64,000 nt of DNA from Dillenia suffruticosa. Its lineage: Eukaryota; Streptophyta; Magnoliopsida; Dilleniales; Dilleniaceae. The notes beneath the pieces were generated by a model. The model was not told the DNA's origin and did no database searches. It saw only the letters and a list, made by a program, of their open reading frames with translations. The stretch is from positions 12,570,001-12,634,000 of the forward strand of contig JAVTVX010000010.1 of NCBI GenBank assembly GCA_033439265.1. The letters run 5' to 3'. A program made the position numbers and the translations under genes. Shown piece after piece: positions 1 through 64,000 of this stretch (its first letter is position 1; every line of letters begins with the position of its first letter).

Positions 1-108
1 CCATCTCATAGACAAATATTCCAAGCAGTTGCCAAGGGAAATATTTAAAAGAGACATTATGGATGAAGATTCTTAGTATGAAACTGAGACCATTTATAAT
101 GTACAAAC

Positions 109-3100
109 CTCCAACAAGAAGCTGTATACTTCCATCTGTCATCCTCAGTAGCACAAATGGATCAGCTATAGAAAAAGATGACACTGTTGAAGATTCTGTA
201 CTTGAACCAGATTCAGAAGTAGAAGATCCAAGGTTTAAATCTTGAGTCATAAAAGCACCATCAAGGATCCGAGCACCACGTTCATGAACTTGGACAACTC
301 GTCTCCTGAAATTAAGAAGAGAATCCTTGAAGTGCCATGTTTACTATTGATTGTACATAAGCCCAATTTACTAACAAAACTTAATTTCTATGACAGGATA
401 GATGTAAATGCAGGAAAAAAAAATGTACCAAACACAAATCGCAACTAGTGTGTATGTCATGGATATCATTGGAAGTGGGGGAGGCAGCAAAGGTGACGAG
501 AGTTGTGGCTTATATGGAACTAACTAGCAACTTGCAATAGAAAATCTTCGGTAAAATCATGAGAACAGGTTTATTCCAATAGAGAAGCCCCATGGCAAAC
601 ACATTGTAATCATAGTTTTGCTATCAAGGAAAATGTGGCATCCATATATTAGTAGACAGCAGCAGAGAAAAGGGTGATTCTATTTTTTTTTTTTTCATTA
701 AGAAAAAATTGGCACTTTCATTCGAGTCAGATGAAACATGAAAAACAAAGCTGTTGTCACACCTGAAAGCACACTATCACAGAGACATTGCAGCCACAGA
801 ATATGCAAGCAAGTACCAACCTCAAACACCAACATTAAAACTAAAAGGCCAGATGAAGATAGAATGAACAATCGATAGTATGTATGTTGCCTCAGTTCAC
901 CTTATGGCTCCTTTTTCTCCTCAACCATATTCCATGGAATATCTCCTTTGCACATGGTTCCACAACATATTGTCGGAATAACTACTACTGACATATTTTC
1001 ATTGTGAAAGCATGCGATAAGTCATGATTGGACGAAACAGCTAGCAGTTTCCAGCCAACAAGGAACAAGGGGAGGTAACAATATTGTCGACCAGTTTTTA
1101 CTTTGAATCCCTCTGTGATAAGCTACATGGATGAATTAATAGAGCTGTACAGCCGGGTTAGAAAACCAACCTAACCGACCAGAACACACAGCCCCACCAG
1201 TTTTCATATAAAAGTGGGTCGGTGGTGGTTAATTTTTTTCATAACCGATGGTGGGTCAGTTGGTGTAGGTTAATAATTTTAAAAACTGATTTTTAACCAA
1301 CCGACTGACTCTTTTTAATGTAGTATTATTTGTATATACTTGGTCTTAATTAATTTCTATATTTTCAGTAAAGATTACAAACATTGTTGGGTATGGATCA
1401 TGGGCATAGTTTGAGATGTTCATTTTCATGTGCAATTTCTTTGCCAGTGAATATAAAAAAAGCCAATGTTCTTCATTCCCTTTGGGATCTTAGAAAGTTC
1501 AACTTAGGACCACATGATCAATGAATGCATGACAATTTTTCTTGTCATTGCATGATTTTAGTTTTGGCTGTTGGGGTAGATCTATGGTTCTTTGACATTC
1601 CAAGTGAACAAAGAAGAAACACATTTTTTCACATTTAATCAACCTTAGCCAACTTAAATGACCTCTACCAACCAACCGACTTGACCAAACTGCCTTTTCA
1701 CCAATTTTCATTATTTTTTTATTGGTGGCAGTTAATGCAAATTGTTAACCACATTTTTCGGTTCAGCCAAAAAAATGACCAATTAACCATCCCAACCGAG
1801 CCAAGTACACCCCTGGTATTAAATAAAAGAGAATAGGCTGGGGCCATTATATAATTGAAACCAGGACCAAATAATGAAATGAAAATCAAACGATACTATA
1901 GCATTAGAATTAGAACAGATAGAAGCAATGAAACTGACAGGGGAAAAGAAGTGAAGAAACAAAGCATAACTCAGTCTTTATTAAAAAAGAAGTTATATGA
2001 GCCAGAATAATTCAATTAAAAAATGAAAAAAAAAAAAGAGCAAAATTTTGGGAAATACTAAAAAAACAAAGAAACCACATTTTTTAAGCATATGTTTACC
2101 TTCCAAAGAGATTTCCTGCTGCAATAGTACTTCCTTGAACATAGTAGTCAAAACTTTCGGTTACTTCCCCCAGAAGATCGGCTGTCTCTAATACCTAATC
2201 AACAAAATACCAGAGTGTTCCTCCAAAGTTACAAAACTTTGGGAAGCAATACTCATTATCAAAGAATCAAGGCATAATGTTGCAAAATCAGATCTATTTC
2301 CAACTTTCACAAGCAATTTAGCATAATATAAGTTTGTCGATTCAGTCATTTTACCCGCCAACAATATATATTGTATCAAGGGCTCAAATGAAATTTGATG
2401 GCCAGAATAACTGATTCATATTCCCAAACTTTAGGCACATGTGCAGCATATGCACATATTGTGGAAAACCTAGGAAAGTAATATTTAGCATCCCCAGTGT
2501 CTTAACGTAGTAAATGAATTCCCTCCGAAACCAATTTACGGTTTGACATTGCATGTTTTGATCACAAGGAAGGATATCATACATCCTAACCAAACCAATT
2601 TATCATAGCAAGGATCACGGTGTTATTTAAGATGAAGGGTGAACCATCATGATTGTGAGACTAGGAGTTTCTTGCTTTATTTTCTCAGCTTTCTTATGGT
2701 GGATTCAACCTGTAACAGGAGGATAGAGTCATAATGGCAAGACAAGCAAAGCAGTTTGACGTCAAACCTTATTACATAATGAACTTTTTTCTTTCTTTAT
2801 TTCTTGATAAAAGTGAGAATCTCAGCAACTAATTTTGAAGACCAACTACTTCTGACGTGCCACGTAAACCCATTGGCACGCATAATGTGTCAATCCCGGT
2901 TTATGTGGAAGTGCACACGGGTTTCTGTGCGGCTAATCTTCTTTACAAGCATTATACATTTTTGGGACAATCATGTATTCTACAACTGGAAAAAGAACAT
3001 ACAACACACTTGGTAACATTCAAATGCAAAGCTGTTGATTCAGGTTTGTGTGCAGTTGGTGAAACTTTATGATTTTCTTCTTTGGTATAATTGTAATATA

Positions 3101-6100
3101 CAACTTCATTATATTTCTTCCCTATGGAGAAAAGTCAGAAGGAACATTACATCAACTTGTATGCGAGTTGAATTAATACCGGATCTTGCATCTAAAGACT
3201 GTACCTTAGAAATTTCATGCAAATGTGGGAGCCAATGACTCAGCTATTAGAGTCAGGCAAAAGGCTTTTTCAAGCTTAACGTCTACATAGCTCAAAAGCC
3301 ATATGTTTGACCAGCATAGACTGTTCACACAGAACATAAGCAGCTTACACCTCAAAACATGAAAAACCAGAACTTAACAATAAATTCTACTCAAAACAAC
3401 TTATAACTTTGACTAAGGACGCCCATTCTTAAGGTAGTTTACCCTTAAAAAGCAGATTGGAAGCACAAAACAAATGAATACTAAGACCAACAGTTATCCT
3501 ATTAATGGGAAGAACTTGGGTCCAAGGCTTGCTTGTTTTCTCAGTGCTCCTGGACTCATTGGAGCTTGTGATTTATTTTCTTTTCATATTCATTAAGTGC
3601 TGCAAGACATAAGTATAGTAAAAAATCTGTGTAAACTGTTTAGACGAACTTGCAGAGAGAAGAAGGTTGCGAGAGTGATTCCCCTAGATAACTTTTCAGT
3701 TGGAAGCAAGATCAAAGAGCTTTCCATTGTTTGAGAATCCATTGTCCAGTTTTGCTGGCCCGTATTTTAAAATCCTTTCCTTTTGGTTGTCTAGTGGGTA
3801 TTCATCTTTAATGTGGATGCCTCTTCATTTAAAATCTATTATTACATAATAAGGCTGCTTTCGACTTGGTGCACTCTTTATACAACTTTTCTCCTTCACC
3901 ATCATAAACAAGTAATTAAATAACAAACTAAGAATAAATTTGTACAAGAAACCAGAACAGACGTAGTGGGCAAAAAGCTAAGCAAAGAAATTCACAAAGA
4001 AATCCCCATTTTTTTTCCTAACCACCATTAGATGGGAAATTTGAGCAATAGATTACCAGCCAGAAAGAATAAATGCATCTGACATGACTCAAGATTAAAT
4101 GTATAATAGGTTAGCAGAAAATAAAAATGCCAGTAATCAACAGGATATGACTACTTCTTACCATGCACAAAAGTAAAATCTTTCACATGCTTCATGTCTA
4201 AGTCACGAAGACTGATAATGTATGAGGACTCAATCCAAGCAAAGACAGCACCCCCAGAAGCAAAAGATTCATCATCCCCAACCAAACCAGCACCAGCCTG
4301 TCAATAAAAAGTTCCCAAACAGAACCAAGCTGACAGACATTATTGAATTTCGAGAACTCTTCGTTGGTAAACCAACAGCACAGACACACAGATACAGCAA
4401 AGCTATAAAAAAATTCACACTATTGTAAGTTAGAAGCGTGGCATAGTGTCGTAGAAGTGCCTGTGCAGCATAATTGGATATAAAGGTAGTTCAAGAGGGA
4501 AGTACTAAACACTGCAAACAAAGTAATAGACCATTATTTGCATTGTACAAGCTCCTTCAAAGGGATGAGTAGAACCTATGACACAGCACAGTCATATAAA
4601 TACTTCAAATTTTAGTTTACCTTGCATGAACGTGCTTACACAAAACAACCATCAAGAATATGACCATCACATTGGCAATTTACTACGCAACATGAGTAAA
4701 TCAACATCACAAAAACTAGAATAGCCAAAAAATGCATTGCCATTTAAACAATTTTTCCATTTAAAAATATCACTTCAGTGACAATGTAAATGCATTTTCA
4801 CGGAAGTCCTAAATTGAACAAAATCATCAAGTTAACATTCTTAGACGAATAGATTGAAAGTTGACATCCTTGACTAATAGTTTATGTCCTCACAGTGCAA
4901 TAATTCCTTATACACGCTGCTCCAATGCCTAATAACACTTTCAAACACTTGAAATAATTATCATCACTATGAATACAATGTCTGCATTATGTAATTCTAG
5001 AAGTGTGCCACAGACACAGGTGAATGTTAACAAGGAAAATTAAAAATAAAAAATTTAAGAAAGTGGAGAGAGATTAATTTTTTTTTAAATTGTTTTTTTA
5101 AATGCAGAGAGGATGTTGAAACCAGAGGAGAAAAAATACGAATGTTGATAGGTATCCAAATATGAAAGAAGTTACCTGTAGGAAGTTACTACTTCAATCT
5201 AAGTTCTTGTAGGAACAAATTTATCATATACAATATCGCACCTTCTAAAAGCTGTGATTCCTTTTAAAAGAATTTTTTTTTTAAAATTGTTTTTTGTTGT
5301 ATACTATAGCTGAGAATTTCTTGTTCAAATTGTAATAATTGTCATATTTGAAGTACATATATTGCTTACCTACTAATTTTGTGATACTTATAGGCAAAAC
5401 TTATCATAATGTTTTAAGTTATATACCTATTTACAAAAACTTATATCAATTTAGTGACATGTCCTTGCCGTGTCTGCACCATATTTTTTTTTGGGCAAAC
5501 CACAAAATCCTCCACTGCAGTTTACCCGTTTAACAAGTACCTCCCCAAGATTTCAGAATTGGAAAAGAGAACCGTGTGATTTACTCCTTTGGTGAATTGC
5601 CCCCTCACCATCGCTTGCCCTATTAAATATGTATGTGCCACACACCTTAAGTTATTTTCGCCTCATTTGTTGTCACTTCTAAATCCCTAACTCATTAATT
5701 CTCTAACAAATTGTTTTTTAATTCTCCAATTCCCTTCAAAATTCTCTGCCTGGACATGTAATCAAACGCCAAATTCACCTTATTATGAATCAATTCATAA
5801 AAATTCCAATTGCACAATCCAAATAGAGGATGGTAAGCTCGGGAGGAAATATGTTAAGTATTAAAGAAGAGGCAATTTGCTAGCTGGTTTTGAAATTAAC
5901 AGAAAAACAACAAGGGAGTATTTTGCATTTTGCCCCCTTCTTTTTACAAATTTGTGGCATCATGTCCACGTCCTGTGCTTCTCAGGTGATGATCATAAGA
6001 CAATGCGGAGGAAGAACAGTGGATGGATAAGCAAGAAGTGCAAAACTAGAATAAAGAAAAAGTTCAAGGTGGCCATCTTCCGAGCAAAAGATCAAATTCA

Positions 6101-6838
6101 AATATAAAAGGATATAAAACCGTTCCTTCAGATTTATTATAAAATTTTAGAGCTTATGATTTCACATGGAAAGATAATCTTTCTTCTAATGCTAGTTATC
6201 GGTGGGGAAAAAGGACATGAGAGGAGTTTTGAAACTTAACACTGTGCATGTGAATTTATGCCAACTCGTATTTTACACCAAACGAGGATGTTATGCCCTC
6301 AAATAGGGCATTATATTACGCAAATCTTAGATGGGGGAAATTATTGAGCAACCAAATGGATCTCCATCGTCAAATTTTTCCCCAAATTCGAAACTCTCCC
6401 ACGTCACAACTAGACCTAATCTCAAACTTAATGGCCTAGTAATCACCATATCCTAATTAGTAATGACACCAAGCCGCAACATCCAGAAATTGAGAGAGAG
6501 AGAGTTCAGCAAGCACCTATAATGGCAAGCAAGCTCGAGCGAAGCACCAGAAACCCCAGCCATGACACCACCACGGCGAGCTTCACCAGAGTTTCGCGAG
6601 TCTCTGCTATCCTCTTCTTGAATTCTAACAATGTAGACTTCGAGAATGTTAGCCGCAGTGATAACGAGATTGGGAACAGGACCAATTCCCTTCGTGGTTG
6701 GGCAATCGAACTCAGGATCGTCGGAGTTCATGGGAGAATCTTGGGGGCCAAGTCAGCACGACAATGCGTGATGAAACCCGATGCACAGTGCTCGATTCCC
6801 GTTGGCCAGTGCATCATTTTGTATGCCGCGTAACTCAT
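109..6838 (-). pseudogene. Remnant of CPSF160 (cleavage and polyadenylation specificity factor, 160 kDa subunit)
   Basis: CPSF160 is the large beta-propeller subunit of the nuclear pre-mRNA 3'-end processing complex. Four exon-like blocks on the minus strand match plant CPSF160 in the right order. Block 6517-6838 is the N-terminus (MSYAAYKMMHWPTG, then GIGPVPNLVITAANILE). Block 4162-4297 has GLVGDDESFASGG and LRDLDMKHVKDF. Block 2100-2194 has LLGEVTESFDYYVQGS and AAGNLFGR. Block 109-305 has VHERGARILDG and SIADPFVLLRMTDGSIQLL. Splice sites look normal at each block. I could not find the exons for about residues 90-195 or 240-480. Exon 1 has an apparent two-base insertion near 6730 that gives an early TGA. 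Blocks 1-2 and 2-3 would also join out of frame; only 2100-2194 to 109-305 joins in frame. I therefore call it a decayed paralogue. The family assignment is firm; the pseudogene call would be wrong if missing exons are assembly gaps. The rest of the gene would lie left of the window. Confidence 0.75.
1141..1815. mobile_element. hAT-like non-autonomous DNA transposon (MITE)
   Basis: The right end read inwards is CAGGGGTGTACTTGGCTCGG and the left end is AGAGCTGTACAGCCGGGTTA, an imperfect inverted pair of the kind seen at plant hAT termini. Subterminal regions are full of inverted AACCAACCGAC/GGTCGGT-type motifs. The flanks gaattaat (1133-1140) and gtattaaa (1816-1823) could be a decayed 8-bp target duplication with mismatches. 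No transposase reading frame is present. It lies within an intron-like gap of the CPSF160 remnant. Confidence 0.5.
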
Positions 6839-8730
6839 TTTTCAAATTCCTCTTCTTCTCCTTCCTTTAGGGTTTTGAGAGAGAGGGGGCAGGGAAAGAA
6901 ACCGGGATTTTTTTTTGGGGGGGGGGGGGGCAGAAGAAGAAGAAGAACATTAGGGGAAGAAACCAAGATTTGATAGAGGAGTGAGAGAGACGGAGAACCC
7001 TTGCAATTGAGGGTTGAATTTGAGAGAAGCTGAGCCAACTCGGTAGTCGGTACCAATTCAGAGTTTGATTCGATAATGGTGACGGTTTGATAGGATAATT
7101 ATCACATGATTACGGTCATAAACTAAATGAAATACATTTTTATATATCGAAATTGTTTAGTTCAAATCAAATATAAGACAAATTTAAATTAAAATGTATT
7201 CCAATTATTTAACTTGTGAGTTTTCTTATCATGAATATAAATATGTATTTTATAATTTAATATTTAATATTTTTAACTCCAAGCGTAAGAGGAATTTTTT
7301 TTTTCCGATCAAATTGAGAAAAAATTAATAATAATAATCCGGCCAATAATTTAACTAGATTAATTTTTATTACTGTAGGTTAAAACATTTGACTTGGTAA
7401 ATTTGTCTCATTTGAGTTTATTTTTTATCATCAATAAAAGAAATTTATCCTTAAAAAATTTAAAATTAGGTTGGTTTTGAAATATATTGCCGGTGACAAA
7501 AATAAATAACTAAATAAATAAAATTTGAAGACTACAAAGGACTTGCATTACATATGTAGTATTATTTGTGAATCGATTAATATGCTATTTTGGAAACAAT
7601 AATTATAACATTCTAAATTTACCTTGTTCTTTTTATTTTTTAGTTCTTGTTTTATTTTATGATAAATGACCAATTATACTTACCATTTTATGTTAAATGA
7701 TTATTTTGATTTTAGTTTATACAATTAATTTGTAACTATAGTTGATTATGTATTAATTCTTTAGTTTCAATACGTAATTAGCAATATTAATCGGATGCCA
7801 TGAGAGTTAATAAACTTAGCACGAGGCGAATGTTCAAAAATTAATGTATTAAAAATTAAATTAAGCTATAAATTAAATAAAATTAATGTATTAAAAATAA
7901 TTATATATCTACCATTCGAATATAATTAATTATTTTTTTTTCAATAACACTCCCTTTCCTCTCAAAAAAAAATCTTTTCTTTTTTTTTCAGACATATTTC
8001 ATGTTTTAGCCAACAAAATATTAGTCAGCCAAAAAATTTGTTGCCTCCAACGACATGAAAAGCAAAAAATAAATAAATAAAAATAAAATATTGGCACCCT
8101 ACCCAATGCCCGAGAGCAAAAGAAGGCAATAAATTTTAAAACTCTCAATATGACTTCAATATTATCCTACGTAACTTTTTTTTTTTTTTGCGGAGAGAGG
8201 GCCAACGTTGCTTTTAAGGATGATGTCATGTCGACTAAAGTTTAACCTAAGAGTATTAAAAATGTGTCAAACAACTGTGACCGTAAGATGGTTAAGCCCA
8301 CAAATATCTCAATTTAATTGCGAAGGACAGATTACATTTCCAGAGCAGGCATCAACCAAAATGTAACCCGACCGAAGGATGCTATATTAAAATTTGGTAC
8401 AATCGTACTGCAAAATTTGAAGGTTTCCTCTTGACCTTCACTATGATTTGACGGGTCAATCCAAAAGTTAGGAATTGAGAAAGGATACAAGGTTCTATGA
8501 AGGATTTGGAATTGAAGATAAAAAAATCTTCCTAACATTTCAACTTTGCCTTTGAACAAGTTCCCATTAAGCATGCATCCATGTCAATCAAGGCAGTCTA
8601 AAATCCACTGGAAGATTTGAAGGGTGATGCGAGGAACAATTTGAGGGGTCCAAACAGAAATCCGAATGGTCCCAGAAAGAGGCTCCAACATAAAAGCATG
8701 CCCTGTCAGAAATTCAGATTCCCCAACTGC
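6839..8730. other. AT-rich intergenic region, including the 3' flank of CLPT
   Basis: Just upstream of the CPSF160 remnant (6850-7060) there is GA-rich, 5'UTR-like sequence with a run of nine T followed by fourteen G (6908-6931). From about 7090 to 8330 the sequence is AT-rich with short homopolymers and no convincing gene. The last 400 bases are probably the 3'UTR and 3' flank of CLPT, which is transcribed towards this region. Confidence 0.5.
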
Positions 8731-11700
8731 CTACTTGAAGTTCAAGACTATGTCCTTGTTAATCTGCAAAACGATCGGTGTGTTACTGGTGAAATTTAAC
8801 AAGGAAACTTGGTCCCTAACTGAAATCGAGGTTAGAACTTACAGATTTTGTGAGTTCTGCAGCCTTCTCATCATTAAACCCAAGAGAGGCCAGTATCTTA
8901 TGTCCCGCAGACTCTTTTTGAGACCAAATACCAAGAAGAAGATGCGCTGTGGTTATTTCCCCATCCTCACCTGTGCATCCCATGTAAGTTTGTATCTTAA
9001 AGTCCATGAACCATGTTGATATCTATTAATAGCATGCGAAAAACAAAAAATCATAGATACATAACACTTTCAAGTTCATCAAAATAGATATTATCAAGAA
9101 CATGCCTTCTGCAGTTTTCTGCCAACTTTTTTAATCTCACTCCATGCCCAATAATTTGCATGACACGCACATTAAGCCATTTAAACCATGAGTGTGGACA
9201 AAAATCATTTGCCTCTCCGTCAAGACTATATTTTAGAAGCATGATCCATCACAGACAATAGTCCCATGGGGGTGATCAGTAAGTTAAAAATGGGTAGCAG
9301 ACAGAAACAACATTTATGCAACTGCATACAGATGAAATGAAGTGGGTCCTTGCCTATGAAGAAGTATGCATCTTCATGTGTGCATAATTATGCACCCACA
9401 TGGATTCAGAAGAAATATTATTGGGAGTTGACACTCATTATCCAGTATTCATCCTCTTTTACCTGACTTAAGCCTCGTCTCAACAGCCCAATCAAGAGCC
9501 CTCTGAGCAGGTTCCGTCAATGGAGGATGCTCCGGGCTGAAAAAGTACATGTCAGATTTCCCCAGTAAATTTACAGTTTCTTCTCGGACCTTGAAAAGCA
9601 TAATGCCATTTGCTCTCAAAAATTTCGCAGCAATGCTCGTGCCTACAAACAAAACATTCAAAACAAAACAAGTCGAATATTGCGAATAAAGGAGTTGCCG
9701 TCGGGCCCCGGACAGAAACAATAATACATCATTTCATGCTTATAACAGATTTAGGTTTTGGAAAAAAGAAAGAAATTGCACAAAATTAGATAGTATCAAA
9801 AATACAGATGCAATCTTATCAAGGATACCTCAAACCCTCTAAAAAAAATGTTACTGTATGGTGCACCCAAGCCAGAGAAACTAAGACCAGTTATCCACCA
9901 ATGGGATCTGCCTGGTAGAGAGGAAGTGGCCAAAAGCAGGGGAAAACCACATCGAAGAAAGTAATAATAAAACAATGATAAAAACTCAAGCGGCCCGCAA
10001 TCCAAATGCTCACACATCTGAAATGAGATATTGATCAAAGTTCAAGACAAGTTCAGACTTACCCTCAACCAAAATTCCCATTAGAAGGGCTTCTGTCCCT
10101 GTATTTGGGTATTTGAGCTTCCTAGCCTCCAATTCAGCCATGGCAAATGACTTTATAGCTCTTGCTGACCATCTGCACCAACAGAAAACAGATTTAAGCT
10201 CCAACAAGCACAAGAACTAGTATCGTAAGAGAGTCAAAAAGAAAATACCACCTACCTAGTTCCTCCAGACTTTTGTTTCTGGAATCTCAAGTTAAACAAA
10301 CTGAAAAGTCTCTCCATGTGCAAGGATTGTGCATAAAAACCATCTCAAATGGATGTACAAAAGTAGCACCAAAGGAGTCATCCCAGATTGAGAAAGGTCA
10401 TTTAACCACAGAGTTGTCCAGTTTGTTTATTGGAATCTAAACTATGAAATATATTTGGAAAATGGTTATTGTGATGCAACCACATGATCTCAAGGATGAA
10501 AACAACAAATTAGATTACTAGGAAATGTGTTCTCAACCATTCTGGATCATTACCATATAGTTTAGGATATTCACAATCCCTAGAAATTTGCTTTCTAATT
10601 AATGGTAGCTTAGGGCTTTGAGTTCAATTATTCCTGACATTGCAGTGTTATACTTATTTTTTGTTTATGATAGATAAGATTATCGTGGCGATTGCATAAA
10701 ATACAAAACCATCTTAGTGAGCAACTTCATTCGATTAGACTAAATATTACATAATTTCCTCCACAAGGAAATTCTCCACCTGGAATCTCGTCGTTCCCAT
10801 CAAATCTCCTCTTTTTCTGCTCGCTCCTCTACTTTACAGATTCTCCTTGTTATAGTAACCAAGAAGAGACTTGTCCAACTAAATGTGGGTTTACCCAGGT
10901 ACAAAACAGAGTAAAACATATGCAAGAATATTATAGAATAAACTTTAGCCACTAACCTGCTTGCTTTATAAATTCAGCTCAGGGTATTCCAAAATCCTTT
11001 CTTAAACCATGGATCATCAGGTCCAACTCCATGGTCTCCCTGCCCTCCATTAACAACCACTTTTTTACACATCTTTTGTGCCACCTCCAGCTGTAAACCT
11101 TTCTCAGTGGCAATATTATGGATTTCTAACCACAATGTGAACAAATCGTGGTACCACAACCCCCTTAATTTTTGGGTTAAACCCATGTCAAAGCTAAACT
11201 TTGGCACATCAAATCATCATGTAGCCAACAACTCCACCACTATTACCTTAGGTTACCTAAAATTAACACTTTTGCCATCACCTTTCCAAGTTTCAGAATG
11301 CACCAACCTATCAGTCTCACCAATTTTGGATATACTCAACAGAAGCAACCAATCAGAGAAAGATTATAGACATCATCCACCAGTATGTTTATGCTAAATG
11401 CCCATATGATTGATCCTTAAAAGGTGCAGTGCAGGTAATATCAAAGGAAAACATCTCAGTCGCTATTCTTAAAACTGCATATGCAAACCCATTTTTACAT
11501 GGGCTTGTTAAAATTCACGTGGGATTTGATCCCTTTGATTTATAGAAGGATAGCGGGAGAGATATTTTGACTCCAAAAATAATAATAATATATATTTATA
11601 GGATACGTTTACATTGGAAGCTTTGGACCGAATTTTAAGAAACACTAAACGAGTTTTCACAATTCACGGCATGAATTTTAAGAAGTTGACTTGATTTCAT

Positions 11701-12175
11701 TTCCTCCATTTTCTCAAGCACGAAACATAGGTTCGACGTTTTCGATTCATCCTATTCTAGTCTCGTTTCTCTTCATCTGGATAAATAGTGAATCTAGAGC
11801 ATAGGCAAAAATTGAAAAACTCACTTAGTTGATTTCGCGGAAGAAACCCCTTCTGGTTTCCTGCAAGAGGGAAAAAAAAATCCAAATTCAAAACCCCCAA
11901 ACCTAAAAACCCAAAAAATCTGCGAATTGAAAAATGAATACCACTTACGAAGTCGGAAGACTAAGCGAGATTGTCGCGACCGCCGACCGGCACAACTTCG
12001 GACTGAACCGGCGCCAGTTTAAGGTCCGAGCCGATAGCTTCGTTCCAACCAAAGAACTCCTTAGACCGCATGTGAGAGAATTAGACGAAGATGGCGATGT
12101 TGAATCAGAATTTGAACGGAAGGATTGAAAAGGAGTGGTTGAGATTGAGAGTAGTGAGACAGTGTGAGAGGCCAT
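8731..12175 (-). CDS. CLPT: Chloroplast Clp protease accessory subunit CLPT (ClpT1/ClpT2-like)
   Basis: CLPT proteins resemble the N-domain of ClpC chaperones and bind the plastid ClpPR core to help it assemble; they have no AAA+ motor. Six coding exons on the minus strand: 11949-12175, 11825-11860 (36 nt), 10063-10172, 9463-9642, 8843-8970 and 8731-8763 (33 nt). They total 714 nt, or 237 residues, close to the Arabidopsis proteins. Residues 1 to about 70 are Ser/Thr/Arg-rich with few acidic residues, as in a plastid transit peptide. The mature part starts near KWSARAIKSFAMAELEARKL and includes PNTGTEALLMGIL, SDMYFFSPEHPPLTE, HLLLGIWSQKES and ILASLGFNDEKA. The small last exon encodes INKDIVLNFK. 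Reading through instead of splicing after 8843 would give a different short tail (VSSNLDFS). Intron 2 is the longest (10173-11824). The start is the first ATG of the transit-peptide frame. CLPT1 and CLPT2 cannot be told apart here. Confidence 0.93.
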
Positions 12176-13608
12176 GTTTGAGTTTGCAGAGAATGCGAAA
12201 CCCTAGCTTGCTATATAGATTGTACGAGTGTCGAGAGTTTTGAGGGGGAGGAGGAATTGGGGATGGAATGTTAAGGTTGCGTGATTCTTTGGAAAGACTT
12301 TGGCCTTTCACGCTTTCGCTGCGCAGCAGGCTCGCTTCACCGTCGCAATTGCATTATCAGACGCCGAGCCGAAGTGACCTGCTCCTCGGCACTCACTCGC
12401 ATAAGTAATTTTTTGCACTTGTTTTTTGAATTTGTTGGGAGCAAATGAAATTCTTAATATTATAAGAAAAATAAAGTGAATAAATTAATAAGTGATAGGA
12501 AGTTTTTCTTTGTCACTTTTAAAGTGGTAAAGACATTTTTAATAGGATTTAAAATCTCTCTTAAAATAAAAATATATTTTGGTGGATATAAATTATCCCA
12601 CGTCCTTAGATTTGCATTTTTTTTTCAAATAATTGAGTGTATTGGTTTGTAAGATCTTTTCTTTTATTTTACTAAATAATTAGTTAGATTTGTTTAACGA
12701 TATATTAATTTTAATGACTTATTTATTATCAGTTTTACCAATGATTTAATATGAAAATAATAATTGATTTTTTGTTTTACTTGTTTTAAAAACTCTGAGC
12801 TATTTATATAAATAATTAAAAAGTATTTATTATAGTAATTTTAAAGATTATATATCATTTTTAAGAATAGAGTTTAGATGTTTATTAAAAGAGAAAGTAA
12901 TCATTAGTCCAAACATTTTAAAAAAATAGTATATGACAATTTGACCGAATGATGTGTCAATTTCTCTTCGTGCATTTTCAGAAATGTTATTTCCTTCATT
13001 TAAAAGCTATGAGCTCTTTATAAAGATAATTAAAAAAGTATTTATCATAGTGGTGTTGAAACTTATCATTTTCATTTTTATTACGAGGGAAATTTAATCT
13101 TTAAAATTAACATACAATTATATTAATAGAACGAGATATTAAGTTTTTTTAATTAAATTTTAATTTTAAAATTTATGAATAAAAATAATTATATTAAGAA
13201 AGTTGTCTGTAAATAAAATTTTATAAATATTTAAATCGGATCGGTTAAAATTTGAATTTTAATACCCATAATGTTTTTTTAACCTAGGCAAGTGGCGGGG
13301 GTCATTCATTCCCTGGTGGCGGGGGGGGAGCATGACCATTCATTCCATGAGCATCCAATATAAATAATTAGAAAATTTGTCAAGGTTCTTTTGATTAAAA
13401 ATCACTTCGTCTAACATAATTTAAAACATGTCAAAACATGCTACCTAGTTTACACTATTACCATTTTGCCCACACTATCTGGTTTAAGAAACAAATAATA
13501 AAAGAGATAATATCAGGTATTGTTTGAAGAAATATTACATCCATAATATTTTCTTTTTTCTTTCTTATTTAATTCGTATTTTAAAGACAAACACCTTCAT
13601 GTTTTCAT

Positions 13609-13661
<53 letters not shown>

Positions 13662-14823
13662 GGAGCTCATTATTTTCCAACGTTCTAATATTGAACTTGG
13701 ACGGTCTACTGAATTGATGAATGTTAGTGAAGGAACTAATATTTTCATCTGAGTATTAATTAATGGTATGCTAATTTTTGTTTTTTTATTCTAATTTGTA
13801 GTAGTTAGAAATATTATTTGGATAGACTTTTTTTGTACTTATATTTTTATTTATTTTAAGAAAAAATCTACTTCAAATAAACTACTTTGATGCGAACATT
13901 CATTTGTATGATGACATACACCACCCTTTCATTGCATGGACAGAACAATAGTTATATATATGCAACAAAATGGGTAACAACATCAACGATTGCGATTGAT
14001 GCAGCTAAACATATACGGAAAATTCTCCCTAATATGAGGCTTTACACGTTCGAACTACTTTGAAATGTACGGTCTAATCAACTTGCAATCGTCCCTTCGC
14101 CTTCCTTGACCTTCACACACTCTCTCTCGCTCTCTCATCCGTAGAATCCTTTGTACTAGGATTCTGTATCAAACACATCGAACCCTAATTCGATCTAAGG
14201 AAATTCTTGAATTTCAGGTTGAATCACGAAGAGGGTCTGTCGCATTACCGACGTAGTCGAATCTTGATGTTTCCAAAGCCTGTTCTGGATTTCAACACCG
14301 ACAACACTCGATGAAGGTTTGAGCTTTTTCGACTTTTCAGAAAGATTTATTGCTATCGGCATTAGTCTGGACGTTGAAACAGAATTCAATCATAATTGAA
14401 TAACTTCAAAACTTCGTCGTTTTTAATTGGTCTTAGATGACGATGCTCATGTCTTAAGCAATCTATCCTTGATCTGAAGGTGTTTGTCTTTGAAATTATT
14501 TGATCTTGAATCTTTTATTCATGTTTTTATTTATTTCTGAGCAGATATTTTTTTTGGGGGGTTACATCCTGCGATTCAGGTCTTATGTATTCCGATTACT
14601 TGAATGCCAATGTGGGATTGATTGTATTCAGCATAATTATATTACCCCAGAAGGCTTCTAAAAGAGAATTGGGTCCTCTCTGCCTGGTACATAAATTTAG
14701 GGAAAAGAGTTGATGCAATTTATGTAATTTATCAACTGGGGAGGTTGAATTGGATTAGTTGTTGCAGTCATCAAACATAAAGTTTTTCAGATAATTCTGT
14801 GGAGACCATTTGACGTGGGAACA
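12176..14823. other. Intergenic region and 5' leader of the TBL gene
   Basis: Bases 12176-12420 are the likely promoter and 5'UTR of CLPT. From 12420 to about 14050 the sequence is AT-rich with no gene I can support. It includes a 42-base TA microsatellite at 13616-13657 and a G-run at 13321-13329. From about 14100 to 14823 lies CT-rich leader sequence of the TBL gene. A good acceptor (tttttcag, ending at 14790) 33 bases before the start codon suggests a 5'UTR intron. Confidence 0.45.
13616..13657. repeat. (TA)n microsatellite
   Basis: An uninterrupted alternating TA tract of 42 bases. It can fold back on itself and is likely to vary in length between individuals. Confidence 0.95.
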
Positions 14824-17800
14824 ATGACATTGGGTTCACCGAAAGGGACTCAAATGATGATCAGTTACCCACGGGCTTTAACCTCTATTTTGGCATCTGT
14901 TGGTCTTCTTGCAATGTTTTTGATGTTTGCTTCGTGGGTCTTGATCACTTACCCGATTGGCTTCACAGTCCAGAGCTATTTCTATGGTGGCATATATCAT
15001 GCAAAAGAACCGGGGTTGTCAACATCAGTAGTGAGTGTAACTAATGATAAGCCACCATCTAGCTCGCTTGGAACTAATAATTTATCTGTGCCTGAGAGTG
15101 GATTGAAGGATTCAGCCAAATTGGAGAAGACTGCAGGTCTGCCTACAGGCTCAGATGTTAAAGAAGATGAGGCCCAAGTGTTAGACGCTCCTGCCTCCTC
15201 TTTGCCAGGAGAAAATGCTGTGAAAAGTTCTGACATCACCACTTTGGAGAAGACAAAGGTTGTTGACGTAAGTTTCTTTTTAGGGAGTCGAGGATATTTG
15301 TGTTGCATTTACAGGAACATGTGACTAATTTATATTGCTTTTTGTTCCCACACCTTGCAGGATGAGCCAGCTGTATCCTTGCAGACTGGTGATGGAAGCA
15401 AGACTAACCTAGTTGATTCAGGTTTTTAACTGATCATTCTGCTTTCTTCTCATCCCTGACTATGGTTGCATGGAACATTATTATTGTTATAGATGCACTC
15501 AGTGTTGCTGTCAGGTTCTTGTTTGCCTCTGATTTCCACGGGGGTGGGGGGTTGTTATGGAGGGGCTTTTGCAAATTCTGAGGACTAGGACAGATCTTTT
15601 TGAATTCTAGATCCTATTCTGTCACTGTTTTGGGATAAATAGAGGGAGCATGCCTCTCTTTTTGTTCTTCTGCTTCATCTGGTTCTGTTAGTGCTGATCT
15701 CCTTTTTTCCACATGAAGATTTACATAAAAAATCCAGGATATAATGTTCTTGTAGAAAAGTGTCACATGCTGCCATGGATGGTCAATGTTACGCTTTGTG
15801 TGGTGAAGATCAATTTTTTTTTCCTTTTCAATTCTTCTTCTCTAATAAATTTCGCATGTTTGTGGTCTCTATGTTTCATCTAGTTTGATGAAATGTTCCT
15901 ATGTGATTTGTAGTAGTTTTTTCTTGGCATATATTGCTATATGTCTATGTCTCTTCTTCAGTATCACCTTCAACCCCCCCCTCCCCGCGGGATAAAAATT
16001 CCCACTTACCAGTTTTCATCATACCACATTGAGTTTGATGGGAGAATGTTAAAGAATATTAAATATTTGAATAAATTAATAATGATTTAATTGAATATTT
16101 AATTTTCTTATTTTTTATTTTCATATTTGTAATAATGAGTTTTCTATATAAAATCAACATATTGTAATACTTTATTGAACTAATAGATCATTAGGGTTTC
16201 ATATTTTATATTGTTTTCTATACTCAATTTTCCTGATATGCGTGATGATGAAAAGTGACCTATTTGAGGAGAAAATATTTAGAGGATAAAATGACCCCAA
16301 TTATGTGGGCCTCGATGGATAAATTGGCCGTATGCTATCTTTGATACAAGTATTCTAGTTAGGAGTTTTATATTATGTAGGTTTGACTATATTCTTGCTT
16401 ACTGAACTTAAAATTCTCTGCAATCGGTTCATGTACACAGTGGCAGATTCAGAAAAAAATTTTCTCTGGCAGGGTTAACATATGTACCATATTTATGTTC
16501 TATGTCATTGTCTCATTATATCTCACTCTTTATGAATTTTGGATCTTAATATGTACTGACATGTTTTATTTTTTGTCTTCATCCCATCCCGTTCGTAGAC
16601 ATTATCAATTAGTTTATCTTTTCATTTCTCCTTGTTGTTGGGTACTATACAGAATGCGATCTGTATCATGGGAAATGGTTCTTCGACTCATCTGGACCCT
16701 TGTATACAAACAACTCATGCCCCATCCTGACACAAATGCAAAACTGCCAGGGTAATGGGAGGCCTGACAAAGATTACGAGAACTGGCGATGGAAACCCTC
16801 TCAGTGTGGTCTTCCACGATTTGATTCCAAGAAATTCTTGGAGTTGATGAGAGGGAAGACATTGGCGTTCATTGGTGACTCTGTTGCCCGGAATCAGATG
16901 GAGTCGCTGCTTTGCATTCTTTGGGAGGCAAGTATACCTTTACATACAATACCATGTCTCTATAGCAAATAGTCACACACTGTGCTGAATTGGGTTTATG
17001 AAAATGAATTCAACGATGATCTACTTATATACTTGATTAATCCCATATTTTAAGTGATATTACTTATGTTAAATGACAAGGGTGCTCCAGCATCATCACG
17101 TATACTTTCAAAAATAGAATGTGGCTATTTAGCTAATTTATTTACTTTTGCTGAATATTTTTTGAGCTTTCCTTGAATCAGTTGATGCAGATTTTTGTTG
17201 ATTTTTTCCATGCCTATTCTCTTCATGTTATCATACCGCATCATTCTATGTGTGCTACTGATAACATCTCTTTCAGCGTTCCTGCTATTTGCCACCATTA
17301 ATTGCAATTCCAGATCACTGAAAATCTTTATAGTGATTTTTCATGTTGTACTTTCATCCCATAATATTTAACCGATGGTTAATTGCTTGATCATGTTTTA
17401 GGAGATTGATGTTTTGTGGGTTTGTAGTGACATAATGACATGAGTGTCCTCCTCAGGTTGAAGTTCCTAAAAACCGTGGAAATCATAGGATGCAGCGCTG
17501 GTATTTCAGGTCAACGAATGTATTCATTGTCCGGATATGGTCCTCATGGCTTGTGCACAAAACATCTGAGGCATTTGATTTTGCTCCAGCAGGAGTTGAC
17601 AAGATCCATCTTGATGCTCCTGATGAAATGTTCATGGAATTTATTCCGAAATTTGATGTCATTATCCTTTCTTCTGGTCACTGGTTTGCCAAACAGTCCG
17701 TCTACATTTTGAACGATGAGATTGTGGGGGGCCAGTTATGGTGGCCAGACAAGTCACAGCCGATGAAGATCAACAACATTGAAGCTTTTGGGATATCTGT

Positions 17801-18266
17801 TGAGACAATTCTAACAGCCCTGGGTACGCATCCAAATTATACTGGTCTCACAATTGTCCGCTCCTTTTCCCCTGATCATTATGAAGGCGGGGCCTGGAAC
17901 ACTGGTGGATCTTGTACTGGAAAGGTGAAACCTGCCTCGGACAGTGAGTTAGTGGAGAATGGCTTCACAAATGTAATGCATGAGAAACAGGTGACTGGTT
18001 TCAATCGAGCAATCAAGAAAATAACAAATAAGGCAAAAATGAAATTGATGGATATTACTGGCATGTTTGAATATCGGGTTGATGGACATCCAGGTCCATA
18101 TAGGAGTCCTGATCCAAATAAGAAAACCCAGCGTGGTCCAGATGGGAGGCCTCCACCACAGGATTGCTTGCACTGGTGCATGCCGGGACCAGTGGATACT
18201 TGGAACGAGATTGTCCTTGAAATCATTAGGAGAGAATTTGAAGGAAGTCAGGGTTCTCCCTTGTGA
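14824..18266 (+). CDS. Trichome birefringence-like (TBL) polysaccharide O-acetyltransferase
   Basis: TBL proteins are Golgi type II membrane enzymes that O-acetylate cell-wall polysaccharides. Four coding exons: 14824-15267, 15361-15421, 16653-16927 and 17457-18266, totalling 1590 nt or 529 residues. A single hydrophobic anchor spans about residues 18-45 (SILASVGLLAMFLMFASWVL). A variable Ser/Thr-rich stem follows to about 168. The TBL domain begins with CDLYHGKWFFDSSGPLYTNN. The catalytic GDS motif is at 243-245 (AFIGDSVARNQMESL). The partner DxxH motif is DCLH at 496-499, in QDCLHWCMPGPVDTWNE. The third intron starts with GC (GAG|GCAAGT) and ends TCAG; using the GT four bases further on would give an immediate stop. 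The start is the first ATG in frame. It looks closest to the TBL14-16 group, but I cannot fix the member or the polysaccharide substrate. Confidence 0.9.
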
Positions 18267-20237
18267 GATTGGGATCCTCTTTGGTAACTAACCTCTACGC
18301 TTGCCTGTTGTAATTTATAGATAATTTATTTTCTTAGGTATAATAATTTATGGGTGCATTAGGATTTAGCATGGTCCAGTTCTTTAGAACTAGTGGATAT
18401 GTAAGTTAGATTTTTTTTTCCTAATTTGATTTACGGGATGGAGGGACTAGCCACGTCTTCAGTCAACTTAAGTATCATAGACCGCATTATGTAGATCAAT
18501 TGTTTGCTTCGACTGCACAAAAACTGAGAGCCGTTCCTAAGTTATTCTCTACAGATGATTCATTATTGGAAAGAAAAGTTTCTTTATACTTTGTACAAGT
18601 GAACGCTTTGGCTGCATTGGCTGCGCCAGTAAATGTATGAGCTGAAACTGAACTGCGGCTGCCCTGTGGATGTATGAAATACACAGCAAAGTTTTGACTG
18701 AGATCTTTAAGTATTCCTTATTTCTAATGATTTGAGAAATTTCCTTATCATTGTTAATCAATCCTTTGATTTTGATGGTCGGAATTCACAGTACCATTAG
18801 ATTTGGTTATCGACAATGTATGCTTAAATCGTATAGGTTAAATTCGTTTCTGAAGGGATCGGTTGTCTTCTTATGTTAGGACAGTTACATTACCAGTTAG
18901 AATGTTAGCTGAAGGAGACATTAGTGTCCTTGAGAGCATCTGAAGTTTCCTTTTTCCGGGAACCTGATTTCCAGAATCTTTCCTGCAGTTCTTTGTTCTA
19001 TGGGAACTTTTTCCAATTTATATTGTTGCCATCTCTTTAACTTTTTACTGCTTCCAAATTAGATTTTTCTTACAGGAATAAAGGCAATGTGCCCTTAACT
19101 TTTGAAGTTGTAGCTTCATTTACAAGGCACAATTCATCTATCCAATAGTAGAAGGAAGATGCAGGCGCAGTTCCAATGTTTTTAACCTGTCCTAACTTCT
19201 ATATATTTTATCTTATTATATATATATTTTAAAGAAAATAAATAAAACTTATTTATTTTCTTTTGTAAAAATAACTAAATCATTGTTATATCTAGAAATT
19301 TTTGCATCTGCAAACGCCCCAACTTCTTTATATCCCTTGTTCTGACAAGGTATTTAAACTAATTATTTTTTATTTCATTTTTTTCTCAAGATAAACATAG
19401 ATTATGAAAATGTACGAAGTTTCATGTTGACTTATAAGAAGCTCATTGGTCCCAAAATTTTGGGAATAGGGACCTTGTTAAGCGAATGGAAAGATCCAAA
19501 CGACCCCCTGAAATTTTGATTCGGTGTGCAACGCTCTACTGTAGCTATGTTGTTAAAACTTGATGCCCGGAAGCAAAAAGGGGCCGCTCGTCTGTGGGCT
19601 CACGCGCAAACATCACGCGCAAGCTCATTTGTCGTTTTGTTAAAATTACCCTTTTCTGTCGTCTCCCCATCTCCCCATCTCCCTCTCTTTCCACGATTTG
19701 AAATTCAAATTCTTCCATCTGTTTCCCCAATCCCAAATCTAACTCTGTCCGTCATCATAAATTTATTCCCTAAAATACGCTTGTCAACGGTCGATTTCTC
19801 TCTCTCTCTCCCCCAAGTGTGTTTCATCTCCCCTTTTACTTTCCTCTCTAGTGATAACAAATCGGGACATTCTCAAACATTATTTCTCGCCGAGATTTGT
19901 TTGCGCTTCTCAATTTGAATTATTCGCAGGATCGGCTCTTCTGGTCTGTTCCGATCTCCTTCTTCATGGGCTTTTAGGTTTTTTTCTTGGGTTTTCTCGT
20001 TTACTTGTTCTTCATGTCGGCAGTTGCAATTTGATTCCTCAATTAGGCTATATGATCTTCATTCTTAAACTTGCACATTGTTTTTATTTTATTTTAATTT
20101 GATTCCGAGAACAGACTCTCTCTCTCTCTCTCTCTCTCTCATTTCTCCTAATTTTTCATATATCAGGAATTATACTCCTTGTACCTTAACTATAAGCAAT
20201 TCTTAATAAAACTGTTTTTGTAGGTATAAGCACAACA
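18267..20237. other. 3' flank of the TBL gene and promoter/5'UTR of MAP65-3-like
   Basis: Bases 18267 to about 19100 look like 3'UTR and flank, with no further gene visible. Around 19600-19930 there is CT-rich, 5'UTR-like sequence. A CT microsatellite lies at about 20114-20140. An acceptor (tttttgtag, ending at 20223) 14 bases before the MAP65 start codon implies a spliced leader, with the first exon probably within 19650-20000. Confidence 0.45.
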
Positions 20238-21821
20238 ATGTCTGGCATCCAAGGTGACCCACTCTTGCAACTCGAAACAACATGCGGATCTCTTCTTTAT
20301 GAACTTCAGGTTTCTTCTTCTTTTTTTCTTGGATTTTCAGTTTAATTTATGTTTTTATGTCCTGCTTTTTTTATCTTTTTTTTTTCTTGATTGGTTTATT
20401 GTTAAATTCAGATAATATGGGATGAAGTTGGAGAGTCTGATACTGATAGGGACAAAATGCTTCTTGAGCTTGAGCAAGAGTGTTTGGAAGTCTACAGACG
20501 AAAGGTGGATCAGGCAAACAGATGCAGGGCACAACTTCGGCAAGCCATTGCTGATTCCGAAGCGGAGCTCGCAACCATCTGTTCTGCAATAGGAGAGCCA
20601 CCGGTGCATATTAGACAGGTTAGTTACTACTACTATCTTGTGGGGTTTAAGAAATTGAAACAGATTTGTGGCTAAAACAGCTGTAGGCTATGTAATACAC
20701 TTAGAAATGAGCGTACCCGTGTTGGACATGTCTTAATGTCATGTCCCATGCCTCATGTGTATGTCTGTTCCTCGTAGATTGTTGAGATCATAATGATCAC
20801 GGATAACACTGAATTGCAACAAATGTGAAAGTTGATATCATAGACTCAAGAATGGCAACAAATTTGTGGCTAAAACAGTCACGTATACTTTTAGAAATGA
20901 GCGTGCTCATGTTGGACATGTCTCTCTGTCGTGTCCCATGTCTCATGTTGGGTCTGTGCTTCATAGATTGTTTAGGTTACAATGATCATGGATAACACTG
21001 AATTGCTACAATGTCCAAGTTGAGGGCATAGGCCACACGTTTTCTGCTTCTTTCTGATGAATTTTAGTTGAACCCCTGTGGATAGTTTATGGAATTGATA
21101 AGATATGGTTTCCAAAACAATGGAAATCACTCAGGTATTTGTCACTTATTAGCAAGCAGCGTTGATGGTTATTTTCTTAGAATTGTATATCTGATATTTG
21201 GATTATTGTTCAGTCTGATCAAAAAGCTGGAAGTTTAAAAGAGGAGCTCAGGATAATTCTTCCACAATTAGAAGAAATGCGCAAGAGGAAAATAGATAGA
21301 AGGAATCAATTTCTTGAAGTCCTTGAGCAAATACAGAAGATTTCCACTGAAATAAATGGCAACGGAGGGTATAAATCTTCCAGCTGGCTGGTGGATGAAT
21401 CTGATTTATCTTCAAGAAGGCTTGAGGAACTGCAGAGGAAGCTGCAGGAACTTCAGAAAGAGAAGGTATGTCTGTTTCTGCTGTTCTTCCTGATTGCCGT
21501 ATTTATCAAAATTTGAAGCTTCTTCATAGTACCCAAATAGTTTTACTAATTTTCTTTGTATAATTTTGTATGTAGGGTGATCGCTTGAAGCAAGTCTTGG
21601 ACCACCTAAGTACTTTGAACTCACTTTGCTTGGTTCTTGGAATGGATTTCAACTGCACCATTAGTGAGATTCATCCTAGTTTAAATGATGAAGGAGCCAA
21701 GTGTATTAGCAATGAAACAATAGAGAAATTGGCTGCTGCTATTAAGCGTTTACGAGAAGTTAAAGTTGAGAGAATGCAGAGGGTAAGACCCCAGTGTTTA
21801 TAGCATTTTTTCTTTTGTGTG

Positions 21822-21856
<35 letters not shown>

Positions 21857-24352
21857 ATTCCGTTTCTCAAGTCTTTAGAGGTCACTAATTGTCTTTCATA
21901 CTGTGGCAGATTCAAGATCTTGCTACCACCATGTTGGAGTTATGGAATTTGATGGACACTCCAGTCGAGGAGCAGCAAATGTTTCATAATATTACGTCCA
22001 ATATTGCAGCTTCAGAACATGAGATAACCGAACCCAATATTCTCTCCATGGGGTTTATCACCTATGTGAGTTGTGAAGGCCATTTATTTTTCTGTTTATG
22101 CTTGAAGGTTTAGTTATTCAAAATGAATTTAAGCATTTTTTCTTGAAGCAGGTTGAGACAGAAGTCTCTCGACTTGAGGATTTGAAGGCAAGCAAAATGA
22201 AAGAGCTTGTTCTGAAGAAGAGGTCGGAGCTAGAGGAAATCTGCAGGAAAACTCACATGGTCCCAGAATCTGGTGGTGAAATGGAGTACATTATTGAAGC
22301 CATAGAATCTGGTATGCAGTTCAAGTGTTCAAGACTTGCATTAGAGAGCTCTAACAGCTCAACTGTTCTTTATATATATATTGATTGTTTTTGGTGCAGG
22401 AGCTGTTGACCCCGCTTGTGTTCTTGAACAAATTGAGCTTCAAATTGCCAATGTTAAAGAGGAAGCCTTTAGCAGGAAAGAAATACTTGAAAAGGTTGAG
22501 AAATGGGTGGCTGCATGTGAGGAGGAGTGTTGGCTTGAGGAATACAACAGGGTAGGCTTTGGATCATCTTATAACTTTTTGATTATTATTTTCGATTTCC
22601 TCATCTTTACTAGATTGGCAATGGTTGAATAGGATGATAACCGATATAATGCTGGAAGGGGTGCTCATCTCATCCTGAAGCGTGCTGAGAAAGCACGTTC
22701 CATGGTTAATAAAATTCCAGGTACATAATTCTTTTCACAAAATCCTGGTTCTGGTTCTGGTCTACATATAATATTATCCTTGCCATTGCTTGTTGTCAAA
22801 TATTTTTCTTCTATGGTTAAACATATCTTTTTATATGTGTTTTTCTTTTAAAAAAATTGTGCTTGGTGCTTTTTATGATGAATTTGTTCATATTATTTTG
22901 GAACAGCAATGGTGGAGGCATTGGCTTCAAAATCAACACAATGGGAAAGGGAACGAGGCCTGGAGTTCACTTATGATGGTGTAAGTACTATTCCTTCTCT
23001 CATGAAGCCAAAGTTTGTTGAGTTTGCTGTTGGTGCGTCCTTGCCATTTCACTCTCTCTGATTTGTTTTTTTTCCTCAAATCTCTACTTTGCAGATTCGT
23101 CTTCTTTCTATGCTTGAACAATATAACATTTTACGGCAAGAGAAAGAGCAAGAACGTCGAAGGCAGAGAGTATGAGTTTGTGATTTGTTTGAACAAGAAC
23201 TAAATATGGGCACTTTCTTTTTCTTGCTAAATATTTTCATGTCTATTACTAATGGAGAACTCATTGCAGGATCAAAAGAAACTTCAGGGTCAGTTAATAG
23301 CTGAACAAGAGGCACTTTATGGATCAAAACCAAGCCCTTCAAAACCTCAAAGTGCGAGAAAGGGCCCTAGAGTTTCTACTGGAGGTGCAAGCAATAGAAG
23401 ACTTTCCCTTGGTGGAGCAGTGCTTCAAACTCCTAAAGCAGATCCGTTTCATCCAACAAAAGCTACTCCTCATACACGTCCTATCAAGAAAAGTGACCGT
23501 TCATTGAACAGTGAATTTAATCACATCCATGACAATGGAGTAGCTACCTTGTCAGCCGGTAAGCATCTTATTTGTTGGATTTGTGTAGTCCAAGATGTTA
23601 ATTAGAGTCTGCAGTGGCTAGCTGTTTTCAAGATGCTGTGCCATTATAAATGATACAAAAGTCTCTGTTTGGTTTTGGTAGGTAGGAGAGGCTTGGATAT
23701 TGCTGGTCTTCCTGTAAAAAAGCACTCATTCAATTCTGCAAATGCTTGTGAACCAGAGTCTCCTATGATTCGGAAGCCCTTTTCACCTATCTCTTCCACA
23801 GCTTCGTCAAAGACTGACATGACAAGTTTGGCAGAAGATTTGACTAATCCTCACAGTGACGTGATGCAGAAACTGTTTCCGGCTAAAATCATGAACCTCA
23901 CTGCATCCAAGATAGCATCAGTCCAAGATGAAGAGAATAGGAATTATAACACTCTCCCAGTCATTACTTCTAAGACAACACTTGCAGCAGATGCAGATGT
24001 TACGCAGAAAACATATCTAGGTAAAACCATGCAGCTAACTACTCCATCCAAGACAGCATCAGTCCCAGATGAAGAAAACAGGAATTTTAACACCCTGCCA
24101 ATTACTACTCCTAAGACAACATACGCAACAGATGGGGAAGCTAGGACTCCCAAGGCAATGCCAATCCTAGGACCCACCACACCTTCAACAGTGTCAGTCC
24201 CAATGCAGACAGCTTTAACCCCTGCGCCTCCCACTGCTTCCCTTGCTAAAGCATTTGAAGAGACTCAGGAGGAAATAGAGTACTCATTCGAGGAAAGAAG
24301 ATTCGGGTTTGTGCTTCCCAGACCACTTCCAAAACCAGTAATAGAAGTTTGA
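20238..24352 (+). CDS. MAP65-3: 65-kDa microtubule-associated protein, MAP65-3-like
   Basis: MAP65/PRC1/Ase1 proteins bundle antiparallel microtubules; MAP65-3 acts at the phragmoplast midzone in cytokinesis. Twelve coding exons: 20238-20309, 20412-20618, 21214-21465, 21576-21782, 21910-22065, 22152-22311, 22400-22551, 22633-22720, 22907-22980, 23095-23169, 23270-23558 and 23682-24352. They total 2403 nt or 800 residues, against about 707 in Arabidopsis MAP65-3. The N-terminal half is the coiled-coil dimerisation and spectrin region ([40 protein letters not shown]). The microtubule-binding core includes [40 protein letters not shown] and [20 protein letters not shown]. The basic tail has [19 protein letters not shown] and [10 protein letters not shown], and ends [16 protein letters not shown]. 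The tail carries two copies of a 46-residue repeat (637-682, 683-728), which helps explain the extra length. The domain is complete. MAP65-4 is the main alternative. Confidence 0.92.
20663..21035. repeat. Two tandem copies of about 198 bp in MAP65 intron 2
   Basis: Copies start near 20663 and 20861, each with atttgtggctaaaacag. They share agaaatgagcgt, gttggacatgtct, gtgtccc/gtcccatg and ggataacactgaattg. Several substitutions and small gaps separate them, so the duplication is not recent. Confidence 0.8.
21816..21856. repeat. (GT)n microsatellite
   Basis: A near-perfect GT tract with one interruption, in the MAP65-3-like intron between the exons at 21576-21782 and 21910-22065. Confidence 0.95.
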
Positions 24353-26486
24353 GAATTTGGATAACTATGTTGAGTGACTCATAATCAGAAATTTTTTTCA
24401 CATATTTTGCTGTTGCTTAGGATTTTGTCAAGGATAAGTCAATTCCAATTGGCTTCTCCGAAGCTTTTTGTACATAGTCTACGGTAAGTATGCGTGGACT
24501 AAGCCGTGAAAGTGGTTCTTCTCTCCTAATCTATAGGAGCTCTCTCTTGTCTTCTGCAACTGTTATGATTTTTTGTCAGCCAATACCATTTGCTGTGGAT
24601 CTTCTTTTCTTGGTCAACAATCTGTTTAAATTCGTTCAGGCAGTTCATATTTGCATTTCACACTCACGCACATACTTTTTTATATTCTTTTTTCATAGCT
24701 TTTGGGTTGTGAAAATAAGATTCCATTTTATTGCTTTCTGCAAAATCACCCGTCGTTTGAACGGGTCATGTTCTCAATTTTGTCAAAATAATGCTAAAAA
24801 ATTTAGTAGTCGGACTCTTCTCTTAATAAGAAAGCACTTTGTGGATTATTTATTTATTTGTATTCCTTTTGTGTAGATGGCAAATTTTGGTTTGAATCGA
24901 ACAGTTTTATAATATATGGTTGGTTCATGGACATTGATCTGTTCTACCTCTTTCTCTCTTAACTACTTGCTTTGAAAATCTTTTTAACTATTTTTCATAA
25001 TTTATAGTTATACAATGTTTGACACATACTAACTCATAAATGGATCATTTACCAAATAAGTAAGAGAATCTTAGGCATGGTGGTCCAAAATTTCATAGAA
25101 AAAAAAAAAAGAAAATAAATCTGCTAAAAGAAAACCAAATCTTTTTTTTTCTTTATTTGAATTGTGAGTTGATGAAGGAAAAAGGTGAGATGGTAAAAAA
25201 TAAGAGAACCCAGTTGAGAATTTGAACCCATGATTTTGCCTGCTTTTAGGGTTTTGGCCTTTTCCTTTTGTTTCACTTTTCTATCATTATAGATTTATTG
25301 AAACCTTCATTTTCGTTTATTTTAATTATAATTGCTTGGGCCTTGTAAAGCTTTAGCTCCATGCGTCTAAAGCATGAATTTTTATATTTTATTTATTATT
25401 ATTTTTTAATATGAGACTTCATAATGACTCCACCAATAGGCATTTTTAACATATATCTCTTGTCAACTTTAATTTATTGAAAAGACAAAAGAACAGGTCA
25501 TTGGTTGGAAAAAATAGCAGACTCCTCCCTCAACGTTACTCCTTTAAAATAATAACTTTTGCATTTAAATAATGAGGGGAATTTTTTTTTTCTTTTCCAA
25601 AATTTTCTCTTTTTTTATTCAAATTTACTAACTTTCCCATTTTTAATTCACGCCTATTATAATTCCAAGGCGGACGCCAGCCTTTTTCTTAACCACAATC
25701 AATACTTTGGTCTCTGCAAATTAAATAAATCGAGAAATAATTATTAAATTCTATTATTTAAATGCATCATATTTTTGTGCTATTATTTAATTTTGGGTTA
25801 ATTATTTAATTTATTTTTGTTTCTCGATCTTTTGTTGTTTATTATTATTTTTTTCCATTTTTAGTTTTCATTTTCAGTCCTCTTTTTCTTCTCTTTTTTT
25901 TGTACAAAACTTTTTTTCTTGTTTTTGTAACCGTTGAACAATTTCTCAGAAATCAGACTAGAAAATTTTTATTTTTCCCCTTTATTCTGTTGCATTCAAT
26001 GAAGTTTGGGTTTTGGAAGGTTTTAAGGTTTTTTAAGATCATGATCTTTGATGGGTCAAGAAAAATTAGGTTTGTTGAATTGAAGTAGGTAATGATTTCC
26101 TGATTTCTTTTCTGGGTTTGAGTTTTAAACTCTTTTTCGTTACATAGATTACAATTTTGAAGTTTTTCTGACTTTGAGAGCTTTTTGTCCGAGTGATTTG
26201 ACCGTGCGAGGTTATCCATTGATTTTTGAAGGTGAAATTTTAGGGTTTTTCTTGTTTGTCTGCCTTCTTGGTCTTCACATTTCTCAGAATTTTCACCTTC
26301 TAAAGTACTAAATCTTGGAAGGTTGTGCGTATCAAGTGATAGTTTGAGTTAGGTAGATGGTGGGTTTGAGTTATTTTGGTATGTTTTTTGAGTTTGTAGA
26401 AGTTAAGAATTTTATGGTTAGATCTTAGAAGTTTAGCATTTTTGTTTCTCTTTTTCTGGGACTGCTATTTTAAGAATTTGAAATTC
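24353..26486. other. 3' flank of MAP65-3-like and 5' region of the AHL gene
   Basis: AT-rich sequence with many T-runs and no convincing gene. Bases 24353 to about 24900 are likely 3'UTR and flank. About 25900-26486 reads like a long leader of the AHL gene, with repeated gggttt, gattt and T-rich stretches before the start codon. No clear TATA box can be assigned. Confidence 0.4.
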
Positions 26487-29400
26487 ATGGAGGGAAGTGA
26501 AGCTATGAGTGGTGGAGTCGCAGTCAAGGGTGATGAAGCTCCAGAGAGCTACCGGGTTGCACCTAGGACTGAAAACCCTAGCCAGCTTGGTGGCTCAACA
26601 ATGCCACCAGTTACTCCTCCAGTAAGCGTCGGCACGCAGAGTACTGGGCTGAAGAAGAAGAGGGGCAGACCTAGGAAGTATGGACCAGATGGGTCATTGG
26701 CAATGGCATTGTCTCCAATGCCAATTTCATCTTCAATCCCGTTGACCGGAGACTTTTCGGCTTGGAAACGGGGTAGAGGGCGGCCTGCAGACTCATTGAA
26801 AAAGCAGCGTAAGCTGGAGTTTGAGAATTCAGGTATACGAAGTTTACTGTTGCATTCATCAGTTTATATATACTTTGAATCTTGAAATTTTTACTGTTGG
26901 TTTGTGCTTACTGTTTCAATTGATATAATTTCCATATTTGTGTCATATTAGTACAATTGACCTTTTCATTTAGCTGCTGATCCTATTCTATGTTGTGTCT
27001 GCGTGACTGTTTCCTGCTGGATTTGGATCTGAGTTTTATGGTGATGTTTTTAGATGTTATTTAGGTGGTCTCGATGTCAGGGTGGGACCCTTTATTGGAT
27101 ACCCTATTCAGATCTGGTTTTCACGGAGGAGACTAGGTGGAGAATTTTGTATGTGATGAGAGAAACGAGCTGTTTTTTGGTGTGGAAAATAGCAAGTGTT
27201 GCCCTTATAAGGAAGAGAAACATTTAATATGCTGTAAGAAGGCAGATAAACAATAGAATGATGTGGATTGTTTAGTAACTGCTAAAACTGTCTCTGAACT
27301 GATGTGACAGAGTCTAAACCTGTCGTCATGTAGTCATAGTTTGTTTGAAATGTGGTTGCTTGAGATGATCCCAAAAGAAAAAAAAACTTTTGGTTGCATC
27401 AGAAAAAAAAATTTCAGTAAGGTCATAGAGATACTGTTTGAAACCAGAAAGTGCTAGAGGATACATACGGTATTGTAGATTATCAGAAAAGCATTGGTAT
27501 TTGGATGTGCACTATTGGTATTACTTTGAAAATAATGGGACTGATACAATGCCCTCAAGAGAGCTTAATGCATACTAAAAATTCTTAAAATACAAACATT
27601 GAAAATTATTTTGTGTTATAGAAAAGTTCACAATCGGTGTTGATATGCAACGATTTTCATGACTAGCGTACACTAAGAGTTGTTTAACAAAGAGTTTTGG
27701 CTTCATGTTTTGATATATATTTTGCTTGTTTATAAGTACCTCATAATTTAGTTTTAAATTTATCTCCTAATTCTCCATTAATTTTTTCCCTTTAGAAGTG
27801 CAATAACCAAATGAAATATAAGATGGTGCACGTTTTTGTCCTTCTGTTATTAATGTATTAGTATGTATCAGGGTTTGTTGCAGAGCTCTTCTATGAAATA
27901 AAAGTATGGTGCATGAATTTGTCTTCTGTTATAACCTTGTTCTTACAGATTTCTTGCAGCACTTTTTATTCTCCTTAGTTTTCACTCTTCTTTTAGCTTT
28001 GCTGATATTCTCTGACGTTTATAAATTTTCTTCAGGTGTAGGTGAGAAACTTGCATTCTTTGTTGGTGTTAACTTCACTCCCCACGTGATCACTGTTAAT
28101 GCAGGCGAGGTATGACATTTGTTGAGCATCGATCAATATATCTAGTGTTTGTGTATACTGAAAATTAGTTATTTTAATTTCTTGAGCTATTCCATTTGTG
28201 ATCTTGTATCAGTTTTTATCCTTGTCCAGCTAGGCATCTAAGCAGACATCTGTTGTCCACATTTAGCTTTATTTATGGTAATGGTAAGCTTTGTGTTGAT
28301 GAAATGAGGTGCCTTTAAATTGAAAGTCTAGCCTTTTTCCTCTATATTTAATGCTCAGTATTTTATTAGAATAAATACACTGCTCTATCTTCCTTCCTCC
28401 TGTTCATTTCTGTGTCCTATGTACCACAAATTACTTATGAGGTCTAATTTTGAAAATAAAATTCTGTGGTATTCTTAGCAAGAACTTGTAGTTGATTATG
28501 TGTTTTGCTTGTCCTTATTTTTGCAGTTGGCTAATGGGAAATGCACTGTGAATTTATATATACCATCATACTTTGATGTAATTAATTGTATTTCTCATAG
28601 TAAGGGCTGATATCTGAGGGTCATGTATCTTGGCATGCATGGTGGTACTACTAATCTTAATTTCAGATTACTTGATCCAAACTTGATGTAGTCCATTTAA
28701 GATCAGAGTACATCAAAAGGTTGCTGTCATGTATGGTAAGCATACAGTTCTCTGCCATACTGATGAAATTGAAGTTGATGTTATTAGAAAACAGGGGCTG
28801 AGAATTTTGCCAACGGGTCTTAGTGCAAAAGGGTCTTTAGATATATACATTCTTTTGGCATCTTCTCTTTCTTTATTGGGATATCGGGAAAGTTCATAAG
28901 AATGCTCTGCAAGAAGGGTCTTTCTATGTGCATATTTCCATTGATTCATTTTGCTTGGGGGAGAAGGGAGGGGAGGAGGGGTTGAAAGTTACTTTTTCAT
29001 TTTTGAAGTGCAAGTTGAAGTACGTCCCATAACATAGTAAACCCTGGCTGTAACTGACTGCTTATTAGAATTTGAAAATTTGCAACTGTTCATGGACATT
29101 TCATTTGTTGCAATTACATCAATTTTTTGAAATAAAACATGAGGCTGCCGTAAAGGCAACTATTATACCTGAGTAATGCACTTATCTTTTATCTTTCCAT
29201 CCAGGACGTTTTGTTTTAACATACCGTACCCCTTTGGTGATTTCCATTATTTCAAGAAATACAGTAGGGTGTTTTGTTGTAAATGCAACCACTCTCCTTT
29301 TCCTAAATGAGTGGCTTTTTTGGTTATTCACTCTTTTCAAGGGGCACCCTTGGCTGCTACATTTATTTCCAACTTTACCTCTAAATTATACTCTCTTTTG

Positions 29401-31922
29401 GGTTAACAAGAGTCAGGACGATACGATAGTATTAGAATTTAAATTGTCTTTCTAGATATGGCACTGTCTTGGGAAAAACAAAGTGGCATCTTGGACTTCT
29501 ATTTGTTAGGGTGGAGGACATATATAATGACAAATGTCATGTAGTGTAGTGGATTACAATGCCAAACAAAGATGGAGTGATTGCATACGCTCACATCAAG
29601 CTTGCCTTTTTCTTAAATCCCTTCCGTATTCATTGTTGTTCCATTTGCTTTATGAAATAAAAGGGCATTCTCTCTTTTTTTTCTTTTTTTAATTCAAGCC
29701 GTAAAAGGAGTAGCTCCATCCTTTGGACACAATAGGACAACAGATGCAGTTTGAGTAAAGCCCAATGTGGCGTGGGTATATGCTGGATACAGAAGCAGAA
29801 GAAGAGATAATTTTTCTAATAGCAATAACAGCTTTCACTAAAGCTCAATTATAGTAGCTCAACACCTTTCTGATCCTGTGTATGTTTTGTTTTGCCTTCC
29901 TTCCCCCTGAAAGTTTCTAACGTTTCAACCTTCTTATTCTGCTTGAGGTCTTGTCCCTCATAATTATTTTGAAATCTTTGTGCTTATCATAATTGTTCAA
30001 AATACTGTCTCAATCCTCTTCCTCTTCCTCTTCCTCTCACTTTTCCACCTTCAAAAGATATGGATAGTCATGTTGGTGCATGTGAGTGCATGTGTATACG
30101 TGCATTGTTACATTGTAGAATTGTCAAATGCCCTTCATTTCAAAGCAGTAGTATGAAGCTAGATTCTGTGTCCCATTGCCTAGGGTATAATTAACCAAGA
30201 CCTAACATTCTTGTGTTCCTTTTTCACTTCTAGTAGTTAAAGATGTATTATTTAGTACCGGCACCATTATGTCAAGGTTGAGTTCAAATATTACACAACT
30301 TAGGGCATTGTATAGAAATGTTGCCTGTTGAGGTCGAGAGAATTTTCTTTTTCTACGTCATGATGTCTAATGTGTTGTTAACCATAATGTTACTATCTTC
30401 TCTTTCTGTTCTACTAGTTAGAGATGTATTATTTTTTGTGAGCGCCATTATGTCGATGTTAAATTCATAAATTACATACTGTATGGCAGTATAAAGATAT
30501 GTTGCATAAGTTTGCCATATTGCAAACTCTTCTATTTTATAGTGCATCCAGGATCACTTATTTGCATAAGTTTGTCATATTGCATCTTTTAAATTTTTTA
30601 ACTTCAGTTTTTTTTTACGTTTTTCATATTGTCCATTTTGCATATGGTGCTTGCAGGATGTTACAATGAAAATTCTATCGTTTTCTCAACAAGGGTCAAG
30701 AGCTATTTGTATTCTTTCTGCTAGTGGTTCCATTTCAAATGTGACACTTCGTCAGCCTAATTCTTCAGGCGGTACTTTGACATATGAGGTGTTTCCCTTT
30801 ATCTTTGGAAGAATGAGTTTTATGTATTTCAGAGTTCTTGTTGAAGGGCTAATTTAAAACTTTAATTTGTAGTGGTACAAGGATCATCCTATAGCACAGA
30901 AGGTACCGGAAAAAAATGAAATAAAAACATTAAAGATGCTAAGGTTTGATATCAGAAAGGCGTTATTTAAAGTCAAGCTGAAACATTAAAGAAGCTAAGG
31001 TTTGATATCAGAAAGACATAATTTAAAGTCAAGCCGTACTATTATTCAACAGAGTATTATTATTCAACTGAGTATTATTATTCAACAGAGTTTTATAGGA
31101 TCATTCAACTTGCATCAATGTGGTGGAATAAATCGAATGTGTGACATGCCTTAGATTGGTATATTGGACTATTTCATATGTTCTTCACTTTCTTATGCTC
31201 TTAATTTCATAGGCGAATGGAAGATATATTGGGGAGGACTGAAACAATTCAAGAAATATTATTTCTGAGGGCTGTTTCATGGAAACGATTTTCCTTTTAA
31301 TGCTTCAAATGCATGCAGAAGATATATCATTTTATTTTACTTGTACTGTCTGTTCATTTTGGTGAACTAATTGCAAAATCCCAATTTCATGATTTCTTGT
31401 TCCTCTTTCAATTTTCTTATGCAGGGTCGCTTTGAGATCCTTTCCCTGTCTGGATCATTTATGCCTACTGAGACTGCAGGAACCAAGAGCAGATCTGGTG
31501 GTATGAGTGTCTCTTTGGCAGGCCCAGATGGTCGTGTTTTAGGGGGTGGAATTGCTGGTTTGTTAGTTGCTGCTGGCCCAGTGCAGGTAAAAAAAGAAGG
31601 AAAAAAATCATTAAGCAGCCTTTTACTATTTCCATTTGATTTCAGGGAAAATTCACCTACATAAGTTTAACCTTTGAAACCACGTCAGGTTGTTGTGGGC
31701 AGCTTTTTATCAGGCCATCAGTTAGTGCAGAAGCCAAAGAAGCAGCGGGCAGAGCCCGCGATAACTATTTCCCCTTCACCTGTCAATGCCATATACAGAG
31801 AAGAAGTGACTCTCCATGGAGATAATGGTTCTGCTTTTAACTCCTTCCAAGCAACAAGAAATTCTGACAATGAGAATAATACTTCCATGCCTGGATCTGA
31901 ATCTCAAGACCTTAATCAGTGA
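26487..31922 (+). CDS. AT-hook motif nuclear-localized (AHL) protein, AHL1-like
   Basis: AHL proteins bind the minor groove of AT-rich DNA through AT-hooks and form complexes through the PPC/DUF296 domain, affecting chromatin and growth genes. Five coding exons: 26487-26832, 28036-28109, 30657-30788, 31425-31586 and 31689-31922, totalling 948 nt or 315 residues. The first AT-hook is at about 57-68 (KKRGRPRKYGPDG), the type followed by a conserved RKYGPDG tail. The second is at 95-100 (RGRGRP). The PPC domain runs from about 128 (NFTPHVITVNAGEDVTMKI) through SNVTLRQPNSSGGTLTYEG, GRFEILSLSGSF and GLLVAAGPVQVVVGSF. Two hooks plus an intron-rich gene place it in the clade B (AHL1-like) group. The ATG at 26442 in the same frame would add an unusual hydrophobic leader (MFLFFWDCYF), so I chose MEGSEAM at 26487. 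Introns 2 and 3 include direct repeats described separately. Confidence 0.92.
30229..31095. repeat. Direct repeats in AHL introns 2 and 3
   Basis: Intron 2 has two diverged copies of about 100 bp (30229-30330 and 30409-30510) sharing tagttaaagatgtattatt-like starts and gccattatgtc. Intron 3 has two near-identical 56-base units around 30925-31035, sharing gctaaggtttgatatcagaa and atttaaagtcaagc. Three copies of a 17-base unit agtattattattcaac follow at about 31040-31090. Confidence 0.7.
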
Positions 31923-33074
31923 AAAACCGAGCTTTCTTGCTAATTACATTGTACTTTACATGTGTAATATAACCCGGTTTTCCGGATAGCATTTAGGCTC
32001 ACGGTCATTGGCTAGGATTTAACCTCATGTTCTTTTTAGTCGGGTGCTAGTTTTAACCAGCTTCTGTACTCCCCCCACCCCCACCCCCCCCCCCCCACGG
32101 GGAGTTGCCTTAGAATGCTAGATAGGTCTTCTAATCTATGATTGTTCTAGGTTGTCTGCGGGATACAGTTTTCAGATGTTGTCTTGTTTGTAGATGTGGA
32201 AGAATAGATGTTCTTGATTGTGTTCTTATCTTCTGTGGGAGAATGTCGAACTTCAATGGAATTTGTTTCAGTTTGATGACAAGACCTGGTGTCTTATGTG
32301 AAACGAAGTTTTTTGCTTTTTTGCTGGAATTTTCACCCTTCACGATTTGGATTCTGAACATTTTGAAGTTCTATGTTGCTTGAGGTTTTTGTTCATGGTA
32401 TATGATTTAAACGAAAACTGAGCTTGCTGTACTCTGATCAAAACAGTTTGCATCTTTCTTGTGCAAGCTGATATGGGCTTCACCAAGAGCATCGCTCAAA
32501 CGGTTACCCAAATGACTCGAAATTCTTCTGTCAAGATTCGGGTCTTCCCCAATTCCCGTTGCTAAACTAAAGGGGAAAAAAGGCCTGGAGGGGCTTAGCA
32601 AGATTGATTTCTTGATGATTATATGATTGTGGTGCCATTTAAGGTTTTCTATTTTTTCTATTATTTTTGGTTGATCAAAAGGGTGACACTATGAAGCTTC
32701 CCACCTGTGTATTTCCCTTCCAATTATGGGTTGCAACCCAAGCATGGTTCTTGTTATTGACGTGTTAGATCTCATGGCATGAAAATCTCTTGAAACATGA
32801 GAGAGGAAATAGATGTTAACATTTATATCTGTTAATAAATACAAGGTTGTACTTTCTCCCTCACATCTAGCTTCATTTAGCAGGCACATAATACTAAGAA
32901 ATCGGCAAACACTCAAAAATCATTGAAATTTGATTTCTAGAAAAGATGTATCCTCTTAAAATTTGTAAACAACTCAAGTGTGTCAGGTGCCTATGATGCT
33001 CTTGAAAAGGGCAAAGCTCAAGTCACCAATTTTCTCTTTATGCTATTAGCATCTTTGCTTTCTATCCCTGTTAA
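31923..33074. other. 3'UTR and flank of the AHL gene
   Basis: No further gene recognised. At 32070-32104 there is a strongly C-rich stretch, with several runs of C broken by A and ending acgggg. The minus strand is therefore G-rich enough to form a G-quadruplex. The rest is unremarkable. Confidence 0.4.
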
Positions 33075-33397
33075 TTATTCAACGAATTCCTCCACTCTTC
33101 TCCTAAGCTCATCAAGGTCGATACTGTCATTGCCATCTTTGTCATCATTTTCCTTGTCATTTCCTTCCTCGCGAATTGCTGTTGGTCTGTGATTTTACTT
33201 GATTTGCAGCGGTTGGCATCAAGCCTATGACTAGCGGAAACAATTCCAAATTGAATAGCGCTTTTCTGATCAGAGTTCAAGCTGGGTTTTATGCTGCTGA
33301 TAAGTAGAATAGCAATTATGATTAAATTTCAGAAGCAGAAAATGAAGAGGGATTTGGAAGCTGCAAAAGTGATCAATTCTAATCTGGAAACAAACAT
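33075..33397 (-). pseudogene. Broken small membrane-protein gene, possibly DUF4408-like
   Basis: Reading from an ATG at 33397, the minus strand gives a plausible plant small-protein start (MFVSRLELITFAASKSLFIF), then a TGA. It stays in frame through a hydrophobic stretch (IIIAILLISSIKPSLNSDQ). A later shift of frame reaches an acidic linker and a C-terminus SIDLDELRRRVEEFVE before TAA at 33075-33077. An N-terminal hydrophobic segment, a charged middle and a short ELxRRxEEF-type C-terminal motif fit DUF4408-type proteins. It contains at least one stop and one frameshift, so I treat it as a pseudogene. A CT-rich leader (33426-33450) lies where a 5'UTR should be. The family name is tentative. 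Confidence 0.4.
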
Positions 33398-34560
33398 GGT
33401 CACAAAAGCCTTCCTTTCTGTTTGTGAGAGAGAGAGAGAGAGAGAGAGAGTTATTTCAGGTATTTAAGAGGCATTGAGGAGTTTTTTAGAACTCTAGGGG
33501 CGTCCCACGGAAGCTTTTTCATTTTTTTTGTTTTTTTTCATGCAGTAAGTCGTAGTTACAGGGCTTTTAGGAGTTGACTCATGGGAAACTTGTTCAACAA
33601 GAAGACAATCTTCTCAGAAGAACTGGCCATGAAACATCCTATTCGCTAGGGGTGCCTTTTAGTGTCGAGCACAAAAATGAAATTTACGAACACAAAACAA
33701 AATATTGAAAGAAACAGTGTGAAGGATTATTGTGATGCTTATTCTACCAACGGTGGAAATCCCCTCTCAATAATTTCGCAGAGACTAAAGTGGTGAATAA
33801 CGGGGAATCAATATAAAGGGGGGATTGGCCATTGTGGGAGTCCTCCCTCCATCTAGTTACCTTGTTTGTGAGGCAGTAAGAGAATAATACGTCCCCAAAG
33901 GAACAACCTAACGGTTATAACTCTCCTTAATCCCATAATTCAGGATTCAAATCTCTGTGTAACTAAAAAAAGTAAGAGCATAATTCGTCTGAGGTAACTA
34001 CAACCATTTGACTGATCAAGTTGAGACGTAACTAAGGTAAAATCTTTCTATTTTTTACTTTGCCAAATTTACCATCGACCTAGAATGAAAATATTAAGAT
34101 TTCTAAGATTTCTGGCTGACAAATGGTCACCTTTTTTTCTATTCAATGGACACAAAATGCAAAGATAGGGCAAAAAAACAAATGGTCTCATGATACGGGT
34201 TTAGCCATCTAAATGAATAATCGAGGCTAAATTTAGAATGGCCATATACATGAGATAGAGATCATGACGTTTTAAAGAGAAAGGAATCCAAGCCACATTG
34301 ATAACAAAGCCTATAAGCAAAATCTTTGGAATAAAATTTATCTTAAACAACATCACGAGACTTAACTTTCAAAAGAGTAGTAAGCCGACATTAACAGCAG
34401 AAATTGAAAGACCAAAAAATTGTAATAACAGCTTGAAATTTTGCTGGACTGCTCAACAAGACAAAATTTGACACTTCATATAAAGTTTTCAGCTTCTTCA
34501 GTCAACTGACCTTCACCGAGGCAATCCTAATACAATCTTAATCTGGAAGAAACAAGCTTA
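33398..34560. other. Intergenic and EBP2 3' flank
   Basis: AT-rich sequence with a GA microsatellite at 33426-33450. I see no gene. The last 100 bases or so are the likely 3'UTR of EBP2, which is transcribed leftwards. Confidence 0.4.
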
Positions 34561-35421
34561 TCATGTTTTACGTCTCTTGTTTCTCAGATTGCTCTTATTG
34601 AAACTCCTCAAATCATCCATTGTCTCTGCCGTATTCTGCTTCTTAAGACCTTTTCTTCCCCCATATCCGAACTTGGAATTTCTGAATTCCCTTTTATTCG
34701 CCTTCCTGTTCAATCCTTTCTTTCCCTTCCCACCAAATTGTCCAGCCTTACCTCCAGAGCGATCTCCAGGAGCAACTCCTGGCCTCTTCTTGCTTGATCG
34801 CTCAAATGCCTTTCCCTCTTCAAAATCCATAACCATATCCCCATCCTTGTGACCACCAGCAAAACCGTTCCGCTGCCTCTGCTTCCTCCACTTCTTCACA
34901 GATTCTATCATTTCTTTCTTCTGCTTAGCTCTCTCCTTCTGCTTCTCAGCCTGGACCTCTTTAGCCAGTTTCTTGGCCTCTCTAGCCTTCCTCTTCTCTT
35001 CTCTCTCCTCAATTTCTCTCTTCTCTGCCAACAGTGAGCCCCGAATCTTCTCCATGTGCGAATCTGTCTTCACCATCTCAGCATAATAGTCTGAGGGTCT
35101 AAGAAAGGGAAGCCCCATGGATTCAAGCTTCACAAATGCTTGTCTGGTCCCCTCTAAGGCCTGTGTAAAAAAAGAAAGCTCTCGTGCAATGTCATCTTCT
35201 ACATTGACGTCTTCCTGCGTATCAATGTCAATAGAAAGTTTGTGTATCCATTCAACATTGTCAGGCCAACTTATATCTCCAAGTTTATCAATGAGACCAT
35301 CCTTGTTATATATGGATTCTTTTGCAGGTTCTGCTAACCTCACAACTTCAGATCCCTCATATTCTGATTCAGATTCAGATCCAGATATTTCACCATTGAG
35401 ATCCATGTCATCATCAATCAT
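34561..35421 (-). CDS. EBP2: rRNA-processing protein EBP2 homologue
   Basis: EBP2 is a nucleolar factor for 27S pre-rRNA processing and 60S ribosome assembly. One coding exon of 286 residues (Arabidopsis about 293). The acidic N-terminus (SESESEYEGSE) is followed by the conserved core NKDGLIDKLGDISWPDNVEW, then ELSFFTQALEGTRQAFVKLE and FLRPSDYYAEMVKTDSHMEK. A Lys/Glu-rich coiled coil and KKWRKQRQRNGF come next. The typical C-terminal signature is KKRPGVAPGDRSGGKAGQ and NSKFGYGGRKGLKKQNTAET, with basic nuclear/nucleolar localisation sequence at the end. The frame extends upstream to a GTG, but a TAG precedes that, so the first ATG (35419-35421) is the start. An acceptor at 35466-35468 and a donor at 37320-37321 define a long 5'UTR intron. 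Confidence 0.93.
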   Translation of the reverse strand: MIDDDMDLNGEISGSESESEYEGSEVVRLAEPAKESIYNKDGLIDKLGDISWPDNVEWIHKLSIDIDTQEDVNVEDDIARELSFFTQALEGTRQAFVKLESMGLPFLRPSDYYAEMVKTDSHMEKIRGSLLAEKREIEEREEKRKAREAKKLAKEVQAEKQKERAKQKKEMIESVKKWRKQRQRNGFAGGHKDGDMVMDFEEGKAFERSSKKRPGVAPGDRSGGKAGQFGGKGKKGLNRKANKREFRNSKFGYGGRKGLKKQNTAETMDDLRSFNKSNLRNKRRKT

Positions 35422-35465
35422 TGTGTCCCTATTGAACAATGTCAAATCTGTTTTAAGCACCTAAT

Positions 35466-37280
35466 CTGCAAAAAGAATAGGAATTAACTTAATTGTTCAA
35501 CAACCTTGAAGGCTCTTGAATATTTTTAACTAAAAAAATATGATCATAGGATAATCTAAAATTAAATAAATAAAAAATAATAATGGTTAAGTAGTACATG
35601 AATTTCACAATGCTAAAAAAAAAGCTTCCAATACTCCTGATCAGGGACAGTGCATCCTAACTGCCAATGGTGGTTCCGACATGGAAATTCCAACAATCAA
35701 CAATATAATGCGAAAGGAAAGGGAAAACACCATAAAATAAGAAGCTCATATTCAAAAGTAAGGGCTAACAACAGGATAAAAAGGGGTGGACTGCCCACCC
35801 ATACACCAGACACCCACTTCCCATCAATGGTGCCAATCCTGTCCATTCACCATAATTGTTTTATGCCAACCTGTAAGGAATTTTTCCGAGAGAAAGATCC
35901 AGAAAACCATGGACATGCTAAAAGGTCCCAATCAGATTAAGTAAGCACCACAAGCTATGGAATAAAACTGTCTAAAAAGTGCTTTGCACAACCAAAAAAA
36001 TTCATTATTGATGCCTAAATTGAATCTAAAACAGCAGGCACAACAAAGAACGATTGATGAAATTTCTGACAAGGGCATAGCTCCAACAACAATTGATAGA
36101 AGAACATAAAGTAACTCCATGAGATACAAGGAAGAATTTAGACAAGCAAGGAAAGGGTTAAGAGCAAAATCTATTTGCCATAAAGAAAGATCAATGCGCC
36201 CCCCCCCCCAAAAAAAAATCCACACGTGAGAAGGATGAAGAGAAGTAACCACAATAAATTGACCCCTACAAATCACCAATTTTGGTTTATTAAGTACCAA
36301 TTTAATTGAAAATTACAGAAATATTAGGATGTCTGAGTTTGACTATTACCTAATAGATCAAGAACTTCTTGGCATAGAAAAAGAAAACAAATATAAAACA
36401 GTGACTGGAATTATAGTACTTCGATTAAGTTGCAAAAATTAGTACACCTTTTTGTGACAGTATCCAAAAATTTAGAAATTGGGAATGCCCTCTTTCTACA
36501 AGCCAGTAATCGGACTAGGTAATGAAGCAATGAAACCGATAGAAATTAGCAAACAAATAGCAATAAGGAGCAAATTGTTTGCTATAGCAAGTTCTGCTTT
36601 GACAACAACCGAAAAGGTGTTTGTAAAGAAAAATCATAGAATTCGATCGTAGTTGTACGGTCCATTCGGGTCGGTATTTAGGAACTCGGGTGAAATTGTC
36701 ATCTCCATGCAAATTCTAAAATATCTAAAGGAAACAACATATTCAGACCTTGTAATTCAAGTTGATAAGAAGGGAAAAAGCATAGTTATCCTAAAAATCA
36801 ACATGCTTGTTCTCTTTTGATCATCCCATGTAGCAAAAAAAATAAAGGCGTGCTATGAACAGCATAGTACTTTTACAAAACTTCTATTTTCTTGATTTTA
36901 GATTAATATTCAAAAGGATTCACAAATCCGCGGCACTATTATATATCTTCGGAGAGAGAGAAAAATAGAAACTGCGCAAAACAAAGCTTACTCAGGCAAG
37001 AAAATCAGCTCGCAAGGGAGCAGAAAACGAGAGAAAGAAAGTCCCAAGCAGACATCCTAAACCCGTGATCCACGTTCAAATCTCGTGTAACAGAGAGAGA
37101 GAGAGAGAGAGCAAATCAATACTTTAAGGTCTCCTTGGTAGTATTTTCTAGGGTTTTGCACCTCTTGTGTATATGATTCTTACATACAATCAAACTGACA
37201 CTGATTCATGCCAGAGAAAGGGGGAGGTATAGTGTGAGTGTGTATATGATTCTTACTCATAATCACAATAACAGAAATTC

Positions 37281-37320
<40 letters not shown>

Positions 37321-37430
37321 CCTGAGAATCCAAATCAATTACTCGAGAAGGAGGCGGAGTGACAGTCGACTCTTTTAGCGGTGCGCGTGTTAGGGTTTTG
37401 TCCCGGTGGGGTCTTTGCCCTAATTATTTT
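35466..37430 (-). promoter_or_regulatory. 5'UTR intron, non-coding first exon and promoter of EBP2
   Basis: The intron runs from the donor CAG|GTACCT (37321) to the acceptor TTTGCAG (35466). The leader exon begins at 37322 and probably ends near 37410, next to ttagggttttg, the complement of the aaaccctaa telo-box motif common in plant ribosome-biogenesis promoters. GA microsatellites lie at about 37088-37111 and 37284-37317. No other gene is visible in the intron; reading frames there are short and unrelated to known proteins. Confidence 0.5.
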
Positions 37431-39704
37431 TCGCAAATAATTTAAAACATAATGTCTCGCCATTGGATGATTATCGTTAGGATTTTTGTTATTATTATTT
37501 TTTAGTTACTGCCTATGGCTATATAATAGAATCACTCACTATATTATTAAATAAATAAAACTATATTAATACGAATTATTACAAACTTTTAATTTATTTA
37601 GTCCAAACTATTTACATTCGAGCTATGATACTATATAGAAGTATTATTCATGAATTAATTAATTAAAATATAATTTATACATATTATCAGATTTTGTGTT
37701 ATAATGATTTTTAAGGCACATAGATTAAATTAGATTAAATTAAATCATATTATAGTTAAATATGATCCAAATTACATCTGCCATCATATTTTTGGCTTAA
37801 CAAATTACCCTTTTTCTTTCTAACCGTGAATTTGAAATATTTTTAAATAATTTTGATACCATTTTCGAAAGTATATGAAAGTATTAATTACTGGTTAAAT
37901 AAAAAATGATTTACAAGGTTATCAAATTTTATATTTTTGTGATAAATAGATTTCTATAAATATATTATATTAAAAATCTTGAATTCCTTCTTAGAAACTA
38001 AATGAAAAAATTGATCAATCATATATATATCTATAGAATTTTTTTAATATTGTCACTAATAATTTGTCATGGTAGTACTATTCCTCTGCTAAATATTACG
38101 TAAATTCTATCATTTGAATATTAATATCTACAAAAATAAAGCAAAATTATTAAAAAGAAAATCACTTTGGATGTTTTTTTTGTGGCTAAGAGATTTTTGG
38201 GTAAATTTTCAACTTTTGAAGGAATTTTTTTTTTTTTTTTTTGTGTGATCATTGGATTTCTATAAATATTTTATATTAAAAATTTAAACAAAACAAGAAG
38301 TTGTAGCAAATATAAAATTTCATATATTGACCATCTTATGATGGGCTCGTTCATGATAGCCCTTTTTTTTATATTAAAAATGATGAAGCAACAAGCTTCA
38401 AATATTGACCCTCAGGTTCGAGTCCCGGCCTGACATTGTATTTCTACATAATTTTTCCCCTTCAACCTATTCTACTTCTTTTTCTTTTTAATTAACAAAA
38501 TAAATATAAGTGAGAAAAACCTCCTGCTACTTGAATTTCATTGTCCTCCGATTGGCGAAAGATTATTGCTCGTCGGTAAGGTGGAGGTGATGTGGTTTTT
38601 TTTTTCTTTCTCTTCATTTAATTTTTTCTTTTTTAAATTTTTTTAATCATATAAATGTCAACAATCCTTGTCACTTGTCTTCATCTTCGTCTTCAGAAAC
38701 ATTAATAAAATAGATTTTGTTGTTAATTTCACGGAATGCATGCCTGCAGCGGTTGGGAAGACTCTTTAATGATTTACCTTTTTGCCCTTATTTTTTTAGA
38801 ATGGACTTCTTACTGTCATTGTGTGATGATTTGAAAGTTTGGGTATTTTTATCAATTTACCTACCTTTGTGCTTTTGGAAAAAAAAATAAATGAGGTCAT
38901 TCCTTTTGGTACTCATTGTTAACCTTCTGTGATTAGACTTTCTCTTCTAATTTTGTTTACCGTATAGATGGAGTAGTATGGCCGTGTTAGTTATTATAAA
39001 AGGGGGCCTCTCTGTCTCTTTCTCACTCTCTAAGGGGGCAAATAGAGACATTCAGTTACTCATTTTGAAAGTGATTGCTCTCTTTTCTGTTGCTCTATTG
39101 TGAATGTTTGTATTTGTCTTTCTCGTCTCTTAACATTTACTTTGTTCCACTTTATTCCACCTTTATTCTGTTTGCTGCTTTTTGTATTTATTTCTGATTC
39201 AAAAATGTTATTTTTTTTAGTTCTTATTGAGGAGAGTAGTATGTCTAATAATGATGATTGTGGTGTATGACGGCGATTCCTCTGTTATGAAGGTTGGTAT
39301 TTTTAATCATTTGTTTTATTTGGCGTTTGTTTTGCTACTCTTCGTGCTTATTGCTGAAGGTTTTTTTTTTTTTTTTTTCAGCTTATGGATTGTAGTGTTA
39401 TTTATGATGATGATATGGTGTATGGAAATTATCCTATAAAAGTTTGTGTTTGTTTCTTCATGTTTCAAAGTATGTGATATCGGGAAATTCGGTTTTCGTG
39501 TTGATTGTAAAAAACCGTTTACGGTTTAGAATTTTCATATATATGATTTTTGTATTTTGTGGGATATATAAGAATAGTTGATTTAAATATCAATGTAGTT
39601 TTTGTTCTTTGGGTTGAATTTTTTTTTGAAGCTCAATTGATGATTATTTTTAAATTTAGATCAACAGAAAGAAACAAGAGCATGAGAGTTTACAACTTAG
39701 GACC
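37431..39704. other. AT-rich intergenic region
   Basis: No supported gene. A promoter-like ataaaaggggg with a CT-rich stretch after it lies at 38996-39040. A short B-box-like ggttcgagtccc at 38414-38425 may be a SINE remnant. T-rich stretches at 38226-38241 and 39360-39379 break up the sequence. Confidence 0.4.
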
Positions 39705-42359
39705 GGTGTCGTGGTGTAGTTAGTTATCACATCAGTTTAACATACTAAAGGTCTTCGGTTCGACACCGGGCAATGCTATAAACTATTATTTTTACTTATA
39801 ATAAAGTTAATGACACATTATCAATATTATTCAAATTATTTCAATAAAAATAATCAAACAGATAGAAACTCTCAAATTCATATCAACAAAAAGAAACAAG
39901 AACAGAGTAGTTTACAATCCAGTGCTGGTGCTGTGGTGTAGGTGGTTATCACGTCAGTCTAACATATTGAAGGTCTTCGGTTCGAGTTCGAGTGACACTA
40001 TAAACTTTTATTTTTATTTTTAATATAGTTTCTGACACAATATTAGTATCTTTTTTATATTCTTCAAATTATGTCAGTAAAAATAATCAAACAGATGGAA
40101 ACTTCCAAATTTAGATCAACAAAAAGAAATAAGAATGGAGGAATTTACAGCCCAAGGCTAGATCGTGGTATAGTTGGTTATAATGTCAGTCTAACACATT
40201 GAAAGTCTCCGGTTCAAATCCCAGCGACGCCATGAACTTTTATTTTTACTTCAATATAATTACTGAGATATCATCAATATTTTTCAAATTATCCAAGTAA
40301 AAATAATAAAACAGATAGAAACTCACAAAGTCAGATCAACAAAAGAAATAAGAACAGAGGAGTTTACAACCCAGGGTTGGTGTCGTGGTGTAGTTGGTTA
40401 TCACGTCAGTCTAACACACTGAAGGTCTCCGGTTCGAGTCCGGGCGACGCCATAAACTTTTATTTTTACTTCTAAACAATTACTGACGTATTATCAATAT
40501 CTTTCAAATTATCTCAGTAAAAATAATTAAACAGATAAAAACTTTCAAACTCATATCAATAAAACGAAACAAGAACAAAGGAGTTTATAATCTAAGGCCG
40601 GTGTCGTGGTATAGTTGGTTATCATAACAGTCTAACACACTCAAGGTCTTCGGTTTGAAATCAGGAGATGTCATAAGCTTTTATTTTTACTTCTAATATA
40701 ATTACTAACACGTTATCAATATTTTTCAAATTATCTCAGTAAGAATAATCAAATAGATAGAAACTTCAAAAGTCAGAGCAACAAAAGGAAACAAGAATAG
40801 ATAAGTTTATAACCCAGGATTGGTGTCGTGGTATGGTTGGTTATCACGTCAGTCTAACACGCTGAAGGTCGCTGTTTCAAGTTGGGATGATGCCATAAAC
40901 TTTTACTTTTACTTCTAATACAATTACTGACACATTATCAATATCCTTCAAATTATCTCAATAATAATAATTAAACAGATAGAAACTCTCAAACTCAGAT
41001 CAACAAAAAGAAATAATAACAGAGGAGTTTACAACCCAAACTGGTGTCGTGGTGTAGTTGGTTATCACATCAGTCTAGTTCAAGTTCGGGCGATGCCATA
41101 AACTTTTATTTTTACTTCTAATATAATTACTGACACATTATCAATATTTTTCAAATTATCTCAGTAAAACTAATCAAACAGATATAAACCCCCAAAATCA
41201 GATCAACAAAAGGAAACAAGAATAGAGTAGTTTATAACCAATGGTTGGTGTCACGGTGTAGTTGGTCATTACATCAATCTAACACATTGAAGGTATCCGG
41301 TTCGAATCCGAGCGATGCCATAAACTTTTATTTTTACTTCAAATACAATTATTGTAACATTATCAATATTTTTCAAATTATTAAAAATAATTAAATAGAT
41401 AGAAACTCTCAAACTCAAATCAACAAAAATAAACGAGAATAAAAGGGTTTACAATCCACGGTTGGTGTCGTAGTGTAGTTGATTGTCACGTCAATTTAAC
41501 ACACTGAAAGTCTCCAATTTTGAGTCTGGATGACGCCATAAACTTTTATTTTTACTCTAAAATAATTTCTGACATATCATCAATATCTTTCAAGTTACCT
41601 TAGTAAAAAAAAATCAAATAAATAGAAACTTTCAAACTCAAATTAACAAAGAAACAAGAATAAGGGAGTTTACAATCCAGAGTTGATATTGTGATATAGT
41701 TGGTTATCACGTTAGTCTAACAAACTGAAGGTCTCCTGTTCATGTTCAGACGATGCCATAAACTTTTATTTTTACTTCTGATACAGTTCCTAACATATTA
41801 TTAATATTTTTTTTGCGTCCTTTAAGTTATATCAATAGAAATAGTTAAATAGATATAAACTCACAAATTCAATTCAACATAAAGATATAGGAATAGAAGA
41901 GTTGACAACCCAGGGCTGGTGTCTTGGTATAGTTGATTATTATGTCAGTCTACCACACTGAAGGTTTCCGATTCTAGTTCGGGCGACGCCATAAACTTTT
42001 ATTTTTATTTTTAATATAGTTCTTGATACATTATCAGAATAAAGGAGTTTACAATCCAGGACTGATGTCGTGGTATAGTTGGTTATCACGTCAATCTAAT
42101 ACACCGAAGGTTTTTGGTTTGAGTTCGGATGACATCAGAAAGTTTTATTTTTATTTCTAATACAGTTCTGGACACATTATCAATATCTTTTAAATTATCT
42201 AAATAAAATGATTCAAAAAGATAAAAATTCTCAAATTTAGATTGACAAAAAGAAAGAAAAAGAGAGGAGTTTATAACATGGGGTCGGTGTTATGGTGTAA
42301 TTGATTATCACGTCAGTCTAACACTCCGAAAGTTTTCAGTTCAATCTCAAGCAATGCTA
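39705..42359 (+). repeat. Tandem array of 13 tRNA-Val(AAC)-like units with conserved spacer
   Basis: Each unit has a 74-base tRNA-Val-like sequence then about 147 bases of AT-rich spacer. The spacer begins taaacttttatttttacttc and ends with variants of agaggagtttacaacccagg. tRNA-like parts lie at 39705-39778, 39927-40000, 40159-40232, 40379-40452, 40600-40673, 40822-40895, 41043-41098, 41247-41320, 41464-41538, 41685-41758, 41918-41991, 42064-42137 and 42286-42359. Start-to-start distances are mostly 217-233 bases. The seventh copy lacks 18 bases of its anticodon/variable region, and the spacer between the 11th and 12th is shortened. Most units keep TAACAC around the anticodon. All point the same way. 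Leftover spacer pieces continue to about 42760. Confidence 0.93.
40379..40452 (+). tRNA. tRNA-Val (anticodon AAC)
   Basis: This is the only unit of the array that folds without a defect. The acceptor stem GGTGTCG pairs with CGACGCC. The D-arm has GTGTAGTTGGTTATCAC. Anticodon stem TCAGT/ACTGA encloses the loop CTAACAC, anticodon AAC. The T-arm TCCGG-TTCGAGT-CCGGG is complete. Internal promoters are canonical: A box TGGTGTAGTTGG and B box GGTTCGAGTCC. There is no intron and no encoded CCA. A run of four T occurs about 10 bases downstream and could end Pol III transcription. Confidence 0.9.
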
Positions 42360-43164
42360 TAAATTTTTGTTTTTACTTGTAATATAGTTTGTCACACGTT
42401 ATCAATATTTTTACATCTTTCAAGTTATTTCAATAAAAATAATCAAATAGATAAAAACTCCCGATTATCTTTTTTGCACCCTTCAAGTTAGATCGGTAAA
42501 AATAATCAAACAAATAGAAACTCTCAAATTCAGATCTATTTGTAATTGATTCATTATCAGTATTTTTGCATCTTTCAAGCTTTCTCAGTAAAGGCAATCA
42601 AACATATAGAAACTCCCAAATATATATATATTTTTGCAACCTTCAAGTTATTTCAGTAAAAATAATCAAAGGGATGAACATTCCCGAATTCAGATCAACA
42701 AAATTAATCAAAGGGACGGACATTCCCAAATTCAGATCAACAAAATGAAACATGAGGTTTACAACCCCAATTTTTCTCATGAAAACCCAAGTCAAGAAAA
42801 GGAAAATATGAAAGAGAGAGCATTTAGAAAGACGATTCGGCGAACAATTTCGTAAATGGGAAGTAAAGGATATTTTCAATGGGCATTAGATTTGTTTGTA
42901 TTTCTTAAACGGAAATTTTCAAAGATAACAAATTAGGGTTTCACACAACAAAATCAACATAACAATTTTGAGAGAGAGGAAGAGGGAAAAGAAAGGGCCG
43001 AGAAAGTTCTGACTGCCGTCTGCCTTTGATTCAATCCGCAACCGTCGATTTGGGTTTCTTCCTCCGATCCCTCTCTCTCTCTCTCTATATATGTAAATAT
43101 AGTTAAGTGCAGAGTGAGCCGTGTAATCTTGCCCTCCGCTCAAAATAACAAGGCTAATTTTGTA
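42360..43164. other. Array tail and unassigned sequence before duplicated block 1
   Basis: Bases 42360-42760 hold several broken spacer copies of the tRNA array (aataatcaaa(c/t)agatagaaactc type) without tRNA parts. The rest has a CT tract at 43069-43086 and short open stretches with no recognisable protein. Confidence 0.5.
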
Positions 43165-43561
43165 ATTACGTTGCTTGACAGCCTGAAGAAAATGACTTGG
43201 CTTCAGTCATCCGTCGAACGACGCCGTTTCATTTTGGAGAACAGTCATTTCAAGTTCTGATAACCCCAAATTCAAATTCATCTGTTCAAATATTTCACCC
43301 GCTGACATGAATACCTACGAGAACGATTTCATTTCACTGTCACAAACGCTGCAAATCAAATTTTTATTTTATTTTTTTATTATATAAAATTTGAATCTAG
43401 ATCCTAAACTAAGAAAATAGAGATTATAACCACTAAATGATCAAATCAACTTTTATTATTATTCAAATAATTTGCCCCACAAAAGAAAAGACTGACCCAT
43501 GAGTAGAATACAAACATGATATAATGTTAACACCACCCAAAAACATTACAAACAACTTTTT

Positions 43562-43737
43562 CTACGCCAAGCCAAATACGATGAAACAATACTGCAGTAC
43601 GTAGGCGCACCGACACCAGGAACAGAAACAGCAACCCTGCATATGGAAACAAAAGAAGCAGCAATATTTAAAATTTTGTTGAAATTATATAGTCACCAAC
43701 GAAGGGCGGTGGGCACGGCGAATTGTCCTAAAACTTT

Positions 43738-43770
<33 letters not shown>

Positions 43771-44159
43771 GTATGTATAATATTTTTAAAAAAAATAAAA
43801 ATCTATATATTGTCTGCTTCATAAAAAAAATTATAACTTTCAATGATTTAAAATGATACTTCTATATTAAGTATTTAATGTATGAAACAAGGTGGATTAA
43901 AGGTTTTAGACCATAAATACGAAGGAATTGAGAAAAAGAAAATGGAGGAAGCCGACCTATAGAATTTATAGTTTTTTTTTTTTATTGGAGAAAATAACAT
44001 AAAAATCATACTCACCACAAATGATGCCGACCTGAACCAACATGTCAAAGCAACCACTGAGACAGAATTGCTATCGTGGCCTCCACTAGAGCTATAAGAT
44101 GTCTGCCTCCCCCTAAATATATTAGAAATCATTTTTTTCTCTCTCTCAAGAATTATCAT
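43562..44159 (-). CDS. Candidate two-exon small Cys-rich membrane peptide (hypothetical)
   Basis: Exon 1 at 44016-44159 ends with a good donor (TTTGTG|GTGAGT). Exon 2 at 43562-43636 starts after ATATGCAG. Together they would encode 72 residues ending in a short Cys-rich hydrophobic tail (CCFCSWCRCAYVLQYCFIV). The shape recalls small plant CYSTM-like peptides, but I see no sequence match. In block 2 the start of exon 1 is missing and the stop codon of exon 2 is lost, which argues against strong selection. It is offered as a possibility only; a chance pair of open stretches is the alternative. Confidence 0.2.
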
Positions 44160-44882
44160 ACGTTTTCATACATGACATGGCTATACCATTGTTTATAGAT
44201 AACTTAAAATTTTATTTATGTCATAATCAACAAAATATCAGACTAACTTTGAATATATTAGTGAATAGAATAGGTATTAAGCAAAATTATGTTACACAAA
44301 ATTATTATGGTATTACAAATATTATGTCTGATAATTAGTAGCAGTCTTGAAGAATTATCAATACTCCAACAATATATTGATGAACCATGTGCGAACAAAT
44401 TAAGAGATCAATTTGTATATATTAGGTTATTTCATCGTATTATCAAAACATATTTTTAGAAATTCTGTTTTATACATGGATTTGTCATTGTGAATACTAA
44501 CAAAAATAGCAATCATAATGGTATAATTTAAAGCTAAAACGGTACCTCCTATGGCCATTTGAAAGTTTTATTGTGTTACGATATATTATATATTAAAATC
44601 AAATCAATAATGTTATATTCAATTATAATTAATATGGTATTAGAGTTATATTTAAATATTTTATTAATATGATATCAGTGTCATGTTAAAAGATTTCTAA
44701 TATGATATCAGATTCATATTCAAATTTATTTTTCATGGTATCATATATATGTCCATATATTGTCTATATGATATTAGAGTAACATTTAAATTTAACTTGT
44801 CGGATATATTGTAAACAATCTAAAATATCTTCGCACCTTTATTATCATCACCAAAGTAGTCACCTCTACAAAGCAGCTTGAA

Positions 44883-45392
44883 TCAATCCTCGTTGCAAAG
44901 AATCGAATGGCATGCATATACAGTGACACCTGTGAACGCCGCCACAGCTGCAGCCAAAGCATACAAGTATACTTTGATTACGAACCACTTGAAAGCATCC
45001 GGCCTTGGCACAATCTCATGGTTTGAATCATTCGGTACAACAGTCGAACCATTTGTGGGAAAAGTTGCGATTTTTCTAAGAACGGTTTCATGATCGATTC
45101 TGTTGAGGTCAAGCTGATACCTGGACCGGTAATATGTAACGATTGTGTTTGCAAAGGTGGGGAAGTAGATGAAAGTGATGAGGAGAGAAATTGTAAAAGG
45201 AACCCACGAGGGAGAGCAAGAAAATGTTGGAGATTTGTTGATGGATAACAAAACTATTGCTTGTAAAAAAAGGTAGGATATAATCATCGTTGTGGCCTTG
45301 ACTTCCAGTCGGTTCACCCTTTCCTCGTGCCTCTGGTTGATTCCGCTTATTTCTTTCGAGACTTGCTTTAGCTGCTCCAAACTTCTATCCAT
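44883..45392 (-). CDS. Uncharacterised small membrane protein, family member A
   Basis: I do not recognise a named family. The 169-residue protein starts with an amphipathic, probably coiled-coil segment (SLEQLKQVSKEISGINQRHE, then ERVNRLEVKA). Hydrophobic segments lie at about 32-50 (IISYLFLQAIVLLSI), 58-84 (WVPFTISLLITFIYFPTFAN) and 142-164 (YLYALAAAVAAFTGVTVYAC). Between the last two lies the conserved motif RYQLDLNRIDHE and a Pro/Asn-rich loop. It ends CHSILCNED. The frame is open 37 codons further up (MPRTFSAFWR), but the paralogue at 47.6 kb starts at the position equal to MDRSLEQ, so I chose 45392. Single exon. The same protein with about 10% changes is encoded at 61300-61809. Function unknown. 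Confidence 0.75.
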   Translation of the reverse strand: MDRSLEQLKQVSKEISGINQRHEERVNRLEVKATTMIISYLFLQAIVLLSINKSPTFSCSPSWVPFTISLLITFIYFPTFANTIVTYYRSRYQLDLNRIDHETVLRKIATFPTNGSTVVPNDSNHEIVPRPDAFKWFVIKVYLYALAAAVAAFTGVTVYACHSILCNED

Positions 45393-47561
45393 ACTTTTAT
45401 CAACCGAAAGAGAGAAGCTTATGTGAAAAGTGCCCCGAATGAAAGACGCAAGGGCTGTCTGGCAATTTATAATACGCCAAAAGGCCGAGAAAGTACGTGG
45501 CAAGTTACTAAAAACTTATTGCTTGGACAACAATTAATAAACACAAAATAGTATACCAAATGAATTTTGTGGCCAATGCCTTCCAAACGAAGATTCTTTA
45601 GACTTAGAGCTTTAAAAGGAAGCTGCTACATTGGATAGACAAGTTAAAAGGTTACTCGTTCAATTTTTTATGTTCTTTTCTTTTTCTTTTTTTCTTTTTT
45701 AAAATAATGATCGATTGTGAATCAAATACTTGTTCGCATCGAGATTTGTGACCTACAAACTATACAATAGGGATAATATCATTTATATAATCATTAAATA
45801 AATTTTAATTATTTAAAATTCGAAGTCGCATTAATAAAAAAGAAAAAAAAGTTACCATGCATACAATTGGGAGGGTGTATCTAACTTAATATCTTTGCAA
45901 GCGGAAGTTGCACTTTGGCGGGCCCAAGGTTATTATCAACTTGTATAAGACATTTCCTTATGAGTTAAATATTTGAAATAACATAAAAATCCTGGTTATC
46001 TTATTAATAACATAAATATTCTTAATTTTTATGATCTCCAAATTATTTATGGTTAGAGAGATTTGAACAGCCATATTAGCACCACGTAATGCCGCGTGAG
46101 TGTCATATCACTACAACATTAACATATTTTAAAAACTATTTTTGACTAAAAAGTTTGACATTTCTACGTAATGTTCACATGGGCGTTCAAAATTCTATGA
46201 CAAGAAGTAATTTGAAAGTGACACTAAAATATATATTATTTATATTTTTAATGTGATAATCATAATTTTTACCAAATAAAATTAAAATTTTCAAATTTGA
46301 TAAACAAAACAATTAAGATAGTACGGTGTAAAGCAAAGGTTGGATTGAGTTCATTACGTAGATCTATTTTTCAAAATATATATATAAAAAGACCACATAA
46401 ATCTAACGATCTATTTGGAAAAATTTAACAATAGGCACCACTGAACTATTTAATATAAAAGATAAGGATACATAACAATAAACTCTTAATTGTTTTTATG
46501 TTAAAATTTGATTTTACTTGTAAGGTTGTATATTTTTTTATAAAAAATATTTTTCTGAAAAGTATAATATATTGAATAAGACAAAATATAGATAAGTTAG
46601 ATGAAATTGGAATGGATGAACGCGAAAACTGTAGGTGGAACATTTGGAAGAAAATGACATCATCCTATCTTTTGTTTCCAATGTCCACGTCAATGCATCA
46701 ATTGATATGCACGCCAGGTTGCACATATTTTATCATGTACGCGGAAATGGAAAGCGACTGTTTATTATTTTATGTCTAACCTTGACATTTCCGTTGGGAG
46801 TTCTAAATTGGAGTTTTATTTTGTTTTAATTAAAATATTTTTTACGCGGAATCGTAACTATCAAAATTTTGAACTCATTTTACTTATTAATTTGATTTCG
46901 ATAATAAATTATTTTCTAAAAACATCTGCAAAGCAAATAGATAGGATTTATTCTTTATTTTTATTTTGTGAATAATATTATTTGTAGAGTTAGAATTAAA
47001 TTTTACATATATATTTTTCTAATTCTTAATCCAAAAAATTTAAGTTTGAACCAACTTTAGAAATTTCTGTAGAGTTGATTTTACTTTCCAACACAAAGTA
47101 TTTCGAATAAATACGTAAAACTTGCATCAAATAAATATGATGTTAGATCAATAGCAAAATATAGTTGTAACTTAAATTGAGTATTTATAGTCTAAATGAA
47201 GATAGTGATCCAAAAAAACAGTTGTTTGGAGAAAAATGAAAACCCCAATCAAGCTAATAGAAGATGTAAAGTAAAACTCAAAATTCAATTTTGGGTAATT
47301 AAGATTTATTTATGGCATTTTTTTGGATTATGCATATTGGATCGATTTACCAATAATATACAAGGAGCTTTCCGCCATTATTAATCATAAAGAAAAAGTA
47401 CATGAAACATTAGATGCACACAAAGTTATAGATTTATTTCAATGACAAATATAAAGTTACACACCGAAAAATATGTATTTCACATGTTTGTAGAGATTCC
47501 AAATACATGAGAGACTACCAACTAAATGCTCTAGCAAATCTTTGTTGCATCTTCTTCAAGG

Positions 47562-48068
47562 TTATACACATGCAATGGAGCAGCAAGCATATAGAATCAT
47601 GCCGGTGAAGGCAGCCAAGGCTAAGAGCACGACAATAATGTAAACCTTAAACTTAAACCACTCGACCTCATCGGGCTTAATGATCACTTGCCTAACCCCA
47701 CTTGCTCTCGCCTTGCCCGTCTCCATGTCAGGTGGCTCTGAGGTACACATCTCTCTCGCGATCGATTCTTGATCAATTCTATTCAGATCCAATTGATATC
47801 TCATTTTAAAATACATAATAACTGTGTTTATAAAAGTTATACCATAGATGATCGCGACAGTGAGCGAAACTATGAAAAATATCCAACGATGTTGGCATTC
47901 GAGCGTTGTGGCATCCTCGATGGATGTTAGGATTATGGATTGGAAGATGGCATATGCTATAGTGAGTGTAATGGCTCTTGTTTCCAATAAATTGACTCGC
48001 TTTTCTTGTCTCTCATTTATGCTTCCCCATTCTTGGTAGTCCCGCTGCAGCACATCTAGGCTCCTCAT
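47562..48068 (-). CDS. Uncharacterised small membrane protein, family member B
   Basis: A 168-residue paralogue of member A with the same plan. The coiled-coil N-terminus has QRDYQEWGSINERQEKRVNL. Hydrophobic segments lie at about 32-50 and 60-84 (IFFIVSLTVAIIYGITFINT). The family motif is MRYQLDLNRIDQE. A loop with METGKARASG precedes a last segment VVLLALAAFTGMILYACCSI near the C-terminus. Single exon with its own ATG. Upstream (about 48170) there is tttatataaag, a plausible TATA box about 100 bases from the start codon. The 3' part is repeated without change at 63828-63962 in block 2, where a 10-base gap follows. Likely in a cell membrane, function unknown. Confidence 0.75.
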   Translation of the reverse strand: MRSLDVLQRDYQEWGSINERQEKRVNLLETRAITLTIAYAIFQSIILTSIEDATTLECQHRWIFFIVSLTVAIIYGITFINTVIMYFKMRYQLDLNRIDQESIAREMCTSEPPDMETGKARASGVRQVIIKPDEVEWFKFKVYIIVVLLALAAFTGMILYACCSIACV

Positions 48069-48100
48069 TTTTGAGGCAGAAATTGTTGGAAGAATGATTC

Positions 48101-49331
48101 GAATGGTGAAAGCAATGAGCTAAAAGAAATTGGAAGGAGCGATGGATTAAGAGCAGAGGTTTATATAAAGGCAATGCCAATAACCGACTAATTAAACACC
48201 CTAACGTGTAGAGCTCCCTCTGGAGTCATTGCCGTGATGACCAAGTTGGGCATTTCCTTTCTACTTGCCCATAAGGGAAATTTCCTAACATTTTACCCAA
48301 GGCCGATTACTTGTCGTGGTAGAGTCATATAATATTGTAGGAAAATTATAGCGAATTTCCTAGGTTTCTTTGCCTGATGACCTAACTGGCATTTGCAATC
48401 CAAATGAAGAATGAGCAGGGATAGGGATAGATACATGAAAATGTTGTCGAAATTTTGATGTGAACACATTGACGTGGAAATTCCGGGTTTTCTAGTGTGA
48501 ATATTAATGTTAAGAGTAAACTTCATGCTAATAAATTATATTTTAATTGATACCGTCTCTCTTTCCATAGAGATATTGACTTTAAGTTCGAGCTTCCTTA
48601 TATATATATAAAAAAAAGAGGTAAATTCTATAGTTAAAAGGACATGATCATGTAAATTATAAAACATGTTTTCATTCAATAAACATAGTAAAGCTTGGCG
48701 ACCTTAACAACAACGAATTCCAAACATCTTGCAACAATCTAAAGGAAATAGGAGATCCATCAATTTGATTTGTTTTAATTTGCTTTTGTAGATCATTTGT
48801 TTTGCTTCTCTTGTTTGGTAGATGCGTTTTTTTGGATTATTATTGATCTAAAAAGCAAATGAAGAGGAAAATAGCAAAAGTAGAAGTAGAAGTAGACACA
48901 GAGAAGAATGAAAGAAATAAATAACAAAAACTTTACTTGCAGCAGCCATCGTTTAGTTTCATCCCTAACTTGATTTGATTTTGACGTGCCAGAGGGAGGG
49001 AAGAAAGAAGGAGAGGAGTCCCCAAGGAGACAGTTTAGTGGTACAAACCCTCTTCCCCAATCTAGTAATCCCAAATTTAAATACTTATACAACAAAAAAA
49101 AAAATGAAGGAGAGGAAGTGAGAGATGCCGCAAAAAGAAACAACATTGGGTTTGAGAGAAAACGAAGACAGAGTTTTAAGATGTTTGGTTTAAATTATAA
49201 AGAAACTTAATAAGTTAAAATTCTACCGAAATTAGAATTAAAATTCTTATATTTTTGATAATTAAGTTATTGTTGTAACTATTTTTAAATAAAATAAAAA
49301 ACTATATACTTTTTAAATAATTTTAAACTAA
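48101..49331. other. Promoter of member B and AT-rich intergenic DNA
   Basis: Bases 48101-48250 are the likely promoter of member B. The remainder is AT-rich. A 117-codon open stretch on the minus strand at 48793-49146 is low in complexity (Phe/Leu/Ser-rich) and matches nothing I know, so I do not call a gene. Confidence 0.4.
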
Positions 49332-50130
49332 GTTAAAAATAGAAAATAATAGTATGAATATGAAAGATAGGCAAATATAATAGTGATACTATATTAGAGA
49401 TGAAGTGTAATATAATAATATGAATTTAATATTCCATTAACTCAATAAATTATTATAATAGATTGATTTTATATAGAAAACTCAGTATTATAAATATAAA
49501 AACAATTATCATAAATATAGAAATATAAAAATAAAAAAATCAAATATGTATCAAAATTAAATTAATAATTTACTTGATTTTATATATAATATATTTTTTA
49601 ATATTCTATCAAAATGTACGATGAAAATCATTTTAATTTGAAAGGGAATTTGGATAAAGCATCTAAAATCATATGGGGTGTTTTTGCAACCCTTGTGCTA
49701 TTTTTGACTCTGGTTCTACCTCTACCTTTGGCTTTGGATTTGATTTTGGGGGGCAAGTTCAAGTTTAGGTTCAGGGTCAAGCTCAAGTAGGCTCATGATC
49801 AGGCTTTTGGCTTTTGCTCTTGATTCTGGTTGTGATGTTGGATTTAGCTGTAATTGATCTGGTTCTAACATTGGTTTTCACTAAAAACACGTGTGAGTGT
49901 GTGAATAATTTTTTTTGTAAATAAAACTCTGATACCAAATTTATAATATATAAAATAATAATATAAATATGAAAGATAGATAAACATGATTATGATATGA
50001 TATTAGAAATGAAGAGTAATATAATCAAATAAAAACTAATAATTCAGTGTCTTAATGAATTATTATAATAAATTGAGTTTATATAAAAAATTCATTTTCC
50101 TAAATTAGGAACAGTTATTATAAATAAGCA
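49332..50130 (-). mobile_element. TRIM-like miniature LTR element (fossil)
   Basis: Two direct repeats of about 190 bases (49332-49521 and 49943-50130) flank about 420 bases. Next to the right-hand repeat, on the minus strand, is TTGGTATCAGAG (49931-49943 region), the usual primer-binding site for plant initiator Met-tRNA. The element therefore reads on the minus strand. The repeats are clearly diverged by eye and no capsid or polymerase frame is present, so it is old and non-autonomous. Ends are approximate. Confidence 0.55.
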
Positions 50131-50595
50131 TCCTAAATAATATAACTTTATACTTTAAATTTTACTTGAAAAACAAGGACTTGTTCATCTGCTGTTGCAC
50201 ACAGAAACATGTCGTGCATCCCCAAATTCGGCACTTCCAAAGCCACTCTTAATTAAACTGGGTGCGGGTAATCTAAGAAGAACGTTATATACTTGGGGCG
50301 GATCGGGTCCCATATAACTCATCAAAAGCTACCAACTCACTTCTTTTCTTCACTTTTTCAAATATTTCACGATCTTGGTTGGTGGGCCCACTCACACATC
50401 GATTACGCCAGCGGCACGTGATTATCCTGAGGGACCATCACATCACACCTGACGGTCACGATTTCATCAGAGAAATCTCTCGCACCACATTTATACATCT
50501 GTCCCAACCGCCTGCCCTTGCCGCTCACATTACTTTCTACTTCTGGAGAGAGGTAAAGGTCCTGCTAGTGTTCGTTTGTGTGATCGGCACGAAGA

Positions 50596-53500
50596 ATGGC
50601 GACGATCAAGTTTGTTAAAGCCCGACAGATCTTCGACAGTCGTGGAAACCCTACCGTCGAAGTCAGTCTCTCTCTTCGTGTGGTTTTTTGATGTATTCTG
50701 TAGATACGTCTCTTAGGATGTAGCGATCTCACATTCTTTTGAGGGAGAGATGATTAATGAGTGCGTTGGTTTATTTTCAGGTTGATATTACTTTGTCGGA
50801 TGGAACTGTAGCTAGGGCTGCTGTTCCTAGCGGTGCTTCTACAGGTAAATAAAAATAGTTGTTGTTCCTAATTTCTTCTGGAATAAGAAATGGGCTAGTC
50901 CGATTTTGTTGATCGTTTGTTTGTTTGTGTGTGTATAAATCTACTCAGGTGTCTATGAGGCTTTAGAATTGAGAGATGGAGGGAAAGACTACCTTGGCAA
51001 GGGAGTCCTCAAGGTATTAATGATACTTACTACACTTTTTGGCCTTTATTGAAACGAGAAATTCCGGGCATCCTCAAGTCTTGGTTGAGTCCCTTTCTGG
51101 TGATTCTCAGTTGTGGATAGTGAAACGAGAGGATTGCGTACATCAGGGTTTTGTGTTCTCAATTTTCTCCTACGACGTGAGGATTTCATGTCGTGGGTTC
51201 TTCACTACGTGGGTGTTTGTAGACCTCATTTCTGCCCTTGAAGCTAAAACTTCTTTTAAGTCGCACTCGAAATAACCATTGTTTTGATTTCCTTTAAGCA
51301 CGGGATTGCTTCAGAAAATTTCTTAAGAATTTAAGAGGGGTTTCTTTTTATTTTTGTCAACATTTTAGAGTGAAAAAAGGAATTATCAGAATATTCATAT
51401 GTGGGGGTTGGAGTTTTTGGCATCATGTTAGTTTGATTATTTCTCGTGCATTTGCATAGAACCAGTTCTTATCTGTTTAATATTAGCATTTTGGTGGTTT
51501 ATAATTGGCCGTGATACTGTTTGTGCAGGCTGTGGATAATGTGAACTCTATCATTGCACCGGCCTTGATTGGAAAGGTATTCTGCATAACTGAGTTTATT
51601 CCACCTCGTCCAATTCTTAAGAGGAGTATGGTTATTGTTTTAATTAATTGATGCTATTCATATAAACAGGACCCAAGAGAGCAGACCAACATTGACAACT
51701 ACATGGTTCAACAGCTCGATGGAACGGTAAATGAATGGGGCTGGTGCAAGCAAAAGGTACTACATGTTCTCGGGTTATGATGATTTGTTTGCGTGTGTTG
51801 TTGTGACTTTTTGTTAATTTGAGTTTTACTGATCGTCCTTTGTCAGCTTGGAGCAAATGCTATATTGGCAGTGTCTCTGGCTGTTTGCAAAGCAGGAGCT
51901 ATGGTGAAGAAAATCCCTCTTTACAAGGTATCCTGGTGGCTATCTAGCTGCATATTTGTCATTTTCATGCCGCAACATTCTCTGTGTCTGACATGGTTTT
52001 GCTTTTATGGTGTTGATGTCCCCAGCACATTGCTGAACTGGCTGGAAACAAGAATTTGGTGCTTCCTGTACCTGCATTTAATGTCATCAATGGAGGTTCT
52101 CATGCAGGCAATAAATTGGCAATGCAGGTATTTCTTACCATAAAATAAAATTCAGCCATGTTGATATATTTTAATGGCTTAGATTCTTAAAGCACCACTT
52201 GTCATAGGAATTCATGATTCTCCCAGTCGGTGCTTCTTCTTTCAAGGAAGCCATGAAGATGGGTGTAGAAGTTTATCATAATTTGAAGGTAGCTATTGTT
52301 TTTGCTTTACCCTGATTATTATGTTATGATATTAGTGGATTGGAGGTCTAAACTTTCTTAATTTCTCCATTATCCAGGCTGTAATTAAGAAAAAGTATGG
52401 TCAAGATGCCATCAATGTTGGTGATGAAGGTGGCTTTGCCCCTAATATTCAGGTCCTTATCTTCTCTTTCTTCCATTTAGGTTTCTTGGTTGTATGCTGT
52501 TTTGACTCTTCTATACGGTAGTAGTATATTAGCTCTACTAATCCTATGGACAGGAATTAGTTTCAGCATGTCATTTTAATGGAACCTATTTTGAATTTTT
52601 TTTCCCTGGATCAGTATCTTATTTTTCATCAAAGTTTGCTTTTAAGACTTTTTTGTGACATAAATAGTATCCGGCCACCATGTTCTCTTTGATTTCTTTA
52701 TGGCATACTATCCATGGCTGACTGGATTCTCATGCATCACATGTGATAGGAAAACAAAGAAGGTCTTGAACTGCTGAAGACAGCTATATCAAAAGCAGGA
52801 TATACTGGGAAAGTGTGTTTCTTTCGCTCTAAGCTGCTATATTGTATTATTCTGGATACCTTTCTGACTTTATGCGTCTCATTCTAATATTTCATTGCAC
52901 CTTCCTGTTTGTGCAGGTTGTTATTGGAATGGATGTGGCTGCATCTGAGTTCTACAATGGTGATGATAAGACGTATGACCTGAACTTTAAGGAAGAGGTA
53001 GTTATCATTGAATAAGCTTTGTCATGCTCTGAAATTTTGTGGTTCTGACATGTATTTTTTTTTTTTTTAACTGCTGATCTTTCTGGTGTTACCTCTTTCT
53101 CTTTGATGGTGTTAATATGCCCTGGCCCAGCCATTCCAAGGCACCTTTGGGCCAAGTGGTGATTGCCAAAGTAAAATCTTAAAGAGTGGATTTGTTAGAG
53201 GATTGATGTATGTTAAATATCTTAAGACTGGAGTCAGTTTCCAGCATGGCATGGGGCTTAATTAAATGATCTCTTCATTCTGAAATTAGCAAGCTGAGTG
53301 GTGTCTTCTACATGCAGAACAATGATGGATCACAAAAAATATCCGGAGATGCCTTGATAAACATTTACAAGTCATTTGTAAATGAGTACCCCATTGTTTC
53401 CATCGAGGACCCTTTTGATCAGGATGACTGGGAGCACTATAAGAAGCTGACAGCTGAAATTGGTCAGCAAGTACAGATAGTTGGTGACGATCTTCTTGTC

Positions 53501-54452
53501 ACAAATCCCAAGGTATCTTTCATTTATTTTGCGTGTTACAAATCCTAACGGTACATTAGAAGCGATCTTTATTTGACCACCCAATCTGTATGGCTTTGTG
53601 CAGCGCGTGGACAAAGCAATCAAGGAGAAAGCATGCAATGCCCTACTTTTGAAGGTTATCTTCCCGCTTCTTTTTCCTTTGAAGGATCCATAGCGTTGTC
53701 TTTTTAGCTCCTTTTCTTGTTAAATGGCTCAAATATTCTCACTGTCTGCAAAAATACTTACTGTTGCTTAGGTAAACCAAATTGGTTCTGTTACTGAAAG
53801 CATTGAAGCAGTTAAAATGTCCAAGCATGCTGGTTGGGGCGTCATGGCCAGTCACAGAAGGTACAGTATCCATTATGTCGTGTCCTCTCTTGTGCGGTTA
53901 AATTACATTAGGCACTTTTTCCCTATCCTTCCACTTTTGCTTGTTGCAGTGGTGAAACTGAGGATACTTTCATTGCTGACCTTTCTGTTGGTTTGGCAAC
54001 GGTAAGTTGCTCTTTTGAAGTTCTTACATTAATTCATCTTATTCCTTGAAATTTTTACCCTAATGTTTCTGTTCATTCCATGTCTGTGTTGAAGTGCGAC
54101 CTCAAACTATTTGTTATGGTTGTCCTCTCACAACCAATCTCAGCAATCTATCCCACCCCCATCCTGGTTGCCTTGTTAAACTATCCTTTATTGAAATGAA
54201 AATTTTAGGTTTGTAGTCAAAGAAGTATGTCTTGACGCTCATGATTATAAAATGATTATTTAGACTTATTCAATGGGAATTTTGAAAGCACAGGGCCAGA
54301 TAAAGACCGGTGCTCCTTGCAGATCTGAGAGACTTGCTAAATACAACCAGGTAATTTTTTGTCCTCCAGCTTCTGGTGCAGCTTAATAGGTGCATTCTGA
54401 AATGGTCTTTTCACAGATGGCTACTGAAGTTAATTTGTTGACATACACACGT

Positions 54453-54530
<78 letters not shown>

Positions 54531-54787
54531 GAATAGATGGGCAAATATGACTCTTCCCTTTTGTCTTTAGCAGGCTTAAGCTGCAACTTAATATTAGTTA
54601 GTCAAAAATTAATTTTATTGTTATCTCCATGTGGCCATTGTTGTTCCTTGGTTATATCCACTCTGCAACTTAATTCCAGGCCTATTTTCATCTTTCTTTT
54701 CTGCAGCTTCTTAGGATAGAGGAAGAATTGGGAACTGCAGCCGTATATGCAGGAGCAAAATTCCGGGCACCAGTGGAGCCATACTAG
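50596..54787 (+). CDS. ENO2: Enolase (2-phosphoglycerate hydratase), cytosolic ENO2/LOS2 type
   Basis: Converts 2-phosphoglycerate to phosphoenolpyruvate in glycolysis with two Mg2+. Seventeen exons: 50596-50661, 50781-50844, 50949-51013, 51529-51576, 51670-51756, 51847-51927, 52026-52127, 52208-52288, 52378-52452, 52750-52812, 52917-52997, 53318-53512, 53604-53654, 53772-53860, 53950-54001, 54294-54350 and 54707-54787, totalling 1338 nt or 445 residues. Active-site elements are all present: mobile loop PSGASTG (38-44), His163 in [14 protein letters not shown], Mg ligands Asp250 (GMDVAASEF), Glu301 ([10 protein letters not shown]) and Asp328 ([10 protein letters not shown]), catalytic Lys353 (LLLKVNQIG), His381 (SHRSGETEDT) and Lys404. 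The plant-type insert EWGWC follows the mobile region. There is no transit peptide, hence cytosolic. Met93 (NYMVQQLDG) lies at the position of the alternative start that gives MBP-1 in Arabidopsis. The final intron but one has a long CA repeat. Confidence 0.97.
54454..54528. repeat. (CA)n microsatellite in an enolase intron
   Basis: A perfect CA tract of about 37 units in the intron between exons 16 and 17 of the enolase gene. It should be highly variable in length. Confidence 0.97.
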
Positions 54788-55528
54788 ACTCTGATGTGAT
54801 GCCGGATATCCCTAAGGAGCTTCATAGGTTTATGCTTTTATTTGAAGCGTTATGTATTTTTGGAAATGAAAAAATATGAGCGGCAGCTATTGAGAGGCCT
54901 GGAACTTTTGTAGATAGGTAAATTCAAAATATGGAAGCTAGAGGGGTGTATGCTTGAACACGTTCCCCTAGTGGTGGTTGTCAAACTGAGTCTTCTAAAG
55001 TATATGTTGGTGTGGATCTTTGTTTCGTTTGTCAAGTTATTTGAGCTTCTTTTGGTGCACCTAGAGTAGTCGCGGTAAGAAGCAATACTCTCAGTCAACA
55101 ATTTCTTTCCAAGGTCTTAGACAGCAAAGATTGCAGAAGGAACATTATCTCACAATATTACATAAATTTTTAGTAACTTAAAAAAAAATTACTGGCAGAG
55201 GACAACACTACAGCATTACCGCACCTGGTTATAATCACTTTAATCCGTCCCGTGGCTATGGGTACAATGGCCGTGGGTGTGAGTATGATGATGGGGTATT
55301 AGAATATTTTAGTTAAAATTTTGATTTTGAAACTTGGGATAAAAAAAGCAATCAACATTTTGAGTTTTAAATTTTGAGAATGAGAATCTTGGAATTAAAA
55401 AAGTAATCAATATTTTGAATTTAAATCTTGTGAGGGAAAAGGTAAGGTAGTTTTTAAATTGGGCTTCAGAGTTATTATCAATCAAGTTTTTGGAGAATGT
55501 AGTCAACTAAACGAAAGTAATAATCAAT
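54788..55528. other. Enolase 3'UTR and spacer
   Basis: The first 300 bases or so are the likely enolase 3'UTR. From 55300 to 55530 there are three diverged copies of a 45-60 base unit containing attttgaattt / ttgagaatgagaatcttgg. No gene is seen. Confidence 0.4.
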
Positions 55529-55614
55529 TTAATCTTCGTTGCAAACGATGTAATGGTACGCGTATGCGGTCACAACCATAAATGCAACCAAACCCGTGGC
55601 CAACTAGTACAAAT

Positions 55615-57682
55615 TGTCATGACCCAGAAGCGAGGAAAGAAGAAAGAGGCTTACTAAGCGGCCATGCTTTGAGAAACATGAAAAAACAGAGCACGAAGCA
55701 GAGCCCGTGAACTGTCAATTTCATGCATCTTAAAGGATGGATCGATTATAAAAGAAATATGGTAAAGAGTTATAGAATGAAATAAGGGTTGAGGATCAAC
55801 ACTTGTGAGATAAATATATTCGTCTCTTAATTAGATCAGGAGTTTGATTCCTCTAGACACGAAAAAAATAATATTAGGAGACTTGTTCCAAAATGAGCTC
55901 TGCAACGATCGATCTAAATTATTCCGGATATTGAATGGTGATCAAATCAAGATACAAAAAAAAAGGGTCGAGGGAGAAAGGAAAAATAGTTATACAAAGA
56001 GAGAGAAAGTAGGGTTTGAAACAGAGGAAAACAGAACAAATTCATCCAAATTCTTTATTCTTTTTTATCAAAATTGATACATCATTTATACATTACTCTA
56101 ACTAATGACCTAACAATCTAATAGGTTTAACCAATTCTAGTTATAATCCAACTATCTATAATATATGTATCGACGGTTGGTAGTTGAATGGGAGTTAGCC
56201 GTTTACATTTGAACTCTTTCCTATTATAATATCCTCTCTCTTTTTTACATCCTTGTCTTCAAGGATTAAAAAAAAATGAAAAAGAAAAGAGAAACAAAAC
56301 CAGAGAATTAAACTTCCTAAGCTACCTTGACAAGAACAGCATATGCAGGTCCGAAAACAGAGTGTGAAATAGCCGAAATTTTGCATTTCAGAGAATTTTT
56401 GTTTTTTTGTTTTTGTCTTTTTCTTCTTCTTCTTCTTATATTTCATATTCTTCTTTTTCATCTTCTTATCTTCCGATTCTTCTTCAACCAACTTCTTAAG
56501 TTCCCCCATAGTTTCTTCTATTGGTACCACCTGATGCCAATAGTACAGATCCATATAATTCACATCAAGACGCTTCAGGTTAGTATGACAATAAGTACGA
56601 ACATTTTTTGAACTACTCTTCACTATCATACCGGTAGGCCCTATTCTTGCAATACCAAACGTTGTGACTAACTGGATTTGGTCTTTGGGCAATTGATTTA
56701 TGGTCTTTCCAACCAGGATTCATTAGCATGTGATCAATAGACGTCAGCTTTATCAAAGAATATAATCCCATTATTGAAAACATGTTCCAATTCGCTCAAA
56801 CTTTTCATCTCTTGAACAGAACTTGGAATCTCGTTGGACCCTTGTTGGTTTCTCAACCTTGAGACAATCCAACTTCATCTTTCCACCGTCTTCACATTCT
56901 TTATCAATAGAGATAGCCAAGATGCAATCTTTACCGTAAGGTTTAGGTCCATCATTGACAGATCCAGAAATTCTTGATGGGGATTTATCAAAATCTCACT
57001 CAAAACTACTATTAGATTTTTTTTCAATTTCTTGCTCCTTTTCTATCAAGATTTTGTTCTCATCGATACCAAACATTTTTAATAGAATATTAAATTTTTC
57101 ATCAATGTGTAGCATGATAGTGTTCATTCTTTTATCATGCTTCTCCATTTCTTTCTTCCATTCTTGGCTGCAAATCTCTAGTTCTTTTTCATATTTCTCA
57201 AGCCAATAATTTTTCACCATTGATGATGTGTGATGTCGAGGAACAACTACTCTGATACCAATTTATAATGACCTAGCAGTGAGGAAAGAAGAAAGAGGCT
57301 TGCTTAGCAGCCTTGCTTGAGAAACATGAAAAAACGGAGCATGAAACCAGCAAGTGGGGCACGTGAGCTGTTAAGTTTATGCACGTTAATGGGTAGATTG
57401 ATGATAAAGAAAATGTTGTAAAGGGTTGTAGATTGAAAGAAGGGTTGAGGGAGAAGGGAAAGAGAGAGTTAAAGAGAGAGAAAAGAAAAGAGAGAGTGGG
57501 GTTTAGAGAGAGGGAGAAGAAACAAGGGAGAGACGAGCAAATTCATCTAAATTCCTTATTCATCCTTATCAGAATTGGAACATCATTAACCAACTCTGGA
57601 TATAATCCAACTAACTACAAGAGTTAGTAGTTGGTTGTGAGCTAGCCATTTGCATTTGAAATTCCTTCTTCACACGGTTACA
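55615..57682 (-). mobile_element. Non-autonomous LTR retrotransposon carrying an aldo-keto reductase fragment (fossil)
   Basis: Element of about 2.07 kb read on the minus strand. The 5' LTR is 57264-57682 and the 3' LTR is 55615-56231, the latter lengthened by a nested SINE. Outer ends are TG...CA with a 5-base target duplication CAAAT at 55610-55614 and 57683-57687. A primer-binding site TGGTATCAGAG follows the 5' LTR (57250-57260), and a purine-rich tract (about 56232-56246) precedes the 3' LTR. The inside has a Lys/Glu-rich gag-like coiled-coil stretch (57000-57220) and, at about 56490-56830, a degenerate piece of an aldo-keto reductase (MGELKKLVEE, LKRLDVNYMDLYYWH, IFFDKADVY). No protease, integrase or reverse transcriptase is seen. 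The LTRs are clearly diverged, so the insertion is old and the element is broken. Confidence 0.8.
55794..55964 (+). mobile_element. SINE nested in the 3' LTR
   Basis: About 171 bases absent from the other LTR, flanked by gggttgag (55786-55793) and gggtcgag (55965-55972), a target duplication with one mismatch. The insert ends in a run of A. It includes a Pol III B-box-like gtttgattcct at about 55851, as in tRNA-derived SINEs. Confidence 0.75.
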
Positions 57683-58243
57683 CAAATTTGCTTTAATTGC
57701 GAGCCACTTCCTCCCATCTGGCCTCGGCGCACCCACCTTGCTCGAACCAGGGGCTCTAAAAGTCACAATTTCTCTCGTAACCGTTTGGTGCTGAATCCCG
57801 TTCAGGCCTGACTCTTACATAGTCCGAAAATATCTTACAATTGTGTTTGTGAAGGTAAGGGCGTCAATCATACTGACGAGTGGCGAAATTGCAGAGGGAT
57901 ACTTCGGAAAAATAATATTATAAGAATGACAAAAAATATTGACACAAATAGAGACAACATCCAATTCATGTACAAAAGATACATGACTCATTGTCCAAAC
58001 CTGATTGAGATTTGGTTTAGAAAACTAGATTATTCTCCTGGCTTCATAGGTTAATGCTTAGAGTGACTTAATTGAAAAGGGAAAAAATAAAAAGAAAAAA
58101 AATTTAGTATCGGATACTGATGATATAAATTTTATTTAGATGTCTGGTTATCTGACCAAGGCTTCTAACTATTCATTGACATCTTTCATTCAGATCATGT
58201 ATGCCATAATTTGTTACAGTACACCGTATTGCATTCTACAATG

Positions 58244-58480
58244 TCAAGGACAAAGAATAGAATGGCAAGCATGAAGAATGGTCACGGTGAAAGCAACCAA
58301 GGCTAAGGACACAACACCAATATAAAGTCTACATTTGAACCATTTGACTTGGTCTGGCCTGAGAACTACACTGCCACTATCTCCTTTAACCATCTCCACA
58401 TCGCCTACCGGCTCATGCGAGGAACAGGCTACAATCTCTCTTGCTTTCATTCTTTGATCAATTCGATCCAAATCCAAGAC
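58244..58480 (-). pseudogene. Membrane-protein family member C, 3' half only
   Basis: On the minus strand this encodes LDLDRIDQRMKAREIVACSS, a loop, then VLRPDQVKWFKCRLYIGVVS and ALVAFTVTILHACHSILCP, the family C-terminal half with its stop. The 5' half, which should lie to the right, is missing: sequence changes at about 58480 to the start of duplicated block 2. The remaining part is open and well kept, so truncation is probably recent. Confidence 0.75.
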
Positions 58481-60956
58481 GTTGCTTGACAGCCTGAAGA
58501 AAATGACTTGGCTTCATTAATCCGTCGAACGACGTCGTTTCAGTTTGGAGAACAGTTATTTCAAGTTCTGATAACCCCAAATTCAAATTCATCTGTTCAA
58601 ATATTTCACCCGCATTTTTTTTTTTTTTTTTTTTTTTTTGTTATACCTCAAACTCAAGACAAAGAATGATACTGATTGACATATTCCACCCACTTCTAAA
58701 GAAAAAGTGCACGGAGAATAACAATATTTTTTTTTGGTAGGTAGAGAGAATAACAATATTAGTACCACATATTGTTATTCTTCATATTTTCAACTCTTAC
58801 CTAATTAGTTACTTAGGGAATAATCATCCTTAGTTTTCGAGAATTAGACAATTTCTAAAGTCTTAATTATTAATTTTAAAATGATACATGAGACAAGTCA
58901 AATAATTGTTAATTTATAATTTAAATTCATATATATTAGAATTAATTTTTAATATAAAAATGGTGTTTTGACAACTATTTTGGACTTGATACCTCTCCCG
59001 AGCAAGGAATTGACGCCCATTTGCAGAACCAATACAATTATCTTGAGTTAAACGCCTGCGTTGGTTGGCTGCTTCATTCAATCATCAAATACAACTTTTT
59101 CTCACGACCCCAAAAAGGAAAAATATACAAATGTTTCAAGGCGGTGAGAATGGCATCAATTTGAGGAATCCATGACATGAATACCTACAAGAATGATTTC
59201 ATTTCACTATCACGAAGGCTGCAAATCAAATTTTATTTTATTTATTTTTTTGTTATAGGAGATTTGAATCTGGATCTCAGATTGAAAAAGCGAAATGATC
59301 AGGATCAAATCAACTTTTATTATTATCATGGAAATTCAAATAATTTCCCCCACAAAAGAAAAGACCGACCCATGAGTAGAATACAAACATGATATAAAAT
59401 GTTAATACCACCCAAAAACATAACAAACAACTTATTCAACGCCAAGCCAAATACGATGATATAATACTGCAGTACGTAGGCGCATCGACACCAGGAACAG
59501 AAACAGCAACCCTGCATTTGGAAACAAAAGGAGCAGCAATATTTAAAAATGTTTTGAAATTATATAGCCACCTACGATGGGCGGTGGGCACGGCGAATTG
59601 TCCTAAAACTTTAATATATAAATATTTTTTTAAGAAATATAAATCTATATATTGTCTGCTTCATAAAAATTATAATGTATTCATTTTAAAATTATAACTT
59701 TCTGTGTGTTGTGGTTTTCATTTCTCCCAATATAAAACTTGATTTTTTGACTTTTTCGTGATATGATTTATTTCTAAATCTATTTGAATTTCTATACAAT
59801 TGTACATGTTGATGAAATGATCAAGCAACATGTAATCAACAACTTCAAATAATTTAAGGGTTATTGCGAATGCATAACATACACATGTTTATAATATATA
59901 TATATATATATTTTTTATACAGAGATTTAAATCTACAATCACTAGATTGAGGAGGGAATTGTGACCACTAGAAATATTTATATACCAACAAAGTCAAACA
60001 TCGAAAAAGACTAAGTTTTTAGACGGTGCATGTTTAATGACTATATAAAATACTAAAATTGCAGTAAATTTAACATATGTATAAATTTAAAATGATACTT
60101 CTATATTAAGTATTTAACGTATGAAATAAGGTGGATTAAAGGTTTTAGACCATAAATACGAAGGAATTGAAAAAAAGAAAATGGAGGAAGCCAACCTATA
60201 GAATTTTTAGTTTTTTTTTGGGAAAAAATAGCATAAAAATCATTCTCACCACAAATGAAGCTGACCTGAACCAACATGTCAAAGCAACCACAGAGACAGA
60301 ATTGCTATCGTGGCCTTACGTTTTCATACATGACATGGTTATACAATTGTTTATAGATAACTTAAATTTTTATTTATGTAATAATCAACATGAAAATATC
60401 ATACTAAATTTGAAAATATTAGTGAATAGAATAGGTACTAAGCAAAATCATGTTACACAAAATTATTATGGTATTACAAATACCATGTCTGATAATTAGT
60501 AGCAGTCTTGAAAAATTATCAATACTCCAACAATATATTGATGAACTATGTGCAAACAAATTAAGAGATCAATTTGTATATATTAGGTTATTTTATCATA
60601 TTTTCAAAACATATTTTTAAAATTTGTGTTTTATACATGGACTTATCATCGTGAATACTGACAAAAATAGTGATCATAATGGTATAATTTAAAGCTAAAA
60701 CGTACCTCATATGGCCACTTAAAAGTTTTATTATATTTTAATATATATATCAAAATCAAATCAATAACGCTATATTCGATTATAATTAATATAGTATCAA
60801 AATCATATTTAAATATTTAACTAATATGATATCGGTGTCATATTAAAAGATCTCTAATATGATATCAGAGTCATATCCAAATTTCTTTTTCATGATATCT
60901 TTTTTTTTTTTTGGTACCTTATCCAAATTTCTTTCTCATGATATCTTTTTTTTTTT

Positions 60957-61142
60957 TTTGGTACCTTGGCTTGGCCACTACCCGGTATCTGGAGATTCGC
61001 CCCGATTAATCTGGATCTACCGTTGTAGGGCCCGACCAGGGGTAGGTCTCCCAACATTGTTTTATTCATGTCCAGAGGGAATCGAACTCCCAACTTGGTT
61101 AACGGATAAAAGTGTCCACCCATCTACGCCAACAAGTGTTGG
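60957..61142 (-). mobile_element. SINE (Au-like) with tandemly duplicated tail
   Basis: Read on the minus strand, the tRNA-like head has an A-box-like tggcgtagatggg and a B box gttcgattccc. The body includes gattaatcggggcg, similar to Au SINEs, and it ends ggtacc plus a run of A. A target duplication ttctttttcatgatatc lies at 61143-61159 and again at about 60883-60899. About 45 bases of flank plus tail are repeated in tandem (60876-60920, 60921-60967). It is absent from the same place in block 1 (about 44735). Confidence 0.8.
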
Positions 61143-61299
61143 TTCTTTTTCATGATATCATATATATATTTATATATTTTTTATCTAATATTAGAGTCAT
61201 ATTTAAATTTAACTTGTTGGATATATTGTAAACAATCTAAAATATCTTCGTACCTTTATTATAATCACCAAAGCAATCACCTCTGCAAAGCAGCTTGGA

Positions 61300-61809
61300 T
61301 CAGTCCTCATTGCAAAGATTCGAATGGCATGCATATAAGGTCACACCCGTGAACACCGCCACGGCTGCAGCCAAAACATACAAGTATACCTTGATTACGA
61401 ACCACTTGAAACCATCCGGCCTTGGCACAATCTGGTGGCTTGAATCATTCGGTACAACGGTCGAGCCATTTGTGGGAAAAGTGGTGATTTTTCTAAGAAT
61501 GGTCTCATGATCGATTCTGTTGAGGTCAAGCTGGTACCTGGACCTGTAATATGTAACGATTGTGTTTGCAAAGATGGGGACGTAGATGAAAATGATGAGG
61601 AGAGAAATTGTAAAAGGAATCCACGAGTGAGAGCAAGAAGATGTTGGAGATTTGTTGATGGTCAACAAAATTTGTGCTTGTAAAGTAAGGTATGATATGG
61701 TAATCGTTGTGGCCTTGACTTCCAGTCGGTTCACCCTTTCCTCTTGCCTCTGGTTGATTCTGCTTATTTCTTTCGAGACTTGCTTTAGCTGCTCCAAACT
61801 TCTATCCAT
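61300..61809 (-). CDS. Uncharacterised small membrane protein, second copy of member A
   Basis: A 169-residue partner of the gene at 44883-45392, with the same start, motif RYQLDLNRIDHE and C-terminus CNED. Changes are scattered (SRINQRQE for SGINQRHE; LTLQAQILLTINKSPTSSCS in the first hydrophobic segment and loop). They are largely conservative, the frame is intact, and the hydrophobic segments are kept, so it could still be functional. About 100 bases upstream are also well conserved between the two copies and may include the promoter. Confidence 0.72.
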   Translation of the reverse strand: MDRSLEQLKQVSKEISRINQRQEERVNRLEVKATTITISYLTLQAQILLTINKSPTSSCSHSWIPFTISLLIIFIYVPIFANTIVTYYRSRYQLDLNRIDHETILRKITTFPTNGSTVVPNDSSHQIVPRPDGFKWFVIKVYLYVLAAAVAVFTGVTLYACHSNLCNED

Positions 61810-63827
61810 ACTTTTATCAACCGAAAGAGAGAAGCTTAAGTGAAAAGTGCCCCGAATGAAAGACGCAAGGGCTGTCTGGCAATTTATAATACGCCAAAAG
61901 GCCGAGAAAGTACGTGGCAAGTTACTTATCGTATGACTAAAAACTTATTGCATGGACAACAGTTAATAAACACAAAATAGTATACCAAATGAATTTTGTC
62001 GGCAATGCCTTCCAAACGAAGATTCTTTAGAGCTCTAAAAGGAAGCTGCTACATTGGATAGACAATTTAAAAGGTTACTAGTTCAATTTTTTATGTTCTT
62101 TTCTTTTTCTTTTTTTTTTTTTTAATAATGATTGATTGTGAATCAAATACTCATTTGCATCTAGATTTGTGACCTAAAAACTATACAATTGGGATAATAT
62201 CATTTATATAATTATTAAATAAATTTTAATTATTTAAAATTCGAAGTCGCATTAATTAAAAAAAAAAAAAAGTTACCATGCATACAATTGGGAGGGTATA
62301 TCAACTTAATATCTTTGCAAGTGGAAGTTGCACTTTGGCGGGCCTAAAGTTATTATCGACTTGGATAAGACTTTCCTCACCAGTGTCACATCAGTACAAC
62401 ACTAACAAGCTTTGACATTTTGATGTTGACTAGGGTTGTCAAAATTCTCGAAAGTGACACTAAAATATAAATTATTTATATTTTTAATACATAATCATAA
62501 TTTCATCCGATAAAATTAAAATTTTTAAATTTGATAAACAAAATAATTAAGATAATACGTGATAAAATAAAGATTGAGTTGAGTTTATTACAAAGATCTA
62601 ATTTTCAAAATATATATATAAAAAGACCAAATAGATCTAATGATCTATTTGAAAAAGTTTAACAATTCCAACCAAAAAATAGAAAAGTTTAATAATAGAC
62701 ACCACTGAACTATTTAATATAAAAGATAAGGATATATAACAATAAACTCTTAATTCTTTTTATATTGAAATTTGATTTTACTTGTAAGCTTGTATATTTT
62801 TTAATAAAAAATTATTTTATTGAAAAGTATAATATATTGAATAAGAGAAAATATAGATAAGTTAGTTGAAATGGGAATGGTTGAACACGAAAACTGTAGG
62901 TGGAACATTTGGAAGAAAATGACATCATCCGATCTTTTGTTTCCAATGTCCACATCAATGCATCAATTGATATGCACGCCGGGTTGCATATATTTCTGAT
63001 CATCGTGCGCGGAAATGGAAAGCGACAGTTTATTTTATGTCTAATCTTGACATTTCCCGTTGGGAGTTCTAAATTGGAGTTTTATTTTGTTTTAATTAAA
63101 ATATTTTTTACGCGGAATCGTAACTATCAAAATTTTGAACTCATTTTACTTATTAATTTGATTTCGATAATAAATTATTTTCTAAAAACATCTGCAAAGC
63201 AAATAGATAGGATTTATTCTTTATTTTTATTTTGTGAATAATATTATTTGTAGAGTTAGAATTAAATTTTACATATATATTTTTCTAATTCTTAATCCAA
63301 AAAATTTAAGTTTGAACCAACTTTAGAAATTTCTGTAGAGTTGATTTTACTTTCCAACACAAAGTATTTCGAATAAATACGTAAAACTTGCATCAAATAA
63401 ATATGATGTTAGATCAATAGCAAAATATAGTTGTAACTTAAATTGAGTATTTATAGTCTAAATGAAGATAGTGATCCAAAAAAACAGTTGTTTGGAGAAA
63501 AATGAAAACCCCAATCAAGCTAATAGAAGATGTAAAGTAAAACTCAAAATTCAATTTTGGGTAATTAAGATTTATTTATGGCATTTTTTTGGATTATGCA
63601 TATTGGATCGATTTACCAATAATATACAAGGAGCTTTCCGCCATTATTAATCATAAAGAAAAAGTACATGAAACATTAGATGCACACAAAGTTATAGATT
63701 TATTTCAATGACAAATATAAAGTTACACACCGAAAAATATGTATTTCACATGTTTGTAGAGATTCCAAATACATGAGAGACTACCAACTAAATGCTCTAG
63801 CAAATCTTTGTTGCATCTTCTTCAAGG

Positions 63828-64000
63828 TTATACACATGCAATGGAGCAGCAAGCATATAGAATCATGCCGGTGAAGGCAGCCAAGGCTAAGAGCACGACA
63901 ATAATGTAAACCTTAAACTTAAACCACTCGACCTCATCGGGCTTAATGATCACTTGCCTAACCTCGCCTTGCCCGTCTCCATGTCAGGTGGCTCTGAGGT
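63828..64000 (-). pseudogene. Second copy of member B, partial and frameshifted
   Basis: Bases 63828-63962 equal 47562-47696 exactly. After that ten bases present in block 1 (near 47698-47707) are missing here. This shifts the frame in the KARASG loop, so the reading frame from the N-terminal side would stop at once and lose the last hydrophobic segment. The N-terminal half is beyond the window. It could be a dead copy or an assembly error. Confidence 0.65.

Follow-up and report, generated by a model that had tools for sequence, protein, structure and literature searches.

The window, a stretch of 64,000 nucleotides (C10:12570001-12634000 of a 596-Mb plant assembly), carries thirteen tRNA-Val(AAC) copies in tandem, which form a genuine tRNA-Val satellite, ordinary in kind but decayed. 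What raises the interest of this array is the arrays of its host genome, more than the array itself. The sequence makes it very probable that a tRNA-Val satellite was amplified here, was then left unmaintained and decayed, and was later copied by a segmental duplication. For the genome as a whole we think it fairly likely that most tRNA genes lie, in an Entamoeba-like arrangement, in satellites of about 10-130 kb, with AAC/UAC and AGG/UGG pairs and higher-order repeats, the window array representing the end state.

The window array and the decay of its units

The array occupies 39658-42462 on the + strand, with 13 tRNA-Val(AAC) copies head to tail in units of about 222 bp (range 146-233), each made of a tRNA-Val(AAC) copy and an AT-rich spacer. 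A first-pass annotation had described such a tandem array of 13 units in one direction, which was confirmed by TRF, BLAST and a unit profile. TRF found one array in the window at 39658-42036 (222 bp x 10.7, 76% matches, score 2187), and an overlapping second row takes it on to 42182. BLAST with the best tRNA as query gave 13 tRNA-Val-like places in the window, from 39705 to 42342 and on the + strand throughout; with the downstream spacer as query it gave 18 rows, 17 of them in or at the array, the exception being 9046-9102 (E 0.007). The unit-profile search returned 13 units, the last ending at 42462, with tRNA-less spacer remnants beyond, to 42688, and one weak spacer match that reaches 42731 (E 0.77). 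A profile of the canonical tRNA only, run on one strand of window positions 1-39000, had no match at E <= 1, and chance is therefore no serious option for the array. No higher-order period was seen within the window array, where identity was flat (0.78-0.79) at lags 1-6. The features are as follows.

39658..42462, + strand: tRNA-Val(AAC) tandem array (TRF, BLAST, unit profile)
39705..39778, + strand: unit 1 tRNA-like copy, 11/74 sites changed
39927..40000, + strand: unit 2 tRNA-like copy, 11/74 sites changed
40160..40232, + strand: unit 3 tRNA-like copy, 11/73 sites changed, one base deleted
40367..40370, + strand: CAAC upstream of unit 4 (read from sequence)
40379..40452, + strand: unit 4, intact tRNA-Val(AAC) gene, no difference from canonical (Rfam, ARAGORN)
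40386..40397, + strand: region that we take to be the A box of unit 4 (read from sequence)
40431..40441, + strand: GGTTCGANNCC, which we take to be the B box of unit 4 (read from sequence)
40458..40467, + strand: T-runs TTTT and TTTTT directly downstream of unit 4, resembling a Pol III terminator (read from sequence)
40600..40673, + strand: unit 5 tRNA-like copy, 14 changes
40822..40895, + strand: unit 6 tRNA-like copy, 12 changes
41043..41098, + strand: unit 7 tRNA-like copy, 18-nt internal deletion, 4/56 sites changed
41247..41320, + strand: unit 8 tRNA-like copy, 11 changes; Rfam 31.6 bits
41464..41538, + strand: unit 9 tRNA-like copy, 12 changes
41685..41758, + strand: unit 10 tRNA-like copy, 14 changes
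41918..41991, + strand: unit 11 tRNA-like copy, 10 changes; shortened spacer (unit 146 bp)
42064..42137, + strand: unit 12 tRNA-like copy, 14 changes
42286..42359, + strand: unit 13 tRNA-like copy, 19 changes
42477..42731, + strand: tRNA-less spacer remnants at the 3' edge, with matches at 42477, 42542 and 42639; 42676-42731 has E 0.77
43168..55655, no strand assigned: segmentally duplicated block, with a copy at 58479-71628 and parts again beyond the window

ARAGORN made four tRNA-Val(AAC) calls in the array (at 39705, 39926, 40378 and 41246), and two copies passed the Rfam curated threshold of 29 bits, 40379-40452 (60.9 bits) and 41247-41320 (31.6 bits). A valid tRNA at 40379-40452 had been set as a test beforehand, and both programs called it. 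The earlier statement that one copy is still intact is right in the strict sense, as 40379-40452 alone among the 13 units matches the canonical sequence at 74/74 positions. The B box GGTTCGANNCC is kept in three units (1, 4 and 8) and its consensus is lost in the other 10/13; T-runs of at least four stand downstream of all 13, and upstream CAA-like and 3' T-run sequences are still present in most units. CAA motifs upstream of plant tRNA genes are described in the available text of PMC11700998. By the cluster rule given there (three or more tRNA genes in 1 kb), the array counts as a cluster on its ARAGORN calls, three of the four lying in 749 bp, and does not on the stricter count at the Rfam threshold, which only two units pass.

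The annotation had also placed a rearranged region to the right of the array, and this is real: the segment at 43.2-55.7 kb on the window scale has a second copy at 58.5-71.6 kb, with parts occurring once more from about 73.7 kb on. Pieces of the 58.5-71.6 kb copy have 81-98% identity (91-98% right of 44.7 kb), and the further partial copies 81-92%. A second array of eight near-full and three partial units lies at 71.6-73.7 kb on the same scale (C10:12.6416-12.6437 Mb), and a remnant at C10:12663473-12663798 holds spacer and, of the tRNA, no more than its final bases. We built a unit tree from 21 units (13 from the window and 8 from the second array), leaving out the partial second-array units 72289-72374, 73327-73379 and 73590-73664. 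Several pairs in the tree are collinear between the arrays (w, window; s, second array: w03-s01, w04-s02, w09-s05, w10-s06 and w11 with s07 and s08), and the units of the two arrays do not form two separate groups, which we take to mean that the window array is older than the segmental duplication; only 1/18 inner branches of the tree is starred. When units are paired on plain identity, 6/8 second-array units (s01, s02, s04, s05, s07 and s08) match unit 4 best, since it has changed least; it is the partner in order for s02 only. Among the window units identity drops with distance (Mantel r -0.31, p 0.018), as expected if the edges of the array are oldest.

In the window array mean pairwise identity was 0.761 in the tRNA, higher than upstream of it (0.715 over 48 bases) but lower than in the downstream spacer (0.83); in the second C10 array the values for tRNA, upstream bases and downstream spacer were 0.721, 0.703 and 0.82. 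Across 20 units (13 window and 8 second-array units, minus unit 4) we counted 251 tRNA changes from the canonical sequence, and 196/251 were C>T or G>A. By context, excluding end sites that lack one, these changes affected 75/269 CG, 50/154 CHG and 62/331 CHH sites. With two possibly ancestral-T sites removed, the counts became 65/249, 39/135 and 62/331, and both CHG (Fisher p 0.019) and CG (p 0.042) exceeded CHH. A by-site test with all sites kept also gave a CHG excess (p 0.0096), which in the tRNA part depends on just 8 CHG sites. Against a majority consensus the spacer had 69/253 CHG and 117/562 CHH changes. In the neighbouring segmental duplicates CG was raised (88/916) and CHG was not (35/1045, with CHH at 270/6196), as counted over five aligned blocks, some of which overlap, so that some bases were counted twice. 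The C>T pattern fits cytosine methylation of a silenced array, the methylation being read from the mutation pattern. The SYY cluster of Arabidopsis is reported to be methylated, with mCG > mCHG > mCHH (PMC12308677, available text).

Without unit 4, the C>T/G>A rate at C/G sites was 196/812 in the tRNA and 185/790 in the spacer. In the 18 decayed units used for a pairing test (unit 4 and two units with long deletions left out), 295/356 cloverleaf pairs were retained, where random placement of each unit's changes predicts 296.9 +/- 5.2; a hidden constraint on the dead units is hence unsupported. As pairs are retained at the random level and the tRNA rate is close to that of the spacer, the dead units behave as neutral, and the 12 non-canonical window units look like neutral pseudogenes.

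Unit 4 has its cloverleaf, its A and B boxes and a T-run terminator all present (ARAGORN, Rfam and sequence reading). Its tRNA has no change, against an average rate of 12.8 per 74 sites in the other units, and its spacer is the least diverged (7/147 changed). Scaled to that spacer, 4.45 changes would be expected in its tRNA (P 0.012), and C>T-type changes affect 6/42 C/G sites of the spacer and 0/42 of the tRNA (one-sided p 0.013); both tests were chosen post hoc, because unit 4 is intact. With a spacer so little diverged, its intactness may partly reflect youth. These figures are a hint of constraint or of recent conversion, no proof of it, and as a clear case of selection unit 4 is weak once the young spacer and its having been picked for intactness are allowed for. 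It is probably a still usable but redundant gene, and we lean towards its being transcribed.

tRNA arrays elsewhere in the genome

An exact search of the genome with the 54-nt core of unit 4 (bases 10-63) gave 83 matches, unit 4 included (backward control 0). C26:844-914 kb holds 46 of them, C26:3513-3537 kb 12 and C9:13.816-13.872 Mb 15; one lies in the window and nine are solo. One of the C9 cores stands 23 kb from the next. The first-pass annotation knew of no Val(AAC) array like that of the window; the array it described stands, and its apparent uniqueness has been overtaken by far larger tRNA-Val arrays in the same genome. A tRNA-only profile found 298 copies in 71 kb fetched from C26, spaced 202-240 bp apart (5th-95th percentile), strong (151) and weak (147) copies alternating nearly throughout. 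On C9 (48 kb) it found 115 copies at a spacing of 232-238, 33 strong and 82 weak, mostly one strong per four. Reversed controls of this profile gave no match on C26 or C9. A spacer profile built from all 109 C9 spacers matched 117 spacers in C9, 301 in C26 and none in the C10 arrays (E < 0.001). Autocorrelation peaked at 233-236, 911-913 and 1824 on C26 and at 235-236 and 940-941 on C9; from these periods, the pattern of copies and the common spacers, we interpret both loci as higher-order repeats whose unit is four copies of one tRNA-bearing monomer. TRF reported no tandem repeat of period up to 500 in one 10-kb piece each of C26 and C9.

ARAGORN called 77 AAC (33 canonical), 64 UAC and 4 other tRNAs on C26, and 29 AAC (10 canonical) and 12 UAC on C9, where the UAC copies have 14-16 changes. 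In a comparison of 12 units sampled per locus, the AAC tRNAs of C26 and C9 were 0.965 alike and their flanks 0.767 and 0.720, whereas the UAC tRNAs were only 0.808 alike and not conserved. The AAC tRNAs of both loci therefore look constrained, unlike those of the window, and within the four-copy repeats some tRNAs look alive and others dead. From the AAC gene the UAC genes on C26 are separated by 1 to 6 sites, among them the anticodon base, and we infer an anticodon change within the array. Judged by its sequence, the window array is an independent, senescent example beside these two.

Such arrays are not confined to valine. The Rfam tRNA model, with 63 of 49,706 first-look candidates scored, pointed to clusters on several contigs, including C1, C13, C11 and C2, which ARAGORN on fetched pieces typed as Ile(UAU) on C1 and C13 and Cys on C11 and C2. 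Pattern searches covered seven tRNA types, and all seven (Val, Ile, Cys, Pro, Asp, Ala and initiator Met) have tandem arrays. Clustering of Val, Ile and Cys was already apparent when the counting began. The choice of Pro, Asp, Ala and initiator Met was made blind, although Pro is a type for which plant clusters had been described; the other three were intended as dispersed controls, and all three proved to have arrays. With every searched type positive, the backward patterns are the only controls, and they gave no match for any of the seven. Val, Ile and Cys were typed by ARAGORN, and the Pro, Asp, Ala and Met patterns are presumed to be of the types named. Matches numbered 167 for Val, 230 for Pro, 232 for Asp, 191 for Ala and 115 for initiator Met (at most one mismatch), with 36 exact matches for Ile and 110 for Cys; the sum is 1081, in which some near-copies are possibly decayed.

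The Ile arrays, at C1:4.318-4.360 Mb (about 810-819 bp where dense) and C13:16.690-16.717 Mb, hold 29/36 exact copies. Among the matches listed, Cys forms an array with a unit of 1160 bp at C11:12.579-12.708 Mb, and Pro one at C8:4.338-4.410 Mb in which AGG and UGG alternate over most of the length, at 433 and 498 bp. Asp arrays appear, again among the matches listed, at C8:7.611-7.687 Mb (about 1.21 kb), C10:2.105-2.164 Mb (1573 bp) and C12:28.593-28.606 Mb (about 1157 bp). The listed Ala matches form at least four arrays, on C30, at about 1363-1405 bp; those of Met form arrays at C16:6.938-7.014 Mb (2612 bp) and C24:4.678-4.719 Mb (about 470 bp), and on C20 there are four copies 200-314 bp apart. 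Each of the seven types also shows solo places among the matches listed. Copy numbers of arrays are given as assembled.

Origin of the window array

The first-pass annotation had offered a relic of tRNA gene amplification as one reading, and this is supported by clonal units, neutral decay and a single survivor. The array would have started from a single functional tRNA-Val(AAC) gene and about 148 bp of its flank, amplified head to tail into a satellite with a 222-bp unit, presumably by unequal crossing-over or replication slippage. Maintenance of the array would then have ceased, and the tRNA copies would have mutated about as fast as the spacers, mostly from C to T, as expected of DNA that, going by this pattern, was methylated and silenced. 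The canonical sequence would have been lost in 12/13 units and kept by unit 4, and a later segmental duplication would have carried a copy of the array downstream. The window array would be one old instance of a habit of this genome, that of long tandem tRNA arrays.

A unit with a tRNA head and an unrelated AT-rich body also recalls a tRNA-derived SINE, inserted or duplicated in tandem by chance, to which we give hardly any credence. The tRNA is complete to its 3' end, with T-runs within a few bases, and the body is not dispersed. A genome search with the 137-base spacer only gave 20 places (all 8 first-look candidates were scored), 19 of them in C10:12.6100-12.6637 Mb, with one distant match of 65 bp at C10:24591839; in ten fetched solo tRNA-Val loci no spacer match reached E < 0.01, and a single one with E 3 stood some 0.8 kb away from the tRNA. 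Dispersal of the units genome-wide as an ordinary SINE, the outcome that the annotation had set against its own reading, did not occur, 19/20 places lying within 54 kb. A SINE origin is accordingly rejected for the assembled genome, where the spacer is confined to the C10 neighbourhood bar the 65-bp match. It is unlikely, too, that the C10 arrays branched off from the C26/C9 satellite and diverged. They share the same tRNA and a similar unit length (222 versus about 235 bp), but the C9 spacer profile that matches 301 C26 spacers (E < 0.001) finds none in the C10 arrays, and in the reverse search 11/13 window spacers as query found none in C26 or C9. Common spacer ancestry is unsupported both ways, the C9-to-C26 search serving as a power control.

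Selection on a functional array, for tRNA supply or for tRNA fragments, could explain the canonical unit 4 and the survival, in most units, of CAA-like sequences upstream and T-runs on the 3' side; it is nevertheless quite improbable, as the decayed units lack pairing constraint and their tRNA parts evolve as the spacers do. Moreover, 73/83 exact core copies sit in three other arrays, so tRNA supply does not need the window array. It is very improbable that the array serves as a Pol III or chromatin boundary separating the gene-rich left side from the duplicated right side. The array does stand at the left edge of the tandem segmental duplication, and the tRNA repeat at human 1q23.3 has been proposed as a boundary (PMC4041453, available text), but the B-box consensus is gone from 10/13 units and the position is equally well explained by repeats that promote recombination. 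We therefore retain amplification followed by neutral decay as the preferred reading.

Significance and comparison with known systems

If most of a plant's tRNA genes do lie in satellites, tRNA supply would hinge on concerted evolution and array silencing, not on dispersed genes. The Val arrays form a graded series in one genome, from 151/298 strong copies on C26 and 33/115 on C9 to 1/13 canonical in the window, which allows one to ask when homogenisation of an array stops and silencing and loss begin. The alternating AAC/UAC pairs suggest that a new isoacceptor could arise and spread in an array by one anticodon change. In alphoid-type satellites, diverged monomers are grouped into a larger unit of several monomers, and this unit recurs in turn. 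The arrays on C26 and C9 resemble such higher-order repeats, with the difference that their monomer carries a tRNA gene; the window array, unlike them, is without a higher-order period.

Plant tRNA clusters are already known, and the extent and higher-order structure found here exceed the usual descriptions. Grouping of tRNA genes within 1 kb is used by Bermudez-Santana 2010 (PMC2888827), Monloy and Planta 2024 (PMC11700998) and Zhang 2025 (PMC12652284), as far as their available text goes. In the corresponding parts, Monloy and Planta describe clusters of Pro, Tyr-Ser and Ile genes in 69 angiosperm genomes, the longest of 28 Ile genes, and Zhang reports clusters of 2 to 110 from 50 plants, with Val among the same-amino-acid pairs and, in a bryophyte coded Cpu, a repeat of Val-Glu-Phe. 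Zhang's 28,262 genes in 50 species amount to 565 a species, versus 1081 here from seven patterns, some of whose near-copies may be decayed. Intervals in the Cys, Asp, Ala and C16 Met arrays are mostly above 1 kb, so that these would stay ungrouped under the 1-kb rules as given in those texts; arrays with units of 1.16 to 2.6 kb may mostly escape such surveys and could be common. Our literature search, with subscription journals mostly outside it, found no earlier report of such array extent and higher-order structure.

Like the Tyr-Tyr-Ser, Pro and Cys clusters of Arabidopsis and the Ile clusters of maize, the window array has head-to-tail tRNA genes with repeated spacers; the Arabidopsis Cys cluster has a pseudogene at its edge (PMC10701932, available text). 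Unlike those clusters, it is of Val(AAC), 12/13 of its units are decayed, and its genome has seven tRNA types in arrays. Many tRNA types in tandem arrays across one genome are also found in Entamoeba, according to the part of PMC2652664 available; here, however, the host is a plant, solo genes are also present, and TRF (period up to 500) detects no repeats in the C26 and C9 pieces. Human 1q23.3 likewise bears a tandem tRNA-bearing repeat, but its units, as described in the available text of PMC4041453, are 7.3-kb, GC-rich and CTCF-binding, whereas those of the window are 222-bp and AT-rich.

tRNA-Val arrays elsewhere in the genome

Large tRNA-Val arrays built of four-copy higher-order repeats, in which the period spans four tRNA-bearing monomers, were found on two further contigs of the 596-Mb assembly, at C26:843-914 kb and C9:13.832-13.880 Mb. 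Across most of the former, AAC and UAC genes alternate, and an additional period of 1824 bp is present. Another array of the same kind lies on the same contig at C26:3513-3537 kb, where the 8 kb of array examined held 8 AAC and 8 UAC tRNA-Val genes.

Arrays of other tRNA families

tRNA-Pro and tRNA-Ile(UAU) genes form these loci:
C8:4.338-4.410 Mb, tRNA-Pro array, alternating AGG/UGG anticodons, spacing 433 + 498 bp, at least 96 copies
C1:4.318-4.360 Mb, tRNA-Ile(UAU) cluster
C13:16.690-16.717 Mb, tRNA-Ile(UAU) cluster

Among the matches listed, three tRNA-Asp arrays differ in unit length, a single contig carries all four tRNA-Ala arrays (unit about 1363-1405 bp), and initiator-Met and tRNA-Cys loci also occur:
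C8:7.611-7.687 Mb, tRNA-Asp array, unit about 1.21 kb
C10:2.105-2.164 Mb, tRNA-Asp array, unit about 1.57 kb
C12:28.593-28.606 Mb, tRNA-Asp array, unit about 1.16 kb
C30:7.39-7.41, 8.24-8.32, 11.64-11.66 and 20.07-20.09 Mb, tRNA-Ala arrays
C16:6.938-7.014 Mb, initiator-Met array, unit 2612 bp
C24:4.678-4.719 Mb, initiator-Met array, unit about 470 bp
C20:24.5376-24.5383 Mb, tight initiator-Met cluster
C11:12.579-12.708 Mb, tRNA-Cys cluster
C2:10.460-10.467 Mb, tRNA-Cys cluster

On contig C32 (356,815 bp), which may be organellar, tRNAs at 40192, a tRNA-Lys(TTT), and at 250419 scored equally.

Predicted protein-coding features of the window

Within the segmental duplication, similar, partly hydrophobic ORFs gave no match in Pfam:
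44883-45515 (-) and 61300-61944 (-), ORFs
47562-48119 (-), ORF

The window also carries:
17439-18266, PC-Esterase (Pmr5/Cas1p-type)
34561-35460, EBP2 rRNA-processing protein
56195-56719, aldo/keto reductase fragment
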